Assembly: GCA_020346605.1 (NCBI GenBank)
Contig: CP070784.1
Coordinates: 370,192 to 434,191, forward strand
DNA length: 64,000 bases
Direction of reading: 5' to 3'
Origin: Candidatus Bathyarchaeota archaeon
GTDB lineage: Archaea > Thermoproteota > Bathyarchaeia > TCS64
Part shown: positions 1 through 64,000 of the stretch, piece after piece
Position numbering within the stretch: position 1 is the first letter of the stretch
Layout: each line of letters starts with the position of its first letter
Position numbers and translations under genes: made by a program
The notes under the pieces: model-generated
Databases searched by the model: none
The model's input: the letters and a program-made list of their open reading frames with translations, nothing else
Told to the model about the DNA's origin: nothing

Positions 1-366
1 CTGCAGCACCAGCACCATCATGATGGCGTGTTCGGAGACGGTGATAGCGTTCACCCCGGCGTTGTTCGCCACGGGGATCCCCAGATCCGCAGCCGCCTCC
101 AGGTCTATCCTGTCGTAGCCCACAGAGACGAACTTGACCAGCTTCACGCCCTCCGCCGCCTCCAGGATCCTACGGTTGAGGAAGGGCGTCATGGGCGTGG
201 CCAGGATCATCGTGACGCCTTTAACGGCCTCGCAGACCTCGTCATCGGACAGGTCCGTTTCAACTTTGATGAAATCCACCTTGGACGGGTCCACGTACTT
301 CAAGCACCACGACTTCTGGGCCTCGAGCGGGTAGGGCGCAAACGAGATTATCTTTTCAACTTTCAT
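1..366 (-). CDS. D-2-hydroxyacid dehydrogenase, N-terminal part (cut by window edge)
   Basis: The first 122 codons of a D-isomer-specific 2-hydroxyacid dehydrogenase, read leftward from an ATG at 366 and running off the window. The visible part is the substrate-binding half: ILATPMTPFLNRRILEAA near residue 55, then VKFVSVGYDRIDLEAA and the IPVANNAGVNAITVSEHA stretch that precedes the NAD-binding fold. These enzymes reduce 2-keto acids to D-2-hydroxy acids with NAD(P)H (phosphoglycerate, glyoxylate or lactate type). The NAD-binding and catalytic Arg/Glu/His residues lie outside the window, so the substrate cannot be assigned. An AT-rich stretch at about 385-405 could hold its promoter. Confidence 0.85.
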   Translation of the reverse strand, partial: MKVEKIISFAPYPLEAQKSWCLKYVDPSKVDFIKVETDLSDDEVCEAVKGVTMILATPMTPFLNRRILEAAEGVKLVKFVSVGYDRIDLEAAADLGIPVANNAGVNAITVSEHAIMMVLVLQ

Positions 367-527
367 CGTCAGAACCTGAAACCGAGTATATTATGTTATA
401 TTTAATCATTTCCGGGTAGCAAAAATGGAAGAACGTGGGCAGCTTGTTCTCCCCGCAGAACGGTAAGAAAGTATCTACACGACGGGAGCCAACACAGAGG
501 GCCCACCGACAGACTCAGGCCCCGGAC

Positions 528-1227
528 CTACTCTCCGATGGCGTACTGCAGCGCCTTCTCGGCGTAGATGACGGCTGAGTCGAAGAGCTTCACGCCTGTG
601 TGCTCAGGGGTGACGAGGAGCGGTATCTCCGTGCACCCCAGGACGACGCCCTGGGCCCCCCTCCCCACCAGGCCGTCGATGACCTCCAGGTAGCCCGTCC
701 TGGACCCCGGTAGGAGCAACCCCCTGGCGAGCTCCTCGAAGACAACCCTGTCTATCATCGCCCTCTCCTCCTCCCCCGGGACAAGGGCCTCGATCCCGTG
801 CTTCTTCAGCCCTTCCACGTAGAAGGGCTTCTCCATGGTGAACCTCGTGCCCAGCAGTCCGACGGTATCCATGCCCGCCTCCAAGATTACCTCGGCCGTG
901 GCGTCGACGATGCTCAGCAGCGGTAGGGGGGACCTCGTTTCCAGCTCCTCGAAGAGGAAGTACATCGTGTTGGTGGTTATGACGGAAGTCGGCCCCCGCC
1001 GCCTCCAGCCTCCCCAGGCCCTCCAGCAGCGCCGCCCCGATGCTGTCCCAGTCCTCCACCGCCATCCAGTCCTCGAACCTCTGGAAACTGACGTCGTAGA
1101 TCACCATCTCCGGGTACCCCAGGTCGCCGTGGAGCTCCTCGTACCTCCTGAAGATGTGCTGATAGTAAGAGACAGTGGACTCGGCCGTCATACCCCCGAG
1201 GATCCCTATCCTCTTGTACATACGCAT
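528..1227 (-). pseudogene. Aspartate/glutamate racemase family protein, interrupted by a +1 frameshift
   Basis: Two overlapping frames together give one intact racemase. Residues from the 1227 start carry RIGILGGMTAESTVSYYQ, the family N-terminus. After EAAGADF the reading must shift to continue as VITTNTMYFLFEELE and on to GCTEIPLLV, which holds the second catalytic Cys, ending at 528. One surplus G in the pair at 984-985 (plus strand) causes the shift, and removing it restores about 232 residues. The family interconverts L- and D-aspartate or glutamate with two acid/base residues. The first site here is Thr (TTNT) rather than Cys, as in YgeA-type enzymes. It may be a real pseudogene or a base-call error. 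Confidence 0.75.
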
Positions 1228-1388
1228 ACGCCACCTAGAAGAAAGACACCCGAAGATATTTCAGTTATACCTTGAGCAGGGCAAGACAATATATGAAAGT
1301 CCGTAGTCCAACCTTTTTCTCTTGAACATGGATTTCAAGTACATACTATTAATATTCAGTAACAATTGAGCAATACCCGTTGCGCCAC

Positions 1389-1565
1389 ATGGAATCCATA
1401 CCGTCAGAGCTTGCAGTGGAGCTTGAGACAACGCCTCCCACACAGGAGACAGAGAGCGTTAAAGAGACACTCATGCCTTGCCCCAGGTGTCGTGTGCAGA
1501 TGAATTGGCTGCCGGAAGACGGATACTGGAAGTGCCCCTGCTGCGGTCAGTGCGAGATCGATTAG
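1389..1565 (+). CDS. Small zinc-ribbon protein
   Basis: A 58-residue protein from ATG 1389; a TTG nine bases upstream is also possible. The N-terminal half is acidic and low in structure (Glu/Thr/Pro rich). The C-terminal half has a CPRC pair followed about 19 residues later by CPCCGQC, a typical four-Cys zinc ribbon. Such mini-proteins are common in archaea and often bind nucleic acid or a protein partner, but no specific role can be read here. It stands alone between the racemase remnant and the YwbE-like gene. Confidence 0.6.
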   Translation: MESIPSELAVELETTPPTQETESVKETLMPCPRCRVQMNWLPEDGYWKCPCCGQCEID

Positions 1566-1679
1566 ATCGTAGATGAATCGTGTGTGATCAAATCTTTCCA
1601 GGCTCTTGTGCCCTGTTCACTGCCGCCGCTCGCTGGGTCGAAGCGTTCATAAGGGAGCGCACGCCCAGAATTTTGGACC

Positions 1680-1892
1680 ATGAACACCGACGGGCGGATA
1701 AGGAGCAACGTCGTGAAGGGCGCCGAGGTCCTGATCGTCCAGAAGCGGCACCAGAGGACAGGGAAGCTGACGAGGGGGATCGTCAGAGACATCCTCACCA
1801 GGTCCCAGAGCCACCCCAGGGGGATCAAGGTCAGGCTCGAGGACGGCAGGATCGGGAGGGTCCAAGAGATCGTGGCCCGGAAAACCGTCTAG
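1680..1892 (+). CDS. YwbE-like protein (DUF2196)
   Basis: A 70-residue protein matching the YwbE/DUF2196 family nearly end to end. It shows a basic start, GAEVLIVQKRHQRTGKLTRG, a central IVRDILTRSQSHPRGIKV and a final LEDGRIGRVQEI. The family is found widely in bacteria and archaea; its KOW-like beta structure suggests RNA or ribosome contact, but no function is established. It is monocistronic, with an ATG at 1680, and converges on the methyltransferase block. Family assignment is firm; role is unknown. Confidence 0.75.
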   Translation: MNTDGRIRSNVVKGAEVLIVQKRHQRTGKLTRGIVRDILTRSQSHPRGIKVRLEDGRIGRVQEIVARKTV

Positions 1893-1925
1893 AAGATATG
1901 AATTAAAATTTTCTCGTGGTGGGTC

Positions 1926-2933
1926 CTACTCGAAGGCTCCCCACTTCATGAAGGACCTGTAGGCCACGTCGTTGACCTCGGGTGCGACTCTTATGTGCAC
2001 CAGCTCGGGGTACTGCCGGGCTATGAACCCGCCGTCCCTCGTCCCGAGCTTTCCAGTTAGAAGCCTGGCCTCCTCGTCGATCGCCTCCGCGTCCCCAGTC
2101 ACGAGCACCTTCTGTATGTCTATGCAGCAGTCGAAGCAGATCTTGCTGGCGAAGTTCTCGCTGAGCCACTGGACACCGCATTGGTGGGGCGCGTCGATCT
2201 GGATTATGTCCAGCCCCGCCTCGATGAGGGGGCCGATGATTGCGGTGATGTTGCCACAGCTGTGGAGGAAGGTGTGCATCCCCCTGCTCCTCGCCTCCCC
2301 GAAGATCCGCCTGTAGTAGGGCTCGAAGACCTCCAGCCAGAGCCTGGGGCTGATCATCAGCTTGGACTGGTCGCCCCAGTCGTCCGTGAAGCCCACGCAG
2401 TCGACCCCCAGCGCCGAGTAGCCCCTGATCAGCTCCAACTTGAACTCGGTTATCACCTCCAGGAGCGCGTGAACCCTCTCGCGGTTCGCGAAGAGGTCCC
2501 TCACGGTCTCGTTCAGCCCGCGCATGAAGTGGAGCCTCTCCCAGATTCCGAAGTCCAGGCCGCCGACGACGTATTTGCCGATCTCCTTGAGGCGGTCCAC
2601 CTTCGCGTCCACGCCTTGGAACCTTGCCTCCAGCCCAATCTCGGGGAACTGGAACCCCTCGAACGCCTCCCAGTCCTTGAGGGGGTGGACCAGCGGCTGG
2701 CCCATCGTGGGTATGGACTTGTAGCTGACCCAGGTGCAGCCCCACTCGTCGGTGGACCTGACCTCGTCGCCCCTCTCCTCGACGACAGGCTCCCTGAGGG
2801 AGTTAAACCCGGTCCAGATAATGTCGCTCCGCTCAAGGTCGGGCACGGTGACGCCGTGCACGTACCATTCCAAGGGCACGCGGTCCGGCCTCTTGAACTC
2901 CACAGCCCTCCTGACCCTCTCCCTGCTGTCCAT
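1926..2933 (-). CDS. URO-D-fold corrinoid methyltransferase (MtaA/MtbA/MtoB-like)
   Basis: A 335-residue uroporphyrinogen-decarboxylase-superfamily protein beginning MDSRERVRRAVEFKRPDRVP, the usual start of corrinoid-linked members. The zinc-binding H-x-C appears in FLHSCGNITA at about residue 220. The expected third ligand Cys near the C-terminus is not obvious, since the region reads LVHIRVAPEVND. It sits last in a three-gene run (URO-D, corrinoid protein, URO-D). Members transfer methyl groups between a methylated substrate, a corrinoid protein and a thiol or pterin; true heme-pathway decarboxylation is unlikely beside B12 proteins. Substrate unknown. Confidence 0.8.
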   Translation of the reverse strand: MDSRERVRRAVEFKRPDRVPLEWYVHGVTVPDLERSDIIWTGFNSLREPVVEERGDEVRSTDEWGCTWVSYKSIPTMGQPLVHPLKDWEAFEGFQFPEIGLEARFQGVDAKVDRLKEIGKYVVGGLDFGIWERLHFMRGLNETVRDLFANRERVHALLEVITEFKLELIRGYSALGVDCVGFTDDWGDQSKLMISPRLWLEVFEPYYRRIFGEARSRGMHTFLHSCGNITAIIGPLIEAGLDIIQIDAPHQCGVQWLSENFASKICFDCCIDIQKVLVTGDAEAIDEEARLLTGKLGTRDGGFIARQYPELVHIRVAPEVNDVAYRSFMKWGAFE

Positions 2934-2989
2934 CGAGACCCCTCCATGTCTAGTCGATCTGTCCCAAGGAAAAAGACGTCATCGCCCTG

Positions 2990-3637
2990 CTACGCCCACC
3001 CGCTCACAATCCTGACGCCCATGACGGCGTCTGTCGCGACCGCGTCGGCGCCGATCTCCTCAGCGAACTCCTGCGTCATTGGGGCGCCGCCGACGATCAC
3101 CTTTACGCCGTCCCTGAGCCCCTGCCTCTCCAGCTCCGCGATGACGCTCCCCATCCCACCCATCGTCGTGGTCAGGAGCGCCGACATCGCCAACAGCTGC
3201 GGCTCGTGCTCCCTGACCGCCTCCACGAACTGCTCCGGCGAGACGTCGACTCCCAGGTCGATCACCTCGTAGTTCTGGGCCTTCAGGAGGGACGCGAAGA
3301 CGTTCTTGCCGATGTCATGCAGGTCTCCCTTGACCGTGCCGATCACGCACCTGCCGGCGCTCTTCATTTCGACGGCCCTGAGGTGGGGCTCCAAGACAGC
3401 CATGCCCTCCTTCATCGTCTCCCCCGCCATGATCAGCTCGGCGAGGTAGTACTCGCTGTCCTCGTACTTCTGGCCGACGACCTCCATCCCCTTGGCCATG
3501 CCATCGATCACGGCCTCATGGGCAGGCACTCCGGCTTCCAACGCCTCCTCGCAGAGCCGGGGAATCGCGTCTATGTCCAGTTCGACGATGGCGTCGCTCA
3601 GCCTCTGCAAAATCTCCGATCTTTCGGACATAGTCAA
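2990..3637 (-). CDS. Methyltransferase corrinoid protein (MtaC/MtbC/MtoC-like)
   Basis: A 215-residue methyl carrier. Residues 1-90 are the four-helix cap domain. Residues about 96-215 are the B12-binding Rossmann domain with the D-x-H-x-x-G signature at D105, H107 and G110 (GDLHDIGKN), whose His is the lower axial cobalt ligand. The MSALLTTTMGGM and VIVGGAPMT segments complete the dimethylbenzimidazole-binding pocket. Its start overlaps the stop of the upstream URO-D gene by four bases (3634-3637), so translation is probably coupled. It should shuttle a methyl group between the flanking URO-D proteins; substrate is unknown. Confidence 0.92.
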   Translation of the reverse strand: MTMSERSEILQRLSDAIVELDIDAIPRLCEEALEAGVPAHEAVIDGMAKGMEVVGQKYEDSEYYLAELIMAGETMKEGMAVLEPHLRAVEMKSAGRCVIGTVKGDLHDIGKNVFASLLKAQNYEVIDLGVDVSPEQFVEAVREHEPQLLAMSALLTTTMGGMGSVIAELERQGLRDGVKVIVGGAPMTQEFAEEIGADAVATDAVMGVRIVSGWA

Positions 3638-4692
3638 TACTTCCCGTATTTTCTTATAAGATCGATAACCCGCTGGTACTGTTCGAAGCTGACGGTGTTA
3701 GGGACGCTGTGGTCGCTGTGGTAGACGTACCCGCCCCCCTCCTTGGCCGTCGTCACCTTCTCGCTGATCTCTTTCTCCAGGGGTCCGGGGTCGTCCAGGT
3801 CCATGAGCCTCACGTCGATGCCACCCATGTACGCCATCTCGTCGCCGTACTCCTGCTTCAGCTCGACGAGGTCCATCCCGGCCTTGACCTCCAGCGGCTG
3901 GATGCAGTCGATCCCCTCCTCTATGAAGTAGGGTATCAGGGCCTTGATGTTTCCGCAGCAGTGGAGGATGACCTGCATGCCCCTCGCGTGGAAGAAGTCG
4001 CAGAGCTCCTTGAACACGGGGTGGAGCTGCTCCTCGTAGTGCCTTGGCGAGAAGAAGGGGCCGTGCCTGTAGCCCAGGTCGCAGAAGAGGAAGGCGCCGT
4101 CGAACTCGAAGCCTCCCCCGATCATCCGGTCGCACATCTCCATGACCAGCCTGGCGTCGGTCCAGTACATGTCCATGACCCACTCGGGCTCGCGGATCAC
4201 CGCCCTCAGCAGCCGCTCGGAGGCGACGTACTTCTGCAGCTTGTCGTATCCGACGATCGCGTTGAAGGTTACGTACCGTCCAAGGCTCCTCTCCCTCTGC
4301 GAGTTCCTGAGGTCCGTGACCCAGTCCACCCTCCTGTCGCTGGGCTGGATCCTGGGCTTGATCGCCTCCCAGTCCTCACGGCTCTTGCAGGGGTAGTCGA
4401 CGATCATCGGGGTGGTGGTGAAGTCCCTGTGGTTCTTCCTGACGCCGCCGTAGCTGTCCCGCTCCACGATGTACTCGTCGTCGATGGAGATGATCTCCTC
4501 CTTGAATCGAGGGCCCGTGTCCGCACCGAAGCCCACAAGCTCGTAGCCGAAATAGTCCTGGGGATCTATACCCGAGGGGAGGCCCTCCGTGCGCCACCTG
4601 TCGACGGTTGCCTGCCACGGGTTGTCGTGGATGGGGACCCGGTCCGGCTCTCGGTGCTCTAGGGCCATCCTGACCCTCTTACGGGAATCCAT
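3634..4692 (-). CDS. URO-D-fold corrinoid methyltransferase (MtaA/MtbA/MtoB-like)
   Basis: A 352-residue member of the URO-D superfamily starting MDSRKRVRMALEHREPDRVP. It has a canonical zinc motif ILHCCGNIKALIPYF at about residue 240 and the C-terminal GGGYVYHSDHSVPNTVSFE common to URO-D proteins encoded beside corrinoid carriers. It is the first gene of a coupled trio and overlaps the following corrinoid gene by ATGA. Expected role: methyl transfer between a methylated substrate and cob(I)alamin, or onward from methyl-cobalamin. It is more conventional than the neighbour ending at 4804. O-demethylase versus second-step transferase cannot be told by eye. Confidence 0.82.
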   Translation of the reverse strand: MDSRKRVRMALEHREPDRVPIHDNPWQATVDRWRTEGLPSGIDPQDYFGYELVGFGADTGPRFKEEIISIDDEYIVERDSYGGVRKNHRDFTTTPMIVDYPCKSREDWEAIKPRIQPSDRRVDWVTDLRNSQRERSLGRYVTFNAIVGYDKLQKYVASERLLRAVIREPEWVMDMYWTDARLVMEMCDRMIGGGFEFDGAFLFCDLGYRHGPFFSPRHYEEQLHPVFKELCDFFHARGMQVILHCCGNIKALIPYFIEEGIDCIQPLEVKAGMDLVELKQEYGDEMAYMGGIDVRLMDLDDPGPLEKEISEKVTTAKEGGGYVYHSDHSVPNTVSFEQYQRVIDLIRKYGKY

Positions 4693-4803
4693 GCAATCGC
4701 GAAATGATAGAGAGATCTATCTATTTCACTCTTCGCAGGATTGAGACTAATCCATTACACGCCCTAGCACGCGCATGAGTCACTGCGAAAGAGGCGCTCG
4801 ATG

Positions 4804-6033
4804 TTAATATGCGCCGTATCTCTTCACGGCTTTGACCATCGCGTGCACGTTCTCGGGCCTCGCGTTGTAAGGTATTGTGACGGCGGGGCTGAGTATGAAG
4901 CCTCCTCCGGGTTTGACGTCCTCGAGCAGGTCTTTCACGTAGTCCTCCATCTTGTCGGGGGCGCCCATGAAGAGCGACGGTGGAGGGCCACCTATGATGC
5001 AGGAGTGGTCACCTATCACCTCCTTAGCCCTGCGCAGATCAGTCTTCTCGAACCTGGAGACCGTCTTGCCCTTGGGGAGCTCCAGTATCGTCTCCAGGTG
5101 CGCGTCGTGGTACCCCTCGTAGAAGATGCTCGGAATCAGGCCGAGCCTTATCAGCTCCATGCACGCCTCCTTCAGGGTGGGCCAGTAGAACTCGTTGTAC
5201 TGCTTGGGAGAGAAGTACTCGTTCAGATGGAGCGGGATGAAGACCTGCGAGCCCTCCGGATTTTCCTTCGCGGTCATCCCCGCCATCTCGACGATCAATC
5301 CCAGCACGGCCTCGCAGGCCTCCTTGACTTTTTCGGGCATCCTGAAGCAGTCGAGGAGGACGTTCTTGATGTCCCTCATGTAGTCCCCTATGAGGTCGAG
5401 GGGAGCGTACGACATCCCGCGGGAAAATATGGGGAACCCGAGCCGCCTCAGCTCATCAGAGGTCCTCGACGACCACTCGGAGCGCCTCCTGGTCTCCACT
5501 CCAAACTTGATCAGTGCCGCCATCGCCTCGGGGGAACCGAGCCTCTCCAAGCTCCTGACGGATCTAGGCAGTATTTTCTCGAGAATGAACCTGCCAGGGT
5601 CCTCTATCAGCTCGTCGTACTCGTCAGGCTTCATGAACTCCTGCCCGATGAACTGATAAGGACTGTCGTCGGGCAGCTCCCTCCCGGGGAACCTGCCGTA
5701 CCTCACCCCCAGTATGTCGTGAATGTTGCCGTTCACTGACGAGGGGACGAGCCCCCCGTACTCCCTCATGAGCCCCAGGCATATCGGTAGGATCCCCAAC
5801 CCCCCTCCTCCCCCGCTCGCCGTGTCCGCGCCGAAGTCCACCGAGGTCTTAATGGCGGCCTGGCCCGATTTCTCGTAGTCGTCGAGGTACTCTCGGTGGG
5901 TCAGCCCGCAGTACCCGGCGGCGAAGAAGCCTGAGACCCCCGTCACGGGGACCCTGTCCGGCGTCTTCAGGCCATAGGCCCTCTCGAGCCTCTCCTTCCG
6001 CCGATCGTGCAGCTCCTCGTAGTCGACGCTCAC
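4804..6033 (-). CDS. URO-D-fold methyltransferase, long subtype lacking the HxC zinc motif
   Basis: A 409-residue URO-D-superfamily protein, about 60 residues longer than its two neighbours. It opens with DRRKERLERAYGLKTPDRVP and keeps the family C-terminus (GGGFILSPAVTIPYNARPEN). At the position of the H-x-C-G zinc site it reads SIFYEGYHDAHLE, so the usual Zn ligands are absent. This EG-x-Y-x-x-x-LE form is a subfamily I recall from anaerobes degrading aromatics and methylated compounds. Its start overlaps the corrinoid stop (6030-6033), so the two are translationally coupled and likely partners. Confidence 0.8.
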   Translation of the reverse strand: MSVDYEELHDRRKERLERAYGLKTPDRVPVTGVSGFFAAGYCGLTHREYLDDYEKSGQAAIKTSVDFGADTASGGGGGLGILPICLGLMREYGGLVPSSVNGNIHDILGVRYGRFPGRELPDDSPYQFIGQEFMKPDEYDELIEDPGRFILEKILPRSVRSLERLGSPEAMAALIKFGVETRRRSEWSSRTSDELRRLGFPIFSRGMSYAPLDLIGDYMRDIKNVLLDCFRMPEKVKEACEAVLGLIVEMAGMTAKENPEGSQVFIPLHLNEYFSPKQYNEFYWPTLKEACMELIRLGLIPSIFYEGYHDAHLETILELPKGKTVSRFEKTDLRRAKEVIGDHSCIIGGPPPSLFMGAPDKMEDYVKDLLEDVKPGGGFILSPAVTIPYNARPENVHAMVKAVKRYGAY

Positions 6034-6671
6034 GCCTCGGCCCCCCTGAGAAGCTGCTTACACAGCCTAACCCCCGTTGCCGCGTTGTCTGTGGCCGCGT
6101 CGGGCTTGACGTAGTCTCTGGCGTGTTCGTCCATCCTTCCGCCGCCGACGATGATCCTAACCCTGTCTCTCAAACCTGCCTCGGTTATCGCGTCGACGGT
6201 CTGCTTGGTCGATTCGATCGCCACGGTCAGCAGACTGCTCATCCCCACGATGTCGGGCTCGTGTTCCTTGATGGCCTCGACGAACTTGTTGGGCGGAACG
6301 TCGACGCCGAGGTCCACCACCTCGAACCCCTCAGCCTCCAATAGCGCGATGGCTATGTTCTTTCCGATGTCGTGCACGTCCCCCTCCACGGTGCCGATGA
6401 CGATCTTCCCGACGTTCCCGGTGACGGATCTCTTCAGCTGGGGCCTCACCGAGTCCGCTATCTGGGTGAAGATCTCCGCAGCCATGATCATCTCTGACAG
6501 GAAGAACTCCCCCTTCTCGAAGCGTTCCCCGACGATGGACATTCCTTGCCTACATCTCTCCAGTATCTCGACGGGATCCACGCCGGCTTCGAGTGCCTCC
6601 CCGACCCTCCCCAGCGCCGCTTGCTCGTCCAGATCAACGATCGCCTCAACGAGGCTTTCAACAGAAGACAT
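6030..6671 (-). CDS. Methyltransferase corrinoid protein (MtoC/MtbC-like)
   Basis: A 213-residue two-domain corrinoid carrier: a helical cap (residues 1-85), then a B12 domain with D98, H100 and G103 in GDVHDIGKN, the MSSLLTVAIEST loop and RIIVGGGRMDE. The His replaces the cobamide lower ligand. It lies between the corrinoid-reactivating protein (63 bp upstream) and the 409-residue URO-D protein (4-bp overlap). That order is what one expects for carrier, activator and methyltransferase I. The substrate depends on the URO-D partner and is not known. Confidence 0.92.
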   Translation of the reverse strand: MSSVESLVEAIVDLDEQAALGRVGEALEAGVDPVEILERCRQGMSIVGERFEKGEFFLSEMIMAAEIFTQIADSVRPQLKRSVTGNVGKIVIGTVEGDVHDIGKNIAIALLEAEGFEVVDLGVDVPPNKFVEAIKEHEPDIVGMSSLLTVAIESTKQTVDAITEAGLRDRVRIIVGGGRMDEHARDYVKPDAATDNAATGVRLCKQLLRGAEA

Positions 6672-6733
6672 GGTTACAAAGAAACTTTCTGATTGATATT
6701 AAAACTTGCGAGGACGCTCTGCCCGTGTCTGAG

Positions 6734-8527
6734 TCAGGGGGCCCGTTCCCTTGTTCCCCAGTGTATCCGGCTAACCGTGAGATTCTCACGGCTCAGCCTC
6801 TCCACAGTCTCCGGGAAGAGGCTCAGGTCCCGGTGGGGGAAGAGCAAGGCGTCCACGTAGGCCTGGTTGTACTCGGGCTGTGCGGCCAGCTCCACGTACT
6901 CTACCATCCTGCCGATCTCCTTGGCCTCCTCCCTCGCCGACCTGGAGATCAGGGCCATCCGCGCCCCAGTGCCAGCGGCGTTCCCCACCTGCTTGATCTT
7001 CGACAGCGGGAACTCGGGGATCATCCCCAAGTTTATGGCGCTCTCCCGGTCGATGTACGTCCCGAAGGCCCCGGCCATGTACACCTTTTCGAAGTCGCCC
7101 GGTGCAGCCCCCAGCCTCTCCATGGCGATCTGGGCGCCCGAGAACATCGCCGCCTTCCCCTTCTGGAGCTCTCGGACGTCCAGCTGGCTCAGAGAGATGT
7201 CCTCCCCCGTGCCCGAGTCATCCCCCCAGACGAGCACGTACTCCAGCGCACCGCCGCTTCTACTGATCCGCGAAGTACCCCTCTCCTCCCTGATCCTCCC
7301 AGAGGTGTCGATTATCCCTGTCCTGAGCATCTCCGAGAGGGCGTCGATGAGGCCGGACCCGCAGATCCCCAAGGGCTCGGTGCCGTCGATGGTCTTGAGC
7401 TTAGGCTCAAGATCGTCACGATCTATCCACACGCCCTCGATGGCCCCGGATGCTGCCCTCATGCCTTGCCCTATGTGGGCGCCCTCGAAGGCGGGGCCCG
7501 AGGCGCAGGAGCAGGCGACCATCCTCTCCCTGCTGCCGACCACGACCTCGGTGTTGGTGCCTATGTCGATGAGGAAGCAGGTCTCGTCGTCCGCTTGGAC
7601 ACCCGTGGCTAGGATCGCCGCTACGCAATCGGCGCCCACGAAGCCGTCGATGACAGGCAGGACATGGATGTTCCCCCTAGAGTTGGCGAGGCCCAGCGAC
7701 GCGGGGTCGACGTCCCTGTGCTCCGGGTTCTCGGGCTTGAAGGGGCTGTGGGTCAGCGGCTCGGGGTCGATGTCCAAGAGGAAGTGCTGCATCGCCGTGT
7801 TCCCCACGAAGACCTGCTCGTAGACGTCCTGGGGGCTCTCGTCGGCCTCGGTGCAGGCGTTTGAGAGTAGCCGGCTGATTCCTTTGACCAGCGAGCTATG
7901 GAGGTCGTGCCGGTAGCTCTCGCCCTTCAGGGAGTAGGAGAGCCGGCTGATGATGTCCTCGCCGAAGGCTATCTGGGGGTTCTGTCCGGCCTCGACGCTC
8001 AGCACCTCGCCCGTTGAGAGGTCCATGAGGTAACCGGCTATCTTGGTGGTCCCGACGTCCACTGCGAAGCCGAGGATGGGACGGTCGCCGGATCCGAGTG
8101 TCTCGATGGGCTCGTCGCCGAGGAACACCGTCGTGACTCCGTCCTTGGTCCGCCTCGTGACGAGTGGTTCGAGCCTCACAGGTGTGTCCAGGCCTTCGGT
8201 CTGCAGCCTCTGGGTGCCCGTCCTGCTCTCCTCGGGGACAAGCACAACGGTGTCGCCACCCATCCTTGTTCGGCATGCGAGCCTGAACCCTTCATCCAGG
8301 CTGCGCTGGCCCAGCAGGCTGAACTCCTCGGAGGCCGGCGCGCTGAGGGCGACCGAGCTATCCGTGACCTTGATGACGCACTTCCCGCAGGAGGCTGTCC
8401 CCCCGCAGAGGGCGTTGATATCCACGCCGAGCTTGCGGGCGGCATCCAATACCGTGGTTCCTAGGGCGAAGCTGCCGCGCTTTCCATCCGGCTGGAACAC
8501 CACCTCGAAGCTCGGCGGCAATGTCAT
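6734..8527 (-). CDS. Corrinoid-reactivating ASKHA ferredoxin protein (RACE/MtoD-like)
   Basis: A 597-residue reductive activator of corrinoid enzymes. Residues 7-90 form a plant-type [2Fe-2S] domain with Cys at 41, 47, 50 and 85 (CGGTASCGKC and FRLAC). The remainder is the DUF4445/ASKHA ATPase fold, with FAVDVGTTKIAGYLMD at about 155 and LIDIGTNTEVVVG in the middle. This is the bacterial-type layout rather than methanogen RamA, which carries C-terminal [4Fe-4S] clusters. It re-reduces accidentally formed Co(II) to Co(I) with ATP, keeping the neighbouring corrinoid carriers active. It is divergent from the MtrH-like gene, sharing a 94-bp intergenic region. Confidence 0.9.
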   Translation of the reverse strand: MTLPPSFEVVFQPDGKRGSFALGTTVLDAARKLGVDINALCGGTASCGKCVIKVTDSSVALSAPASEEFSLLGQRSLDEGFRLACRTRMGGDTVVLVPEESRTGTQRLQTEGLDTPVRLEPLVTRRTKDGVTTVFLGDEPIETLGSGDRPILGFAVDVGTTKIAGYLMDLSTGEVLSVEAGQNPQIAFGEDIISRLSYSLKGESYRHDLHSSLVKGISRLLSNACTEADESPQDVYEQVFVGNTAMQHFLLDIDPEPLTHSPFKPENPEHRDVDPASLGLANSRGNIHVLPVIDGFVGADCVAAILATGVQADDETCFLIDIGTNTEVVVGSRERMVACSCASGPAFEGAHIGQGMRAASGAIEGVWIDRDDLEPKLKTIDGTEPLGICGSGLIDALSEMLRTGIIDTSGRIREERGTSRISRSGGALEYVLVWGDDSGTGEDISLSQLDVRELQKGKAAMFSGAQIAMERLGAAPGDFEKVYMAGAFGTYIDRESAINLGMIPEFPLSKIKQVGNAAGTGARMALISRSAREEAKEIGRMVEYVELAAQPEYNQAYVDALLFPHRDLSLFPETVERLSRENLTVSRIHWGTRERAP

Positions 8528-8576
8528 CGAAGACCATTGTGGGCTGGGGCGTTATGGCTTTTCCCCCTCAGAACCG

Positions 8577-8585
8577 CTTAAAAAG
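8577..8585 (+). promoter_or_regulatory. Putative TATA box for the mtrH-like gene
   Basis: CTTAAAAAG lies 37 bases before the GTG start at 8622 in the short divergent region shared with the RACE gene. Position and composition fit an archaeal TATA element giving a short leader. It sits inside the small inverted repeat CGCTT-AAA-AAGCG. Prediction only. Confidence 0.4.
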
Positions 8586-8621
8586 CGAAGGCTACAACTT
8601 GATGGAGAGGAGGTCGTCAGG

Positions 8622-9521
8622 GTGTTCGAGTATGCTGCGGAGCAGAGGACCTACGAGATCAGCGGCGTCAAGATCGGCGGTGAGCCGGGCCTAGTCCCGA
8701 CGGTGATGGTCGGCTCCATGTTCTACAACGGGCACATCGTCGTCGAGGACCCCGCAGAGGGGCTCTTCGACGAAGGGGCGGCGGAGGGCCAGCTGCGGAG
8801 GGCGGAGGAGATGTCCGACGCCACGGGGCTCCCGACTATGGTGGACCTGGTGGCGGAGAACGCCGTCGCCGCGGCGAGGTATCTGAACTTCATGGTGGCG
8901 AAGACGGAGATGCCCATTCTTCTGGACGTGGTCGACGAGGGTGCCATGGTCGAGTCGCTGCAGTACGCCTCTGACCAAGGGATGATGGACAGGATAATAC
9001 TGAACTCGCTGAACCCCCACTCGGGGGATCGGGTCTACCAGAGGATCGAGGAGGCGGGCTGCAGGAACGCCGTGCTGCTCCTCCACAGCACTCAGTACAT
9101 GTTGTCCTCGAACAAGGACGCACTGCTGGAGGAGATGATCCCCAAGGCCGAGGCTGCCGGGATCGAGAACATCCTCGTGGACACTGTGGTCATAGACATC
9201 CCCACCCTGGGCCTGGCGGCCAAGGCCATCGACCGGATCAAGGACAGGTACGGCTACCCGTGCGGATGCGGGGCCCACAACGCCATCGCCTCGTGGAAGA
9301 GGCTCAAGGAGAAGTACTGCGCCAAGGCGGTGACCACGGCCATCGGGGTGACCAGCGCCCTGCCCATCGCCGTCGGCGCCGACTATGTCTTCTACGGCCC
9401 CATGAGGAACGCAGAGGAGGTCTACCCAGCCATAGCCATGATCGATGCCGCCTACAGCCAGCAGGTGATGGAGAAGCGGATCAGGCTCGGCAGGGACCAC
9501 CCGAGGTACAGGATCGGGTAG
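8622..9521 (+). CDS. MtrH-family methyltransferase (tetrahydromethanopterin-linked; MtoA-like)
   Basis: A 299-residue TIM-barrel protein of the MtrH/MeTr family. GTG 8622 is chosen because a purine-rich GGAGAGGAGG lies just upstream and homology begins at FEYAAEQRTYEISGVKIGG. Family segments include VMVGSMFYNGHIVVED, the DLVAENAVAA strand, RIILNSLNPHSGD and CGAHNAIASWKRL. MtrH binds methyl-tetrahydromethanopterin and passes the methyl to or from a corrinoid. No other Mtr subunit is encoded nearby, so this is not the membrane Mtr complex. Next to RACE and corrinoid genes it most resembles MtoA-type proteins that move methyl groups from a corrinoid carrier to the pterin. Confidence 0.88.
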   Translation: MFEYAAEQRTYEISGVKIGGEPGLVPTVMVGSMFYNGHIVVEDPAEGLFDEGAAEGQLRRAEEMSDATGLPTMVDLVAENAVAAARYLNFMVAKTEMPILLDVVDEGAMVESLQYASDQGMMDRIILNSLNPHSGDRVYQRIEEAGCRNAVLLLHSTQYMLSSNKDALLEEMIPKAEAAGIENILVDTVVIDIPTLGLAAKAIDRIKDRYGYPCGCGAHNAIASWKRLKEKYCAKAVTTAIGVTSALPIAVGADYVFYGPMRNAEEVYPAIAMIDAAYSQQVMEKRIRLGRDHPRYRIG

Positions 9522-9654
9522 AAGTGGGTGTGCAAAGCCAATCTGCATTTTTATCTTTTTCTTTCCAGTAAACCTTAATGTGTGATGCCCCTCCCTCTAT
9601 GATGCAGCATGACAGTGCTCACGAGGACCGAGAAGTAGCGGAGGGAGTGAGGCA

Positions 9655-10230
9655 TTGAGGTCACATTGTTTCCTGATCGTTCTGATGATACTGGTCGTTG
9701 GGGTCTCGACGAACGGAGCGGCATACACGCCCAAACAGAACGGAGGGGAAACGCTCGACATCGAAATCCAGGCGAACACCTTCGACGGCAGAGGCATCTA
9801 CATATCGTACATACCCATCGAGGAGGCTAGCTCCCGAGTGACCATTGTCATTGAGATGTGGCAGTTCGGTAGACTGGTTGAGAACTACAACCGTAGGCAC
9901 TTCTTCTGGCGCAATGATCAATGGGGTGGCGCGTGGGTAAGCAGTTCGCGGCTCCTGATAGGCCCCTACAGGGTCATCGTGACCTTCGTGGGCAACGAAA
10001 AGGAGACGATCAGGCTATACCAGCTCAAGAGATACGCGGATCTGTCCAAAGGTGAAGTCGCATATGTTGGGACGAAGGCGAGGGTCGTATACAACATGTT
10101 TCGCCTCCCCTTCTACATTATCGCAACGCTCCTGACAATATCGTTGGCCAAGTTTGCGGTCTGGTACCGCAGGGGCTTCACCTATCGAGGAGAAGCATTT
10201 CCTCTTTCCAGTGATGGACGCTATGGGTAA
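9655..10230 (+). CDS. Predicted exported or membrane-anchored protein, unknown function
   Basis: A 191-residue protein with a TTG start and a hydrophobic N-terminal segment (CFLIVLMILVVGVST), likely a signal peptide. A beta-rich domain of about 120 residues follows, with YISYIPIEEASSRVTIVIE and LIGPYRVIVTFVG. A second hydrophobic helix, LPFYIIATLLTISLAKFAV (about 155-173), precedes a basic tail. The topology suggests an extracytoplasmic beta domain anchored by a C-terminal helix. I do not recognise the family. It follows the mtrH-like gene after 133 bp and is probably separate from it. Confidence 0.6.
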   Translation: MRSHCFLIVLMILVVGVSTNGAAYTPKQNGGETLDIEIQANTFDGRGIYISYIPIEEASSRVTIVIEMWQFGRLVENYNRRHFFWRNDQWGGAWVSSSRLLIGPYRVIVTFVGNEKETIRLYQLKRYADLSKGEVAYVGTKARVVYNMFRLPFYIIATLLTISLAKFAVWYRRGFTYRGEAFPLSSDGRYG

Positions 10231-10253
10231 GAAAAGACCAGCAGAGGAGTGAG

Positions 10254-10427
10254 ATGATACAAGCTGATGGTTCATACTATGTTCTAACTCTAGCCGCAGA
10301 TATACTCCCGATCTGGTGGGTTGTATCATCATACAACAGGAGACGCGAAGAGTTTACATATTTTATCTGTCGAAGTGATTTTCTCACGCGCGCACGTTAT
10401 TCTGTACTAATAGTGTCGAAGTGGTGA
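10254..10427 (+). CDS. Possible small ORF (57 residues)
   Basis: An ATG preceded at four bases by GAGGAG opens a 57-codon frame. Its product has a hydrophobic N-terminal half (YYVLTLAADILPIWWVV) and an arginine-rich C-terminal half, resembling a single-pass mini membrane protein. Its 3' end overlaps the oppositely oriented thioredoxin-like gene. Nothing beyond the ribosome-binding site and hydrophobicity supports it, so it may be spurious. Confidence 0.25.
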   Translation: MIQADGSYYVLTLAADILPIWWVVSSYNRRREEFTYFICRSDFLTRARYSVLIVSKW

Positions 10428-10762
10428 TTTAGCACCATCCTAATCGCCGGAGGTATCAAGGACTCTGTCATCTGAAAGTGGGCGATTAGTTGACCCTTCC
10501 ATGTGATCGCTACTGTTGGTACCGCACTGATCCAAAATTTTTCGCGAAACTCGGGGTCAATTTCCCCATCCAAGTCCGTGTTTGTCATCCCAAACGTGCA
10601 TCTATCCGTGTATTCTTCTGCAATCTTCTCGATAACGGGGTGTAACGCCACGCATCCATCGCACTTGGGGTGCCAAAAATAGACAAGGGCGACCTGATGT
10701 TTCTGAACAAAATCCATAATCCCATCTTTGGTCACAGTTACAACTCTTTCACTCGCGTCCAT
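10397..10762 (-). CDS. Thioredoxin-like protein
   Basis: A 121-residue thioredoxin-fold protein from ATG 10762; a start 15 codons earlier is open but the added residues are not family-like. It contains VALVYFWHPKCDGCVALHP, the active-site CxxC as C-D-G-C, followed by a helix. AVPTVAITWKGQLIAHF supplies the cis-Pro before strand beta4. It probably reduces disulfides in the cytoplasm. The CDGC dipeptide differs from classic CGPC, so its redox potential and partner are unclear. Monocistronic. Confidence 0.75.
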   Translation of the reverse strand: MDASERVVTVTKDGIMDFVQKHQVALVYFWHPKCDGCVALHPVIEKIAEEYTDRCTFGMTNTDLDGEIDPEFREKFWISAVPTVAITWKGQLIAHFQMTESLIPPAIRMVLNHHFDTISTE

Positions 10763-10918
10763 AGATATTGACCACACATAAGCTGATGTGCGCGAATATA
10801 AAAGCAACTCAGCTAGGAGCGTGTGTGTGGGGATTATATTTTAACGTTACACACAGATCGCAAAACCGCGCGCGTAAATCTTCTATATCCTGAAACTCAC
10901 TCATCCACAGGGTCCACC

Positions 10919-12094
10919 ATGCTCGAGGATATCATCAAAAAACTCGACGACTTTTACGCGGTAAAATTAACAAAGGAGATGATTGGTATTCCCAGCGTCA
11001 CCGGAGAGGAAGAGGCGCTGAGCCTCTACATCAAGGACAAGCTGGAGAGTTACGGGATGGAGACCGAGCTCCAATACGCAGCAGACAGAAGACCAAACGT
11101 GTACGGAGTCATGCATGGCGATGGACCTTGTAGGAGGCTGAACTTCAACGTCCACACGGACACGGTCCCAGCGGGAGACGACTGGAAAACCGACCCGTTC
11201 ACTGCCAAGGTCATCGACGGCAAGATCTACGGTCGCGGCGCATGTGATATGAAGTCCGGTATAGCCTGCACTCTGAACATGTTGAGGGCCGTAGCCAACT
11301 CGGGCGCTGTCCTAGACGGCGAACTGAGCTTCAGTGGGGTGGTGGATCAGGAGGCGACCGACATCGGCGCTTGTGCTATGATGGAGGACGCAAAGTGGAG
11401 GACCCTCGATGGCATAGTCCTCAGCTACAGCTACTGCGGGAACGAGACCAAGCCCATCCCTCTCGGCCTCACCGGTAAGATTCTGTACGACGTCAACGTG
11501 AAGGGGAAGGCCGCCCACGGTTTCAGGCCGCACCTGGGCGTCAACGCCGTCGAAGACGCGGCCAGGATCATAGCGAATCTGGACAAGTTGAAGCTCATGG
11601 CTCATCCGGAGTTCGGGAGGGGCACGGTCTGCACGCTGAAGACCGAGGGAGGGTATCGGAGATACAGCGTTGTAGTCCCCGAGAGCGCCAGATTCGAGGT
11701 GAACAGGCTTCTGGTGCCGGGGGAGAGCATCGGATATGCCCTAGAGGACATGGAACGGCTCGTTCGGTCGCTGGACTTAAACTCTGAGGTTAAAGTCGGC
11801 ATCAAGCCCCCCAAGTACGAGCCGTACATCGCCTCCAAGGATGAGCCGTTGATGACGATCCTGGATAGGGCCTACAGCGAGGTCATGGGTAGGCCTCCCC
11901 TCTACGAGTTCGCCTACGGCATTACGAACGCCAACATATTCCAGGGAGAGCACGGCATTCAATGCGTACACCTGGGTCCCGAACGCGGCAACGCCCACGG
12001 CCCAAATGAGCACGTGAAGCTGGAGTGGCTGCCTCCAATCAGCAAAATGTATGCAATAATAGCACACCATTTCCTAGGCGGTTGCGCGCGCTAG
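10919..12094 (+). CDS. M20 family metallopeptidase (ArgE/DapE/carboxypeptidase G2-like)
   Basis: A 391-residue zinc amidohydrolase from ATG 10919. Metal-site segments are in order: NFNVHTDTVPAGDDW (His and Asp), GRGACDMKSG (bridging Asp), VVDQEATDIGA (catalytic Glu and metal ligand), and a C-terminal His in HGPNEHVKLEW. The central dimerisation domain begins near GKILYDVNVKGKAAHG. Members cleave N-acyl amino acids, succinyl-diaminopimelate or short peptides; no lysine or arginine biosynthesis genes lie nearby, so a peptide or acyl-amino-acid scavenging role is as likely. Cytoplasmic, with no signal peptide. Confidence 0.85.
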   Translation: MLEDIIKKLDDFYAVKLTKEMIGIPSVTGEEEALSLYIKDKLESYGMETELQYAADRRPNVYGVMHGDGPCRRLNFNVHTDTVPAGDDWKTDPFTAKVIDGKIYGRGACDMKSGIACTLNMLRAVANSGAVLDGELSFSGVVDQEATDIGACAMMEDAKWRTLDGIVLSYSYCGNETKPIPLGLTGKILYDVNVKGKAAHGFRPHLGVNAVEDAARIIANLDKLKLMAHPEFGRGTVCTLKTEGGYRRYSVVVPESARFEVNRLLVPGESIGYALEDMERLVRSLDLNSEVKVGIKPPKYEPYIASKDEPLMTILDRAYSEVMGRPPLYEFAYGITNANIFQGEHGIQCVHLGPERGNAHGPNEHVKLEWLPPISKMYAIIAHHFLGGCAR

Positions 12095-12226
12095 CCTTTC
12101 AACTGAGGGACTCCAAGCGCGCGAATGATTTTAGGGCAGTTCTGGGGCGAATGCACACCGCTTAAAACTTGCGCGCGCTATCCATTGTCTAATCCTTTAT
12201 CTACCCCTACACTGCAAGCTTCTACC

Positions 12227-12772
12227 ATGAAAGTTCTAGGGATAGTTGCAGGTCCAAGGAAGACCGGCCACACGGCGGCTCTCGTCGAAGAGACGTTGGA
12301 GGGAGCAAAAGAGGCAGGGCATGAGGCAGTTCTCTACCATCTCAGCGACGTAGAGATCAAGCCGCTTGAGGAAGGGGAAGACGGCTACTTGTACCCAGAG
12401 GACGGTTTCAAGGAATTGATGCCTCACATCGAGTCGATGGACGCACTGGTGCTTGGCACCCCTATCTACTACGACCACGTGAGCAGCAGGGCCAAGCTGT
12501 TCATCGACAGGCTCTATTATTACAGCCGGAGCCACGGTGACGAGTACAGGAAAAGTTTCCCCGACGGTGTAAAGTTCATCAGCGCGGTAACGTGCGAATG
12601 GGATAACGCGGACGCCTACAAGGAGGTCGTTGACTGGCTCGAGGGCAGGATGAAAAACTACTGGAAAATGAGTATTCATGGGGCTCTGAAGGCTCATGGC
12701 ACCGGGAAAAGGCCTGTGAAAGATGATAAAACACTTCTAGAGAAGGCTAGAGAACTCGGTAAGAGGCTCTAA
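12227..12772 (+). CDS. Flavodoxin-fold NAD(P)H-dependent FMN reductase
   Basis: A 181-residue flavodoxin-like protein; ATG 12227 places the first beta strand immediately at the N-terminus (MKVLGIVAGPRKTGHTAAL), where the G-x-x-K-x-G-x-T phosphate loop binds FMN. LVLGTPIYYDHVSSRAKLF is the second FMN loop. It lacks the compact cysteine motif of iron-sulfur flavoproteins, unlike the paralog at 47405. It probably transfers electrons from NAD(P)H or ferredoxin to quinones or small acceptors. Confidence 0.75.
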   Translation: MKVLGIVAGPRKTGHTAALVEETLEGAKEAGHEAVLYHLSDVEIKPLEEGEDGYLYPEDGFKELMPHIESMDALVLGTPIYYDHVSSRAKLFIDRLYYYSRSHGDEYRKSFPDGVKFISAVTCEWDNADAYKEVVDWLEGRMKNYWKMSIHGALKAHGTGKRPVKDDKTLLEKARELGKRL

Positions 12773-12816
12773 ATTTTCTCTATCTCAACTTTTATCTGTG
12801 CGTAGTGCGCCCGCAA

Positions 12817-13440
12817 TCAAGCGATCTTCTCAAGGAAGACCAGTTCACTCAACGGTAGCCTGTCACTTTTTTCCGGCCACCTCTCGGGTGTTCCGATGGG
12901 GATGATGCAGGTCCTAGAGTATCTCTCGGGGATGTCGAGGTGTTCCATGCACAGGTCCTCGGGGATGGAATCGGTGTAAAACACCGTACCATACCCGAGA
13001 GCCCTAGCTGCGAGAATGATGTGCGCGGCTGCGAGCGAGCCGTCCTTCTGCTCGTAGCCCTTGTACCTGACGGTCTTGTCCACGAGGACGAGTACGTACA
13101 GTGGGGCGGAGAACACGACGTCGTAGTGCTCCCTGATTGCACTCTCCTCTGGGACCTCGTCCCCTCGCGCCCTGAGCACCTTCTCCCTGTTTATTATGCA
13201 GGCCTCCTTGAGCTCGTCGAGCTTCTCCCTGTCCTTCACCACGAGGTATCTGCACGCCTGCTGGTTGCCCGAGTTCGGCGCCAGCCTGGCCGCGTTCAGG
13301 ATCAGTTCAAGATGCTCCTGGGGCACGGGGTCAGGCCTGTAATTTCTCGCGGAGACCCGCTGCTCCACGACCTTGAAGAACGGGTGATCGCCCGGATTCA
13401 TGTCATCTGAGCCTGTCATGGCTGCATATTGCTTCAACAT
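12817..13440 (-). CDS. Nitroreductase family protein
   Basis: A 207-residue FMN-dependent nitroreductase-fold protein. VVEQRVSARNYRPDPVPQE is the N-terminal FMN phosphate-binding segment with the R-S/A-x-R pattern. LNAARLAPNSGNQQACRYL is the second flavin-binding block, and AAHIILAARALGYGTVFYT the third. The family reduces nitro groups, quinones, flavins or enones with NAD(P)H. It is one of three nitroreductase-fold proteins here (with 35903 and 57040). It converges on the flavodoxin-like gene, leaving 44 bp between stops. Confidence 0.85.
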   Translation of the reverse strand: MLKQYAAMTGSDDMNPGDHPFFKVVEQRVSARNYRPDPVPQEHLELILNAARLAPNSGNQQACRYLVVKDREKLDELKEACIINREKVLRARGDEVPEESAIREHYDVVFSAPLYVLVLVDKTVRYKGYEQKDGSLAAAHIILAARALGYGTVFYTDSIPEDLCMEHLDIPERYSRTCIIPIGTPERWPEKSDRLPLSELVFLEKIA

Positions 13441-13626
13441 TAACAGTTAAAAAACCGTTGCAGCACGCGAGCGCATAGCATGGAAGAAAGTCGTGCACAC
13501 GCAAGGATTAAGCGGTGATGCGCCCCATTTCTTGCACGCTAATCCCAGCAGCCTTATCAGGGCTGAAAAGCTAGGAATTTTGACATTCCCGTAGCTAGGT
13601 TATAGAAGAATTTTCCCGCATATTTT

Positions 13627-14844
13627 TCATTGAATCGAGGATGAAGGAGGATGAGGACTCGAGCATCTTGAGGGTGGTAGTCCGGTGCGCTCGTGTGCAT
13701 TTTCAAATCGAATAACGTGCGCAGAAAGGGCTTTCATTCCGTGTATCTCCTGTGGCTTCTCCCTGCGTAGCACCAGGGAACGCAGCATCATGGAAATCGG
13801 GATCAGCGCTCCAAGCAGCACGTTCAAGAGGAAGGCTTGGGGGAAGAAGATGAGCCCACTGAGCTCGTCCCTGTAGATGAACGCCACATGTCGCAGCAAT
13901 ACCACGAAAACCGCACCCAGGAAAGTGCCGGCGTAGCTGCCTATACCACCGATGGAAACCGCTAGGATCGTCCAGTACGTCCAGAAGGGTACCTGGTAGT
14001 TCGCCGGGTTGACGTAGGAGTACGTGAAGGACAGGAGAGTCCCGGTCACAGCCATGACCGCGGAGCCGAAGACGAAGATATTCCTTCTCAGAGGGGCGAC
14101 GTCGCAGCCCTCCCCCTCAGCCCATGAGCCGCCGTACCCGACCTCTCTACGGAACCTACCGTACTGAGATCTGAACAAGGCCCTTGTGAGGGCGAGAACC
14201 AAGAGCCCCACGCTGAGAGTCAGTATGGCTAGGAGAACTACTCTGTCTCCCTGATAGAAGGCCAGGAGGTCCGGGACGTAGACGCCGAGGGAGCCGCCGC
14301 TCACCGCCACCAGAACCCTACTAAGGAACTGGAGCACCGTCGCCAGCGGGAGCAGTACTATCATGAGGTGAGTCGCCTTGAGCCTGAAAGTAAATCTGGA
14401 CAGGGCCCAACCCAGTCCCGCACCCAGCAACAAGGAGACCGCCAGCGAGAATGCCAGCAGGGCTACGCACAGATCAGGCCTCGTCCTCAGGAAACCGTCT
14501 GCCACGGTCCTCACGTTGTACTCGTTGTTGAAGACCCAGTCGTGATCGCTGACGAAAGGCAGCAGCTCCACACCGGCCAGTTGCACCATGAAAAAAGTGA
14601 TGCGTGTCGTGATCGCGCTCACCGTCATGCCGCCGATCAGGATGGAGACCGAGCAGGCCAGATTGGGCACCCCGGCGTTGGTCCACTGGAGGTTGAACGC
14701 CAGTGCCACGATGAGGAGCAGACCGAAGTTGATCGCGAGGGACGCGACCTCGACGGGGGAGAACGATGCAAAGGCATCGATCAAGCGCGTCGTCTCCTGC
14801 CCCCGATGCTCCCTTCGTCCAGACCTTCGGGCCACCTGACGCAC
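13627..14844 (-). CDS. LivM-like ABC transporter permease, without partner genes
   Basis: A polytopic membrane protein of 405 residues (GTG start; a TTG 20 codons in is also plausible) with about eight to nine hydrophobic helices. The SLAINFGLLLIVALAFNLQW start, the central GSAVMAVTGTLLSFTYSYVN and the late SIGGIGSYAGTFLGAVFVV are typical of branched-chain amino-acid/urea permeases of the LivM family. A LivM normally works with LivH, two ATPases and a binding protein, none of which lies within the window on either side. It may be an orphan that uses partners encoded elsewhere, or a decaying fragment of a lost operon. Confidence 0.7.
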   Translation of the reverse strand: MRQVARRSGRREHRGQETTRLIDAFASFSPVEVASLAINFGLLLIVALAFNLQWTNAGVPNLACSVSILIGGMTVSAITTRITFFMVQLAGVELLPFVSDHDWVFNNEYNVRTVADGFLRTRPDLCVALLAFSLAVSLLLGAGLGWALSRFTFRLKATHLMIVLLPLATVLQFLSRVLVAVSGGSLGVYVPDLLAFYQGDRVVLLAILTLSVGLLVLALTRALFRSQYGRFRREVGYGGSWAEGEGCDVAPLRRNIFVFGSAVMAVTGTLLSFTYSYVNPANYQVPFWTYWTILAVSIGGIGSYAGTFLGAVFVVLLRHVAFIYRDELSGLIFFPQAFLLNVLLGALIPISMMLRSLVLRREKPQEIHGMKALSAHVIRFENAHERTGLPPSRCSSPHPPSSSIQ

Positions 14845-15023
14845 GCTAGAAATCTGGCCATCATCCTGCCATAACCGTAATTAAAATTTAAATATTAATG
14901 CCGTCTGCGTCGGAAGAAATCGCACGAATCCATCGGTTGTGTATACGAGCTACGAATCCGGGTCCAATCGTGGACGCTGTTTTATCTAAACAAGTTATTT
15001 TAAGTTATCCAGGCCAAGTATCC

Positions 15024-15680
15024 ATGATCATCTTGAGCGAAAAGATTCTGGAGGGGTTGAGGGAGGCCGTCCTTTACTTCGACGAGGAGGAGGCGAGGAG
15101 GCTGGCCGAGGAGGCCGTCGAAGCCGGACTCGACCCCGTCGAGGTCCTGGAGGAGGGGCTGGCGAAGGCGCTGAGGGAGGTGGGGGACCGCTTCGGGAGC
15201 GGCGAGGCCTTCATCACCGAGCTGATCGCCTCGGCTCAAGCGATGGAGGCGGGGGCCGAGGTCCTCAATCGCGAGATCGCTAGGCTGGGCGTGGCCCGGA
15301 AATCGGTGGGGAAGTTCCTCATCGGCACAGTGGAGGGGGACATCCACAGCATCGGCAAGAACATCGTCAAGACGATGCTGATCGCGGCGGGCTTCGAGGT
15401 GGTGGACCTCGGCACAGACGTGAAGACCGAGACGATCGTCGAGAAGGTGAAGGAGCTGGAGCCGGACATCATCGGGCTGAGCGCCCTCATGACCACCACC
15501 ATGACGAAGCAGAGGGAGGTGATCGAGGCCCTGAAGAAGGAGGGGCTGAGGGAGAAGGTCAAGATCATCGTGGGAGGAGCCCCCGTCACCGAGGAATGGG
15601 TCGAGGAGATCGGGGCCGACGCCTGCGGCTTCGACGCCGGCAGCGCCGTCGAGAACTCCCTCAGGCTGATGGGGGTATGA
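15024..15680 (+). CDS. Methyltransferase corrinoid protein (MttC-like)
   Basis: A 218-residue B12-binding methyl carrier. ATG 15024 is preferred over upstream starts because family homology begins there. The helical cap spans residues 5-90. The B12 domain has D106, H108 and G111 (GDIHSIGKN), LSALMTTTMTK and IIVGGAPVTEEW. Its stop is followed four bases later by the MttB-like gene, and its end supplies that gene's purine-rich ribosome-binding site, so the pair is one transcription unit. By analogy to MttC it accepts a methyl group from the downstream MttB homologue. Confidence 0.92.
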   Translation: MIILSEKILEGLREAVLYFDEEEARRLAEEAVEAGLDPVEVLEEGLAKALREVGDRFGSGEAFITELIASAQAMEAGAEVLNREIARLGVARKSVGKFLIGTVEGDIHSIGKNIVKTMLIAAGFEVVDLGTDVKTETIVEKVKELEPDIIGLSALMTTTMTKQREVIEALKKEGLREKVKIIVGGAPVTEEWVEEIGADACGFDAGSAVENSLRLMGV

Positions 15681-15684
15681 TCTG

Positions 15685-17136
15685 ATGGTGGATTTCAGAC
15701 TGCTCTCAAGAGAAGACGTGGACGCGATCCACGGCGCATCCCTCGACGTCTTGGAGAAAGTGGGGGTGATGGTGAAGAACGAACCAGCCATAGAACTGTT
15801 GAGAGAGGTGGGATGCTCCATCGACGGCGACGTCGTTCGCATCCCTCCCTCCCTCGTTGCCGATTCCATCAAGAAGGCACCCGAAAAGTTCCAGCTCCAC
15901 TCGACGGACGGTGGCCCCCAGTACACGGTGGGCGGCTCAAACGTCATCTACAACCCGGGCTCCGCCGCGATATTCTTCATCGACCGCGAGACGCATGAGA
16001 TGCGGAGGGCCAACGCAGCGGACTTTGTGGACCTCGTGAGACTCACGGACGCGCTGGAGCACATCCACGCCCAGAGCACCGCGATGGTCCCGGCGGACGC
16101 GCCGGAGATCATCTCCGACCTCTACAGGCTCTACGTCATACTGATGAACTCGGGCAAGCCGATCGTGACCGGGGCCTTCACCAAGGAGGGGCTCCTCGAC
16201 ATGAAGGCGATGCTCGAGGCGGTGGTCGGCGGGTCCGAGGAGCTCAGGAAGGGCCCCGCGGCGATCTTCGACTGCTGCCCCTCCTCACCGCTGATGTGGA
16301 GCGACGTCACCTGCCAGAACCTCATCGACTGCGCGGAGCACGGGATACCAGCCGAGATCATCCCAGCCCCCCAGATGGGGGCAACGAGCCCCGTCAGCAT
16401 CGCGGGGACCGTTGTCGAGGCGAACGCCGAGTTCCTGAGCGGCGCTGTGATCTCTCAGCTCGTGGAGCCCGGGGCGCCCATCATCTACGGTGGCTCCCCC
16501 TCGGCGTTCGACATGAGGCACTGCACTGCACGGCTGGGAGCCATCGAGGCAGTGATGACGGCGTGCGCGTCGGCGGAGATGGGGAAGCACTACGGGGTCC
16601 CCACGCAGGGCTACCTGGGGCTCAGCGACTCCAAGGCCGTGGACGGGCAGAGCAGCTTCGAATCGGGGATGGGCATAATGCTCGCTGCCTTGACCGGCGT
16701 GAATATCGTATCGGGCCCCGGGATGCAGGCCAGCGAGAACTGCCAGTCCCTGGGAAAGCTGGTGATAGACAACGAGTACTGCGGAGCCGCCTACAGGATG
16801 ATCGAGGGGATCAACGTGGACTCAGTCTCCCTCGCCGCAGAGGTGATAACCAAGGTGGGCCCCGGAGGGCACTTCCTGGCCGAGAAGCACACCAGAGAGA
16901 ACCTTAGGAAGGAGCGGTTCATCCCCTCCGACGTCCTGGACAGGCTCAGCCCAGACGCCTGGGTCAAGGCGGGCTCCCTCGACACCACCTACAGGGCCAG
17001 GGAGAGAGCCGAGAAGATCCTGAGGGACCACGAACCCTACTCGCTACCCAGCGACGCCGCCGAGGGGCTGCAGAGGACGCTGGAAGGAATCCTGGAGAGG
17101 CACGGGATCTCCCTATCCTCACTCCCAATTTTATAG
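15685..17136 (+). CDS. MttB-family methyltransferase, non-pyrrolysine type
   Basis: A 483-residue member of the trimethylamine methyltransferase (MttB) superfamily. It starts with FRLLSREDVDAIHGASLDVL and contains DCCPSSPLMWSDV, a long barrel with VISQLVEPGAPIIYGG, and CASAEMGKHYGVPTQGYLG. The frame is continuous with no internal TAG, so it carries no pyrrolysine. Non-Pyl members such as MtgB demethylate glycine betaine or other quaternary amines onto their cognate corrinoid protein, encoded directly upstream. Exact substrate (betaine, carnitine, proline betaine) cannot be read from sequence. No amine transporter lies adjacent. Confidence 0.9.
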   Translation: MVDFRLLSREDVDAIHGASLDVLEKVGVMVKNEPAIELLREVGCSIDGDVVRIPPSLVADSIKKAPEKFQLHSTDGGPQYTVGGSNVIYNPGSAAIFFIDRETHEMRRANAADFVDLVRLTDALEHIHAQSTAMVPADAPEIISDLYRLYVILMNSGKPIVTGAFTKEGLLDMKAMLEAVVGGSEELRKGPAAIFDCCPSSPLMWSDVTCQNLIDCAEHGIPAEIIPAPQMGATSPVSIAGTVVEANAEFLSGAVISQLVEPGAPIIYGGSPSAFDMRHCTARLGAIEAVMTACASAEMGKHYGVPTQGYLGLSDSKAVDGQSSFESGMGIMLAALTGVNIVSGPGMQASENCQSLGKLVIDNEYCGAAYRMIEGINVDSVSLAAEVITKVGPGGHFLAEKHTRENLRKERFIPSDVLDRLSPDAWVKAGSLDTTYRARERAEKILRDHEPYSLPSDAAEGLQRTLEGILERHGISLSSLPIL

Positions 17137-17202
17137 GCTCCATTGATTATACCTCGAGAGTTTACTTGAATGGATGAATCGCAGCCGAGAGTGAGCCGCT
17201 CA

Positions 17203-17889
17203 CTAAGCCACGCGTCTCAGGTAACATGAACCCGATTCGACTGCGACTTCCAGCCTCTCCCTCAGATCCCTCTCCATGATCAGCTTGTTCAGGTAGTACC
17301 CGGTGAGACCCGGGTTCTCACCCTCGACCAGCTGCTCGGTGTCGCCGGACGCCAAGAAGGCATCCAGGACCTCGCCCAACCTGTCCGAGTCGCCGCGCGC
17401 ACGGGCCCAGACGGGGCGGTAAGGATGGCTGTAGACGCGACCCGGATCGATCATGCCGAAGCTCTCGTGGTCGTCCTTGGTGGAGAGCTCGTAGACGAAG
17501 GTGGGCTTGTTCAGCCTCTTCAGCAGTTCCAGGTTCTTCGCGATCTGGCCGCTGTTGTTCACCCAGACGATGATCGCGGAGTCGCAGTCCTCGATCATCC
17601 CCCGCTCCCTCTCCTTCAGGTCGTCGCCGTAGCAGACGGTCCTCCATCCGCCGGCGTTGTAGCGGATGCTCTTCGCGTGCCCCACGATCACATCCGAGTA
17701 ACCCCTCGACTCCAAGTAGTCCTGGAACCGCCTGCAAGCACCGCGAGCCTCGCCCACGATGATCGTCATGCTGAGGGCCATGGCCTCGTCCAGCCTCTCC
17801 CTCACCACAGCGGGTAGTTCGTCGGTCTTGAAGGCAGAGCTCCCCATCAGGAGCAGTCTTCTGCCGGAACGCTCCCCTCCCTCATTCAT
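17203..17889 (-). CDS. Rossmann-like protein resembling the SLOG/DUF2493 group
   Basis: A 228-residue protein whose N-terminal half looks like a nucleotide-binding Rossmann fold: LLLMGSSAFKTDELPAVVRE, then TIIVGEARGACRRFQDYLES, and RYNAGGWRTVCYGDDLKERE. GS near the first strand and G-x-A-x-G-A followed by a late R-x-N-x-G resemble SLOG-type (LOG/DprA/DUF2493) pockets. DCDSAIIVWVNNSGQIAKNL is a later strand. The last 60 residues are helical. No catalytic assignment is possible. Convergent with the MttB-like gene. Confidence 0.5.
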   Translation of the reverse strand: MNEGGERSGRRLLLMGSSAFKTDELPAVVRERLDEAMALSMTIIVGEARGACRRFQDYLESRGYSDVIVGHAKSIRYNAGGWRTVCYGDDLKERERGMIEDCDSAIIVWVNNSGQIAKNLELLKRLNKPTFVYELSTKDDHESFGMIDPGRVYSHPYRPVWARARGDSDRLGEVLDAFLASGDTEQLVEGENPGLTGYYLNKLIMERDLRERLEVAVESGSCYLRRVA

Positions 17890-18123
17890 GCCTTGGCGTC
17901 ACCTACACGGGCAGCTGCACCTGTAGTTCCTTCTTCATAAAATAATACCTTTTTTCGTTGAGATGACGTAGATCCTTTCCTCGTCGCGCTTGCAGGCAAA
18001 GCGCGTGGTAGCAAGGCTTGCAGAGAGCTCTTTCAACTCCTCGATATCGGTCCAAATTCATCGGGCTGCACATGCTCGGGAGATTAAACAGTTATATTAT
18101 GGAGAGCCTCAAGATGATCTATC

Positions 18124-18609
18124 ATGGACTCTAGAAAAATTGCGAAGTACATGCTCTGGGCCGACGATCAGGCGAGGAGACTATTAGAAGGTCTGTCTGA
18201 GGAGGAGTTCTCAAGGGACGTGCTCCCGCCCTTCGGGAGTATCCGCAGCCTCTGCGAGCACATCATCCTTGCCACAGAGTTCAACCTGAAGCGCCAAGTG
18301 GACAAGGAGGAGTTAGACCCCAAGCAGTTCATGGAGGAGATCAGCACGGTCCCAAAGGATCGCCTCCTCGAGATGTGGAGGAAGGCGGACACGAGGCTCA
18401 TCGACTTCGCTAAGTCGAGGACGGACGAGACTTACGTCTTCCGGAACTTCCTTCACGAGGGGAAGATCACGCTGGACCAGGAGGACTACCTCTCCCAGTA
18501 CCTGCTCCACACCCAGCATCACAGGGCACAGATCATGAGCGCCCTCAGGGTGATGAGGAAGGAGGCGGTGACCACCGACTATCTCTTCTACCTCTCTGAC
18601 ATCCAGTGA
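18124..18609 (+). CDS. DinB-family metal-binding protein
   Basis: A 161-residue four-helix-bundle protein of the DinB/YfiT type. It begins KYMLWADDQARRLLEGLSE, has IRSLCEHIILATEFNL with the first metal His at about 46, and LLHTQHHRAQIMSALR with the C-terminal His pair. The family includes damage-inducible proteins and thiol-dependent S-transferases with a divalent-metal site; function of this member is unknown. An AT-rich TATA-like stretch (TTATATTATG) lies about 30 bases before the ATG. Confidence 0.75.
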   Translation: MDSRKIAKYMLWADDQARRLLEGLSEEEFSRDVLPPFGSIRSLCEHIILATEFNLKRQVDKEELDPKQFMEEISTVPKDRLLEMWRKADTRLIDFAKSRTDETYVFRNFLHEGKITLDQEDYLSQYLLHTQHHRAQIMSALRVMRKEAVTTDYLFYLSDIQ

Positions 18610-18691
18610 TGTCCCCCTGACCTAGAACAACTGCTTGATGGAAAAATTGCCCTTCAAGGGCGGTCAGCCCTCATCTGGGCACAGTCCAATT

Positions 18692-19645
18692 CTAGGTGAA
18701 GGAAGGCAACACCTCTTCGGCGAAGAGCCGCGCCTCCGCCTCGAAGTCGCCGCCCATGAACCTCAGGATGAACAGTGTCACCCCGACGTTGACGTAGCGC
18801 TGTATCTGCTCGATGCACATGTCAGGCGTCCCTGCTATCGGAGCCCTGCGATCTCCGTCTGGGCTACCGTACCTTTTCCGGAAGGCCTCGGTGTACCTCT
18901 CCCCGCTCATCTCGGCGGCGCTCCGACCCTCCTTGATGGTCACGAAACAGGCCCAGGACTTCCTGATCTCGGAGGGATCCCTGCCCACGGCCCTGCAGTG
19001 GCGCTCCAGGACCCCCAGCTTGTACGCGTAGTCCTCAGGAGAGCCCCTCCACGCCGCGAAATTGCAGACGTCGGCGTGCCGGGCGACGGTCCTCAGCGTC
19101 AGCTGCTCGCCGCTTCCCGCTATCATCAGAGGGGGGTGGGGCTTCTGCACGGGTTTGGGGCTGCAGTAAGCTCCGTCGATCTGGTAGAACCGCCCCTTGA
19201 AGATCGGGGCCTCCTCTGTCCACATCATCGTAATGATCCGGGCGGCCTCGTCGACGCGCCTCACCCTCGCCACAGGCGACTCGAAGGGGTAGCCGTAGGC
19301 CCTGAACTCCCCCTCGTGCCACCCAGTGCCCAGCCCCAGCACCAGCCTTCCGCCGCTGATCGCATCGAGGCTCGCAGCCATCTTCGCCAGCAGGGGAGGG
19401 TGCCTGAAGGGGTTGCAGAGCACCAGCTGCCCCAGCCTTATAGCGCCTGTGTTCGCAGCGAGGGCCGAGATTGTCGTCCAGCATTCGAACCTGTTGTCAC
19501 CGGGGTCCTCGTACATACCGATGGTGTGGTCGCTGATCCAGACCGAGTGATAGCCCAGCTCCTCGGCGAGGAGGGCCTCTTCGAGGATGTCGCTGTAACT
19601 GGGGCGCTCACAGCTCAGGAACACTCCGAAATCCAAGTCCACCAT
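18692..19645 (-). CDS. LLM-class F420-dependent oxidoreductase
   Basis: A 317-residue luciferase-like TIM-barrel oxidoreductase. ATG 19645 puts family homology at residue 3 (DLDFGVFLSC); ATG 19657 and TTG 19669 are alternatives. Family features: LAEELGYHSVWISDHT, NTGAIRLGQLVLCNPFRHP, LDAISGGRLVLGLGTGWHE with the flavin phosphate loop, and PPLMIAGSGEQLTLR. Archaeal members usually use coenzyme F420 for hydride transfer, for example in redox conversion of alcohols or ring compounds. The presence of F420 fits an H4MPT-using archaeon. Substrate unknown. Confidence 0.85.
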   Translation of the reverse strand: MVDLDFGVFLSCERPSYSDILEEALLAEELGYHSVWISDHTIGMYEDPGDNRFECWTTISALAANTGAIRLGQLVLCNPFRHPPLLAKMAASLDAISGGRLVLGLGTGWHEGEFRAYGYPFESPVARVRRVDEAARIITMMWTEEAPIFKGRFYQIDGAYCSPKPVQKPHPPLMIAGSGEQLTLRTVARHADVCNFAAWRGSPEDYAYKLGVLERHCRAVGRDPSEIRKSWACFVTIKEGRSAAEMSGERYTEAFRKRYGSPDGDRRAPIAGTPDMCIEQIQRYVNVGVTLFILRFMGGDFEAEARLFAEEVLPSFT

Positions 19646-19760
19646 GACTAGTACCATTGTACGGGTCAAGATATTACATTTTCACAATTAACGGGAGAAG
19701 GGTGTCTACGGTTCTCGGCACAATGCACCCTTATATCTGATGCATCGCAACGTGAGAATT

Positions 19761-20501
19761 ATGGGCGAACAAGGTGGAACAACATATCAGGGAGCTCAGC
19801 TCATCGCCGAAGAGGCCGCGGTGCTTAAGGCCTTCGAGGACATGGTTGGCGAGGCCGTCCCCCATGTGAGCGAGATAAAGTGGAGCACCTTCGGATTCAC
19901 GGCCCGAGACAGCCACGTCACAGGCATCGGGATGTTCTCCAAGGGGCTGCCATCCCTCCCGGAGGGCCTCTGGGACCTAGAACGCCTTGAGTATCTTTGG
20001 CTGACAGGCAACCGCCTCAGCCCCTTCCCCGACGAAGTTAGGAGATTGAAGAGCCTCAGGCAGCTCAGCCTGAACATGAACGGCCTCACGGAGCTTACCG
20101 AAGGCATATGGGAGCTCGACGGCATGGAGTACATCTGCTTCTGGAGGAACCAGGTGGCCGAGATCTCCGAGGACCTTAGGAGGCTGCGCAACCTGGAGGA
20201 GTTCCACCCTGCGGCGAACCCCATCACATCCCTCCCGAGGAGCATCACAACGCTGACGAAGCTCCGGGTACTTGACCTGGCCGACACGGGGATCACATCG
20301 CTGCCCGAGGGCTTCGACCGACTTCAGCGCCTGGAAGTACTCAACATGCGGAACACGCGGCTGTCCAGCTTCCCGATGGAGATACGCCGCATAGAAAACC
20401 TGACCTTCCTGGGCATCGACGAGAGGCTGGCCAACCAGATACCGGGGGAGCTCAGGGAGAAGAAGGGGCTGAAGATAGAGATACGCACCGGTTCAAGCTG
20501 A
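19761..20501 (+). CDS. Leucine-rich-repeat protein
   Basis: A 246-residue protein from ATG 19761 with a short N-terminal helical region, then about seven tandem leucine-rich repeats of 23 residues. Examples are LERLEYLWLTGNRLSPFPDE, LKSLRQLSLNMNGLTEL and LTKLRVLDLADTGITSLPEG. The pattern LxxLxxLxLxxNxLxxLP matches the bacterial/plant SDS22-like class. No signal peptide or membrane segment is seen, so it is probably a cytoplasmic protein-binding scaffold. LRR proteins are uncommon in archaea. Divergent from the LLM oxidoreductase, with TTATATCTGA about 30 bases before the start. Confidence 0.85.
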   Translation: MGEQGGTTYQGAQLIAEEAAVLKAFEDMVGEAVPHVSEIKWSTFGFTARDSHVTGIGMFSKGLPSLPEGLWDLERLEYLWLTGNRLSPFPDEVRRLKSLRQLSLNMNGLTELTEGIWELDGMEYICFWRNQVAEISEDLRRLRNLEEFHPAANPITSLPRSITTLTKLRVLDLADTGITSLPEGFDRLQRLEVLNMRNTRLSSFPMEIRRIENLTFLGIDERLANQIPGELREKKGLKIEIRTGSS

Positions 20502-20595
20502 CCTGTCCGTCATATCTAGCACAGACCCGTTGACTGTTGTCAATACCTCACGAATTATAGTTATGAAATATGGTTGGTTCATCGACTCGCTATGA

Positions 20596-21528
20596 TCAGT
20601 GCGCCCTCATCCTGTTCTCCAGCATCTCGAACCCCGCGTCCACCATACCACGGTGCTCGTGTTCGAGCCCCCACATTATGTAGATGAATGGGGTCCTCTT
20701 CGTCAGGAACGTTCTCCTCTCATCGAGGTTCGGCCCCAGCGGGAGCGAGTAGCTGTTCAGCAGGTCCTCGATGAAGGACTCTCCCTCCCAAAAGAAGAGG
20801 AGGTCGGCCGCCGGGTCCCAGATCCTCGCCTCCTCGAAGTCGATCACCCCGGTCACGTCGTAGGAGCCGGGGTCGACGAGCACGTTCGAGGTGTCGAAGT
20901 CCCCGTGGACCACCCTGGGAGTGAAGAGGAAGTTATCGGAGTCCCCGATGAACCCCTCGACTAGCTCTGACGCCCAGCCTCTCTGCTGAGGGTTGAGCAC
21001 CGGGAAGACCTTCTCGCGTATTTCGTGGAGCCATCTCTCCCAGTACCGCCGATACCAGTCCAGGGTGAAGTCGCTGGGGAACCTCTCCATGAACTCGGCG
21101 AGGACCCGGTCCGAATGGAGCTCCGTGAGGAAGCCCCCCAGCCACTCGGCTATCGACCGCCTCTGCTCCCTCGATGCGCCCTCGAAGCACCGCGACAGCG
21201 AGACTCCCGGTATCTTTCTGTATCCGACGAAGGGCGTTTCCGGGTCCTCGGACAGGAAAAGGAATCTGGGGATCTCCACCGTCAAGTGGGGCCTCAGAAG
21301 CTCCAGGACCTCGTTCTCCCTCATGATCAGCCGGAGCCCCTCCTCGTTGAAGAGGCTCCTGTCGGGGAAGCGGAAGATGTACTCCCCCTTCACCTCGAAG
21401 ACGTTGTAGGTGCCGTGGTAGTGGAACCTGATATAGGAGCCCTGGATCTCCGGGAAGAAGCGCCGAAGGGCTCTGTGCACAATCTCCAGCGAGACGTCGC
21501 GAGGATTGGACTCCTCGAAGGAGGTCAA
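20596..21528 (-). CDS. Aminoglycoside-phosphotransferase-fold small-molecule kinase
   Basis: A 310-residue APH/choline-kinase-fold protein. IVHRALRRFFPEIQGS opens it, GEYIFRFPDRSLFNEEG contributes the ATP-binding lobe, and VVHGDFDTSNVLVDPG is the Brenner catalytic loop (H-G-D-x-x-x-x-N). VIDFEEARIWDPAADLLFF is the metal-binding D-F/D-W segment. It phosphorylates a hydroxylated small molecule; antibiotic resistance is only one of many roles in this family, and a sugar, choline or homoserine-type substrate is equally possible. Stands alone. Confidence 0.82.
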   Translation of the reverse strand: MTSFEESNPRDVSLEIVHRALRRFFPEIQGSYIRFHYHGTYNVFEVKGEYIFRFPDRSLFNEEGLRLIMRENEVLELLRPHLTVEIPRFLFLSEDPETPFVGYRKIPGVSLSRCFEGASREQRRSIAEWLGGFLTELHSDRVLAEFMERFPSDFTLDWYRRYWERWLHEIREKVFPVLNPQQRGWASELVEGFIGDSDNFLFTPRVVHGDFDTSNVLVDPGSYDVTGVIDFEEARIWDPAADLLFFWEGESFIEDLLNSYSLPLGPNLDERRTFLTKRTPFIYIMWGLEHEHRGMVDAGFEMLENRMRAH

Positions 21529-21620
21529 TTCCCAGTGTTCACCTCTTCATTCCTGTCCCTAATGAAATATATCTATGAGCATCCGTAGACAGACCGGGTC
21601 CTCGAAATAAACATTCACGG

Positions 21621-21785
21621 TCAACCCTGCGGGTTGTTGTAGTGTGTGATCTCATAGAGGTAGTCGAAGTAGATCTCGCAGTCATTCTCCGGACACCTGC
21701 TACATAGGAACTCAGCTTCCTCTACCTGAGAGTCCACCTCCTCTACCTCGAAGGTCCTGCCGCAGATGGCTCTTAGAGTCACCAT
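21621..21785 (-). CDS. Small four-cysteine protein
   Basis: A 54-residue acidic protein; ATG 21785 gives a start at MVTLRAICGRTFEVEEVD, with an upstream ATG six codons earlier as an alternative. Four cysteines (AICG, then FLCSRCPENDCEIYF) could bind zinc or iron, though the spacing C-x19-C-x2-C-x4-C is not a classic ribbon. Adjacent to the serine hydrolase gene in the opposite transcriptional context. I do not recognise the family. Confidence 0.45.
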   Translation of the reverse strand: MVTLRAICGRTFEVEEVDSQVEEAEFLCSRCPENDCEIYFDYLYEITHYNNPQG

Positions 21786-21810
21786 GGTGCTCACTAACTT
21801 CAAAACAAGG

Positions 21811-22815
21811 CTAGAGGATGTACCCCTTCTCCCTCGCCCCGCTCAGGAACTCGCTGAACGCCGGCATCCCGGCGCCGACCGCCTCGGGGATCACCTCCTC
21901 GCAGACCCTGAGGCCGTTCGCACCGTTGGTCAGGACGACGGCCCCCCAGCCCCCCTCCCTGGAGGCGACCGCGAAGTTCTTGTAGCCCCCGTTGTCCCCC
22001 CACTGCCAGAAGGAGTCCCCGTCGACACCGTGCTGCAGCCCCCATCCCAGCCCCCAGGAGATGGAGTCGTTGACGGCCACCTGGGGCCTCAACATCTCCT
22101 CCACGATGTTGCGGGAGAGGTGGCTCTCGTCCATGGAGGACGGCTCCACGATCTCGGCGATGAAATTGTCGAGGTCCCCCGATGTCGAGTAGAGGCTCGA
22201 TGCCGACATCGCCATGGATCGGTGCCTGATTTCCTGAACTTTCCCGTCGCCGTCGTGGGGGCTGGCGGTCCTCCCCTCGAAGTCGTCCCTCCAGACGTAG
22301 CAGCTGTCCGCCATGCCGAAGGGGTCCAGAATGGCGTCCTCCATTAACCTTTCAAGCGGGAGGCCGGAGAGCTCCTCCAATACCCTCTGAAGGTAGACGT
22401 ACCCCTCCCCCGAGTAGCTGAACCTCTCCCCAGGGTCGAAGTGAATCTCCAGGGGCTTCTCCCTCCTCCAGTTCTGGAATCCCGTGGTGTGGCAGAGCAC
22501 CCTCCGCATAGTAATCATGGAAAGTCGGGGGTCTCCCTCAAGGAAGGGCTCGGAGAGGTAGCCGTCCAGTGGAGCGTCGATCTCGATGACCCCTCTCTCG
22601 TGCATGCGCAGCGCGGCGTAGGCGAAGACGGGCTTGCTGATGGAGGCGGCCTCGAAGATCGTGTCAGGGGTCACTGGTTCGCCGGTCTCGGAGGACATCG
22701 CGCCGAGCCCCTCGCTCCACGCGACCTCGCCTCCCTCCACGAGGGTCATTGAGACCCCGGGGACTGAGTGCCTCTCCATTGAAGCCAGGAACAGCTCCTC
22801 AAGGTCAGATTTCAT
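21811..22815 (-). CDS. Serine hydrolase, beta-lactamase class C / penicillin-binding-like fold
   Basis: A 334-residue protein of the beta-lactamase/esterase (class C) family. The catalytic S-x-x-K is S58-I-S-K61 in EAASISKPVF. The tyrosine motif is FSYSGEGYVYLQ (Y-S-G), and the third box is WGDNGGYKNFAV. There is no signal peptide, so it is likely cytoplasmic and acts as an esterase, D-aminopeptidase or amidase rather than on peptidoglycan, which archaea of this kind lack. The start is an ATG followed by KSDLEELFLASMERHSVPG, matching the usual N-terminal helix. Confidence 0.85.
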   Translation of the reverse strand: MKSDLEELFLASMERHSVPGVSMTLVEGGEVAWSEGLGAMSSETGEPVTPDTIFEAASISKPVFAYAALRMHERGVIEIDAPLDGYLSEPFLEGDPRLSMITMRRVLCHTTGFQNWRREKPLEIHFDPGERFSYSGEGYVYLQRVLEELSGLPLERLMEDAILDPFGMADSCYVWRDDFEGRTASPHDGDGKVQEIRHRSMAMSASSLYSTSGDLDNFIAEIVEPSSMDESHLSRNIVEEMLRPQVAVNDSISWGLGWGLQHGVDGDSFWQWGDNGGYKNFAVASREGGWGAVVLTNGANGLRVCEEVIPEAVGAGMPAFSEFLSGAREKGYIL

Positions 22816-22958
22816 GATCCAACAGTTTAGGCTGGTCCCTTATTTGATATGCGTTGATCTTGCGACAGCAGGTTTTACTCGCATCGAAGAGACTAAGAGA
22901 GGAGACATGTTAACTAAAACGGTTCCACGTCAACTACAGGCCCACCCACCCGACGGCA

Positions 22959-23660
22959 TCAAAGCTGAGACAAGAGCCTCCCGTGCCCCTCGACGCCACC
23001 GACCCCGAGAGCCCTGAGGCACGCCCACATCGAGGCCTGGTTACTGGTCACGATGGGCCTCCTCAACCGGGACTCCAGCCTGCCTATGAGGGGGACGGCG
23101 GGGAGGTTGGTACAGCTGATGAAGACACCGTCGCAGCCGCCCCCCACCTCGTCCACGAACCCCAGTATCCTCTCAGGGGCGACGTCGGCTATGTCGTGGT
23201 TGTCCACCAGCTGCAGCCCCTGTATGGCGCCGACGTCGAAGCCGTGAGCCTCGAGGAATCGCCGTTCGAGCTGGTTTATGTCATCGGTGTAGGGCGTGGC
23301 GACCCCCACCCGGCGGATGCCGAGAGATCTGAGCCCCTCCACGACTGCGCCGGCCGTCGAGACAGTTGGGATGCCCGTCTCCTCCTCGATCCTGGAGACG
23401 AGCCTCTCCTCCCATTCAACGCCCTTCAGGAGAGAGCCCGATGTGCACCCGTAGACCAGAACATCCACGCCAGCCGTCGCCAGGAGTGCTCCAGCTCTGA
23501 GGGCCTCAAGGGACATCGCCTCGAGCTCCTCCAGCGTCACCCTCTCGAGCAGTATCCTGGCGGAGTGAACTGTGACTCCCTCTGGCGCCATCCCGTAGAA
23601 GTCGGGCTCCATCGTAGTGTTGCTGGAAGGTAAGAGCAGGCCGATTCGTCGACTGGACAT
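22959..23660 (-). CDS. Maleate isomerase / arylmalonate decarboxylase family protein (Asp/Glu racemase superfamily)
   Basis: A 233-residue protein. RRIGLLLPSSNTTMEPDFY is the family N-terminus, VLVYGCTSGSLLKG holds the first catalytic Cys, GIRRVGVATPYTDDINQ the second half-domain, and GVFISCTNLPAVPLIG the second Cys. Members isomerise maleate to fumarate or decarboxylate arylmalonates by Cys-based proton transfer. It belongs to the same superfamily as the broken racemase at 528 but to a different branch. The substrate is not fixed by sequence. Monocistronic. Confidence 0.78.
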   Translation of the reverse strand: MSSRRIGLLLPSSNTTMEPDFYGMAPEGVTVHSARILLERVTLEELEAMSLEALRAGALLATAGVDVLVYGCTSGSLLKGVEWEERLVSRIEEETGIPTVSTAGAVVEGLRSLGIRRVGVATPYTDDINQLERRFLEAHGFDVGAIQGLQLVDNHDIADVAPERILGFVDEVGGGCDGVFISCTNLPAVPLIGRLESRLRRPIVTSNQASMWACLRALGVGGVEGHGRLLSQL

Positions 23661-23749
23661 GCGTCCTCTCAGGATCCATCAGTCGACCTGACAGATTACA
23701 TTATCTAAAAAGCCATTAATATTCATCGGGCCATCTCCAATGGTCGGAA

Positions 23750-24580
23750 ATGGCTACCAGATACCCCCTATCCAGAGCGAAAAAGGAGGTCAAGGCCTGC
23801 ATTGAGACCTGGAGGGAGATCTTCGAGGACAGGTTCGGGGGCATGATCGAGTGCGCCTACGCAAAGGGCTCCTGCGTTAAGGAGTGGGGGTCCCCCATCG
23901 ACTACGTTCCCCTCATCAGCGACGTCGACATCCACGTCAAGCTGGTGGAGGGTCACAGCCTGTTCGACGGCGCCCGCGATCCCTTCGACGAAGCCCTGGA
24001 GATCTCGACGGAGTACGAGGAGGCGTTCCTGAGGAGGCAGCCGGACCACCTCCACGTACCCCGGACCCAGATCGTGGTGCTGAACCCGCATCTCTTGGAG
24101 CCAGACTTCTTCCTTCCCTCCAGGATACCTGAGCAGAACGTCATGATTGGAGACCCACAGCCCGGCGAGGAGCAGCCCGCCGAGAGGATCAGGGAGATCG
24201 ACCTGAAGGCGATGCTGGAACTCGGGGACGTGCTCAGGACGCTGCCCATGAGCGCCGTGGACAGGGTCGGCGTCGACCTGGTGCCCCTCATCAGGAGGCT
24301 GACTTGGAGGGTCTCCCCCACGCCCGTGAGGCTGCTCAGCCAGCTCGAGGACGACCCCTACGGGGTCTGGGAGCGGAACAGGACCAGTGTCTGCGAGGGC
24401 CTGGAACGGCACGGCTACGGCGACGTCTCAAGGCACTACAGGGAGTACTACCTGAGGGGATGGGAGGTCTTCCGGACGGAGTTCAGAGAGAGCAAGAAGA
24501 TGAGGGAGATGCTCGCCAGCGCATACAGAGTCCTGAGGGGAGTGCACGCGCACGCCCTGGAGCTCAGCGCCTCTCCCTGA
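23750..24580 (+). CDS. Nucleotidyltransferase-domain protein
   Basis: A 276-residue protein. Its N-terminal region has the polymerase-beta nucleotidyltransferase signature spread over AYAKGSCVKEWGSPIDY and LISDVDIHVKLVEG (G-S followed by D-x-D). The rest is helical, ending in REMLASAYRVLRGVHAHALE. The long insertion between GS and DVD is unusual. Such proteins transfer NMP to a small molecule, protein or RNA. The adjacent GH116 gene converges from the other strand with 46 bp between stops, so it is not an operon partner. Confidence 0.7.
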   Translation: MATRYPLSRAKKEVKACIETWREIFEDRFGGMIECAYAKGSCVKEWGSPIDYVPLISDVDIHVKLVEGHSLFDGARDPFDEALEISTEYEEAFLRRQPDHLHVPRTQIVVLNPHLLEPDFFLPSRIPEQNVMIGDPQPGEEQPAERIREIDLKAMLELGDVLRTLPMSAVDRVGVDLVPLIRRLTWRVSPTPVRLLSQLEDDPYGVWERNRTSVCEGLERHGYGDVSRHYREYYLRGWEVFRTEFRESKKMREMLASAYRVLRGVHAHALELSASP

Positions 24581-24626
24581 TGGGACGAACGGATCTTACC
24601 CGAACTTTCCATCGCCCATGATCGAT

Positions 24627-27080
24627 TCATAGGTCCCTGCCGTTCACCTTGACTCCCTCCAGGGAGCCGTGGAGCACGTCGATGTCCCAATCCCTCTCTC
24701 CTGTCTCGGGGTCCTTCCTCTGCCGATAAGTGCCCCATGCGGTCCCCGTGCTCCAGAAGCACCTGAAGTCATCGGCGTTGATTGCGGGATCGAAGCTCAT
24801 CTCCTTCTGCACCATGTCGAAGCTGAAGCCGCTGAGTGCGACGAGCAGCCCCCAGCTCGCCATGCTCCTCGCGTAGTGGTGACCGCACTCCACCTCATTC
24901 CAGGGGTTCCGCCTAACTCCGTCGTGCCTGTCCCTCACCGCCTTGACCACGGTCAGCCCCTCGTCGACGAGCCCCTCGAATATCAGGTGGGCGGCCACCT
25001 GGTACTCGATGCCGGTCCAGACCTCGTGGGAGTAGGGGAAGGGTATCCTGGGGCGCCCTCCGCCGGGCCAGGTGCAGGCGATGAGCCCCACCTCGTCGTT
25101 GAGCGCGTAGACCCTCTGGCAGTTGTCGTGCAGCGAGAAGTCCGTGAGCAGGTTGTGCCTGAACACGGAGCCGATCGCCCTCTTCACGTGCGCCGGGGGC
25201 AGGAGGTATCCGAGGCCAGCCACGTGGGCGTTCGCCTGCCCCAGCAGCTGGTCGGCGAGGCAGCCCACCCCGTGCTGGTACTTGTAGGCGTCGACGTCCT
25301 CCAGCTTCTGGACGTAGTACTCGCCGTTCCAGAGGGCCTCATCCAGGTTGGCCCTTCCCATCTCGAATAGCGTGCCGTACCTCTGGGCGGCCTCGTAGTC
25401 CCCGGCCGCCTCAGCCATCCTTGTGGCTGTCCTCAGCGCCCCCAGGAACATCACGCCACTTAGGGGGTTGGGGCCATAGAACTCGATGTCGTAGGTGTTG
25501 TGCTGCTTCCCGTCCGTGACGCCGTCGCCGTCCGTGTCCCAGCGTGTGCAGGCGAAGTCCATGGCCCTCCTCGCCCCGGGCCAGAGGCCCTCCATCCATG
25601 CTGTGTCGCCGTTCATCTTCCACTCCCTGTAGAGCCTCATTATGCTGCCGCACTGGCCGTCTGAGGCGGGCTCGAAGGCGTCCCAGCTCCGTTCTCCGGG
25701 GATCTCGCGGTAGGCCCTGAAGTTCATCTTACCGTCCTCGTCGGTCTCCACCTGGAACTCGGTCCTTCGCATGCTCCTCTCCAAGCTCGGGAAGAGGAAG
25801 GCGAGTGTCTGGGCGTAGTTCCAGACGTGGGTGCAGTTGCCGCTGCAGCAGCCACCCTCGTCGAAGCACCCCTCGTACCCGAAGAAGCTGCCGTCCTCGA
25901 GCCAGAAGCAGGTGGGGCTCCGGATGACTGTGATGTTGGCGGAGAGGGCGTCCAGAACGTGGGACGGTAGCGTCGACCCGAAGAGGGCGTCGTGGAAGGC
26001 CCTCGTAGCCCCGTCGAGGCGCTCTAGGTTGGAGACGACGTATCGTGAGACGTCCCAGGCGCTGTCGAACCGGGCGGCGTACCTGTTCCTCACAGTCTGC
26101 TGCTCGCATCCGCAGGCATCACCTTGGGGGACTTGGCTCCAACTCCTAACCCTGTTCGGGAGGTACCAAGACAGGACGAAGCGGAATTCCTTGGCCTCCC
26201 CTGGCCCGATGGTTTCCACCGCACCAATGCTTCCGACGTCAGTCTTGCCGTCCTCGGAGGGCTCCGAGTAACCAAGGTCCGTCAGCAGGCCATCCTCTGA
26301 CAGGTCGTCCCAGAACTCTCGAAGGTTGTCCCACCATCCGCTGCGCAACCAGTGCCTCTTCACAGTGACCCGGCTGTTCGTGGTGGCCAGGGAGAGGCCC
26401 CCGTGGAGAAGGCTATCCTTGCCATACCTTCCTGAGTGGAGGTGTAGCCCGCGCAGCCCCATCTCCTCCCTGAACTCGTTGATGTTCCCACCGAAGCCCT
26501 CAGACTTCAGGCTGCCGAAGCGGTTAAGCCCCGTATAACCGACGGCGTTCAGCAGAGAACCTACGACGGTTACCTCAAGGGGGTCCTCGCCTGTGTTCTT
26601 GACACGATAAGTCAGGAGGGTCGCAGGCAGCCCGGAGTCATCGGGCTCGTGGGGAACGAAGGGCGTGTAGGCCTCTAGCATGATGTCCACAGGCAGGGAG
26701 GTGTCCTCGAACTCAACGTAGACAAGAGGATACTCTCCCCTCATACAGGAGTCCTCCAGGCGGGGCAGCCCAGCCAGCGTGCCAGGTTGGAAGCCGTGGG
26801 ACTCCGTGAATGGTGGAACGAGCCTGCTCTCCAGCACCCGAGTGATCGGCGCTCTCCCTTCGCCTATGATGGCGATTGAGAAGAAGGAGTAGGGCAGCCT
26901 CTGCCCCTTGGCCGACCGGTTGAAGATCTCCCAGTCCCTCAGGTCGCCGCGGGAGCCCAGGGAGATGTTGCCCGTGCCGATCCCCCCGAGGAGGAAAGCT
27001 GCCTGGGCGGCATCGCGACCGAACTCCCTCTGGGACCCCGTGGCGTGGAGATCCTGCTTGGAATAAGGCAATTTGGACAT
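24627..27080 (-). CDS. Glycoside hydrolase family 116 (GBA2-type beta-glucosidase/xylosidase)
   Basis: An 817-residue GH116 protein from ATG 27080. The N-terminal domain begins with AQAAFLLGGIGTGNISLGSR and LRDWEIFNRSAKGQ, typical of GBA2_N. The catalytic (alpha/alpha)6 barrel contains NCTHVWNYAQTLAFLFPSLE, YREWKMNGDTAW and the conserved TYDIEFYGPNPLSG, whose Asp corresponds to the acid/base of characterised GH116 enzymes. A nucleophile Glu is expected just before NCTHVW, where a GYEG segment is present. Activity is probably on beta-glucosides, xylosides or GlcNAc glycosides. No signal peptide is seen, so it is likely intracellular. Divergent from the permease gene. Confidence 0.85.
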   Translation of the reverse strand: MSKLPYSKQDLHATGSQREFGRDAAQAAFLLGGIGTGNISLGSRGDLRDWEIFNRSAKGQRLPYSFFSIAIIGEGRAPITRVLESRLVPPFTESHGFQPGTLAGLPRLEDSCMRGEYPLVYVEFEDTSLPVDIMLEAYTPFVPHEPDDSGLPATLLTYRVKNTGEDPLEVTVVGSLLNAVGYTGLNRFGSLKSEGFGGNINEFREEMGLRGLHLHSGRYGKDSLLHGGLSLATTNSRVTVKRHWLRSGWWDNLREFWDDLSEDGLLTDLGYSEPSEDGKTDVGSIGAVETIGPGEAKEFRFVLSWYLPNRVRSWSQVPQGDACGCEQQTVRNRYAARFDSAWDVSRYVVSNLERLDGATRAFHDALFGSTLPSHVLDALSANITVIRSPTCFWLEDGSFFGYEGCFDEGGCCSGNCTHVWNYAQTLAFLFPSLERSMRRTEFQVETDEDGKMNFRAYREIPGERSWDAFEPASDGQCGSIMRLYREWKMNGDTAWMEGLWPGARRAMDFACTRWDTDGDGVTDGKQHNTYDIEFYGPNPLSGVMFLGALRTATRMAEAAGDYEAAQRYGTLFEMGRANLDEALWNGEYYVQKLEDVDAYKYQHGVGCLADQLLGQANAHVAGLGYLLPPAHVKRAIGSVFRHNLLTDFSLHDNCQRVYALNDEVGLIACTWPGGGRPRIPFPYSHEVWTGIEYQVAAHLIFEGLVDEGLTVVKAVRDRHDGVRRNPWNEVECGHHYARSMASWGLLVALSGFSFDMVQKEMSFDPAINADDFRCFWSTGTAWGTYRQRKDPETGERDWDIDVLHGSLEGVKVNGRDL

Positions 27081-27172
27081 TGGATCTCTGATGACTTCAT
27101 GTCGAATTGGGTTGAAAACACTTGCCAAACGCGGCCGAGGGTTCCAGAGCCACGCACTCAGTTCCTCAGAGA

Positions 27173-27181
27173 TTTTTTATA
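27173..27181 (+). promoter_or_regulatory. TATA box of the LctP-like permease gene
   Basis: TTTTTTATA lies 28 bases before the ATG, with AAGGTGAGG between as a good ribosome-binding site seven bases from the start. The arrangement fits an archaeal promoter with a very short leader. The same region carries the start of the divergent glycosidase. Confidence 0.5.
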
Positions 27182-27208
27182 GGCTCGGGGAAAAGGTGAG
27201 GTATTCAC

Positions 27209-28774
27209 ATGTTGGGAGTAGCTCTTGCGCTAGTGCCCTTCCTGGTAACGCTGACCGCCATCCTCGTTTTCAGGGTGAAGACCCACTGGGCAGGGCTCCT
27301 CGGCACAGCCTGCACGTGGCTGATCGCGATCTTCTACTCCAGAACGCCCCTGTACCTCCTGCCGTGGGCCTGGATCTACGGCATCTTGGTCCCTCTGAGC
27401 TACACCCTAGCTGGGTTCGCCGCTTGGTTTATGACCTACCACATGATGTTCCACGGCTGCTTCGAGGACATCCAGGAGTCTATCAAGCGGATGAAGGGGG
27501 GCCTCGTCTTCAAGGTGTTCTTCCTCTGTTTCGGCCTCGGCGTCATGATGCTCTCCTCCGGAGCGGGCTTCACCTGGCTGGCGGTGGTGCTCAACGACAT
27601 GGGCATCTCCCCCTGGGCTGTGGGCATCCTCATAGAGGGCTCAGCGGACCCACTCACACAGTACGCCTACTACGCCACCCCCGTCGTGGTGCCCGCCCTC
27701 CTCTTCGGCAAGGAGTTCGGATTCACCTTACAGGACCTAATGCCCATGTTCAACAGGTTCTTCTGGATCACCATCCCCGGGTTCGCCCTAGCGATGCTCT
27801 GGGTGCTTAAGCAGGATGGGAAAGATGTCACGAAGAGGGACGTGGCTGCCGCGGTGGCGTACGGGCTGTTCCTGGCGGCCGTCGTCAACGCCCTCAACCT
27901 CCTCGTGGACATCTCGGCCGTCGGAATCCTGGCCGGCGCCATCGGCATGGGAGCGCTCTACGTGGCCCGGAAGGTCGGAGTGTTCGGGTCATCCTCCGAG
28001 GGAGAAGTTGACGTCCACCCGCCGATGACCGGAGAGCAGAGGGGCCGATTCAACAAGGCCATCGCTCCTTTGATAATCGTCTCCCTTCTGGCCGGGCTCT
28101 GGGGCTCCTTCGGGAAGCCGATCGAGAGAGCCCTGGGCAGCATCATGATCCCCGTCATCGCGGACCAGGCCGTCCCCTTCAAGGTGGCGCAGCCCTTCAT
28201 CTGGCCGGCCATCACCGTCATTCTCATGTTCGCCTGGCTCAAGCCCTCACGGGAGAGCCTAGAATACGTCGGGAAGCTCATGAAGGACAGGTGGGTGATC
28301 CAACAAGTGGCTAACTGGACCTTCGCCGGGATGGTGTTCACCTACCACTGGAGTGGCAAGACCATCGTGGACGGAAGCCTGGTGCTGCTCCCGGGCAACG
28401 AGGACCTCAACCTTCTCACCGTGCTCGCGAAGACCGCCGTCGGCGTGGGCCTCCACCCCTACGTGGTGATGATCCCCTTCATGTCCATGTTTGCCACCAC
28501 ACTCCTCGGCACGGAGCTCACCTCAACGACCTTCTTCATGCCCTTCCACTTCATCGCAGCCAAAACCCTGGGTTTTGCAAAGCCCACCGCGTTCATGGTG
28601 GGTCACATCGTAGCGAACATCGGGATCACCGACATCAGGAAGCTGATGAAGAACGTGGCCCTAATCGGGGCATACGGCGAGGAGTACAAGGCCCTGAGGC
28701 GCACGTTAGTCATCGGCCTGATAATAACCGCGGCGACAATAATACCGCTAATGAGCTTCCTCTTCTGGCCCTGA
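27209..28774 (+). CDS. LctP-like (L-lactate permease family) membrane transporter
   Basis: A 521-residue integral membrane protein with about 12-14 hydrophobic helices, spread from VALALVPFLVTLTAILVF to the C-terminal LVIGLIITAATIIPLMSF. GVMMLSSGAGFTWLAVV and the GMGALYVARKVGVF hinge resemble the lactate/glycolate permease family (TC 2.A.14). Charged loops occur near residues 255-285. It is divergent from the GH116 gene, so the two may serve uptake and use of a common carbon source, but lactate or glycolate uptake is equally plausible. Assignment is to the family level only. Confidence 0.65.
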   Translation: MLGVALALVPFLVTLTAILVFRVKTHWAGLLGTACTWLIAIFYSRTPLYLLPWAWIYGILVPLSYTLAGFAAWFMTYHMMFHGCFEDIQESIKRMKGGLVFKVFFLCFGLGVMMLSSGAGFTWLAVVLNDMGISPWAVGILIEGSADPLTQYAYYATPVVVPALLFGKEFGFTLQDLMPMFNRFFWITIPGFALAMLWVLKQDGKDVTKRDVAAAVAYGLFLAAVVNALNLLVDISAVGILAGAIGMGALYVARKVGVFGSSSEGEVDVHPPMTGEQRGRFNKAIAPLIIVSLLAGLWGSFGKPIERALGSIMIPVIADQAVPFKVAQPFIWPAITVILMFAWLKPSRESLEYVGKLMKDRWVIQQVANWTFAGMVFTYHWSGKTIVDGSLVLLPGNEDLNLLTVLAKTAVGVGLHPYVVMIPFMSMFATTLLGTELTSTTFFMPFHFIAAKTLGFAKPTAFMVGHIVANIGITDIRKLMKNVALIGAYGEEYKALRRTLVIGLIITAATIIPLMSFLFWP

Positions 28775-28852
28775 GGGAGCGGACAGTGGGAATCCAATTC
28801 TGGCATCCATCCACCAAGGCGAGCATTTACTATCGTTGATTTCATTCACAGA

Positions 28853-28862
28853 AAATTATATA
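28853..28862 (+). promoter_or_regulatory. Putative TATA box
   Basis: AAATTATATA sits about 31 bases before the ATG at 28893, which also has GGGAGGG immediately upstream. This is a likely promoter for the small gene that follows. Confidence 0.5.
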
Positions 28863-28892
28863 GTCCGATGCCCCATTCATTAAGGGAGGGCC

Positions 28893-29081
28893 ATGAGGAC
28901 CTACATTTTCACCGACAAGGAGAGGAACATCATAGAGACCTACCTCAGGGACGGTACCGAGCTGGAGGGGTACAACGTCCTCCTCCTCCGCCTTAGCCGC
29001 CACATCTTCCAGATCAACAACGACTTCGAGCTCGCCACCAGGTTCCTACTGGAGATAGCCGAGGGCCCGGAAAGACGATAA
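28893..29081 (+). CDS. Small conserved-looking archaeal protein, unknown
   Basis: A 62-residue protein starting MRTYIFTDKERNIIETYL. It is predicted to be mostly helical, with LRLSRHIFQINNDFELATR in the second half. It has its own TATA-like element and Shine-Dalgarno, which makes it a credible gene. The opening residues resemble a helical/HTH-like segment common in small archaeal proteins, but I cannot assign a family. Confidence 0.6.
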   Translation: MRTYIFTDKERNIIETYLRDGTELEGYNVLLLRLSRHIFQINNDFELATRFLLEIAEGPERR

Positions 29082-29259
29082 AAACGCACGAGTTCCCTGA
29101 ATTTATTAGGCAAAAGAGCAACTCATCTCCCTATTATCCTATTCACGGATACAGATCACAAGTTCAGAAGCATTTTAACATACGACAATTCTGCACAAAG
29201 AGAGGGTCATATCCCTGAAAACGGGATCTGATCGACAAAGACCAAGAACGAGCCGAAAA

Positions 29260-30960
29260 ATGAACAGGAAAAAAAGGTACATCGCACTAGGTTTGATTTT
29301 GTTCATCTCCTTCCTTAGTCTACAGTGCATTACCAGGATCGTCGACGCCGAAGAGCCGAACATCACGCTGAGGATAAAGATCTACAGGATTGTGATGGTG
29401 GACCTGATCGAGGAGCCCCCCCTCCCCGACTACGTGGACTGGCACTACTTCATCTCCGTCAACAGTGAGGGCGAGTGGCTCGAAGACGACAGGGTCTCGC
29501 AGGGGTTCTACATCATCAGATATCTGGACATAGTGCACGATTTTCAGGTGGACGGCAGGTACGCCCGCATTAGGCTCAGCCTGAGAGACGACGATACGTA
29601 TTCCCGACCTGATCTAGCTGACATCAGCAGCCACGCAGGCGGGGGGATAGACAACTACAAGGATTTCACTAGAGGGACCACCTTCTCGGGGGTGTACGAC
29701 GTCAAGATGAACGTCTTGATGGACAACGACGAGGTTACCGTGAAGTCAGGCTACTACGTGACAAACGGCGAATACGACGGCAGCACCAGGGAGGACGAGA
29801 ACGACGCTGAGTTGTGGTTCAGCATCTCGGACGACTACGAGGCTCCGGTGGCGGAAGCGGGTCCGAACCGTTTATGCTACACGGGGGAGACGGTTTACTT
29901 CGATGGGTCGAGTTCCACGGCCTCTAACGGCTCTATGATCACCAAGTACGAGTGGGACTACGACGGCGACGGTAAATACGACATCAGCGGCTCTTCCCTC
30001 TGGTACACCTTAAAGGAGAAGGGTAACTACACCGTCTACCTGAAGGTGACGGACTCCATCGGCGAGTGCGACGTCGACGAGTGCCACGTCCAAGTGACGG
30101 ACGCCCCGCCCGCGGCTTCCTTCGTCTACGCACCGGCTAGCCCTACGATAGAGGACAAGGTCCAGTTCAACGACACGTCGACAGACCTCGACGGCGAATT
30201 GGAGTCGTGGCACTGGGACTTCGGCGACGGGACCACGTCGACGGAGCGGAACCCTTCACATAGGTTCGAGGGCAAGGGGACGCACTTTGTGACGTTCACC
30301 GTCGAGGACGACAGCGACACCACAGACTCCATGACGATCCCGGTGACCGTCGTTAACATCCCTCCGGACGCGGATTTCAGCCTCTCGCCGATGGAGGTCA
30401 ACCACGGCGAGACCGTGACGTTCGTGGATGGGTCGTCTGACCCTGAAGGCGGTGTGATCCTGTACGAGTGGGACTTCGGTGATGGGCACGGGGCGGTCGT
30501 TGACAGCCCCACGCACTCCTACGACAACCCCGGCGAATACACGGTGAGCCTCACGGTGCGGGACGACGAGGGGGAGACGGACACTGCAAGCAGAACAGTC
30601 TTCGTGAGCAGCAGGCATCCTCTAACTCTGGTTGTGAGTGATCTCCTAGGCCTGCCTGTCTCTGACGTGGAGGTCAGCGTATATTCAGGTGGCGAGATGT
30701 ACGCCTCCGGGTTCACGGACGGGAGGGGCGTCCTGACCCTTTTTGAAGTGCCGACTGGGGACATCATCGTCAAGGTCAGCAGCCTCGGCTTCGTGGCCAC
30801 CACAAGAGTGTTTCTCACCCAGCCATCACGTTACACAGTCAAGATCGTCGCGTCGATATACACGATAGGTGCAGCAGCGGTAGTTCTGAGCGCCACATCT
30901 GTGGCTACGTACCTATTTGTCAGTGGTCGAAGTCCTTTCAAGAGACCAAAACCTGTGTGA
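29260..30960 (+). CDS. PKD-domain surface protein with C-terminal membrane anchor
   Basis: A 566-residue secreted protein. The N-terminus has a basic stretch followed by a hydrophobic signal (YIALGLILFISFLSLQCI). Residues about 30-190 are an uncharacterised beta domain. Three PKD-like immunoglobulin folds follow, marked by YEWDYDGDGKYD, WHWDFGDGTTST and YEWDFGDGHGAV. Then comes a carboxypeptidase-regulatory-like domain (PVSDVEVSVYSGGEMYASGF) and a C-terminal helix, GAAAVVLSATSVATYLFV, ahead of a basic tail. It likely sits on the outer cell surface, possibly for adhesion or polymer binding. Confidence 0.85.
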   Translation: MNRKKRYIALGLILFISFLSLQCITRIVDAEEPNITLRIKIYRIVMVDLIEEPPLPDYVDWHYFISVNSEGEWLEDDRVSQGFYIIRYLDIVHDFQVDGRYARIRLSLRDDDTYSRPDLADISSHAGGGIDNYKDFTRGTTFSGVYDVKMNVLMDNDEVTVKSGYYVTNGEYDGSTREDENDAELWFSISDDYEAPVAEAGPNRLCYTGETVYFDGSSSTASNGSMITKYEWDYDGDGKYDISGSSLWYTLKEKGNYTVYLKVTDSIGECDVDECHVQVTDAPPAASFVYAPASPTIEDKVQFNDTSTDLDGELESWHWDFGDGTTSTERNPSHRFEGKGTHFVTFTVEDDSDTTDSMTIPVTVVNIPPDADFSLSPMEVNHGETVTFVDGSSDPEGGVILYEWDFGDGHGAVVDSPTHSYDNPGEYTVSLTVRDDEGETDTASRTVFVSSRHPLTLVVSDLLGLPVSDVEVSVYSGGEMYASGFTDGRGVLTLFEVPTGDIIVKVSSLGFVATTRVFLTQPSRYTVKIVASIYTIGAAAVVLSATSVATYLFVSGRSPFKRPKPV

Positions 30961-31005
30961 GACGGAAAACTTTTTCAAAGGTTTAAGTCCAACACTTAAC
31001 GCGGA

Positions 31006-31807
31006 ATGTTGAACGTCGATCTAGTCAAACTAGTTTATTTCTCCCCAACAGGAACGTCAAAGAAGGTTGCAGCTGCGATAGCGGAAGGGATCCATTCGAA
31101 AATTGAATACGTGAACCTGACCCCACCCGCTGCGAACACCATCGAGTTCGGAGAGTTCCGCGATGATATAGCCATCATCGCAGTGCCAGTCTATGCCGGA
31201 CGGTGTCCCTGAAGTAGCAGCGGACAGGTTGAGAAGACTCAAGGCGAACGACACGCCTGCTATCCTAGTGGTGGTGTATGGTAATAGGGCGTTCGAGGAC
31301 GCGCTACTGGAGCTCAGCGATCTGTCCCCGCAGGCGGGCTTCAGGCCTGTCGCTGGTGGGGCTTTCATCGGCGAGCACTCTTACAGTACCTCTGAGAACC
31401 CCACGGCACACGGGAGGCCCGATGCTGGCGATCTGTGGAAGGCTGCGGAGTTCGGTGCGGAGATCGGGGAGAAGATGACAGGGATAAATTCGCCATTTGA
31501 CATAGAGCCCTTGAATGTACCCGGGAACCACCCTTACAGGGACGGATGGGACCCAGGGGAGCCTATGTCGCCCCTCACCGAGGAAGATAACTGCATCAAG
31601 TGCGGGAAGTGCGCCGTGGTTTGTCCCGTCGCCGCAATCACCATGATCGATGAGGTCACAACCGAGGAGGAGCCATGCATAATGTGCTGCGCCTGCGTCA
31701 AGAACTGCCCCACTGGCGCCCGGGTCATGAGGGCGCGGATGCAAGAACTCTCGGAATGGCTGAATAAGAACTATAGCGAGAGAAGGGAGCCTGAAACGTT
31801 TCTCTAG
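31006..31807 (+). pseudogene. EFR1-type flavodoxin/ferredoxin protein with a +1 frameshift
   Basis: Two overlapping frames make one protein. The first part is a flavodoxin domain (KLVYFSPTGTSKKVAAAI ... IIAVPVYAGR). The second continues as VPEVAADRLRRLKANDTPAI and ends with two [4Fe-4S] motifs, CIKCGKCAVVCPVAA and CIMCCACVKNCPTGA. One extra T at about 31204 breaks the frame in the second FMN-binding loop; deleting it gives GGR-VPEV continuity and about 266 residues. The family passes electrons between flavin and ferredoxin. It is either a recent pseudogene or a base-call error. No alternative start with a good ribosome-binding site is seen for the second half. Confidence 0.75.
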
Positions 31808-31851
31808 CCTTTCAAACTAATTTGTCCTGAAAAAGTGGTGGGGAGAGGTCA

Positions 31852-32931
31852 TCAGATCCTGCTGACGTCGAAGCTGGAGTCAAGCTCCTCGAGGGCTGTC
31901 ACCAGTATCTTGACGAGGTTCTCCAGGTCCTCCAGGTAGAAGGCCTCGACGGGGCTGTGGGAATACCTCCTTGGCAGCGCAATGGTCGACGCGGGGATCC
32001 CTGCCCTAGTCTTCGCCATGGCGCCGGCGTCGGTGCCACCGAACTGGAAGTTCTCCTGGTAGGGGATTCCCTCGGCGTCGGCGGCCGCCTTGAGCCACTC
32101 CCTCACCCTGTGGTGGTGGATGACGTTCACCCTGCCTCGACCCTGCTCGCCGTGGTGGATCGCCGGGCCCTTCCCTATCTCGTAGAAGATGTCCCTCATC
32201 TTCACATCCGGCTGGTAGCCCGCCGAAGTGGTATCGATGGCCACCGCCATGTCGACGTCTAGGTCGTAGAGTATCGAGTATGCCCCGCGCAGCCCGTTCT
32301 CCTCCTCGACGGCCGCCAGGTAGTAGACTGTGGAGGGAATCTTCCTGTCCTTCAGCTCCTGCGCCACGGCGATCAGCGCCGCCATCCCGATCTTGTCATC
32401 GACCCCTGGACTCGCCACGAGGCCGTTCTCCAGCACCAACGGCGGGGCACCTGGAACCATGGGGGTACCCACCCGGATCCCCATCGCCGCCGCCTCCTCC
32501 CTGTTCCGGGCGCCAACGTCGATGTACATGTCTTGGACTTCCGGGACGGTCTTCGCCTCCTCCGCCGAAGTGACGTGGCCCGGCTTCACCCCGACCACCC
32601 CCATGACGGGGCCTTTGTCGGAGAGCAGCTTCACTTGCTGCCCGAGCAAGGTCCGGCTCAGCATCCCCCCCAGCCTCCTGAACCATATGAACCCCCTTTC
32701 GTCGATGTTGGCGACGACGAGGCCCACCTGGTCCATGTGCGCCTCCAGAGCGACTGAGGGGGCATCCTCGTCGGAGCCTCCCTGGACGGCGACCACGTTC
32801 CCTCTGGGCGTGACGTGGACCTCGTCCACAAGGGGCCCGAGCTCGGAGAGCATGTGCCTTATCATGGGCTCCTCGTAGCCAGAGGGGGCGCTTACGTCCG
32901 CAAGTTTGAGGAAGACCTGCTTCAGATCCAT
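31852..32931 (-). CDS. M42-family aminopeptidase (TET/glutamyl-aminopeptidase-like)
   Basis: A 359-residue dinuclear metallo-aminopeptidase; ATG 32931 gives MDLKQVFLKLADVSAPSGYE, the usual start. Metal ligands are in VALEAHMDQVGLVV (His, Asp), VASPGVDDKIGMAA (bridging Asp), LAAVEEENGLRGA (catalytic Glu pair) and AVAIDTTSAG, plus a C-terminal His in RYSHSPVEAFY. M42 enzymes often form dodecameric tetrahedral TET particles that trim peptides released by the proteasome. Cytoplasmic, single gene. Confidence 0.9.
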   Translation of the reverse strand: MDLKQVFLKLADVSAPSGYEEPMIRHMLSELGPLVDEVHVTPRGNVVAVQGGSDEDAPSVALEAHMDQVGLVVANIDERGFIWFRRLGGMLSRTLLGQQVKLLSDKGPVMGVVGVKPGHVTSAEEAKTVPEVQDMYIDVGARNREEAAAMGIRVGTPMVPGAPPLVLENGLVASPGVDDKIGMAALIAVAQELKDRKIPSTVYYLAAVEEENGLRGAYSILYDLDVDMAVAIDTTSAGYQPDVKMRDIFYEIGKGPAIHHGEQGRGRVNVIHHHRVREWLKAAADAEGIPYQENFQFGGTDAGAMAKTRAGIPASTIALPRRYSHSPVEAFYLEDLENLVKILVTALEELDSSFDVSRI

Positions 32932-33017
32932 TACTGCATACACCTTCGGGATATCACACCCTCGAAGATCTATCTATCAGTTTCGAACGGAAGAAAAAAG
33001 GAGGAAACTGTAAGCCT

Positions 33018-33134
33018 CTAGTCCTGCAGGGTCATGGGCTGGCCACAGCAGACCAGGACGCCCGCCCCGTTCTCCACGACCTTGACTTTGTTTCCGCAGA
33101 TCTCGCAGAGGTAGACTTCGTCGACTTCGGTCAT
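33018..33134 (-). CDS. Desulforedoxin-like mini-protein
   Basis: A 38-codon gene read leftward from ATG 33134 to TAG at 33018. The product begins [17 protein letters not shown] and ends [12 protein letters not shown], giving two Cys pairs (C10-x2-C13 and C29-C30) as in desulforedoxin and the N-terminal domain of desulfoferrodoxin. It should bind a single iron in an Fe(SCys)4 site. The gene is divergent from rubrerythrin across 89 bp. That pairing suggests a role in oxygen or peroxide defence or as a one-electron carrier. Because of its length it is easily missed. Confidence 0.8.
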
Positions 33135-33223
33135 TCTGGGTCATCATCGGAATGTGAGTACGGATAATTTTACCTTTCGGCCTGTGTCAACCTTTATCCA
33201 GTGCCCTATCAATCTCTCTACAG

Positions 33224-33736
33224 GTGTTCGTTTTGAGCGAATCCATCGAGAAGTTGAAGGCCGCCTTCGCCGGGGAGTCCCAGGCGAACCGGCGTTACCT
33301 GGCCTTCGCGAAGAAGGCTGATGAGGAGGGGTTGGGCCAGGTCGCAAAGCTCTTCAGAGCTGCAGCGGCGGCGGAGACGGTCCACGCCCACAACCACATG
33401 AGGATCGCCGGCGAGATCGGCATGACTGTGAGCAACCTAGACGAGGCCATCTCGGGGGAGACCTTTGAGTTCACCAAGATGTACCCAGAGTACCTGGAGA
33501 TCGCTAGGCAAGAAAAGAACAAACAGGCCGAATGGAGCTTAAACGTCGCCAACCAGGTAGAGAAGATCCACGCAGGCCTCTTCAAGGCCGCCCTCGAGGC
33601 CGTCAAGGGCAGCGAGAAGATGCCCGAAGTCGACTACTACGTCTGCAAGGTCTGCGGTAACACCGTGGAGGACGAGGCCCCAGAGACGTGCCCCATCTGC
33701 GGGGCTCCCAAGGCCCAGTTCAAGAAGATAGAATAA
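33224..33736 (+). CDS. Rubrerythrin
   Basis: A 170-residue rubrerythrin with a GTG start; a TTG three codons later is possible. The N-terminal four-helix diiron domain is seen in LKAAFAGESQANRRYLAFAK, RAAAAAETVHAHNHMRIAG and NVANQVEKIHAGLFKAALEA, containing the Glu/His iron ligands. The C-terminal rubredoxin domain has CKVCGNTVEDEAPETCPICG. It reduces hydrogen peroxide in anaerobes using electrons from rubredoxin-type carriers. A good T-rich stretch follows the stop. Partner: the divergent desulforedoxin-like gene. Confidence 0.95.
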   Translation: MFVLSESIEKLKAAFAGESQANRRYLAFAKKADEEGLGQVAKLFRAAAAAETVHAHNHMRIAGEIGMTVSNLDEAISGETFEFTKMYPEYLEIARQEKNKQAEWSLNVANQVEKIHAGLFKAALEAVKGSEKMPEVDYYVCKVCGNTVEDEAPETCPICGAPKAQFKKIE

Positions 33737-33740
33737 CCAA

Positions 33741-33760
33741 CCCTTTTTCCCATTTTTTCA
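33741..33760 (+). terminator. Pyrimidine-tract terminator after rubrerythrin
   Basis: CCCTTTTTCC followed by CATTTTTTCA directly after the rubrerythrin stop. T-runs without a stem are the usual archaeal intrinsic termination signal. Similar tracts follow other plus-strand genes here. Confidence 0.45.
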
Positions 33761-33769
33761 GTGATTCGG

Positions 33770-34246
33770 ATGCGCCTCTGGTCGCTCTACCCCGCCTACC
33801 TTGACTGGAAGGGCCTAGGAGGGGAGTGGAGGGAGGGGCTCCTGGCCCAGGCGGTCCTATTGGGCAGGACCAAGGGTTGGAGGAACCACCCCCAGCTCGA
33901 AAGGTTCAAGGCGCACGAGGACCCAGTGGCGGCCATAGGGCACTACCTCCTCAAAGTCCACGAGGAGGCCACGAGGAGGGGCTACAGCTACAACCTCTCA
34001 AAGATTGTGGCGCCCGTGGACGAGATCAACCTCATCGAGCTGACGGACGGACAGCTGAGGTACGAACTTTGGTTATTATCAGAGAGACTGGGAAAAAGGG
34101 ACCCGGAGTGGTTGAAGGCTATACGGAGGCAGCACAGGGATGATCCTCCGACGCCCCATCCCCTCTTCAAAGTGGTGGAGGGGGAGATCGAGCCGTGGGA
34201 GACCGGGTACTGGAACTCGCAGGACTTATCTAGGGGCAACCCCTGA
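33770..34246 (+). CDS. Pyrimidine-dimer DNA glycosylase / endonuclease V-like protein
   Basis: A 158-residue protein from ATG 33770 (an alternative GTG is nine bases upstream). The N-terminal region MRLWSLYPAYLDWKGLGG, then EGLLAQAVLLGRTKGWRNHP and LERFKAHEDPVAAIGHYLLK, match the T4 endonuclease V-like pyrimidine-dimer glycosylase group as I recall it, including the HPQLERF segment. Such enzymes cut the glycosidic bond at UV photoproducts and then nick the backbone. The Thr2 nucleophile of T4 endonuclease V is Arg here, so the mechanism may differ. Preceded by the rubrerythrin terminator. Confidence 0.65.
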   Translation: MRLWSLYPAYLDWKGLGGEWREGLLAQAVLLGRTKGWRNHPQLERFKAHEDPVAAIGHYLLKVHEEATRRGYSYNLSKIVAPVDEINLIELTDGQLRYELWLLSERLGKRDPEWLKAIRRQHRDDPPTPHPLFKVVEGEIEPWETGYWNSQDLSRGNP

Positions 34247-34258
34247 ACCAGACCTAGG

Positions 34259-34639
34259 ATGGTATTCGATCCGAAGCTTGTTGAAGATTGGGTCTCGATC
34301 TGGAACAGCTACGACCTCTCGTTGGTGGAGAAGCTGTTCCTGAACGACGGTAGGGTGACCTACTTCTCCTCCGAGAAGCAGGGGGTCGTCAAGGGGATCG
34401 ACGCCTTGATCGAGCACCACCACGAGTTCGGCTTCGTCGAGGGGGGGAAGGACCAGCCCAATAGTCTCTGGCTCGAGGACACCGATATCGAGACCTTTGA
34501 AAGTTCAGCGGTCGTGACTGCGATATGGTGCTTCAGGAGGGGCGATGCGGAGAACGTCCAGCGGGGATCAGTGACGTTGGTCTACGTTAACACCACTTAT
34601 GGATATCGCATCGCCCACGCTAACTTCTCCAATTACTAG
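34259..34639 (+). CDS. NTF2/SnoaL-like protein
   Basis: A 126-residue protein that looks like a cone-shaped NTF2-like fold: an N-terminal helix (LVEDWVSIWNSYDLSLVEKL), a short helix after FLNDGRVTYFSSEKQGVVKG, then a C-terminal beta sheet with SSAVVTAIWCFRRGDAENV and GSVTLVYVNTTYGYRIAHA. These serve as ketosteroid isomerase-like enzymes, cyclases or ligand binders; no catalytic residues can be identified. It follows the glycosylase gene by 12 bp and could be co-transcribed. Confidence 0.6.
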   Translation: MVFDPKLVEDWVSIWNSYDLSLVEKLFLNDGRVTYFSSEKQGVVKGIDALIEHHHEFGFVEGGKDQPNSLWLEDTDIETFESSAVVTAIWCFRRGDAENVQRGSVTLVYVNTTYGYRIAHANFSNY

Positions 34640-34706
34640 GACCGTCATCAATCTGGCATAGATTTATCTCTGATCGCTCCATGAAGACACCGTCAGGTGC
34701 CACGAA

Positions 34707-35891
34707 TTGGGAGAAAAAACGTTCGACGATGCGTATCCCATAAAAGACGGTTACAAGCGGTTCGACCCACGTAACACGGCCTTCAGCAGATCCTTCCGAG
34801 GGGACTCTGGGGCGGCCCAGAGGGACAACGCAGAGAGCAGGGAGGAGAAGATGGTGCGGAACGTCCCTGGCTACACGCTCGTGGACTACTCCTTCAGCGG
34901 CGCCGCTTTGACCGCAGCCCAGGCGTCACACTCGGGTCGGGGGCAGATGAACTCTGGCTTCTACTCCTGGAGTTCACTCGGCGTGGCCGTAAAGCCGGAG
35001 GGAGTTCCCAGATGGGAGGGCACTCCACAGGAGGCGAGTAAGATCCTGAAGAAGGCAGGCAAGTACTACGGTGCCTCCGGGATGGAGTTCTGCGAGACAG
35101 ACAGGAGGTGGATCTACAGCCACACCGGCGACGGGAGGCCCATCGTCTTCGAGGACGTCGAGGAAGGATACGTCACGGAGGAGAAGGCGGTGATACCCGA
35201 CAGTCACAGGTGGACCGTAGCGATCACCGTGCCTATGGAGGTGGAGGAGATGATGTACTCACCCACGGCACTGAACCCCGTCAGCAGCATGGGCTTCAGC
35301 AGGATGCCCGTCGTCGCCGGCACAGTCGCAGAGTTTATCAGGGGTCTCGGCTACCACGCCATCCCCTGCGGAAACGACACCGCCTTGAGTGTCCCCATCG
35401 CCATCCAGGCCGGCCTGGGGCACATCGGTCGCCACGGCAGGCTCATCACCTGGGAACGCGGCCCCATGGTACGCATCGCCAAGATATTCACAGACCTGCC
35501 TCTTGCCCCTAACCCCCCGGCTCCTAGGGGCATCATCGAGTTCTGCGACGCCTGCATGAAGTGCGCGAAGCAGTGCCCCAGCGGCTCCATCACGGAGGGG
35601 CCGAGGACCTACGAGGGACACTCGGAGGCGAACAACCCCGGAGCGCTGAAGTGGTACTGCAACGCCGACACCTGCCTCCAGTACTGGAGGGAGGTCGGCA
35701 GCGGCTGCTCAATCTGCTTCAGGGTCTGCAACTTCACAAAACCCGAGGGCATCTCGCACGACATCGTCAAATGGTTCATCAGGAACGTTCCCCAGCTCAA
35801 CAGGTTCTGGACGTGGACGGACGACCTAATGGGCTACGGGAAGATGAAGGATCCCAGGAAGTACTGGGACACGCCCTACGAGCCCGGCTGA
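34707..35891 (+). CDS. Reductive dehalogenase-like corrinoid/iron-sulfur protein, soluble
   Basis: A 394-residue RdhA-family protein from a TTG start. Its C-terminal part has the two cluster motifs: CDACMKCAKQCPSGSI (C-x2-C-x2-C-x3-CP) and CLQYWREVGSGCSICFRVC (C-x10-C-x2-C-x3-C). The middle, VAITVPMEVEEMMYSPTAL to IAIQAGLGHIGRHGRLI, matches the corrinoid-binding nitroreductase-like core. There is no twin-arginine signal, no N-terminal helix and no RdhB anchor gene nearby, so it should be cytoplasmic. Dehalogenation is inferred from family only; a different reductive role is possible. A close paralog lies at 41343. Confidence 0.85.
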   Translation: MGEKTFDDAYPIKDGYKRFDPRNTAFSRSFRGDSGAAQRDNAESREEKMVRNVPGYTLVDYSFSGAALTAAQASHSGRGQMNSGFYSWSSLGVAVKPEGVPRWEGTPQEASKILKKAGKYYGASGMEFCETDRRWIYSHTGDGRPIVFEDVEEGYVTEEKAVIPDSHRWTVAITVPMEVEEMMYSPTALNPVSSMGFSRMPVVAGTVAEFIRGLGYHAIPCGNDTALSVPIAIQAGLGHIGRHGRLITWERGPMVRIAKIFTDLPLAPNPPAPRGIIEFCDACMKCAKQCPSGSITEGPRTYEGHSEANNPGALKWYCNADTCLQYWREVGSGCSICFRVCNFTKPEGISHDIVKWFIRNVPQLNRFWTWTDDLMGYGKMKDPRKYWDTPYEPG

Positions 35892-35902
35892 AGGATACTT
35901 AT

Positions 35903-36433
35903 CTAGAAACGCTCCCACGAGAAGATCTCGTCGGGGGGCTTCCTCCGGTCTGTCTCCACGAACGCATCAGTCTTGGGGTACCCCAGGGGCGAGACAACGA
36001 CCACATCCCAGTCGTCTGGGACCTCCAGCAGCTCCTTGACAGGGGCGTTCTCGAAGTCCCCGACCCAGCAGGTGCCCAGCCCCTCGGCCCTCGCCGCCAG
36101 CACGAGGTGGGTGAAGGCGATGGAGATGTCCACGAGGAACTGCTTATCCCCCATGTAGCCGCCCCGGTTGTACCCCACATCGAACCCGCAGGCGACGACG
36201 ACCGCCGGCGCCTCGCCTATGAACCCCTGGTTTTTGCAGAGGGCCACGAGCTTCCGCCGCTTCTCGGCGTCTGTGACGAGGATGAACCTCCAAGGCTGCC
36301 TGTTGCTACCTGATGGGGCCATCCTGACCGCCTCCATCACCCTGTCAAGGGCCTCCCCGGGCGGCATCTCGGACCTGTAGGACCTGACGCTCCTCCTGGT
36401 CTTGACGACTTCGTAGAACTCCATAGTAAACAT
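35903..36433 (-). CDS. Nitroreductase family protein
   Basis: A 176-residue FMN nitroreductase. ATG 36433 has GGAGG upstream at suitable distance, though ATG 36424 is also in frame. Motifs: EFYEVVKTRRSVRSYRSEM (flavin phosphate-binding), VRMAPSGSNRQPWRFILV, and FTHLVLAARAEGLGTCWVGD with the C-terminal flavin contact. It may supply reduced flavin or act directly on quinones or nitro groups. It converges on the upstream dehalogenase-like gene with 11 bp between stops and is divergent from gamma-glutamyltransferase. Confidence 0.85.
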   Translation of the reverse strand: MFTMEFYEVVKTRRSVRSYRSEMPPGEALDRVMEAVRMAPSGSNRQPWRFILVTDAEKRRKLVALCKNQGFIGEAPAVVVACGFDVGYNRGGYMGDKQFLVDISIAFTHLVLAARAEGLGTCWVGDFENAPVKELLEVPDDWDVVVVSPLGYPKTDAFVETDRRKPPDEIFSWERF

Positions 36434-36457
36434 GGGACTGATCCGCCTCCGGAAATA

Positions 36458-36467
36458 AGATTATATG
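36458..36467 (+). promoter_or_regulatory. Putative TATA box
   Basis: AGATTATATG lies about 52 bases upstream of the gamma-glutamyltransferase ATG in the short divergent region shared with the nitroreductase gene. Confidence 0.4.
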
Positions 36468-36518
36468 GGTTCCAAAGGCGACCGCAGAACATTTAGGCGA
36501 AAAAACTGATCTGAGATC

Positions 36519-38210
36519 ATGTCTATTCTGCCAAACGTTTACCAGAGGCGCAGGTGGATCGGAGCTGGGAGGCCCGACTGCGTCGCCCAGAACGGGATGG
36601 TAGTTTCTAAACACCCCCTTATCGGAGAGGCCGGCGTTGACGTGATCAGGAAGGGTGGGAACGCCGTGGACGCGGCGGTGGCCGCGGCCTTCATGGACTG
36701 CGTCGTTGAGCCTGCAATGAACGGGATCGGTGGGGAGGGCGTCATGGCGATACACCTGGCGACCGGCGAGAACATCATCGTGGACTACGTCGGCCGCCCG
36801 GCGATGAGCTGCACCCCGGACATGTTCGAGGTGGAGGAGGACACCGAGCCGGGCTGGATGGGATGGTACAAGGTCAAGGGAGACGAGAACGTCGTCGGCC
36901 ACAAGGCCTGCACCACGCCTGGGACGGTTGCAGGCCTTACGACGGCCCTGGAGCTCTACGGCACCATGAGCCTGGAGGAGGTGATGGAGCCCGCCATCAG
37001 GGTCGCCGAGGAGGGATTCGTCGTGGGCTGGTGGACGGCGGCCTCCATATTCGGCAAGATGAGGCTGTTCTCCAGGTTCCCCGAGTGGAGGCGTATCTAC
37101 CTGCAGGAGGGGCAGTGGCCGTACAACCCGTACATCTACACGATGTCGAAGCCCCAGATCCTCTACAACACTGACCTCGCCAAATCTCTGAGCTCAATCG
37201 CGGAGGAGGGGCCAGACGCCTTCTACAAGGGCTGGATCGCCGAGGCCATAGCAGAGGAGATGGAGAGGGGCGGTGGCCTCATCACCGCTGAGGACCTGGC
37301 GATCTACGAGCCCATCGTCCACGAGCCGGAGCCAGGGATGTACAGGGACTTCACAGTTGTCTACGACCCCACCCACTCGGGGACCACGATGCTCCAGACC
37401 CTCAAGATACTGGAGGGGTACGACCTCGCCTCCCTCGGCTTCGACTCTCCCGAGACGGTCCACCTGATCGCAGAGGCTCTTGGGTTCGCCTTCGCCGACC
37501 GCTTCAAGTACATGGGAGACCCCGGTTACGTCGATGTCCCGCAGAAGGCCATGGTCTCGGACGAGTACGCCGAGGAGGTAAGGGGGCGCATTGATTTGGA
37601 CAGGGCTTCGAGCATCGAACACGGAGACCCCTGGCCTCACGAGCCGGAGTGCACAACGGCGATGGTCGTCGGGGACAAGGAGGGGAACCTGGTCTGCATC
37701 AACCAGACCCTTGTGAACAGCTTCGGCTGCGGCGTCGTGGTCCCGGGGACGGGGATAGTGATGAACAACGCCATGTACGGGCTGGACCCAGAGCCGGGGC
37801 ACGCGAACTCCATGGACGGTAGGAAGAGGAGGATACAGAACGTCTGCCCCACGGTGCTCCTCAGGGACAGCGAGCCCTACATGGCAGTTGGGGCCCCCGG
37901 CGGCAGGGCGATACAGATGGCCGTCTCACAGGTTATCTCGAACGTCGTCGACCACGGCATGGGGATCCAGGACGCCATCTCGGCCCCCAGGGTCTTCAGG
38001 GAGTCGCATAGGGTCTACGTCGACAACAGGTATCCGGAGGAGGTGAGGGAGGGTCTCGAGGAGAGGGGGCACGACCTCGTCTGGCTCGATCAGGAGCTGA
38101 GGGGCTGGGCCCGTCCCGTCGGAGTTCTCGTCGACCCAGAGACCAGGCTACTCCACGGTGGAGTCTACTGCCACTTGACGGGCTTCGAGTCGATTGCCAT
38201 TGGACTATAG
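36519..38210 (+). CDS. Gamma-glutamyltransferase family protein, apparently without signal peptide
   Basis: A 563-residue Ntn hydrolase of the gamma-glutamyltransferase (GGT) family. VSKHPLIGEAGVDVIRKGGN and AVAAAFMDCVVEPAMNGIGG are N-terminal blocks. Autoprocessing should occur before T379 in ECTTAMVVGDKEGNLVCINQ, which becomes the N-terminal nucleophile. GCGVVVPGTGIVMNNAMYG and VGAPGGRAIQMAVSQVI follow. Bacterial GGTs are usually exported; the start here (MSILPNVYQRRRW) shows no signal. The residue two after the nucleophile is Ala where E. coli has His. It transfers or hydrolyses gamma-glutamyl groups. Confidence 0.9.
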   Translation: MSILPNVYQRRRWIGAGRPDCVAQNGMVVSKHPLIGEAGVDVIRKGGNAVDAAVAAAFMDCVVEPAMNGIGGEGVMAIHLATGENIIVDYVGRPAMSCTPDMFEVEEDTEPGWMGWYKVKGDENVVGHKACTTPGTVAGLTTALELYGTMSLEEVMEPAIRVAEEGFVVGWWTAASIFGKMRLFSRFPEWRRIYLQEGQWPYNPYIYTMSKPQILYNTDLAKSLSSIAEEGPDAFYKGWIAEAIAEEMERGGGLITAEDLAIYEPIVHEPEPGMYRDFTVVYDPTHSGTTMLQTLKILEGYDLASLGFDSPETVHLIAEALGFAFADRFKYMGDPGYVDVPQKAMVSDEYAEEVRGRIDLDRASSIEHGDPWPHEPECTTAMVVGDKEGNLVCINQTLVNSFGCGVVVPGTGIVMNNAMYGLDPEPGHANSMDGRKRRIQNVCPTVLLRDSEPYMAVGAPGGRAIQMAVSQVISNVVDHGMGIQDAISAPRVFRESHRVYVDNRYPEEVREGLEERGHDLVWLDQELRGWARPVGVLVDPETRLLHGGVYCHLTGFESIAIGL

Positions 38211-38246
38211 CCCCCCTTTCTCTGAAAAATAGGGAAAAATGTGGTT
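38211..38246. terminator. Convergent terminator region
   Basis: The 36 bases between the two convergent stops contain CCCCCCTTTCTC on the plus strand and A-runs that are T-runs on the minus strand. This fits bidirectional T-tract termination for the GGT and S9 peptidase genes. Confidence 0.4.
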
Positions 38247-40214
38247 TTACTGCTCCTCTTTCCCGAGGATCCAGCGTAGGAACCAAGCGACGGAGCGTTT
38301 TCTGACGTCAATGACGTGCCTAGGCTCTCCGATCCCGTGGGGCTGCCTGGGGTAGATCACCATTCTGGTGGGTACCCCCTGCCTCTTCAGGGCGTTGTAG
38401 AGCTCTTGGCCCTGGCTGACAGGGACCCTGGCGTCCTTCTCGCCATGCTGGATCAGCGTCGGTGTCTTCACGTCCTTTACGTTGAACATCGCCGAGTGAG
38501 CCCTGTAGGGCTCCAAGTCGTCCCAGTACTCGCCGTGGAAGTAGTCTGGGATGAAGGTCGGTATGTCAGAGGTCCCGTTGAAGCTCATCAGGTTGGTGAC
38601 TCCGGCTCCGACGCAGGCCGCCTTGAACCTGTCCGTCTGGGTTATCGTCCAGCTCGTCATGTAGCCGCCGTAGCTCCAGCCCAGGATGCCCATCCTGTCG
38701 GGGTCCACGATGCCCTTTTCGATCAGGTGGTCCACGCCCGACATGATGTCCTCGTAGTCCCCACTTCCCCAGTCGTCGTAGTTGGCGAAGCGGAACTCCT
38801 TACCGTAGCCGCTGCTCCCCCGGGGGTTCGCCCTGAGCATCACGAATCCCTCCTGGGCCAGGACCGCAGTGTTCCCGTACCTCATGGGGTCGGCGGCGAA
38901 GGTGCGCCCGTAGACGCCGGTGGGGCCCCCGTGCACCTCCAAAATCAGCGGGTAACTCTTCCCCTCCTCGTAGCCCAGTGGGTAGTAGACGACCCCCTCC
39001 ACGTCGATTCCGTCCCTAGACTTCCAGGTGATCACCTCCGCCCTCGGGACCTCAGCAGTGGGCCACGCCTCTGGGATGTCAGGCTGCGCCACCTCTCTCT
39101 CGGAGCCGTCTCCGGGGTTTAAGATTTTCAGCGAGTTCATGGATCCGAAGTCCTCGGCGGCGTAGGCGATTAACCCCGACGCACCGACGTTGTAGGCCTT
39201 CCTCCTCAGCCCCGCGCTGGTGAGCTTTCTCCCGTCGCCGCCCGAGGCAGGGAGCACCCAGACCTGCGATGTGACGCTCTCAGACTCGTGGACGTAGACG
39301 CTCTCGCCGTCCGGCGACCACCCCATCAAGTAGCTCTGGCTGTCCGGCGTCCTGGCTAGAGGCTTGCCCTTCTTCCCCTCCGTCGAATAGAGAACAATCC
39401 TGTTGGAGAAAGCCCACTCCGCCGGCAAGTCCCCGACGGTGCAGGCTATCCACCTGCCGTCAGGGGAGGCCTTCACGCCCCCAGACCAGCTGGCCAACAG
39501 CCCCAGGTCCTTGAGCCCAACTTCGTCCACAGGCTCCTCGGGCTCCGATGGCACGAGGGCCAACCTCGAGTCGGGCCACACGTCGGCCAGCGGGCTGGGT
39601 TGGTGCTTGAGGGCTATCTGTTCGCCGTCGGGGAGCCAGCCGATATCCAGCACGTGGAACTCGCCCTTGGTGAGCTGCTTCACCTCCGGGAGATCCCTCG
39701 GCCCCACGCTGAAGGCCACCGTATAGACGTGCTGGTATTCGAACTCCTCGTGCCAGAGGTAGGCGTCGTCCTTCCCCTTGGTCCTCTTCTCCTTCTCCTC
39801 CGTTGGCGGCTCCGGCAATAGGAAGGCGATGGACCCGCCGTCGGGCGCCCACTCGATGGCGGTTATCTCGTACTTCTCGTCGTCGGTGAGGGCCCACGCC
39901 TCGCCGCCGTCCGCCCTCATGGCGTAGAGGTTGGACTTCTCTTTCCGGGTCGAGACGAAGGCGATAAAGCATCCGCACGGGCTCCACCTAGGCTTGGTGT
40001 CGCTCCCGTCGCCGTAGGTGAGTTGGCGCTTCTCCCCGGTCTCCACGTCCACCAGATAGAGGTGGTGTATAAACCGGCTCTCCTCCTCGGTGAGGAGCGG
40101 CTCCCGAACCGTATAGACGATCTTACCACCGTCGGGGGAAAGACTAACCTCACTTATCAATGGGTAGTGTATCTGGGCCTCGATGCTCCATCGATCCTTC
40201 TCGGTCTCAGGCAT
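38247..40214 (-). CDS. S9 family acylaminoacyl-peptidase-like serine protease
   Basis: A 655-residue prolyl-oligopeptidase-type protein. The N-terminal half is a beta-propeller with WD-like blades (SPDGGKIVYTVREP, WSPCGCFIAFVST, WAPDGGSIAFLL). The C-terminal alpha/beta hydrolase has LEVHGGPTGVYG, the nucleophile in GWSYGGYMT (S514), LIQHGEKDARVPVSQG carrying the Asp, and QPHGIGEPRH with the His. It degrades oligopeptides or N-acylated peptides in the cytoplasm. It forms part of a peptidase set with M20, M42 and M19 enzymes, and is convergent with gamma-glutamyltransferase. Confidence 0.92.
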   Translation of the reverse strand: MPETEKDRWSIEAQIHYPLISEVSLSPDGGKIVYTVREPLLTEEESRFIHHLYLVDVETGEKRQLTYGDGSDTKPRWSPCGCFIAFVSTRKEKSNLYAMRADGGEAWALTDDEKYEITAIEWAPDGGSIAFLLPEPPTEEKEKRTKGKDDAYLWHEEFEYQHVYTVAFSVGPRDLPEVKQLTKGEFHVLDIGWLPDGEQIALKHQPSPLADVWPDSRLALVPSEPEEPVDEVGLKDLGLLASWSGGVKASPDGRWIACTVGDLPAEWAFSNRIVLYSTEGKKGKPLARTPDSQSYLMGWSPDGESVYVHESESVTSQVWVLPASGGDGRKLTSAGLRRKAYNVGASGLIAYAAEDFGSMNSLKILNPGDGSEREVAQPDIPEAWPTAEVPRAEVITWKSRDGIDVEGVVYYPLGYEEGKSYPLILEVHGGPTGVYGRTFAADPMRYGNTAVLAQEGFVMLRANPRGSSGYGKEFRFANYDDWGSGDYEDIMSGVDHLIEKGIVDPDRMGILGWSYGGYMTSWTITQTDRFKAACVGAGVTNLMSFNGTSDIPTFIPDYFHGEYWDDLEPYRAHSAMFNVKDVKTPTLIQHGEKDARVPVSQGQELYNALKRQGVPTRMVIYPRQPHGIGEPRHVIDVRKRSVAWFLRWILGKEEQ

Positions 40215-40288
40215 GACAATCAGGATAATATTGATGTTCGCCTGATAATATTATCGCGAGCAGATCGGAGATCAAGATAGCGACAAGT

Positions 40289-40297
40289 GTTATATCC
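40289..40297 (+). promoter_or_regulatory. Putative TATA box of the DUF169 gene
   Basis: GTTATATCC lies 30 bases before the ATG at 40327, implying a nearly leaderless transcript. The region also serves the divergent S9 peptidase. Confidence 0.45.
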
Positions 40298-40326
40298 TCT
40301 CCAAATCCATCGGTTTTGATCGTAAA

Positions 40327-41286
40327 ATGGCGGAGTACGACTGGTCGGTCTACGAGAGGGACTGGCTCGGTTACCCACCCAGGAAGCAGGGGGAGATACT
40401 TATCAGGGAGCTCAGGCTCCATGGCGACCCCGTTGCCCTCGCTTGGTGGCCCGAGAAGCTGATGTCCCCAGAGTACGAGGAGCACATCTACAGGGGACCT
40501 CTTAAGCTGGTCCACTGCCAGTTCATGATGAGGGCACGGTACAGGGGAGAGGTCTACGTCCTCGACGGGATAACCAGTAGGCCCGACCCTCCGGTCTGCA
40601 ACGGCGACGCCTACGTGGGTCTGACGACGGTCTCCGACGACCTGATGACCGGGGCCTGGAGCTCTAGGACGAACCCCGACAGTGGGGACCCTCCAGTGCC
40701 CCGGATCTACGGCACCCCGGTCGCCGCTCGGAGGAACCTTCTCCACGACTACACCATGGTGCCGCCCAATGTCAAGTATTTGGGCATCGCGCCGCTCAGC
40801 GAGTGCCCCTTCGACCCCGACGTGGTAGTCCTCTTCGGCAACCCCAGGCAGATGACGTACGCCTGCAGGGCCCTCCAGTGGTGGAGCGGGATAACGCCCA
40901 AGAGCCTAACCGGCCCCGGGACCTGCTCGTCCAGCTGGGCGGCGGCCTACATCAGCGGAGAGCCTAAGTACACCCTCGGGTGCTTCGGGCTGTTCAGCGC
41001 CATGGGGGTGAATCCCAACCACGTCAGCCTCAGCATCCCCAGCGAGATGATGCCCCCCCTCTGCAGCGTCCTAGAGCTCTGGAGGGATAGGGGGAGAGAG
41101 ACCTTCAACGAGGCCCCGCCCGACGAGGAGAGGGAGTATATCAGGGCCCCATACGACGGCGAGTACACCAAGGACGACTACAGGAAGCCCGACTTCGTCT
41201 CCTGGAACGAGCACCTGGAAGAGCCCTACGAGACGTGGGCGGAGAGGAGGCGGAAGAAGGGGTTCCACGTTCCCGAGGACGCCTGA
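40327..41286 (+). CDS. DUF169 domain-containing protein
   Basis: A 319-residue protein. The family-type features are HGDPVALAWWPEKLM near residue 35, a conserved Cys/His patch in LVHCQFMMRARYRGEV, then LSECPFDPDVVVLFGNPRQ and CSSSWAAAYISGEPKYTLGC. DUF169 members often occur with methyltransferase or redox genes in anaerobes and have no settled function; conserved cysteines suggest a metal or cofactor site. Its C-terminal extension (residues 255-319) is charged and possibly disordered. Followed after 56 bp by the second dehalogenase-like gene. Confidence 0.78.
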   Translation: MAEYDWSVYERDWLGYPPRKQGEILIRELRLHGDPVALAWWPEKLMSPEYEEHIYRGPLKLVHCQFMMRARYRGEVYVLDGITSRPDPPVCNGDAYVGLTTVSDDLMTGAWSSRTNPDSGDPPVPRIYGTPVAARRNLLHDYTMVPPNVKYLGIAPLSECPFDPDVVVLFGNPRQMTYACRALQWWSGITPKSLTGPGTCSSSWAAAYISGEPKYTLGCFGLFSAMGVNPNHVSLSIPSEMMPPLCSVLELWRDRGRETFNEAPPDEEREYIRAPYDGEYTKDDYRKPDFVSWNEHLEEPYETWAERRRKKGFHVPEDA

Positions 41287-41342
41287 CCACAGCAGACACC
41301 CCCTTTTATCCAACTTCGTCGCGATATGCATCATCCCGAACG

Positions 41343-42506
41343 GTGGCCGAATTGGTGAGGAGGCGCAGATTCGATGAAAACTACCCCACCCTGGACTCCT
41401 ACAGGAGGTACAACCCTGTTGGGAAGGGCGTAAAAAGCTCCCACTACGGTTACCAGACGGAGGCGGGGAAGCAGCTAAGGATAGAGAAGGGGCTCGTTGG
41501 TTTCTCACTCCTGGACTACGCCTTCAGGGACGCCTCATACACGGCCGACCACACCTTCGACGGCTCAAGGAGCCGGATGGACAGTGGCTTCTACTCGTGG
41601 AGCCCCCTGGGCTTCACGCACAAGCCCGACGCAGTCTCCCGGTGGGAGGAGTCGCAGGAGCATGCCAGCAGGGTTGTCACCAAGGCCGCAAAGTTCTACG
41701 GTGCAGTGTCCGTGGGCTTCTGCGAGCTGGACAGGCGGTGGATCTACAGCCACACCAGGGACGGGAAAGTGTTCGTCTTCGAGGACGTCGAGGAGGGCTA
41801 TGTGACCGAGGAGAAGGCCGTGATCCCAGACAGCCACAAGTGGATCGTCGCCATGACCGTGCCCATGGACCTAGAGGAGACCATGTACACGCCCACCGCC
41901 ATGGTGCCCTCCGGCGGGATGGCCTACAGCAGGATGCACATCCTGGCCGGCACAGTCGCGGAGTTCATAAGAGGGCTGGGCTGGCACGCGATCCCGTCGG
42001 GAAACGACATGGGGTTCAACGTCCCCATAGCCATCCAGGCGGGCTTGGGCCACGCCGGGCGAATGAACAGGATGATCACCTGGGAACGGGGGCCACTGGT
42101 GAAGATCTGCAAGGTCTTCACAGACATGCCGCTCGCCCCCAGCCCCCCGGCCCCGGAAGGCATCCTCGAGTACTGTGGCGTCTGTAAGAAATGCGTGAAG
42201 CACTGCCCCAGCGGCTCCATCTCGGAGGGGCCTATGACCTTCGACGGCCCGCCCGGGGGCAACCCTGGCGTCTACAGGTGGTACTGCGACGAGGGGAAGT
42301 GCCGCCAGTATTGGGACGATGTGGGGACGAGCTGCACCATCTGCTTCAGGGTCTGCGCTTTCAGTAAGCCTCCGGGGGCGCTTCACGAAACGGTGAAGTG
42401 GTTTATCAGGAACGTGCCCCAGCTCAACAGGTTCTGGGCGTGGACCGACGACCTCTTAGGCTACGGGAGGATGAAGGACCCGAGGGAGTACTGGGAGGAG
42501 CCCTGA
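41343..42506 (+). CDS. Reductive dehalogenase-like corrinoid/iron-sulfur protein, soluble (paralog)
   Basis: A 387-residue paralog of the protein at 34707, sharing the whole layout. GTG 41343 is preferred; TTG 41352 and GTG 41355 are alternatives. Cluster motifs are CGVCKKCVKHCPSGSI and CRQYWDDVGTSCTICFRVC with the same spacings. WFIRNVPQLNRFWAWTDDL and GRMKDPREYW match the paralog closely. No twin-arginine signal, no membrane segment and no RdhB. It follows the DUF169 gene on the same strand and may be co-expressed. Divergence over the core (SFRG versus SHYG-type N-terminus) suggests different substrates. Confidence 0.85.
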   Translation: MAELVRRRRFDENYPTLDSYRRYNPVGKGVKSSHYGYQTEAGKQLRIEKGLVGFSLLDYAFRDASYTADHTFDGSRSRMDSGFYSWSPLGFTHKPDAVSRWEESQEHASRVVTKAAKFYGAVSVGFCELDRRWIYSHTRDGKVFVFEDVEEGYVTEEKAVIPDSHKWIVAMTVPMDLEETMYTPTAMVPSGGMAYSRMHILAGTVAEFIRGLGWHAIPSGNDMGFNVPIAIQAGLGHAGRMNRMITWERGPLVKICKVFTDMPLAPSPPAPEGILEYCGVCKKCVKHCPSGSISEGPMTFDGPPGGNPGVYRWYCDEGKCRQYWDDVGTSCTICFRVCAFSKPPGALHETVKWFIRNVPQLNRFWAWTDDLLGYGRMKDPREYWEEP

Positions 42507-42507
42507 G

Positions 42508-44766
42508 TCAGCCCCTCAATGCCCTCAATATTTTTTCGGAGGTGATGGGTAGCTCCCTCATGGCGGCGCCCGTGGCGTTGTAGACGGCGTTCCGGACCGC
42601 CGGCGCTATAGGGATGACGGCCATCTCCCCGATGCCCTTGACGCCGTAGACAGTGTTGGGCTCCACGGGCTCCACGAGGATGACCTCCATCTCCGGCATC
42701 TCCGCGGCCCTGAGCACCTTGTAGTCGAGGAAGCTGTTGTTCAAGGGTTCCCCCGTCTCGGGGTGGAGTTTGAGCTCCTCGGTGAGGGCGTAGCCGATGC
42801 CCATCTGCATCCCGCCCTCTAGCTGTCCCTCAACCGACCTGGGATGAATCGCTCTACCGATGTCGGAGGCGGCAACTATCTTCAGCACCCTCACCATCCC
42901 GGTCTCCGTGTCCACTTCGACCTCCGCGAAGGCCGTACCATACGGGGGAACAAAGGTTGGGACGTTGTAAGTCGCCTCTTTCACGATGACATTGTCACCA
43001 CCGTGGAAAACGTCGGGGTGCCGCAGGACATCTCCGAAAGTCAGCTTCTGCTCCGGGACGCCTTTGGCGGAAATTATGCCTTCCTTAGCGTCCAGATCCT
43101 CGACGGGGACGTTCATTATGCCTGAGGCGAGTTCGAGGAGCCTTCCCTTCATCTGCTCAGCCGCCGTCTTCACCGCGCCTCCGGTCTCCATCGTGCTCCT
43201 GCTCGCAGCAGTGGTGGTGCCCCAGGGTGTGGTGGAGGTGTCCGCCAGGGTAACAGATATCTTGTCCAGACGTCCGCCAAGAGCCTCCGCGGCGATCTGG
43301 GCCATGACGGTCCTGAGGCCCTGCCCGATGTCAGGGACACCTAGCAGCAGGTGGAACGAGCCGTCGATGTTCACCTTCAGAACGGCGTTCCCGACGGACC
43401 TCTCGGTGTCCTTGAGCATGGGAGCGTAGTGGCTGTAGCAGGCCATGCCGATGCCCCTCTTGATGGTGCCCCCCTCGGCGCCTGGAGTCTTCTGCCTCCG
43501 CTCCCAGCCGATGGCGTCGCCACCCTTGAGCACCGCCTCCCTTAGGCCACTGCTGGTCACGGGCTTACCGTTTAGGGGAATGATGTCGCCGACGTGGAGC
43601 TGGTTCTTCAACCTGAACTCCTTGGGGTCCATCCCGATGGCGCAGGCGATCTCGTCGATCTCGGACTCCATGGCGAAGTGGATGGGGGTGCTCGTGAAGC
43701 CCCTCATGGCGCCGGAGGGCGGCGTGTTGGTGTAGACCCCGTGGCCGACGTACTTGATGTTGGGGCATCTGTAGAGGAGGGTCATATAGCTGGCGGCCCT
43801 GCTCGCCATGATGCCCCCCCAGGCGTAGGAGCCGATGTCGACGACGGCCTTGACCTGGCGGGCGACCAGCGTACCGTCTCTTTTTACACCCGTCTTGGTC
43901 TCGAAGACGCAGGGGGAACGGGTCCTAGTGGTGTGGAACACCTCCTCCCTGGAGAGCCTGAGCATCACGGGCCGCCCCGCCTTACGCGCGAGGAGGGCGA
44001 CGACGATCTTCTCAGCGCTCTCGTACTTTCCGCCGAAGCCGCCGCCTACGTGCGGTGGGACGATGAATCGGATCTTGCTCCGTGGGATGCCCAGCGCCTC
44101 AGAGAGGCTGTCCCTGATCATGAAGGCGGTCTGCTCCGAGCTCCACATTGTGAGGTTGCCGTCGCCATCCCAGGAAGCGAGCATGGCGTGGGGCTCCATA
44201 GCGCAGTGGCAGACCCTAGAGGTCGTGTACCGGTTCTCGAAGACGTTGTCGGCCTCCAGGAACCCCTCCTCAACGTCCCCCCACTCCTGAACCGAGAAGT
44301 CTAAGACGTTGCCGTCCACGTCTTCCCTCTCGGGGTGGATGACGGGGGCGCCGTGCTTCAGGGCCTCCTCCATATCGAAGACGGCGGGGAGGACCTCGTA
44401 CTCCACGTCGATGAGCACTAGGGCCTCCTCGGCCACCTCCTCGGAGACAGCGGCCACCGCGGCCACCTTATCTCCGTAGTACCTGACCCTGTCGTCGAGC
44501 CCGTACTCCCTGGCGCTTCCGTGGGTGGGCTTGTAGAGGATCTTCGCCTCCCTGTGTGTGATCACGGCCTTCACGCCGGGGAGCGCCTCGGCCCTGCTGG
44601 TGTCGATGCCCCTGATCCTGGCGTGGGCGTGGATGCTCCTCAGCATCTTGGCGTGGAGCATTCCGGGGGGCTGCAAGTCCACAGTGTAGACGGCGGTCCC
44701 CTTCACCCTCTCGCCTGAGCCCTTCATCGGGGGCGAAGTCCCGACCACGGACAGCTTTTCGTCCAT
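42508..44766 (-). CDS. Molybdenum hydroxylase large subunit (xanthine dehydrogenase/CoxL family)
   Basis: A 752-residue molybdopterin-binding subunit. It opens with GTSPPMKGSGERVKGTAVYT, then has PHVGGGFGGKYESAEKIVV, the Moco-binding glycine loop, GAMRGFTSTPIHFAMESEI around the first Moco-contact region, and VYGVKGIGEMAVIPIAP near the C-terminus. The CODH-specific selanyl-cysteine loop (AYRCSFR) is absent, so it is not an aerobic CO dehydrogenase. It hydroxylates an aldehyde, purine, nicotinate or aromatic acyl-CoA type substrate. It is the third gene of a three-gene operon, 4 bp after the [2Fe-2S] subunit. Confidence 0.92.
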   Translation of the reverse strand: MDEKLSVVGTSPPMKGSGERVKGTAVYTVDLQPPGMLHAKMLRSIHAHARIRGIDTSRAEALPGVKAVITHREAKILYKPTHGSAREYGLDDRVRYYGDKVAAVAAVSEEVAEEALVLIDVEYEVLPAVFDMEEALKHGAPVIHPEREDVDGNVLDFSVQEWGDVEEGFLEADNVFENRYTTSRVCHCAMEPHAMLASWDGDGNLTMWSSEQTAFMIRDSLSEALGIPRSKIRFIVPPHVGGGFGGKYESAEKIVVALLARKAGRPVMLRLSREEVFHTTRTRSPCVFETKTGVKRDGTLVARQVKAVVDIGSYAWGGIMASRAASYMTLLYRCPNIKYVGHGVYTNTPPSGAMRGFTSTPIHFAMESEIDEIACAIGMDPKEFRLKNQLHVGDIIPLNGKPVTSSGLREAVLKGGDAIGWERRQKTPGAEGGTIKRGIGMACYSHYAPMLKDTERSVGNAVLKVNIDGSFHLLLGVPDIGQGLRTVMAQIAAEALGGRLDKISVTLADTSTTPWGTTTAASRSTMETGGAVKTAAEQMKGRLLELASGIMNVPVEDLDAKEGIISAKGVPEQKLTFGDVLRHPDVFHGGDNVIVKEATYNVPTFVPPYGTAFAEVEVDTETGMVRVLKIVAASDIGRAIHPRSVEGQLEGGMQMGIGYALTEELKLHPETGEPLNNSFLDYKVLRAAEMPEMEVILVEPVEPNTVYGVKGIGEMAVIPIAPAVRNAVYNATGAAMRELPITSEKILRALRG

Positions 44767-44770
44767 CTCT

Positions 44771-45247
44771 CTATGCTCCCCTCCCTGAGACGGAGAGCAC
44801 AGCCTCGACGATCTTCTTGTACCCCGTGCACCTGCAGAGGTTGCCCTGGAGTGCCTCCCTGACGTCCTCCTCCGTGGGATCCGGGTTGTCGTCGAGCAGC
44901 GCCTTCGCCGACATGATCATCCCCGGGGTGCAAAAGCCACACTGGACAGCACCGTGCTCTACGAACGCCTCCTGGAGGGGGTGGAGGACCCCCTCGATCT
45001 GGAGCCCCTCTATGGTGGTTATCTCCTTCCCCTCAGCGCCAATGGCGAGGATGAGGCAGGAGGGTACTGCCCTCCCGTCGATGATGACGGTGCAGGCGCC
45101 GCACTCCCCGTCGCCACACCCTAGTTTTGTTCCAGCGAGACCGAGTTCCTCACGGAGGACCTTGAGCAACGTCCAACCCGGCTCCACGAAGGCCTCCCGG
45201 GGCTCCCCGTTCACGTCCAGGACTACCCTCACCTTCATACTGCTCAC
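44771..45247 (-). CDS. Molybdenum hydroxylase [2Fe-2S] subunit (CoxS-like)
   Basis: A 158-residue iron-sulfur subunit. The N-terminal plant-type [2Fe-2S] domain has CGDGECGACTVIIDG and the C-terminal four-helix [2Fe-2S] domain has CGFCTPGMIMSAKAL and NLCRCTGYKKIVEA. Electrons flow from Moco through both clusters to FAD. The ATG at 45247 overlaps the stop of the FAD subunit (45244-45247), so the two are coupled; ATG 45238 is the alternative start. Sits between the FAD and Moco subunits. Confidence 0.95.
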   Translation of the reverse strand: MSSMKVRVVLDVNGEPREAFVEPGWTLLKVLREELGLAGTKLGCGDGECGACTVIIDGRAVPSCLILAIGAEGKEITTIEGLQIEGVLHPLQEAFVEHGAVQCGFCTPGMIMSAKALLDDNPDPTEEDVREALQGNLCRCTGYKKIVEAVLSVSGRGA

Positions 45248-46107
45248 CCCTCACTCGCCCTCTCCAAGGCAATCGTGATGCACCTCTTCACTAGCACCTT
45301 CCCCGCCTCCCGCCTGTAGCCAGCAGAGGAGCGGACATCGCTTATCGGTCGGATCTCTCCAGTCGCTGCCTCCGCGGCCTCATCAATCAGTACCGCATCG
45401 AGGTCCTTTCCGATGAGCAAACTCTCAGTCTCCACGACCCGTAGGGGTGTGGGCGCCACTGACCCCAGCGCTATCCTTACCTCGCTGAACGTTCCGTCAT
45501 CCCCCAGGGTGACGCGGACGGCGGCGTTCACGAGGGCTATGTCGACGCTCGTCCTCCCGATCTTGGCAAACGCCGTTCCTGTGCGTGGCGGTTGATGGGG
45601 GACTCGAATCTCAGTCAGCAGCTCGGTATCCCGGAGGATGTTCTTTCTCACGTCGACGAAGAACTCGTCCATTGCGACCGTCCTAACGCCGTCCGGGCAG
45701 GATATCTTAACCTCTGCGTCGAGCACGATGAAGGGTGGTGCCAAATCGGCCGATGGCACGGAGCTGCAGAGATTCCCCCCGACTGTCGCCAAGTTGCGGA
45801 CGTTCTTGTGCCCGAAGTTTCGCGCCGCCTCAGCTAGGACCTTGAGTGGCCCGTTGAGCAGGCCGTGGTTCCTGATGCCTTCCAGTGTGGTCAGGGCCCC
45901 TATCCTCAGGCCTGTTTCGTCATTCTCGATGTAGTCCAGGGGGAGCGAGGAGATGTCGACCAGGCATCCAATGCCGCTGGGCTTTTCGATCAGGAGGTCG
46001 GTCCCCCCAGCCATGATCATGGCTTCGCTCCCGTGCTCGGAGAGCAGGTCCAGGGCCTCTCCCACCGTACTCGGCCTGACGTAAGTCCCGGGATTAAAAT
46101 TATGCAC
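45244..46107 (-). CDS. Molybdenum hydroxylase FAD-binding subunit (CoxM-like)
   Basis: A 287-residue FAD subunit of the vanillyl-alcohol-oxidase fold. NFNPGTYVRPSTVGEALDL is the usual opening, IMAGGTDLLIEK and NLATVGGNLCSSVPSADLAP are the FAD pyrophosphate-binding loops, and TELLTEIRVPHQPPRTG and VDIALVNAAVRVTLG complete the CO_deh_flav C-terminal domain. It is the promoter-proximal gene of the M-S-L operon. It passes electrons to NAD(P), ferredoxin or another acceptor not identifiable here. Confidence 0.93.
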   Translation of the reverse strand: MHNFNPGTYVRPSTVGEALDLLSEHGSEAMIMAGGTDLLIEKPSGIGCLVDISSLPLDYIENDETGLRIGALTTLEGIRNHGLLNGPLKVLAEAARNFGHKNVRNLATVGGNLCSSVPSADLAPPFIVLDAEVKISCPDGVRTVAMDEFFVDVRKNILRDTELLTEIRVPHQPPRTGTAFAKIGRTSVDIALVNAAVRVTLGDDGTFSEVRIALGSVAPTPLRVVETESLLIGKDLDAVLIDEAAEAATGEIRPISDVRSSAGYRREAGKVLVKRCITIALERASEG

Positions 46108-46238
46108 CCTCGTTCATCCTCCCACTCGATGATGCGTATGCGTCTACGAGGGCGTCTGATTATTTATGATATCTCTTCAGCAACTACGATGAAAGGCTAC
46201 TGCTTTAAGCGTAGGAGGCGTCTATTCCTTCGATCGAA

Positions 46239-47333
46239 TTGAGCAGGAGCTATCTTGACCTGAGCAAGGACGAGGTGGAGCACGCCCTCGCCCTTCACAA
46301 GGAGAGCTTCGTCATCGACTCCAGCCTCGTCCCCTTCACCGAAGGCGTCGGAGAGGACATCTGGATCGACGACGTCCTCAAGGGTGGCGTCACCGTAGGG
46401 AACGCCACCGTCTGCATGGGGCGCTCCTTCAGCGGGGCCCTCCATGAGCTGGCCCACTACCACGACTGGGTGGAGAAGAAGAAGGACAAGGCCCTCATCG
46501 TGAAGAAGGCCTCGGACATCGAGAAAGCGAAGAAGGAGGGGAAGCACGGCATCGTCTTCGGCCCCCAGGACAGCTGCTTCCTAGAGAGGAGCCTCCACTT
46601 CCTACACATCGCGCACCAGTGGGGGATACGCATCATACAGCTCACTTACAACTTCAGGAACGAGGCGGGGGACGGCTGCATGGAACGCAACGACGCGGGC
46701 CTCAGCAACTTCGGCGTCAGCCTCGTTGAGGAGATGAACAGGCTAGGCATCCTGGTGGACCTCAGCCACACAGGCGACAGGAGCATCATGGAGGCCATCG
46801 AGACATCCAAGGACCCTGTCAGCTTCACCCACGTCATACCCCGCAGCTCGACCCCCAGGGAGATGGGTGGATACGCCGACTGGTCTAGCAGGCACGGCGA
46901 CTACGGCCAGTTCCAGAAGTACTCCATGGCCAGGGGGATCACCGACGAGGCCCTCAAGGCGTGCACCGAGAAGGGCGGGATGGTGGGGGTGACCCCGTTC
47001 TTCGCGAAGAAGAAGGGATCCAGCACCCTCACAGACGACCTCATTGACCAGGTCGACCACACAGTGGACCTCGTCGGAGCCGACCACGTGGGCTTTGGCA
47101 GCGACCTCGACTATAGGAACTCCGTCTACCGCGGGGCGTACATCTGGAAGTACCCGGAGAGGATCGACGTCACCTACTTCACGCCCATGGATAAGTCCTG
47201 GGGCTACGGGTGGCTGGGGCACATGACCAACTTCACGAGGGGGCTCGTCGCCCGGGGCTACTCAGACAAGGAGGTGAAGGGGATCCTCGGCGGCAACTGG
47301 GTGAAGCTCTTCAAGAAAATCTGGGGAAAATAA
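46239..47333 (+). CDS. M19 membrane-dipeptidase family protein
   Basis: A 364-residue TIM-barrel zinc dipeptidase from a TTG start. FVIDSSLVPFTEGVGED corresponds to the first metal region, where canonical members have HxD; here it reads S-x-V, so that ligand set may be altered. Later blocks fit: HIAHQWGIRIIQLTYNFRNE, LVDLSHTGDRSIMEA (H ligand), PVSFTHVIPRSSTP and VGFGSDLDYRNS (catalytic Asp). The enzyme hydrolyses dipeptides, possibly D-containing ones. No signal peptide. Ends in a C/T-rich terminator. Confidence 0.8.
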   Translation: MSRSYLDLSKDEVEHALALHKESFVIDSSLVPFTEGVGEDIWIDDVLKGGVTVGNATVCMGRSFSGALHELAHYHDWVEKKKDKALIVKKASDIEKAKKEGKHGIVFGPQDSCFLERSLHFLHIAHQWGIRIIQLTYNFRNEAGDGCMERNDAGLSNFGVSLVEEMNRLGILVDLSHTGDRSIMEAIETSKDPVSFTHVIPRSSTPREMGGYADWSSRHGDYGQFQKYSMARGITDEALKACTEKGGMVGVTPFFAKKKGSSTLTDDLIDQVDHTVDLVGADHVGFGSDLDYRNSVYRGAYIWKYPERIDVTYFTPMDKSWGYGWLGHMTNFTRGLVARGYSDKEVKGILGGNWVKLFKKIWGK

Positions 47334-47345
47334 CCCCCTTTTTTC
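47334..47345 (+). terminator. Pyrimidine-tract terminator
   Basis: CCCCCTTTTTTC immediately follows the dipeptidase stop, the same architecture as the tract after rubrerythrin. Confidence 0.45.
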
Positions 47346-47404
47346 ACTTACCCGAAAAGGCATAACTAGGTTAGAGTGTTTGGTTTAGACATTGAGGTAT
47401 TTTA

Positions 47405-48109
47405 ATGAAGGTGCTCGTGATCAACAGCAGCCCGCACTTCGATAAAGGGACAACAGGAGGAATCTTGGCTCCCTTCATGGAGGGCATGGAGTCCGCTGGC
47501 GTGGAGGTAGAGATACTGTACGCCTCTAGGCTTGACGTGAAGCCCTGCCTGGGGTGCCTGAAGTGCTGGGACACCAGCCCCGGCAAGTGCATCCAAGATG
47601 ACGACATGCAGGACCTCCTGCCAAAGATCGCGGACGCCGACGTCCTCGTACTCGCGACCCCCGTCTACGTGGACGGGATGACGGCGCCGATGAAAGCGAT
47701 CATCGACAGAATGGTCCCGCTCATCCACGGGACCTTCGAGATAAGGGACGACCACTGCAGGCATCCCATCAGGGAGGGCGTTAAGCGCGGCAAGCTGGTG
47801 CTAGTCTCCCCCTGCGGCTTCACCGAGATGGACAACTTCGACCCCCTCGTCGCCCACGTCAAGGCCATCTGCAAGAACATGAGCAGGGAGTACGCCGGAG
47901 CCCTCCTCAGGCCATACGGCTGGTACTTCCCGGTGCTGGCGCGGAGAGGGCTCCCCGTCGAGAGGGTGCTGGACGCCTGCAGGAAGGCCGGAGCCCAGCT
48001 GATCCTAGATGGCAGATTCTCCGAGGATGTCTTACGTGAGGTGAGCGCGGACCTTGTCCCTCGGGACGAGGTAGTGGAACAGATGAGATCCCACTACGGA
48101 GACAGGTGA
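47405..48109 (+). CDS. Iron-sulfur flavoprotein (Isf-like)
   Basis: A 234-residue flavodoxin-fold protein with a compact cysteine motif near residue 45: CLGCLKCWDTSPGKC (C-x2-C-x2-C-x7-C), typical for the [4Fe-4S] of Isf proteins. MKVLVINSSPHFDKGTTGG is the FMN phosphate loop, and VLATPVYVDGMTAPMKAI the second FMN loop. Archaeal Isf accepts electrons from ferredoxin and reduces oxygen, peroxide or quinones. It differs from the other flavodoxin-like gene at 12227, which lacks the cluster. No operon partner. Confidence 0.85.
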   Translation: MKVLVINSSPHFDKGTTGGILAPFMEGMESAGVEVEILYASRLDVKPCLGCLKCWDTSPGKCIQDDDMQDLLPKIADADVLVLATPVYVDGMTAPMKAIIDRMVPLIHGTFEIRDDHCRHPIREGVKRGKLVLVSPCGFTEMDNFDPLVAHVKAICKNMSREYAGALLRPYGWYFPVLARRGLPVERVLDACRKAGAQLILDGRFSEDVLREVSADLVPRDEVVEQMRSHYGDR

Positions 48110-48293
48110 GTAGACAAGCACAGGGCGCCATGAAAGCGCCGCATTACTTTGACGAATCCAGTGGATACGCAGTCGATTGATCGCATTCAGAATTGAAATG
48201 CGCGTCTACACAATAGTTTGTGAAAATAAAAGAAAAACAGAATCAACGGTTTGATAATCGCGAAAGAAAAACCTAAATGGATATTCCTATTCG

Positions 48294-48467
48294 CTAGAAC
48301 CTGTTCCTCTGAGGCCTGTGCTTCTCGTAGCACTCTCGGCAGTAGACCGGACGACCCTCTGTGGGCTTGAACGGAACTTCACATTCCTGCCCGCAGTCAG
48401 AGCAGATGGCCTTGTGCATCTCTCTGGGGCCACGATTATAACCGCCGCGCCTTTCTCTATATCCCAT
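48294..48467 (-). CDS. Zinc-binding CxxC protein
   Basis: A 57-residue basic protein. ATG 48467 is chosen because AAAGGAGTGAG lies seven bases upstream; longer starts add an unlike N-terminus. An arginine/glycine-rich start (YRERRGGYNRGPREM) precedes AICSDCGQECEVPFKPTEG and YCRECYEKHRPQR, a pair of zinc knuckles with 17-residue spacing resembling the CxxC-x17-CxxC group. Probably a nucleic-acid-binding or ribosome-associated small protein. Confidence 0.75.
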   Translation of the reverse strand: MGYRERRGGYNRGPREMHKAICSDCGQECEVPFKPTEGRPVYCRECYEKHRPQRNRF

Positions 48468-48613
48468 ACTCTCACTCCTTTTCTTATGCATTCGGTGAAT
48501 ACGAGAAGTATCCAAGGTATGCTGCAGTTCTGGTCCCACCCGCCGTACTTAAACCTATGTATACGATGAAGCCCACCAACATTAAATCATCGTGTGACGA
48601 CGTCTCTACGAGC

Positions 48614-49261
48614 ATGAAGCGGCTGATACTGATAAGGCACGGCGAGGCTGAGCACATGACCGGGGACTACACCGGAGGGTGGACGGACCTGCCCCTCACC
48701 GAATTGGGAAGACGCCAGGCACGCGCCGTTGCGAAGAGGCTCGGGAGGGAGCTGGAGGGGGTAAGATTCGAACTCCTCTGCAGTGACCTTATTAGGGCCA
48801 GGGAGACCGCAGACATAATCGGCGAGGAACTTGGAGTCGCCCCCAGAGCCCAGCCCGAGCTGAGGGAGCTGAATAACGGCGTTGCGTCCGGGAAGACTAA
48901 GGAGGAGGCCAGCGCACACTTCAGTGAGCCTACCAAACCCTACATCGACTGGCAGCCCTACCCTGGCGCCGAGACGTGGCGTCGATTCCACGCACGCGTC
49001 GCTGGATACATGGAGAGCCTCAGCGAGACTGGGGATAAGACCCTAGTAATCGTCGCCCACGGCGGAACAATAATCAACATCATCAACTGGTGGCTGGAGC
49101 TGGACATGGAGACCGTCAACAGGGTCTCGTTCAGTGTTACTCCCGCGAGCATCACAGTACTCGGCACGACCGTCTTCCACGAGCGGAGCATCGAGAGGCT
49201 CAACGACGTGTCCCACCTTTTGGACGGGGGCCTTCTCGAGGACAGGCTCCTGAAGGCCTGA
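48614..49261 (+). CDS. Histidine phosphatase (phosphoglycerate-mutase-like)
   Basis: A 215-residue histidine-phosphatase family protein from ATG 48614. RLILIRHGEAEHMTGDY contains the phospho-accepting His (L-x-R-H-G-E). LLCSDLIRARETADI has the second phosphate pocket Arg, ELRELNNGVASGKTKEE the catalytic Glu, and VIVAHGGTIINII the distal His. Substrates vary: phosphoglycerate, phosphosugar or alpha-ribazole phosphate. The last would link it to corrinoid assembly, but that is speculation. Isolated gene. Confidence 0.85.
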   Translation: MKRLILIRHGEAEHMTGDYTGGWTDLPLTELGRRQARAVAKRLGRELEGVRFELLCSDLIRARETADIIGEELGVAPRAQPELRELNNGVASGKTKEEASAHFSEPTKPYIDWQPYPGAETWRRFHARVAGYMESLSETGDKTLVIVAHGGTIINIINWWLELDMETVNRVSFSVTPASITVLGTTVFHERSIERLNDVSHLLDGGLLEDRLLKA

Positions 49262-49265
49262 GCAG

Positions 49266-50471
49266 CTAGTCAGGCCTCTCCTTGATGAGGAACACTAGTA
49301 TGGCCAGGCTCACAACGTACATCCCCATGGCGACGGGGAACAGGCTGCCTATGCCGTAAAATCCTATCAGGTAGGCAGCTAGAATCGGGGTGATTGCGCC
49401 CATAATGCTTCCGGGCAGGAACATGAGGGCGTAGCCCACGCCTCTCTGGCTACTCGGAGTCAACTTCGCCACAAGGTTCGAGCGCGCTGCCATCCCCAAG
49501 GTCCCAGTGAAACGGTAAACGATGTAGACGACCACGAAAAGGATCCCTCCGGGCATCACGGAAACCAGTGCCAGCAGCACCAGCGAGATCGAGATGGAGG
49601 AGATCAGCCACCTCTTGGAGCCGAGCCTCGACGCGATGACCCCTCCTAATGGAGCGGAGAAGAGCCCGGTGAGGGAGGCCACGCCGTAGATGAAGTTCAT
49701 CTGCACCGTGGAGAAGCCCTTCTCGTCGACGATGTACAGGGGCATGAATGTACCGATCATCTGCATGCCGACGGTGCGGATCGCCGTGTAGATCAGGAAG
49801 ATGACGAGGGCCTTCGTCAGCAGCGACATCGGCTCGCCCTCCTCTACGGGCTGGGGGGTCTCAACCTCATACTCAGCGTTCATCGGCTCATCGCCCACCA
49901 GTTTGAGCGAGAGCGCCGTGCCCAGCAGCACGGGGAACGCCCAGAACAGGTAGACCGCCCTCCAGCTCAGGCCGAAGGAGCCCATGAAGAGCCCGAGGGT
50001 GAGGGGCCCCAGCGACATCCCGAAGGTGCCCCCTGCGCCGTGGACGCCCAGGGCCTTAGGCCTGTCCCCCCTCGTGAAGGTGCGGGTCACGTAGCTGTAC
50101 GAGGCCGGGTGGTAGATGGTGGTGTTCAGCTGCACTAGGCTGACGGCGACGATGAGCATCAGTGGATTCGTGGTAAAAACCGCGAGGAGGCTCCCGGCGA
50201 TGGCGACGACGAGGCTGGCGATGAGCATCCTCTTGGAGCCGAACCTGTCGGTGAGCATCCCAGCCGGGATGGAGAGGATCGCCTGGAACAGAGGTGGTAT
50301 CGCCGCTATGACGCCAAGCTGCTGGATGCTGAGACCGAACTCCTCCCTGATGATGGGGAAGGAGGCCTTGAAGAGGGGCGCGAAGACGTGGGTGAGGGTG
50401 TGAGTAAGTGTCATCACGATAAGGCCGAAGCCCATCAACCTGCCTACATCAGAGCGTCTCCCGTCCACCAT
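49266..50471 (-). CDS. Major facilitator superfamily transporter
   Basis: A 401-residue MFS protein with about twelve hydrophobic helices. LSIPAGMLTDRFGSKRMLI carries the conserved loop 2-3 motif G-x-x-x-D-R-x-G-x-K/R-R. FSAPLGGVIASRLGSKRWL repeats it in the second half, with the cytoplasmic loop NAEYEVETPQPVEEGEP between halves. It exports or imports a small solute by H+ coupling; drugs, sugars and organic acids are all possible. Its stop lies 4 bp from the convergent phosphatase stop. Confidence 0.88.
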   Translation of the reverse strand: MVDGRRSDVGRLMGFGLIVMTLTHTLTHVFAPLFKASFPIIREEFGLSIQQLGVIAAIPPLFQAILSIPAGMLTDRFGSKRMLIASLVVAIAGSLLAVFTTNPLMLIVAVSLVQLNTTIYHPASYSYVTRTFTRGDRPKALGVHGAGGTFGMSLGPLTLGLFMGSFGLSWRAVYLFWAFPVLLGTALSLKLVGDEPMNAEYEVETPQPVEEGEPMSLLTKALVIFLIYTAIRTVGMQMIGTFMPLYIVDEKGFSTVQMNFIYGVASLTGLFSAPLGGVIASRLGSKRWLISSISISLVLLALVSVMPGGILFVVVYIVYRFTGTLGMAARSNLVAKLTPSSQRGVGYALMFLPGSIMGAITPILAAYLIGFYGIGSLFPVAMGMYVVSLAILVFLIKERPD

Positions 50472-50556
50472 GTCAGAATCCTCGATATCCTCACAGGAGG
50501 CAGGCTCGAATATAAGAAACTATCCACGTCGAGGAACGCTTCAACGACCACAGGGA

Positions 50557-50913
50557 TCAGCCTGATTCGACGAGCTGCAAAAGGATCCCGTGAGGATCCC
50601 TGATCGTCGCAAGCCTCCTCCCCGTCGCCGCCACCTCAACAGGGCCGTCGACCGCCACCCCCCGCTCTTCGAGCGCCTGTATCGCTACGTCGAGGCCCTC
50701 CACTGCGATGGCGAGGTGGTTGTACCCGGGGTTGTCCGTGGCCTTCGCCGAGTGGAGATCGATGAGCAGCCCCCCCTCTGCCTCCATCTGGGCTGAGGAG
50801 CCGCCGTGCTCCAGCCTCCTCACCAGCGAGAAGCCCAGGCCCCTGTAGAACTCTATCGCCTCGTCCAGGTCTGTGACCGTGAAGTGGATGTGATCGAACC
50901 CTATGATCTTCAT
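50557..50913 (-). CDS. VOC-family (glyoxalase/dioxygenase fold) protein
   Basis: A 118-residue vicinal-oxygen-chelate protein from ATG 50913. MKIIGFDHIHFTVTDLDEA opens with the metal His, FYRGLGFSLVRR follows, and GYNHLAIAVEGLDVAI has the second His. VEVAATGRRLATIRDPHGIL ends with the third ligand region and LLQLVESG. Dimers catalyse glyoxalase, epimerase (methylmalonyl-CoA) or dioxygenase reactions. No neighbours indicate the substrate. Confidence 0.82.
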   Translation of the reverse strand: MKIIGFDHIHFTVTDLDEAIEFYRGLGFSLVRRLEHGGSSAQMEAEGGLLIDLHSAKATDNPGYNHLAIAVEGLDVAIQALEERGVAVDGPVEVAATGRRLATIRDPHGILLQLVESG

Positions 50914-51223
50914 CTCAGAGTCCATAGGTACTCGCCGCGTTTATAAGGCTGGGCGTGTGAGAGGGCGTTCCGGGCCTCCGATCCGACGGTTTTAGACAGG
51001 AAAATGGTCCATATGGATGATAGATCATTAATCCATAACAGTATTTAAGAGCAAGATACTGGTTCCGTACTATGTACCCGAGATACGTATCAGAAATACT
51101 TATATTGGAGTCATGTGGGCATATAGCGAATGTATCGGGAAAACGATATAATGTAGACGTGTAGAACGCTGATACACATCGAGGGACGATGGAAATGAGA
51201 GACACCGCAGAGGTGGAGACGAG
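50914..51223 (+). other. Intergenic regulatory region ahead of the winged-helix pair
   Basis: A 310-bp non-coding stretch. It holds a TATA-like ACTTATATT at 51098-51106 and a clear Shine-Dalgarno GAGGTGG at 51210-51216. GATAC/GTATC pentamers occur at 51055, 51082, 51087, 51132 and 51171, two of them joined in the palindrome GATACGTATC (51082-51091). TATCG-N6-CGATA lies at 51133-51148 and TATGGAT-N12-ATCCATA at 51012-51037. I see no ORF or structured RNA. The repeats look like operators for the downstream DNA-binding proteins, an inference. Confidence 0.5.
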
Positions 51224-51523
51224 ATGAAGAGGCGCAGGTCGAAGCTGGAGGTCTACCTTGACGTGCTGTGGACCATAAAGAACGGCACCCAGAAGCCAAC
51301 CAGGATCATGTACGAGTCCAACCTGTCCTGGAAGCCGCTGCAGAGGACGCTGAACTCGCTGATGTCCCAGGAACTGATCCAGGAGTTCGAGCCGACGAAC
51401 CTCCGCGACAAGCGCACGACCACCTGCTACGAGCTCACCCAGAAGGGAGAGAACGTAATCCACTACTTCAAGAGGGCCGAGGACCTGCTGGAGCTCGAGA
51501 CCCTACCCAGAATGAGGCTCTGA
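51224..51523 (+). CDS. Winged-helix DNA-binding protein (ArnR1-like), copy 1
   Basis: A 99-residue basic wHTH protein. KRRRSKLEVYLDVLWTIKNG forms helix 1, QKPTRIMYESNLSWKPLQRT helices 2-3 (recognition region), and DKRTTTCYELTQKGENVIHY the wing, followed by a helical tail FKRAEDLLELETLP likely used for dimerisation. The ATG has GAGGTGG seven bases upstream. The type is abundant in TACK archaea, usually as local regulators. Copy 2 lies 185 bp downstream with near-identical NLSWKPLQ and LTQKGENV segments, so a tandem duplication is likely. Confidence 0.8.
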   Translation: MKRRRSKLEVYLDVLWTIKNGTQKPTRIMYESNLSWKPLQRTLNSLMSQELIQEFEPTNLRDKRTTTCYELTQKGENVIHYFKRAEDLLELETLPRMRL

Positions 51524-51540
51524 CCTCCAGCCCCCCAACC

Positions 51541-51560
51541 CTTTTTCTCCCATTTCTCTT
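51541..51560 (+). terminator. T-tract terminator after winged-helix copy 1
   Basis: CTTTTTCTCC followed by CATTTCTCTT 17 bases after the stop, the same C/T-rich form seen after other genes. Confidence 0.35.
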
Positions 51561-51708
51561 CAGCACAGACAGTTCCCTGATACAGTTCTATTATCAGTAT
51601 CGCTATCAGCTACCGGAAATGTAGACTCAAGCTACATACAAACCAAGATAACGGATATCGTCGTAGAGGGTTCTGCCCCAAGGGTATGCATTTGGAGGAT
51701 GCCTGTAG

Positions 51709-52005
51709 TTGCCGCGTAGATCCAAGCTCGAGATATATCTCAACGTTCTAGCGGCGGTGAAGAGGGGAACATCCAAGCCCACTCGTATCATGTACGAGGC
51801 GAACCTGTCCTGGAAGCCCCTCCAGAAGATCCTCAGGTCCATGCTCAAGCAGGACCTCATCGTCCTCATGGACACCACCAAGAACAGGGACAAGCGCACC
51901 AACACGATGTACGGGCTCACCCAGAAGGGCGAGAACGTCATGAACTACTTCAACAGGGCCAGGGAGTTCCTGGAGATAGACGAGATAACCAAGCTAAGAC
52001 CCTGA
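51709..52005 (+). CDS. Winged-helix DNA-binding protein (ArnR1-like), copy 2
   Basis: A 98-residue paralog of the preceding protein from a TTG start. RRSKLEIYLNVLAAVKRGTS, KPTRIMYEANLSWKPLQK and DKRTNTMYGLTQKGENVMNY align along the full length with copy 1, while the tail differs (REFLEIDEITKLRP). Between the genes lie further GATAC (51579-51583) and GTATC (51597-51601) pentamers, suggesting shared operators. The substitution pattern in the recognition helix is conservative, so both may bind similar sites. Confidence 0.8.
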   Translation: MPRRSKLEIYLNVLAAVKRGTSKPTRIMYEANLSWKPLQKILRSMLKQDLIVLMDTTKNRDKRTNTMYGLTQKGENVMNYFNRAREFLEIDEITKLRP

Positions 52006-52016
52006 GCGCCAAGCGT

Positions 52017-53612
52017 TCATGCACGCGTAACGCCCTTGAGCCCTACATGAGAATCCTGCGATGTAGCGGATCGCCTCATCCTCCCCTTCAGGGCGTCCTC
52101 TATCACGAGAGGGATCTTGCCCAGAAGGTCATGAGCCTCAAAGTTGTATCCCATCTCCTCGCAAGCGTAGTCTCCGGCCGCGCCGTTGACGAAGGCACCT
52201 GCGACGGCAGCCTGCAGCGGCGGTGCCCCCATCGCCAGGTACGCCGACACCACGCCCGCAAGTACGTCCCCGGTACCTCCCACCGTCATGCCTGGGTTCC
52301 CCGTCCAGTTGTACCTGACCCGTTCACCGTCGCTCACGACGTCAACGGCCCCCTTCAGGAGAATCGTCGCTCCCAGCTTCTTCGCCTCCTTCATCACAGA
52401 TCCGCCCTGCTCTCTGTGTCCGACACCAGCTTCCTTCCCGGTCAGGATCTCGAACTCGCCGCGATGAGGAGTAAACACCGCCTCCCCGACCTTCCTCCTC
52501 CGCCCGGCGAAGGCCTTCAGTGCGTCAGCGTCAAGCAGAACCGGCAGGCTCGCTCCCTCCACCTCCTCCAAGATCCTGTCGACGGCCTCGACGGTCTCAC
52601 CGTGCACGCCGAGTCCCGGCCCCAGGGCTACGGCGTCGACATTCCCAAGAAACGGGAGGACCGCGTCGACGTTCTTCCTCGTCAGCCTAGGCCCCTTTAG
52701 CTTCACCGTTATGAGGCTGGTGGAGAACCCGGCGACTATAGAGGCCGCCGTCTCGGGGGCTGCCACGTAGACGAGGTCCACACCAGTGGCGTAGGCGCCC
52801 ATCCCCGTAAGGGCTGGCGCCCCCGAGTAGGTCTCGCTGCCGCCGATGACCAGGAGCCGCCCGAAGTCTCCCTTGTGGGCCTCTGAAGCCCTCTGTCTCT
52901 GTGCCAGGTAGACATCACCAGGGCCAACGTAGGTCTCGGCCTCGGGTGGGATGCCGATGGGGCAAACTTCTAGCTGGCCAGTTTGCTCTATCGCTTTTTT
53001 AAGACCTGTCTTGGGTTTGTGGAACGTGAGGGTCTTGTCCGCCTTGATGGCTATACCGTGAACGGTGCCGGTGTCCGCCATGAAGCCCGTCGGGACATCT
53101 ACGGCTATCTTGAGCCCCTCCGAGGCGTTTATCGCCTGTACCATCTCCTTGAGGGGAGATGTTAGGGCTCCCCTGATCCCCGTCCCTGCTATGGCGTCCA
53201 CGATCAAGTCCCCCTTAAGAGCCTTGACTTCCGATGAGTCATGGATCTCGTGTACGTCGACGCCCTCGTCCATGTTTCTCAGTATGCCCCAGTTGAACAT
53301 GGCCTCCTTCGAGCTGATGTTCGAGGGCCAGCCGAGAAGGAACACCTCGACGCTGTATCCAGCTCCGGCCAAGTGCCTCGCGGCCACGAAGCCGTCCCCG
53401 CCGTTGCCGCCTGTTCCGCAAACAATAACGATCCTCCTCTTGACGTCAACTGTGTCTGCAATGGCCCTGGCCACGGCGCCGCCGGCGTTCTCCATGAGGA
53501 GCAGCCTGGGGACGCCGAGGTACTCAGCGTTCATCTCCACCGCCCTCATCTCCTTGGCGGTTAGTGAGGAATCAAGGATCAAGGCGCACCAACTCACACC
53601 CAATATGTCCAA
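52017..53612 (-). CDS. nnr: Bifunctional NAD(P)H-hydrate epimerase / ADP-dependent dehydratase
   Basis: A 531-residue fusion of YjeF-N and YjeF-C domains. Residues about 20-220: LTAKEMRAVEMNAEYLGVPR, LLLMENAGGAVARAIADTV and IVCGTGGNGGDGFVAARHL, the epimerase. Residues 240-520: GDFGRLLVIGGSETYSGAPA, VDAVALGPGLGVHG, AVFTPHRGEFEILTG and NPGMTVGGTGDVLAGVVSA, the ADP-dependent dehydratase. It repairs hydrated NADH and NADPH. The start may be further in, near the LTAKEM motif. Convergent with winged-helix copy 2. Confidence 0.95.
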   Translation of the reverse strand: MDILGVSWCALILDSSLTAKEMRAVEMNAEYLGVPRLLLMENAGGAVARAIADTVDVKRRIVIVCGTGGNGGDGFVAARHLAGAGYSVEVFLLGWPSNISSKEAMFNWGILRNMDEGVDVHEIHDSSEVKALKGDLIVDAIAGTGIRGALTSPLKEMVQAINASEGLKIAVDVPTGFMADTGTVHGIAIKADKTLTFHKPKTGLKKAIEQTGQLEVCPIGIPPEAETYVGPGDVYLAQRQRASEAHKGDFGRLLVIGGSETYSGAPALTGMGAYATGVDLVYVAAPETAASIVAGFSTSLITVKLKGPRLTRKNVDAVLPFLGNVDAVALGPGLGVHGETVEAVDRILEEVEGASLPVLLDADALKAFAGRRRKVGEAVFTPHRGEFEILTGKEAGVGHREQGGSVMKEAKKLGATILLKGAVDVVSDGERVRYNWTGNPGMTVGGTGDVLAGVVSAYLAMGAPPLQAAVAGAFVNGAAGDYACEEMGYNFEAHDLLGKIPLVIEDALKGRMRRSATSQDSHVGLKGVTRA

Positions 53613-53667
53613 GGATATTTATAGCATCGCGGCGGGATACCGGCCCCGACACGCAGTCGCTCCGATT

Positions 53668-54417
53668 CTATTGATGAAACTCTATCTGGCTCACCGATTC
53701 GATGACGAAGTCGGCCTGCTCAACCAGCTCTGAGGAGGGATCGAGGCTTGAGCGGACGGCGACGACGGCCTTCATCCCGGCAGACCTCCCGGCCACCATG
53801 TCGGAAGGCAGATCTCCGACACATACTGCCCTAGAAGGCATGGTGATGCACCTCTCGCATGCAAGTAGCAGCATCTCTGGGGAGGGCTTCGGGTCATCAA
53901 CGTCGTCTGCTCCCACCACCGCATCGAAGAGATCGAGGACACCAATGGACGCCATGGTCTCCTCCGCGTCGGCGCGACGGTCGTTAGTGGCGATCGCCAG
54001 CTTCACGCCGCCACTTTTGAGCCGCGTAATTGTTTCCTCGACGCCGTCAAACAACGAGGGCTTGTACTCATAAACTAGGCTGTTGTCGGCCTCGTCGTAG
54101 GCCTTAGCGGCGATCTGCTTCGCCTCCTCCCACCGGAGCCCGGCGAGGTAGAGGGCGGTGGCTCCCACGATCAGATCCTCCCGCCTCGGAGCCCTTGCGA
54201 GGGGGCCACTCTCGTCCACATCCCAGGTCGTCAAGGAGACGCCGGACAGCTGGGCCCAATGGGAGGTCGCCTCCTCGCCAACGAGCCCAGTGATGGCCTG
54301 TGCCCTGGACTTGGCCCGTGCCCGCTGCCTCGCCTTGGAGTCCACCAGCGTCCCGGTCATGTCGAAGACAATTAGGTCGCACTCGAAGACGCTTCCCGAA
54401 ACCGATATGCGGGGCAT
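53668..54417 (-). CDS. HAD-superfamily hydrolase, phosphonatase-like
   Basis: A 249-residue HAD phosphohydrolase from ATG 54417. Motif I is LIVFDMTGTLVDS: nucleophile Asp followed at +2 by Thr instead of the usual Asp, as in phosphonatase-like members (D-x-A/T-G-T). The cap spans about residues 25-110. Motif II is KLAIATNDRRADAEE and motif III/IV is VGADDVDDPKPSPEMLL with VCVGDLPSDMVAGRSAGMKA. The altered +2 residue suggests different general acid chemistry; phosphonate, phosphoglycolate or sugar phosphate are all possible. Confidence 0.82.
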   Translation of the reverse strand: MPRISVSGSVFECDLIVFDMTGTLVDSKARQRARAKSRAQAITGLVGEEATSHWAQLSGVSLTTWDVDESGPLARAPRREDLIVGATALYLAGLRWEEAKQIAAKAYDEADNSLVYEYKPSLFDGVEETITRLKSGGVKLAIATNDRRADAEETMASIGVLDLFDAVVGADDVDDPKPSPEMLLLACERCITMPSRAVCVGDLPSDMVAGRSAGMKAVVAVRSSLDPSSELVEQADFVIESVSQIEFHQ

Positions 54418-54619
54418 GCCAGTCAACCTGAATTCTTTCTGTTATTAACCGTTGTGCCGTAGGTAAGGTCCAACTTTTTAGACTCAATCGCCCATGAAAT
54501 GTGTAATATCTTGGGAAAAGGCTCGATTACAGGCAAGTATCAGTAGCTTTTTGATGTTCATTTTGACCCAGCAAACGTTAAGTATCCGTGGGAGTCTAGA
54601 ATGTTCGAGGTGAACAGTT

Positions 54620-54847
54620 TTGGCGACAGCGTTTGTCCTGATCAACGCTGAGATTGGTTCTGAGGGCGACGTGCTGAAGGACCTGAAGGCGATCCCGGAG
54701 GTCCAGGAGGCCCACATGGTGTACGGCGTCTACGACATTATCGCCAGGATCGAGACTGAGACGATGCAGGACCTGAAGGACACCATCAGCTGGAAGATCA
54801 GGCGACTGGACAAGGTCCGTTCGACACTGACCATGATCGTGGTCTAA
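54620..54847 (+). CDS. Stand-alone RAM (Lrp/AsnC ligand-binding) domain protein
   Basis: A 75-residue ferredoxin-like fold protein with TTG start; GAGGTGA seven bases upstream decides it. ATAFVLINAEIGSEGDVLKD, EVQEAHMVYGVYDIIARIET and LDKVRSTLTMIVV match the C-terminal amino-acid-binding half of Lrp/AsnC regulators, without the HTH. Such SARD proteins bind small ligands and may form ring assemblies or modulate a full-length Lrp. A T-tract follows its stop. Confidence 0.88.
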   Translation: MATAFVLINAEIGSEGDVLKDLKAIPEVQEAHMVYGVYDIIARIETETMQDLKDTISWKIRRLDKVRSTLTMIVV

Positions 54848-54857
54848 ACACAAAATC

Positions 54858-54870
54858 CATTTTTCCCTCA
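54858..54870 (+). terminator. T-tract terminator
   Basis: CCATTTTTCCCTC 11 bases after the stop, resembling the tracts after other plus-strand genes. Confidence 0.35.
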
Positions 54871-54918
54871 GACACAGACACTGGAGTCCATAGGTCCGGC
54901 GACCCCTGGTTCCTGGGC

Positions 54919-55479
54919 TTACAGGATCAGTGTCTTGAGCAGATCGGCCTTGGTGATTATCCCCGCGGTCTTCTCCTTCCTGTGGACTAGGACCGCAGGG
55001 TAGATCTTGAGCATGCTGGCTACGAGGGAGACCGGGGCGTCCTCGCCGACCTGGGGGAAGGGGTCGTCCATGATCTCTGAGATGCGCCTGTCGGCCATGG
55101 GGCTGTCGCTCTCGACGCTCAGGAGCTTGTCGATGATCGTCCTCTCGGTGATGCTGCCGACGGCTCTTCCGTTGTCGATGACGGGGAGCTGTGAGTAGCC
55201 ATACTCGTTCATGATGTTGACGGCGACCTGCACATGGTCCTCAACCCGCACGCTGATGACCCCCGGGGTCATGATCTCCCCGGCCTTGGTCTCCCTGCCC
55301 TGCTCGAGGCGCTCCAAGGCGTCGAAGATGGTCCTCACCTTGGCGTATGAGGGCTCGATATTTTTAGCCTCCAGCTTCGCGATGTAGGACTGGCTGACCC
55401 CCGCCAGCTTGGCCAGCTCGGACTGGGTGAGCCCCAGGGAGCGACGCCTCAGGGCGATGGAGTCGAGGGAGTGTAACAT
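54919..55479 (-). CDS. HTH-CBS transcriptional regulator
   Basis: A 186-residue archaeal regulator. Residues 5-60 form an XRE-type helix-turn-helix (LGLTQSELAKLAGVSQSYIA). Two CBS repeats follow: MTPGVISVRVEDHVQVAV and VIDNGRAVGSITERTI, then EDAPVSLVASMLKIYPAVLV and TAGIITKADLLKTLIL. CBS pairs bind adenosyl compounds (AMP, ATP, SAM), so DNA binding is probably tuned by energy or methyl state. It is divergent from tiaS across about 157 bp. SAM-type sensing is plausible in this methyl-rich context but unproven. Confidence 0.88.
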   Translation of the reverse strand: MLHSLDSIALRRRSLGLTQSELAKLAGVSQSYIAKLEAKNIEPSYAKVRTIFDALERLEQGRETKAGEIMTPGVISVRVEDHVQVAVNIMNEYGYSQLPVIDNGRAVGSITERTIIDKLLSVESDSPMADRRISEIMDDPFPQVGEDAPVSLVASMLKIYPAVLVHRKEKTAGIITKADLLKTLIL

Positions 55480-55636
55480 ACGGAGTAGTTAAACGCCCCT
55501 GAAAATATTCTTTTCTGAATTTTTTTGATTGAGAAATATTCCTGAGGCGTAGTTTGTTGCAAGAACGTGGAACTTGGAGAGGACCGCCAACGTTTTAACG
55601 GAGTGCTGATCCACCCCTCTCAAGAGGCCCCTCGGA

Positions 55637-56962
55637 TTGCGGCTGCACATAGGCATCGACGACACCGACTCCCCACAGGGAGGCTGCACCACGCACATCG
55701 CAGTTAGAATAATCGAGGAGCTCCTGGGCTTGGGCTGCGAGTTCACTGACTACCCAAACCTCCTGAGGCTGAACCCGAACGTGCCATGGAAGACGCGGGG
55801 CAACGGCGCAGTCTGCCTAAGGATCAAGGTCGACCAGGAGCTGGAGGGAGAGGTCAGGAGCACGGTCATCGGCGAGGTGGAGAGGTACGCCGAGTTCGAC
55901 TGCGAGAACACCAACCCTGGGATAGTTCTCCACATCGGACTTGTGCCCGAGGCCTTCATCCAGTTCTCCAATAGGGTGGTCGGCAGCGTCGTCACACTTG
56001 AGGAGGCGCTGACTCTCGTCGACGGGCACGGTGCCTCAGCCGTGGGTTACAAGAACATGAGAGGCATCATAGGAGCCCTGGCCGCTGTGGGGGGACTCCA
56101 GAGGGGGGACCACACCTACGAGCTCCTCACTTACAGGGAACCCGAGAACTGGGGCAAGCCAAGGCTCCTCGACGAGGCCACCGTTAGAGCTATGGACTGC
56201 GAGCTCGGCGACCAGACCTTCAACAACGTCGATCCCGAGTCGGGGCGGGTGCTCATCGCCCCTCACGGTCCGGATCCTGTCCTATACGGGGTCAGGGGAG
56301 AGACTCCCGAGGCTGTCCACAGGGCGGGGACCATCGTGGAGACGGGAGAGCCCGTGGAGAGGTGGGCTATCTTCAGATCGAACCAGGGCACCGACGCCCA
56401 CCTGAGGCGCGTCGAAAAGCTCTCGGACCTCAGGACCTTCCATCCGGCCGTCGTCGCAGGTAAGATCGTGGAGACGCCTCGCACCATCCAGGGGGGGCAC
56501 GTCATCTTCGGGCTTGCCGATAACTCGTGCGAGATAGACTGCGCCGCGTACGAGCCCACGGGGATCTTCAGGGAAGTCGTCAGGAGGCTGATAGTCGGCG
56601 ACAGGCTGGAGGCCTACGGCGGCGTCCGTACAGAGGAGGAGCCTCGGCGCACTCTCAACTTGGAGAAGCTGGAGATCCTGGAGCTGGCCAGGGAGATCCT
56701 CCTGAAGAACCCCGGCTGCCCCGAATGCGGCGGGAGCATGGAGTCCATGGGGAGTGGAAAGGGCTTCAGATGCAGGAGCTGCGGGCACAGGGACGGGACC
56801 CTCGTGAAGGAGGAGTCTGTGATGGAGAGAGAGCTGGAGGCCGGGCTCTACGTTCCGCCTCCCAAGGCCCAGAGGCACCTGACGAAGCCCACGAAGAGAT
56901 ATGGAAGAGAGAAGAAGAGGCGAACGCCGGGAGCCATGCACGAGCCCTGGCACTGGCCGTGA
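55637..56962 (+). CDS. tiaS: tRNA(Ile2) 2-agmatinylcytidine synthetase TiaS
   Basis: A 441-residue archaeal TiaS from a TTG start; the DUF1743 signature GIDDTDSPQGGCTTHIAVR begins at residue 5. The THUMP-like and OB-fold blocks are in RLNPNVPWKTRGNGAVCLRI and RTIQGGHVIFGLADNSCEID. The C-terminal zinc ribbon is CPECGGSMESMGSGKGFRC with RSCGHRDG. It conjugates agmatine to C34 of the tRNA-Ile CAU anticodon using ATP so that it reads AUA. This is an archaea-specific marker and supports the domain assignment. Confidence 0.95.
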   Translation: MRLHIGIDDTDSPQGGCTTHIAVRIIEELLGLGCEFTDYPNLLRLNPNVPWKTRGNGAVCLRIKVDQELEGEVRSTVIGEVERYAEFDCENTNPGIVLHIGLVPEAFIQFSNRVVGSVVTLEEALTLVDGHGASAVGYKNMRGIIGALAAVGGLQRGDHTYELLTYREPENWGKPRLLDEATVRAMDCELGDQTFNNVDPESGRVLIAPHGPDPVLYGVRGETPEAVHRAGTIVETGEPVERWAIFRSNQGTDAHLRRVEKLSDLRTFHPAVVAGKIVETPRTIQGGHVIFGLADNSCEIDCAAYEPTGIFREVVRRLIVGDRLEAYGGVRTEEEPRRTLNLEKLEILELAREILLKNPGCPECGGSMESMGSGKGFRCRSCGHRDGTLVKEESVMERELEAGLYVPPPKAQRHLTKPTKRYGREKKRRTPGAMHEPWHWP

Positions 56963-57039
56963 GGCATTTCTCGGTTACTTCAAGCCAAGGACTATAAACA
57001 TCTGCCGTGATTCTACTCGTATTCAAGGAGTCATGAAAG

Positions 57040-57537
57040 ATGGAATTCAACGAGGTAATCGAGAAGAGGAGGAGCATCCGAAAGTACAAGGACACTCCCG
57101 TGCCCAGGGAGTACATACTCAAGGTCCTCGAGGCGGCAAGGCTGGCCCCCTCGGCGGCCAACAGGCAGCCGTGGCACTTCGTCGTTGTGCAGGACGCTGA
57201 GATGAGGGGGAAGCTGGCCGGGAGGCAGAGCTGGGCGGCGAAGGCACCAGTGATGATCGTGGGGCTGGCTGACGCCGATGCGTCCCCAGGCTGGTGCCAC
57301 AACGACCTGGGCATCGCCTTCGAGCACCTGGTCCTCGCCGCCACCGACCTGGGGCTGGGAACCTGCTGGATGGGGCAGACGAGGCGCGACGCCGAGATCA
57401 AGGAGCTGCTGTGCATCCCCGAGACACTGGGCGTCGTCGCGCTGACACCTCTTGGAGTGCCCGACGAATCACCCGGACCCAAGGCGCGGAAGCCCCTCTA
57501 CCAAATAGTCAGTTGGGAGGAGTACGGTAAGAATTAG
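57040..57537 (+). CDS. Nitroreductase family protein
   Basis: A 165-residue FMN-binding nitroreductase, the shortest of the three in the window. EFNEVIEKRRSIRKYKDTPV, VLEAARLAPSAANRQPWHF and FEHLVLAATDLGLGTCWMG carry the flavin contacts. It is followed after 17 bp by a flavin reductase-like gene on the same strand, so it is probably an operon with a shared flavin theme. Confidence 0.85.
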   Translation: MEFNEVIEKRRSIRKYKDTPVPREYILKVLEAARLAPSAANRQPWHFVVVQDAEMRGKLAGRQSWAAKAPVMIVGLADADASPGWCHNDLGIAFEHLVLAATDLGLGTCWMGQTRRDAEIKELLCIPETLGVVALTPLGVPDESPGPKARKPLYQIVSWEEYGKN

Positions 57538-57554
57538 GAGGCCTACGAGGAACC

Positions 57555-58088
57555 ATGAAGATCGAGCTGCCGAAGCACAGGCGGCTGCAGCCTGGTCCCG
57601 CTAGCAACGTGGTCATGGCGACCTGCGTCGGGAGAAGCGGGAGGCCCAACATCATCACCCTCGGGATGTACATGCCTATCAGCATCGACCCTCCGCTGGT
57701 CTGCATCGGGGTCGCCCCTCGGCGTTACAGCCACGCGCTCATCGAGGAGACCGGCGAGTTCGTCGTCAACACGCCGTCCATCGACCTGGAGGAGCAGATG
57801 CACTACTGCGGTGTCAGGTCGGGGAGGGACGTGGACAAGTGGGCGGAGACGGGGCTCACCCCCACCCCAGCGTTGAAGGTGAAGCCGCCGCTGATAGAGG
57901 AGTGCTTCAGCCACTTGGAGTGCAGGGTCGTCCAGTCCCACATCTGCGGCGACCATACCCTCTTCCTCGGTGAGGTGGTGGCTACGTCGGCCAACGCAGA
58001 ATTCATGGACGGCGATGTCCTGGACGTTCTCAAAGCCAGACCAATCGTCCAGAAGAACCACGTCTACTATAGCGTATGTGAAAAGTAA
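57555..58088 (+). CDS. Flavin reductase-like FMN-binding protein
   Basis: A 177-residue split-barrel flavin-binding protein. ASNVVMATCVGRSGRPNIIT, PISIDPPLVCIGVAPRRYSH and IEETGEFVVNTPSIDLEEQM match the flavin_reduct domain of HpaC/Fre-type and archaeal ferric-reductase-like proteins. It binds FMN between subunits of a dimer and transfers hydride to flavin or an acceptor. It lies downstream of the nitroreductase in one likely transcription unit. A C/T-rich terminator follows directly. Confidence 0.85.
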   Translation: MKIELPKHRRLQPGPASNVVMATCVGRSGRPNIITLGMYMPISIDPPLVCIGVAPRRYSHALIEETGEFVVNTPSIDLEEQMHYCGVRSGRDVDKWAETGLTPTPALKVKPPLIEECFSHLECRVVQSHICGDHTLFLGEVVATSANAEFMDGDVLDVLKARPIVQKNHVYYSVCEK

Positions 58089-58110
58089 CCCATTTTCCCT
58101 TTTTTCCTTT
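58089..58110 (+). terminator. Pyrimidine-tract terminator
   Basis: Immediately after the stop the plus strand reads CCCATTTTCCCT followed by TTTTTCCTTT, the strongest pyrimidine tract in the window. Confidence 0.5.
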
Positions 58111-58310
58111 CGGTACCTCTTGAGCTGTTTCTACGAGTCTGACATCTTGACCACAAATCGCATGTTTATTTTTACGACAAGGAAGTGCATAATATTTGTA
58201 TCTTTTACAATCATTAAAAATAGTGTTCTTGATTTAAGATAGATATGTAACATACTTTCATGCTCTCTTATATTTAATATACATGTTATGATCATACAGA
58301 GGTAGATTAG

Positions 58311-58853
58311 ATGGAAAAGGAAACCCTCGGCAGATTCGACAGAGAGACGAGGAGCTTCTATGCCCTAGTCATCGTAAACATAGTGGGAGCGGGTCTCGCC
58401 ATGAGCTTCGGGGTCGCCACAGTGGTGAACAACCTGATCCCGATGATCAACGAGTGGAGCATCCAACTGCTGCGGACAGCGTTTACCGGATTGGCCCTAG
58501 GAGGATTCGTTTTCGCCATCAGGTGGCTTATACTCAGCGCGGGGTTGTTCGGCGAATTCGACGACGTCAGAGACGAACTAAAGGAAGTCTCGGGGAAGGT
58601 GAATGAAGAGACACTGACGCAGCTCATCGTCAGGAACTTGGCCTTCTACAGGGATAACAAGCCGACCATTGATAAACTGAAGCTGGGAAGCAGGGTCACA
58701 GGGGCCTTCTTCCTGCTCTCTGGAGCGACGGCAGCTCTCAACGTGTTGACAGTTGACTTCACCGGACCCATCGGTCTGCTGACGGCAGCTTTCGGGACTC
58801 TTCTCTGCATCGCCCTCGGCATAGTGGGCGTCTACTCCCCCTATTTTTTTTAG
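58311..58853 (+). CDS. Four-helix membrane protein, unknown function
   Basis: A 180-residue protein with four predicted membrane helices: VIVNIVGAGLAMSFGVATVV (about 20-40), FTGLALGGFVFAIRWLIL (60-78), GAFFLLSGATAALNVLTV (132-150) and LLTAAFGTLLCIALGIVGVY (157-176). The central loop (FDDVRDELKEVSGKVNEETL) is highly charged and could be a coiled coil. TTATATTTAATAT at about 58268-58281 could be its promoter. Not recognised. A winged-helix gene follows in the same direction and may be its co-regulated partner. Confidence 0.6.
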   Translation: MEKETLGRFDRETRSFYALVIVNIVGAGLAMSFGVATVVNNLIPMINEWSIQLLRTAFTGLALGGFVFAIRWLILSAGLFGEFDDVRDELKEVSGKVNEETLTQLIVRNLAFYRDNKPTIDKLKLGSRVTGAFFLLSGATAALNVLTVDFTGPIGLLTAAFGTLLCIALGIVGVYSPYFF

Positions 58854-58938
58854 AGGTATGAACAGACCTGGGAGCGTCGGCTCGTGGACTCGGCTGATGC
58901 AGAGAAGAAGCTCAACAGCATCCTTGAAGGTAACTAGG

Positions 58939-59214
58939 ATGAAGGGAAAGAGGACTCTCTACGAGATCTACTGGGAGATCCTCACCTTCTGCAGGAGTCC
59001 CAGGACCTTCACCAGTATAGTGAACAGGTGCAGCCTGAACTCCAAGATAGGGCAGGAGCACATAGGATTCCTGCTATCCAAGGAGTACCTGAGGAGATAC
59101 GAGGAAGAAGGTAGAGGCCTACACGTTACTACGGACGAGGCCGACGTATTCCTAGAGGCGTTCAAGGAGATGTACCTGGAATTATTCAACAGAGGTCCGG
59201 AGTTCAAGCTCTGA
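58939..59214 (+). CDS. Winged-helix DNA-binding protein
   Basis: A 91-residue wHTH protein. ATG 58939 has GAAGGT eight bases upstream and begins at the family-like KGKRTLYEIYWEILTFCRSP; an ATG at 58858 would add 27 unlike residues. FTSIVNRCSLNSKIGQEHIG is the recognition region, and GRGLHVTTDEADVFLEAFKE the wing and C-terminal helix. It is more distant from the tandem pair at 51224/51709 but of the same archaeal architecture. It follows the membrane protein gene, perhaps a sensor-regulator style pair. Confidence 0.7.
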   Translation: MKGKRTLYEIYWEILTFCRSPRTFTSIVNRCSLNSKIGQEHIGFLLSKEYLRRYEEEGRGLHVTTDEADVFLEAFKEMYLELFNRGPEFKL

Positions 59215-59385
59215 CGGAATTATGTTGATACATCTTGGTTCCCAGTAAAATGTTAATTTTCAGAGTATTTTGATGCGAAAATGCACGTTTACTTCATGAA
59301 GCGGGCGAAACATTACACGCTTTAATGCATAAATTCTCATGCATCCAAGAACTTTATCGCTAACGGATATCTTCGCCACTCGAAG

Positions 59386-59397
59386 TTTTTTAATTAA
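59386..59397 (+). promoter_or_regulatory. Putative TATA box
   Basis: TTTTTTAATTAA lies 21-32 bases before the ATG at 59418 in the otherwise AT-rich 203-bp gap. Confidence 0.4.
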
Positions 59398-59417
59398 GGT
59401 AAAATCAATGGTATCAT

Positions 59418-59915
59418 ATGGATAATAAAAGCATCGTCATAGGGCTTGTGGCAGGGATACTGGTCGGGGCACTGGGCATATTCGTGCTGGATAACTCGAA
59501 GATATCGAGGCTCAACAACCAGATATCCTCACTTGAGACGGAGAACCAGCTGCTGACCGACGCCGTGGACATCAAGCAGGACGTGATCGACCAGCAGCAG
59601 ATCGCCCTCGACGCCATAGAGGATCTGCAGACACAGTACGAGCTGATGCAGGGCCAGCTGGAGGATTGGGAGACATACAAAACCAACTCCGAAGCACTCA
59701 TCGCGAAGCTCACAAGCGACGTCGAGCTCCTGAACTACCTGTACGCCGCTCAGACCTACAGGGCGGAGGAGGCGTTGACGCACCTTCACGGATACGATTC
59801 CAGCTACGAGTCGCTGATCAACTTCAACTCGGTCTACGCGGGACTCAGCTTCGTCGATTGGTGGAACATAAACGGCGGGCCGTACGAGGATTGGCGGCCC
59901 TACGTTTACCCCTAG
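59418..59915 (+). CDS. Membrane-anchored coiled-coil protein
   Basis: A 165-residue protein with one N-terminal membrane helix (VIGLVAGILVGALGIFVL), a coiled coil of about 80 residues rich in Gln/Asp/Leu (SRLNNQISSLETENQLLT onward) and a C-terminal aromatic region, LSFVDWWNINGGPYEDWRPY. The topology suggests an anchor with an extracytoplasmic or cytoplasmic rod, as in cell-surface or division-related spacers. No domain recognised. Confidence 0.6.
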   Translation: MDNKSIVIGLVAGILVGALGIFVLDNSKISRLNNQISSLETENQLLTDAVDIKQDVIDQQQIALDAIEDLQTQYELMQGQLEDWETYKTNSEALIAKLTSDVELLNYLYAAQTYRAEEALTHLHGYDSSYESLINFNSVYAGLSFVDWWNINGGPYEDWRPYVYP

Positions 59916-59939
59916 ACATCCACTCCCAATTTTTTTCGC

Positions 59940-60458
59940 TCATGTTGCAGCTGTCAATCGGTCCTCAAGCCACATCTCGATCTCGACTGCGTCGAGGAAC
60001 TCCCCGTCCCAGTCGACGAGGCGCCTGTGACGGCCGCATATGCTGAATCCCAGGCTCTCGTAGAACGCGATGGCACCCGTGTTATGGGCCATCACGAAGG
60101 CTCCGATGTGTCTGAACCCAGCCTCCCTGCAGAAGGGGAGGACCCCTGCCCTCCACAGGGCTGATCCGACGCCCCTCCCTCTCATACCGGGCATCACCCA
60201 GGTCCCGCACTCGGCGCAGTGCCTCAGCCTCTCACTGTAGCCCCATCGTGGGGCGATCCCGGCGAATCCGGCGAACTCCCCGTCGACCTTGGCGACGAAG
60301 ACCGCCTCCCTGGGGCCCATGGCTTCCAGGTAGGCCCTCTCCTCCTCGGGGGTGAAGCTGTTGAGGACGGTCCTCCTCTCACCTCTGCAGATCTCTATCA
60401 GGTTGGCGATAGGGGCGGTGTCGCTCTCCGGGACTGCCCTGGCGACGTCTACGCTCAA
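59940..60458 (-). CDS. GNAT-family N-acetyltransferase
   Basis: A 172-residue acetyltransferase. LIEICRGERRTVLNSFTPEE starts helix alpha1, ECGTWVMPGMRGRGVGSALW holds the acetyl-CoA loop (R/Q-x-x-G-x-G/A), and AFVMAHNTGAIAFYESLGF is the C-terminal strand and helix with the conserved Tyr. It transfers an acetyl group from acetyl-CoA to an amine on a small molecule or protein. Substrate unknown. Start ATG not fully certain; GTG alternatives exist. Confidence 0.85.
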   Translation of the reverse strand: MSVDVARAVPESDTAPIANLIEICRGERRTVLNSFTPEEERAYLEAMGPREAVFVAKVDGEFAGFAGIAPRWGYSERLRHCAECGTWVMPGMRGRGVGSALWRAGVLPFCREAGFRHIGAFVMAHNTGAIAFYESLGFSICGRHRRLVDWDGEFLDAVEIEMWLEDRLTAAT

Positions 60459-60505
60459 TGAGAATACCTCTGCTGAGAAAAAAGGGGAGTTGTGCTCTTA
60501 TGTCT

Positions 60506-61378
60506 TTAGAGCTTGTCCCTGAGCCCCAAGTAGAGGGCTGTGTTGGCGTCGGGGTCGATGAGGGTCTCCAGCCTTCCATCCTTGGTGCTGAGGAGGGGGT
60601 TGACGCCCGGTCCGTGGCCGGAGTAGTCGCTGGAGCCGTGGATGACCGTCCCAACAGTCATGGCCCCCTTCCAGTAGCCGCGGCCGTTTACGCAGAGCTG
60701 GTCCTTCAGCAGCACGATGTCACCGAGCCTCAGTTTCTCCAGGCCGTACTTCTTGATAGCCTGCGGGTCCGTCGTTTGGATGTCGTAATCCACTGTCTCC
60801 AGAACCGTGCTAGAACCGATGCCGGATCCCATGAGGAAGCCCGGAACCTCGGCGGCCACGGGAACGCGGAGCTTCCCGTCCACGACCTCGATCCCCATAC
60901 TCTCCAGCAGCCTGGGCGAGCACTTGTTCACTCGGATATCGTCGTAGCCCTTGATCTTGAGCCCAACGCCGTGGGCCTTGATTTGGACCTTGTCGCCGAT
61001 AGCCAGCTTCTCCAGTGTCGGGTCGTCGAACCATACCAGGTCGTCGGAGCCGGCGTGCCTACCCGTGAAGACCCCCTTGTCACCCTTAGCCTCGCCCGAG
61101 ACCGCCTTGGCCTCGTTCCCGACGCAGGCGAGGAGGGCGAGGGCGCACTCGCTGGGAGAGGGCCTCTCCTTGCCCCTGATGGTGACGCCGGGCTCCACGT
61201 GGTCGCCGCTTGCCCATCCGAAGCAGGGGTCGCCCACCTTCAGGTTGTACTTGATCCCCGCCATCCCCACTGAGAGCTTCGGGGAGCCATCCCATGTGGT
61301 CCTATAGCCCCTGCTGCTCGGCGAAACAATCTCGCCTATCACAGCCACTTTGAGGAGCTTGTCCTTGTTCGTCTCAAT
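60506..61378 (-). CDS. DUF4438 protein, probable ATT start
   Basis: A 290-residue DUF4438-family protein if translated from ATT at 61378. Reading from there gives IETNKDKLLKVAVIGEIV, which aligns with VKTNKENLLEVALIGEV of the adjacent paralog, and GAGGTGA stands ten bases upstream. The only canonical start in frame downstream (GTG 61348) would remove ten conserved residues and has no good ribosome-binding site. Motifs GIKYNLKVGDPCFGWASGD and GVVYNV-type repeats mark the domain. Function is unsettled; a barrel-like fold is known for the family. Confidence 0.7.
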   Translation of the reverse strand: METNKDKLLKVAVIGEIVSPSSRGYRTTWDGSPKLSVGMAGIKYNLKVGDPCFGWASGDHVEPGVTIRGKERPSPSECALALLACVGNEAKAVSGEAKGDKGVFTGRHAGSDDLVWFDDPTLEKLAIGDKVQIKAHGVGLKIKGYDDIRVNKCSPRLLESMGIEVVDGKLRVPVAAEVPGFLMGSGIGSSTVLETVDYDIQTTDPQAIKKYGLEKLRLGDIVLLKDQLCVNGRGYWKGAMTVGTVIHGSSDYSGHGPGVNPLLSTKDGRLETLIDPDANTALYLGLRDKL

Positions 61379-61395
61379 GTTTATTCTTCTTCACC

Positions 61396-62265
61396 TCACA
61401 GCTCCAGTATCTCCTTCAAATTCGCCTTGGGGTCCAGCTTGGGCACTATCTCGCCCTCCTTGCAGGTGAGCAGGGTACAGACGCCGACGCCCTGGCCCAG
61501 CGACTTGCTGGGTCCACAGGAGACTACGCCCACAGTCACGGCGCCCTCGTAGTAGCCCCTCCCCCACGCGGAGAGGATGTCCCTGAGCAACACCATGTCG
61601 CCGAAGCGAAGGTCCTTCGCGTGCTCGACGGCATCCGGGGACTGAGTCTGGATGTCCCAGTTGCTCGCCTCGGGCGGTGAGCCACCGTGCCCCTGGCCTA
61701 CGAAGTAGGCGGGCACCTCCTTCACGACCGGCACCGCCAGCTTTTCACCCTGCTCTGCGATCCCCCAGGACCCGATACAAGTCGGGGAGCAGCTTATCAC
61801 CCTCACACCGGGGTAGTCCAGCAGCTTCATGCCGGCTCCGTGGGCCCTGATCTGGACCTTGTCGCCGATGGTCAGACCGTCCAGTGTCTCCTCGTCGAAC
61901 TGCATCACCACGTGGTGGTTACTGCCCATCAGGTAGCCCACCTTGCCGACGACGGTCCCTGACTTGCCTTTCGCCTCGCCTCCCACGACCCGGACCTTGT
62001 TTCCTATGCCGGAGAGGTTCCGGAAGGAGGCCTTCTCCGCGTCGGTCCCTATCCCGTCGGCGGAGACGCCGGGCTCAACCTTCTCGCCCTGCACCCAGCC
62101 GAAGCAGGGGTCGCCGACTTTGACATTGTAGACGATCCCTCCTCTCCCGATCCCGAGCCACGGCTTGTTGTCCCATGTCGTGGTGTAGGATGGGGGCGTC
62201 GCGGTATGGGTTACCTCCCCAATTAGGGCGACTTCGAGGAGGTTCTCCTTGTTTGTCTTAACCAT
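61396..62265 (-). CDS. DUF4438 protein
   Basis: A 289-residue member of DUF4438, first of a tandem pair. IVYNVKVGDPCFGWVQGEKV and VVGGEAKGKSGTVVGKVGYL are typical glycine-rich strand segments. YFVGQGHGGSPPEASNWDIQ and FGDMVLLRDILSAWGRGYYE recur in the paralog 17 bp downstream, indicating tandem duplication. Known structures show a beta-rich dimer, but no enzyme activity is assigned. ATG start, and the run may be an operon. Confidence 0.75.
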   Translation of the reverse strand: MVKTNKENLLEVALIGEVTHTATPPSYTTTWDNKPWLGIGRGGIVYNVKVGDPCFGWVQGEKVEPGVSADGIGTDAEKASFRNLSGIGNKVRVVGGEAKGKSGTVVGKVGYLMGSNHHVVMQFDEETLDGLTIGDKVQIRAHGAGMKLLDYPGVRVISCSPTCIGSWGIAEQGEKLAVPVVKEVPAYFVGQGHGGSPPEASNWDIQTQSPDAVEHAKDLRFGDMVLLRDILSAWGRGYYEGAVTVGVVSCGPSKSLGQGVGVCTLLTCKEGEIVPKLDPKANLKEILEL

Positions 62266-62331
62266 TCAGAACACCTTCCTGTAAGTTGCCGAAGGGATAT
62301 TTGACATTTGTCAGTGGGGGCACTCAACGAC

Positions 62332-62341
62332 GTTTATATAC
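62332..62341 (+). promoter_or_regulatory. TATA box of the proteasome alpha gene
   Basis: GTTTATATAC lies 45 bases before the PsmA start and is followed by GAGGT at 62372-62376. This is the clearest archaeal promoter in the window. Confidence 0.55.
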
Positions 62342-62385
62342 TATAGTTCCCACCAATATCGAAACGCATCAGAGGTTGCACTGCG

Positions 62386-63087
62386 ATGATGAGAGGAAAC
62401 CAGTACGATGCCGCCATAACGATGTTCTCCCCTGAGGGGCGCATGTACCAGGTGGAGTACGCCCTCGAGCTAGTGAAGCAGGGCGCGCCCATAGTCGGCG
62501 TCTACTCCCCGGAGGGTACGGTCCTAGCGGCCAACGAGACCCCGGCGAGCGTCCTCGAGGACACCAACTACCACAGGAAGATCTTCCAGTTCGACGAGCA
62601 CATCGGCACAGCCATCGCAGGCCTCAGCTCCGACGCCCGGCTCCTCATCGACCAGGGCAGGGTCTACTGCCAGAGCAACAAACTGCTCTACGACGAGCCA
62701 GCCGACGTGGACGGGCTTGTGGGTACCCTCAGCGACCGGATCCAACAGTACACCCAGCACGGCGGCGTGAGGCCCTACGGCGTCAGCATGCTGGTGGCCG
62801 GCGTCGACACCGTGGGCCCGAAGCTGCTGACGACGGATCCCTTCGGCACCTTCAGGGGCTACCGGGCGAGGGCCATCGGCAGGAACGCCGAGGAGGCAAA
62901 CAAGATGCTGAACGACAAGTACATGGAGGGTCTAGGGCTGAAGGATGCGGTGAATCTGGCGATCGAGGCCGTGAAGACCGCCTCTGAAGACAACCTCTCG
63001 CCGGCCAATGTGAAGGTCGCCGTGATCCCCTCGGACACCAAGGTCATGAAACGGCTGACCGAGGAAGAAGTGGCCGGTTTTATGTAG
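62386..63087 (+). CDS. psmA: Proteasome alpha subunit with altered N-terminal gate motif
   Basis: A 233-residue archaeal 20S proteasome alpha subunit. TMFSPEGRMYQVEYALELVK is the signature helix H0/strand. HGGVRPYGVSMLVAGVD and DPFGTFRGYRARAIGRNAEE follow. The conserved Lys of the activator-binding pocket appears in NYHRKIFQFDE. The gate region reads QYDAAIT where archaeal alphas have Y-D-R-A-I-T, so the gating Arg is Ala. ATG 62386 (a second ATG follows at 62389) has GAGGT nine bases upstream. It forms the outer rings of the 20S particle. Confidence 0.95.
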   Translation: MMRGNQYDAAITMFSPEGRMYQVEYALELVKQGAPIVGVYSPEGTVLAANETPASVLEDTNYHRKIFQFDEHIGTAIAGLSSDARLLIDQGRVYCQSNKLLYDEPADVDGLVGTLSDRIQQYTQHGGVRPYGVSMLVAGVDTVGPKLLTTDPFGTFRGYRARAIGRNAEEANKMLNDKYMEGLGLKDAVNLAIEAVKTASEDNLSPANVKVAVIPSDTKVMKRLTEEEVAGFM

Positions 63088-63125
63088 CCCCCGCTTTCTC
63101 GAATATCTTAGGGAATGCTATACTC

Positions 63126-64000
63126 TCATTCTTCGGCGTCGATGACGCCGGCTGCGGTGATGGCGAACCTGATCCGCTCCTCCGGGAGGCTGGGGGAGTC
63201 GATGACCCTGGCGAGCCGGGTGTTCTGCTTGCCCTTGCGGAGGAAGACCCTGTGGGTGCAGGCGTGAGCCATTACGTGGCCGCCGGTGGGCTTGTTGGGG
63301 TCCCCGTACATGGTGTCCGGGGTGGCCTGGACCTGGTTGGTGATGACGACGGCGACGTTGAAGGCCTCGGCGACCCTGAGGAGGTGGCTGAGGCAGCTGC
63401 CCAGCTTCTGCTGGCGCTCGGAGAGGTTGGCCCGGCCTATGTACTCGCCCCTGAAGTGGCCGATCATGCTGTCGACGATCACCAGTTTGATGCCGCTCTT
63501 CTCGACGAGCTCTGGGAGGCTGCTGATCAGGATGGACTGGTGCTCGCTGTTGTAGGCCCTGGCGACGAGGATCCCCTCTAGGATCTTCTCCGAGTCGAAG
63601 CCCCTCTGCTCGGCGATCTGCATCACCCGCTCCGGCATGAAGGTGCCCTCGGTGTCGATGGCGCAGACCCTTCCGCCCAGGCCGCCCTCGGCCTCGGAGA
63701 GCTGAGCGGTGACGCTGAGGGTGAAGCATATCTGGGTCTTGCCTGAGCCGAACTCGCCGATGAGCTCGGTGATGGAGCCGGTCTCGACGCCGCCGCCGAG
63801 GATGCGGTCCAGCTCCGCGGAGCCCGTGGCGCACTTTTTCATGTTCTTCCTCATCTCCAGCACCTCCAGGGCTGGGATGAACCCGGGGTCGACGTGCATC
63901 CGGGCGAGGCGGCAGACCTTGAAAGCGGTGTCGCTGCCCATTCCCGCGACGTCCGCGATCTCCCTCGCTGGCGTGACGGCTATGGCCTCCACCGTGGTGA
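63126..64000 (-). CDS. radA: DNA repair and recombination protein RadA (cut by window edge)
   Basis: The C-terminal 291 codons of RadA, entering from the right edge. TVEAIAVTPAREIADVAGMG is the end of the N-terminal helix-hairpin-helix domain. ITELIGEFGSGKTQICFTL contains Walker A, VCAIDTEGTFMPERVMQIA the Walker-adjacent Glu, and KLVIVDSMIGHFRGEYIGR Walker B. L2 is in VAVVITNQVQATPDTMYGD. It is the archaeal Rad51/RecA homologue that forms filaments on single-stranded DNA. No intein is visible in this part. The GTG at 63992 is not the real start; the frame continues beyond the window. Confidence 0.97.
   Translation of the reverse strand, partial: TTVEAIAVTPAREIADVAGMGSDTAFKVCRLARMHVDPGFIPALEVLEMRKNMKKCATGSAELDRILGGGVETGSITELIGEFGSGKTQICFTLSVTAQLSEAEGGLGGRVCAIDTEGTFMPERVMQIAEQRGFDSEKILEGILVARAYNSEHQSILISSLPELVEKSGIKLVIVDSMIGHFRGEYIGRANLSERQQKLGSCLSHLLRVAEAFNVAVVITNQVQATPDTMYGDPNKPTGGHVMAHACTHRVFLRKGKQNTRLARVIDSPSLPEERIRFAITAAGVIDAEE

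Follow-up and report, generated by a model that had tools for sequence, protein, structure and literature searches.

The window analysed here, a stretch of 64,000 nucleotides of a Bathyarchaeota genome, carries at positions 1926 to 9521 seven genes for three URO-D-fold proteins, two corrinoid carriers, one RACo-type activator, and one MtrH-family protein. Six of them lie on the minus strand: UroA (1926..2933; 335 aa, with an HSCGN motif and a Pfam URO-D score of 65 bits); CorA (2990..3637; B12-binding_2 plus B12-binding domains), the corrinoid carrier paired with UroB; UroB itself (3634..4692; 352 aa), a putative methyltransferase I (MTI) whose HxCG motif is invariant across a conserved Thermoproteota family; UroC (4804..6033; 409 aa), an MTI of the MtoB/CdmB type; its partner CorC (6030..6671), a corrinoid carrier of the MtoC type; and RACE (6734..8527), an MtoD-like corrinoid-reductive activase that combines a 2Fe-2S ferredoxin domain with a RACo ASKHA part (Fer2, Raco_middle, and RACo_C_ter). 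The seventh, MtrH (8622..9521, plus strand; 299 aa), is a predicted MtoA-like methyl-corrinoid:tetrahydropterin methyltransferase II (MTII), with a GTG start codon at 8622 and the SD-like sequence GGAGAGGAGG. The domain matches of all seven are far above the Pfam cut-offs, in agreement with the inventory given by the first-pass annotation. The whole genome (2.30 Mb) has only five URO-D, four B12-binding_2, two RACo, and one MtrH matches, too few for seven such genes within 7.6 kb to be a product of chance. The second RACo protein, at 1.77 Mb, is 31% identical to RACE. Parts of the gene arrangement were found again in order-mates. Plasmid records gave distant matches only.

The description of these genes as contiguous with ATGA overlaps has to be amended. 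CorC and UroC overlap by GTGA (6030-6033), the UroB/CorA junction (3634-3637) is either a TTGA overlap or a 2-nt gap, and MtrH is divergent from the other six genes, its start codon separated from that of RACE by 94 bp (8528..8621). Gaps of 62 bp (RACE/CorC), 111 bp (UroC/UroB), and 56 bp (CorA/UroA) interrupt the rest. TATA-like boxes stand upstream of CorC and of MtrH (CTTAAAAAG for the latter, within the divergent region), and both are shared with relatives. On account of the divergent MtrH, the gaps, and the boxes, we reject a single operon in favour of a probable three or four separate units of transcription.

The cluster MtrH, the only one in the genome, falls below the cut-offs of both the mtrH equivalog (190.9 of 271.4 bits) and the MtgA equivalog (235.5 of 550 bits). 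In the tree it groups (100/99) with the MtrH proteins of two archaeal clusters described below (L200 and L205), apart from MtgA (6sj8) and from the MtrH of the Mtr complex (9qtp). Membership of the Mtr complex is thus ruled out by equivalog score, tree, and single genome copy. The nearest structure is PDB 8z9u. Asp102 and Asn220, equivalent to the two residues changed in the MtgA variants 6sjo/6sjp, are conserved. Against the MtaA/MtbA model, the three URO-D proteins reach 53.7, 41.4, and 37.7 bits (cut-off, 244), and UroC alone matches the hemE equivalog (25.7 of 303 bits), scores that rule out heme biosynthesis and coenzyme M (CoM) methyltransferase identities. None of the assignments that the first-pass annotation had named as contrary to its proposal (HemE, MtaA/MtbA, or an Mtr-complex MtrH) was therefore found. 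Its view of a corrinoid module that hands methyl groups to a tetrahydropterin instead of CoM is also supported: MCR alpha was not found in the 2.30-Mb host genome, which has both CODH/ACS beta (CdhC, acetyl-CoA synthase) and Mch. We infer that the pterin is tetrahydromethanopterin (H4MPT) and that methyl groups very likely flow into it.

Within the URO-D superfamily, UroC (409 aa) belongs to the MtoB/CdmB branch, where it forms a clade (support 100/100) with archaeal proteins from other Thermoproteota and with proteins of thermophilic Clostridia; its grouping with the proteins of mto-like archaeal clusters and CdmB is likewise fully supported. The archaeal clade-mates come from CorC-UroC-MtrH-RACE clusters (L194, L200, and L205, plus L206 with no nearby RACE), and the gene set of the first three is the mtoCBAD set; the tree was built without MtoB of Methermicoccus or Archaeoglobus, and mto-like clusters were assigned by gene set. 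CorC is 50 to 57% identical to the carriers of these mto-like clusters and 42% to CdmC. In one of these Clostridia, MFS transporters adjoin tandem UroC/CorC genes; there is no MFS transporter among the ORFs at 1926-9521. Another Bathyarchaeota contig (L056) carries a CorC-UroC pair 67 to 70% identical to the present one, with a gene for a UbiD-type decarboxylase divergent from CorC. Two UbiD are found in the host genome. These UbiD finds count towards an aromatic donor, although UbiD is widespread in archaea.

Two reductive-dehalogenase-like proteins are encoded in the 64-kb window. They would suit a rather unlikely alternative in which UroC acts as a Cdm-like demethylase that dehalogenates small haloalkanes such as chloromethane and methylates CorC, with MtrH passing the methyl group to H4MPT. 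CdmB is the sole solved relative of UroC found by sequence (E 7e-72, full length), and their 35 to 36% identity exceeds the 31% reported between MtoB and CdmB but stays below the 40% threshold that delimits the Cdm group; cdm homologues have also been reported in Asgard archaea (PMC13222342). A sister relation of UroC and CdmB, the latter a long branch, is not rejected by the AU test (p=0.32), and an attempt to decide between Mto and Cdm by the tree alone failed, with p=0.32 either way. In a fold search with the AF2 models of UroC (pLDDT 92) and UroB (pLDDT 86), all URO-D-fold proteins scored alike, and CdmB was absent from the structure-library matches. What speaks against a haloalkane donor is a pattern of conserved residues and the company that UroC keeps. 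A His-Glu-Glu/Asp triad (H269/E306/E-or-D329; His269/Glu306/Glu329 in UroC) is kept in 118/123 UroC relatives, whereas CdmB, the one Cdm sequence compared, lacks the His and Glu and has Trp, Gln, and Asp at those positions, the Cdm type being marked by these three residues and a metal-free hydrophobic centre; the triad may on these grounds be a sequence mark that separates O-demethylases from Cdm-type dehalogenases. In addition, CorC is closer to the Mto-cluster carriers than to CdmC, the MTII of the cluster is a PF02007 MtrH and not CdmA, and the related archaeal clusters yielded no CdmA-like match. The methoxy-aromatic donor proposed at first sight thus fits the UroC-CorC pair and is its probable substrate class, with lignin fragments as an example, judging from sequence; the kinship with CdmB had not been foreseen.

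That proposal had extended to all three URO-D proteins, and here it is not supported, as UroA, UroB, and UroC lie on three separate branches, with UroA and UroB outside the O-demethylase branches. By their sequences, two of the three substrate-type enzymes are members of uncharacterised branches. UroA is an orphan, with a best identity of 28% in the tree set and no ortholog found in the order-mate loci. UroB, modelled with a URO-D/MtbA fold, belongs to a Thermoproteota family conserved at 63 to 75% identity across families of the phylum. It usually stands alone: most members have no corrinoid neighbours, and some orthologs lie outside any methylotrophy context. A dedicated carrier occurs in some Bathyarchaeia, the UroB-CorA pairing being found also in L036, L039, L040, and L053. 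It is improbable that the three are all aromatic O-demethylases differing in ring specificity. They share fold and cluster, and parallel systems are abundant in acetogens (the Acetobacterium dehalogenans genome has 28 URO-D matches, among which OdmB and VdmB would be the paralogs of fitting size, 36 kDa), but the separate branches, the spread of the UroB family without corrinoid partners, and the identity of at most 28% for UroA in the compared set argue against it. Tentatively, UroB-CorA could instead handle methyl donors of a class that has yet to be assigned an enzyme, plugging them into the common MtrH/RACE acceptor.

The HxCG motif of UroA and UroB aligns with the zinc-site region of MtbA, and URO-D methyltransferases include thiol enzymes. 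Together with the UroB orthologs found outside methylotrophy, this is compatible with an anabolic direction, in which MtrH would load the corrinoid proteins from CH3-H4MPT and the URO-D proteins would methylate thiols, methionine, or cofactor precursors, as proposed for the CoP-MtrH couples of Bathy-6 (PMC7886697). We consider this unlikely here, given the catabolic layout of several dedicated MTI-corrinoid pairs round one MtrH and one RACE, the transporters beside a UroC relative, and the scores far below the cut-offs of the CoM/thiol methyltransferase models.

A further pair lies 5.4 kb from MtrH on the plus strand, comprising the corrinoid carrier CorD (14898..15680) and an MttB-superfamily MTI (15685..17136; 483 aa; PF06253, 337 bits). 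The latter has no in-frame stop and is therefore of the non-pyrrolysine type; its nearest solved relatives are 9yce, a glycine betaine methyltransferase, and 2qne, and it is probably a quaternary-amine MTI. Because the pair is close by and both genes adjoin MtrH in the sister genome L036, MtrH is probably a shared acceptor, likely used by MttB-CorD too.

Our preferred reading, to which we give a probability of about 60%, is that UroC, CorC, RACE, and MtrH form an Mto-like core (MtoB, MtoC, MtoD, and MtoA, respectively) that takes methyl groups from methoxyaromatics through H4MPT into acetyl-CoA metabolism. MtrH would transfer the methyl group of CH3-Co(III)-CorC to tetrahydromethanopterin, and RACE would re-reduce CorC upon its oxidation to Co(II). 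From the pterin, the methyl group could pass via CODH/ACS to acetyl-CoA or be oxidised along the branch to which Mch belongs. UroB-CorA and MttB-CorD would probably supply this MtrH and RACE from other donors, each pair with its own, and UroA may do so too. Lignin methoxy groups have been connected with Bathyarchaeia before, a class that abounds in sediments, but for neither of the two cultured cases was a corrinoid activator reported, and one of the two uses an unrelated MTI. The present genome has the full set of MTI, corrinoid protein, activator, and MtrH, an MCR-free H4MPT acetyl-CoA pathway, and several MTI-corrinoid pairs per MtrH; if the reading is right, purified components would allow a direct test of the range of methyl donors that the lineage can use.

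Bathyarchaeia have already been described in the literature as carrying out aromatic O-demethylation, and this locus would be a fuller, multi-input member of the known systems. The Mto systems of Methermicoccus shengliensis and Archaeoglobus fulgidus (PMC8630106, PMC8359953) have the same URO-D-fold MTI of ca. 46 to 48 kDa (47 to 48 kDa for MtoB, PMC8630106), a small corrinoid carrier, a 2Fe-2S/RACo activator, and an MtrH-family MTII (the MtrH-like MtoA, PMC8630106) that delivers to H4MPT and not to CoM; mtoABC homologues are known in Bathyarchaeota (PMC8359953). Compared with Mto, the present cluster lacks the MFS transporter (typical there, not essential), has a divergent MtrH, adds UroB-CorA, UroA, and the neighbouring MttB-CorD, and sits in an MCR-free host of the Bathyarchaeia. 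Cdm of A. dehalogenans (PDB 9rui) likewise pairs its MTI with a corrinoid protein, and CdmB, the nearest solved relative of UroC, shares its branch; however, CdmB lacks the triad His/Glu, the MTII is the MeTr-type CdmA acting on tetrahydrofolate, and the system is active on haloalkanes and inactive on methoxyaromatics (PMC13222342). The glycine betaine system MtgBCA of Desulfitobacterium hafniense has an MtrH-family MTII working on a stand-alone corrinoid protein and an MttB-family MTI like that at 15685-17136, but its MTII uses tetrahydrofolate, and the cluster MtrH branches separately and scores well below the MtgA cut-off. Within the same host class, MtgABC of "Ca. Baizosediminiarchaeum ligniniphilus" also conveys methoxy groups to H4MPT and acetyl-CoA, yet its MtgB (ca. 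300 aa) is not homologous to any known MTI, and a search for an activator found none (PMC10989822), in contrast to the Pfam URO-D MTIs and the activator described here. Bathyarchaeum tardum, again of the Bathyarchaeia and read as acetogenic, grows on the methoxyaromatics vanillate and 3,4-dimethoxybenzoate (PMC10477458); its O-demethylase cluster, compared by description, consists of three neighbouring genes with no activating enzyme reported, as against the seven-gene cluster with RACE at the present locus.

All seven proteins that a first-pass annotation had read as one contiguous O-demethylase module were found, as described, at 1926-9521. Six genes lie on the minus strand, encoding the URO-D-fold protein UroA (1926-2933), the corrinoid carrier CorA (2990-3637), the URO-D-fold proteins UroB (3634-4692) and UroC (4804-6033), a second carrier, CorC (6030-6671), and the corrinoid activator RACE (6734-8527), with an N-terminal 2Fe-2S domain, a RACo middle region, and an ASKHA C terminus. 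The methyltransferase II of the MtrH family (8622-9521) is divergent from them, on the plus strand; its listed ORF opens far upstream, and GTG 8622, preceded by the SD-like GGAGAGGAGG and the point from which full-length relatives align, is the likelier start. The ATGA overlaps claimed earlier proved to be GTGA between CorC and UroC and either TTGA or a 2-nt gap between UroB and CorA. TATA-like boxes precede CorC and MtrH, here and in relatives. Family searches of the whole genome returned only five URO-D, four B12-binding_2, two RACo, and one MtrH match, so the clustering is not due to chance.

The only solved relative of UroC found by sequence was CdmB, the chloromethane methyltransferase of Acetobacterium dehalogenans (PMC13222342). 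In a scan of named genomes, UroC matched Bathyarchaeota at 60-70% identity, Tepidanaerobacter, Thermovorax, Fervidicola, and kin, together with one Ignisphaera-assigned MAG, at 43-47%, and A. dehalogenans, through CdmB itself, at 35%. Matches occurred in 43 of 398 Thermoproteota genomes, several of them clustered with CorC, MtrH, and RACE: the order is CorC-UroC-MtrH-RACE at locus L194, all four genes are present at L200 and L205, and CorC, UroC, and MtrH at L206. The complete sets correspond to the published mtoC/mtoB/mtoA/mtoD (PMC8359953). In Fervidicola, two MFS transporters lie among tandem UroC/CorC genes, and the mto cluster of A. fulgidus likewise has such transporters. The UroC group, the archaeal mto-like group, Clostridia, and CdmB formed one clade (support 100/100), also in a second tree, with CdmB as a long lone branch inside it; p-AU was 0.32 for a UroC plus CdmB clade and 0.32 also for a clade of everything except CdmB. 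In the Chloroflexi contigs L083 and L089, one corrinoid protein is followed by a tandem array of UroC-like genes, six in the first and about seven in the second. At L181 (G193 1064281-1068504), two in-frame stops interrupt a UroC-like gene, giving it the look of a decaying copy; its genome, a Thermoproteota one of 1.88 Mb, belongs to the genus of the Ignisphaera-assigned MAG.

At UroC His269, Glu306, and Glu329, an alignment of 123 family members (CdmB, included twice, as the sole Cdm sequence; MtoB and MtvB not among them) has His in 120, Glu in 120, and Glu (74) or Asp (48), the combination His-Glu-Glu or His-Glu-Asp being kept in 118. CdmB has Trp, Gln, and Asp, and the study describing it reports neither zinc nor an active catalytic role of the protein (PMC13222342). 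Since UroC keeps the triad, it appears, as judged against this one Cdm sequence, to resemble the non-Cdm members. CorC shares 50-57% identity with the carriers from mto-like clusters of archaea and 42% with CdmC. Among solved structures it is closest to 1y80 and 4jgi, an acetogen carrier and an O-demethylase carrier, ahead of the trimethylamine carrier 7xcn. As the O-demethylase reading expects, MtrH does not group with the Mtr-complex subunit: it cleared the general family cut-off but fell short of the equivalog cut-offs for Mtr-MtrH and MtgA, and joined the MtrH of L200 and L205 (100/99), apart from MtgA and Mtr MtrH. The two residues, an Asp and an Asn, at which the MtgA entries 6sjo and 6sjp vary are conserved in it as Asp102 and Asn220.

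None of UroA, UroB, and UroC scores as HemE or as a CoM-specific MtaA/MtbA, the identities against which the earlier reading had been set. The three fall on separate branches, as UroB is one of a conserved family of Thermoproteota proteins and UroA stands as an orphan (no more than 28% identity to anything in the tree set), which leaves UroB and UroA unsupported as O-demethylases. Close UroB orthologs (>550 bits; 63-75% identity) occur in 18 other genomes of 398. All have an HxCG motif, which aligns with the MtbA zinc-site region (profile match to 4ay7). Most of their loci lack a corrinoid protein related to those of the window within ~8 kb, the neighbors looked at being unrelated; some Bathyarchaeia have a CorA homolog (60-67%) beside UroB, and because of this pairing we regard UroB as a putative methyltransferase I. 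Elsewhere in the genome (L031:754-2743, at ~974-976 kb), a further URO-D protein with a weak Pfam score (31 bits) adjoins a corrinoid protein, without MtrH.

Several order-mates carry MtrH orthologs (60-75% identity) divergent from a varying partner: RACE-CorC-UroC (L041, L043), CorC-UroC (L042), UroB-CorA (L036, L039, L040, L053), or RACE (L037, L038). Between MtrH and UroB in the sister genomes L036 and L053, only a RACE fragment matching residues 5-46 is left (L036:3656-3781, approximately residues 5-46; L053:856-969, approximately 2-39), the RACE-CorC-UroC block having apparently been deleted from a window-like arrangement. In L036, a pair of the carrier CorD and an MttB-superfamily methyltransferase adjoins the other side of MtrH; in the window, CorD and a non-pyrrolysine MttB lie at 14898-17136 (+), 5.4 kb from MtrH, and probably form a quaternary-amine input to it. 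These partner swaps support MtrH as a common acceptor enzyme, around which UroC-CorC, UroB-CorA, and MttB-CorD would be separate input modules.

The window (370192-434191) sits in a single contig of 2,302,660 bases, and the closest UroC relatives are on Candidatus Bathyarchaeota contigs, three being order-mates also found independently. A run of N (L050:9747-10118) around the window's left edge, within an ORF whose two ends are dehydrogenase-like and amidohydrolase-like, shows that the contig has one or more scaffold gaps or masked stretches. An Asp/Glu-racemase-like gene at 528-1227 (-) is apparently split across two frames (604-1227, 528-965), and another arylmalonate-decarboxylase/racemase-type protein lies at 22959-23660. 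Further along are two reductive-dehalogenase-like (PF13486) iron-sulfur proteins ~5 kb apart (34707-35891 and 41235-42506, both +) and a xanthine/CO dehydrogenase-type molybdenum hydroxylase with all three subunits present (MoCoBD, 2Fe-2S, and FAD; 42508-46107, -), which could act on aromatics.

Because CdhC of CODH/ACS and Mch were found in the genome and MCR alpha was not, an H4MPT-based Wood-Ljungdahl branch without methanogenesis is indicated. From the gene content, pairing, clades, and residues observed, we propose a direction of flow, pterin, donors, and sharing of MtrH. On UroC, a donor methyl group would pass to Co(I)-CorC, giving CH3-Co(III)-CorC, from which MtrH would transfer it to H4MPT; RACE would rescue the Co(II) corrinoid, UroB-CorA and MttB-CorD would feed the same MtrH, and either CODH/ACS or the oxidative branch would consume the CH3-H4MPT.

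Earlier publications cover Mto-like genes of Bathyarchaeota (PMC8359953), the ability of Bathyarchaeum tardum to grow on methoxyaromatics (PMC10477458), a bathyarchaeial methyltransferase I of another kind (PMC10989822), and CoP-MtrH couples in Bathy-6, with an anabolic reading among those given (PMC7886697), and the locus is a fuller example of this known system type. Beyond the known systems, it adds two URO-D branches without an assigned role (UroA and UroB) and an activator, RACE, which the two cultured bathyarchaeial cases are said to be without.
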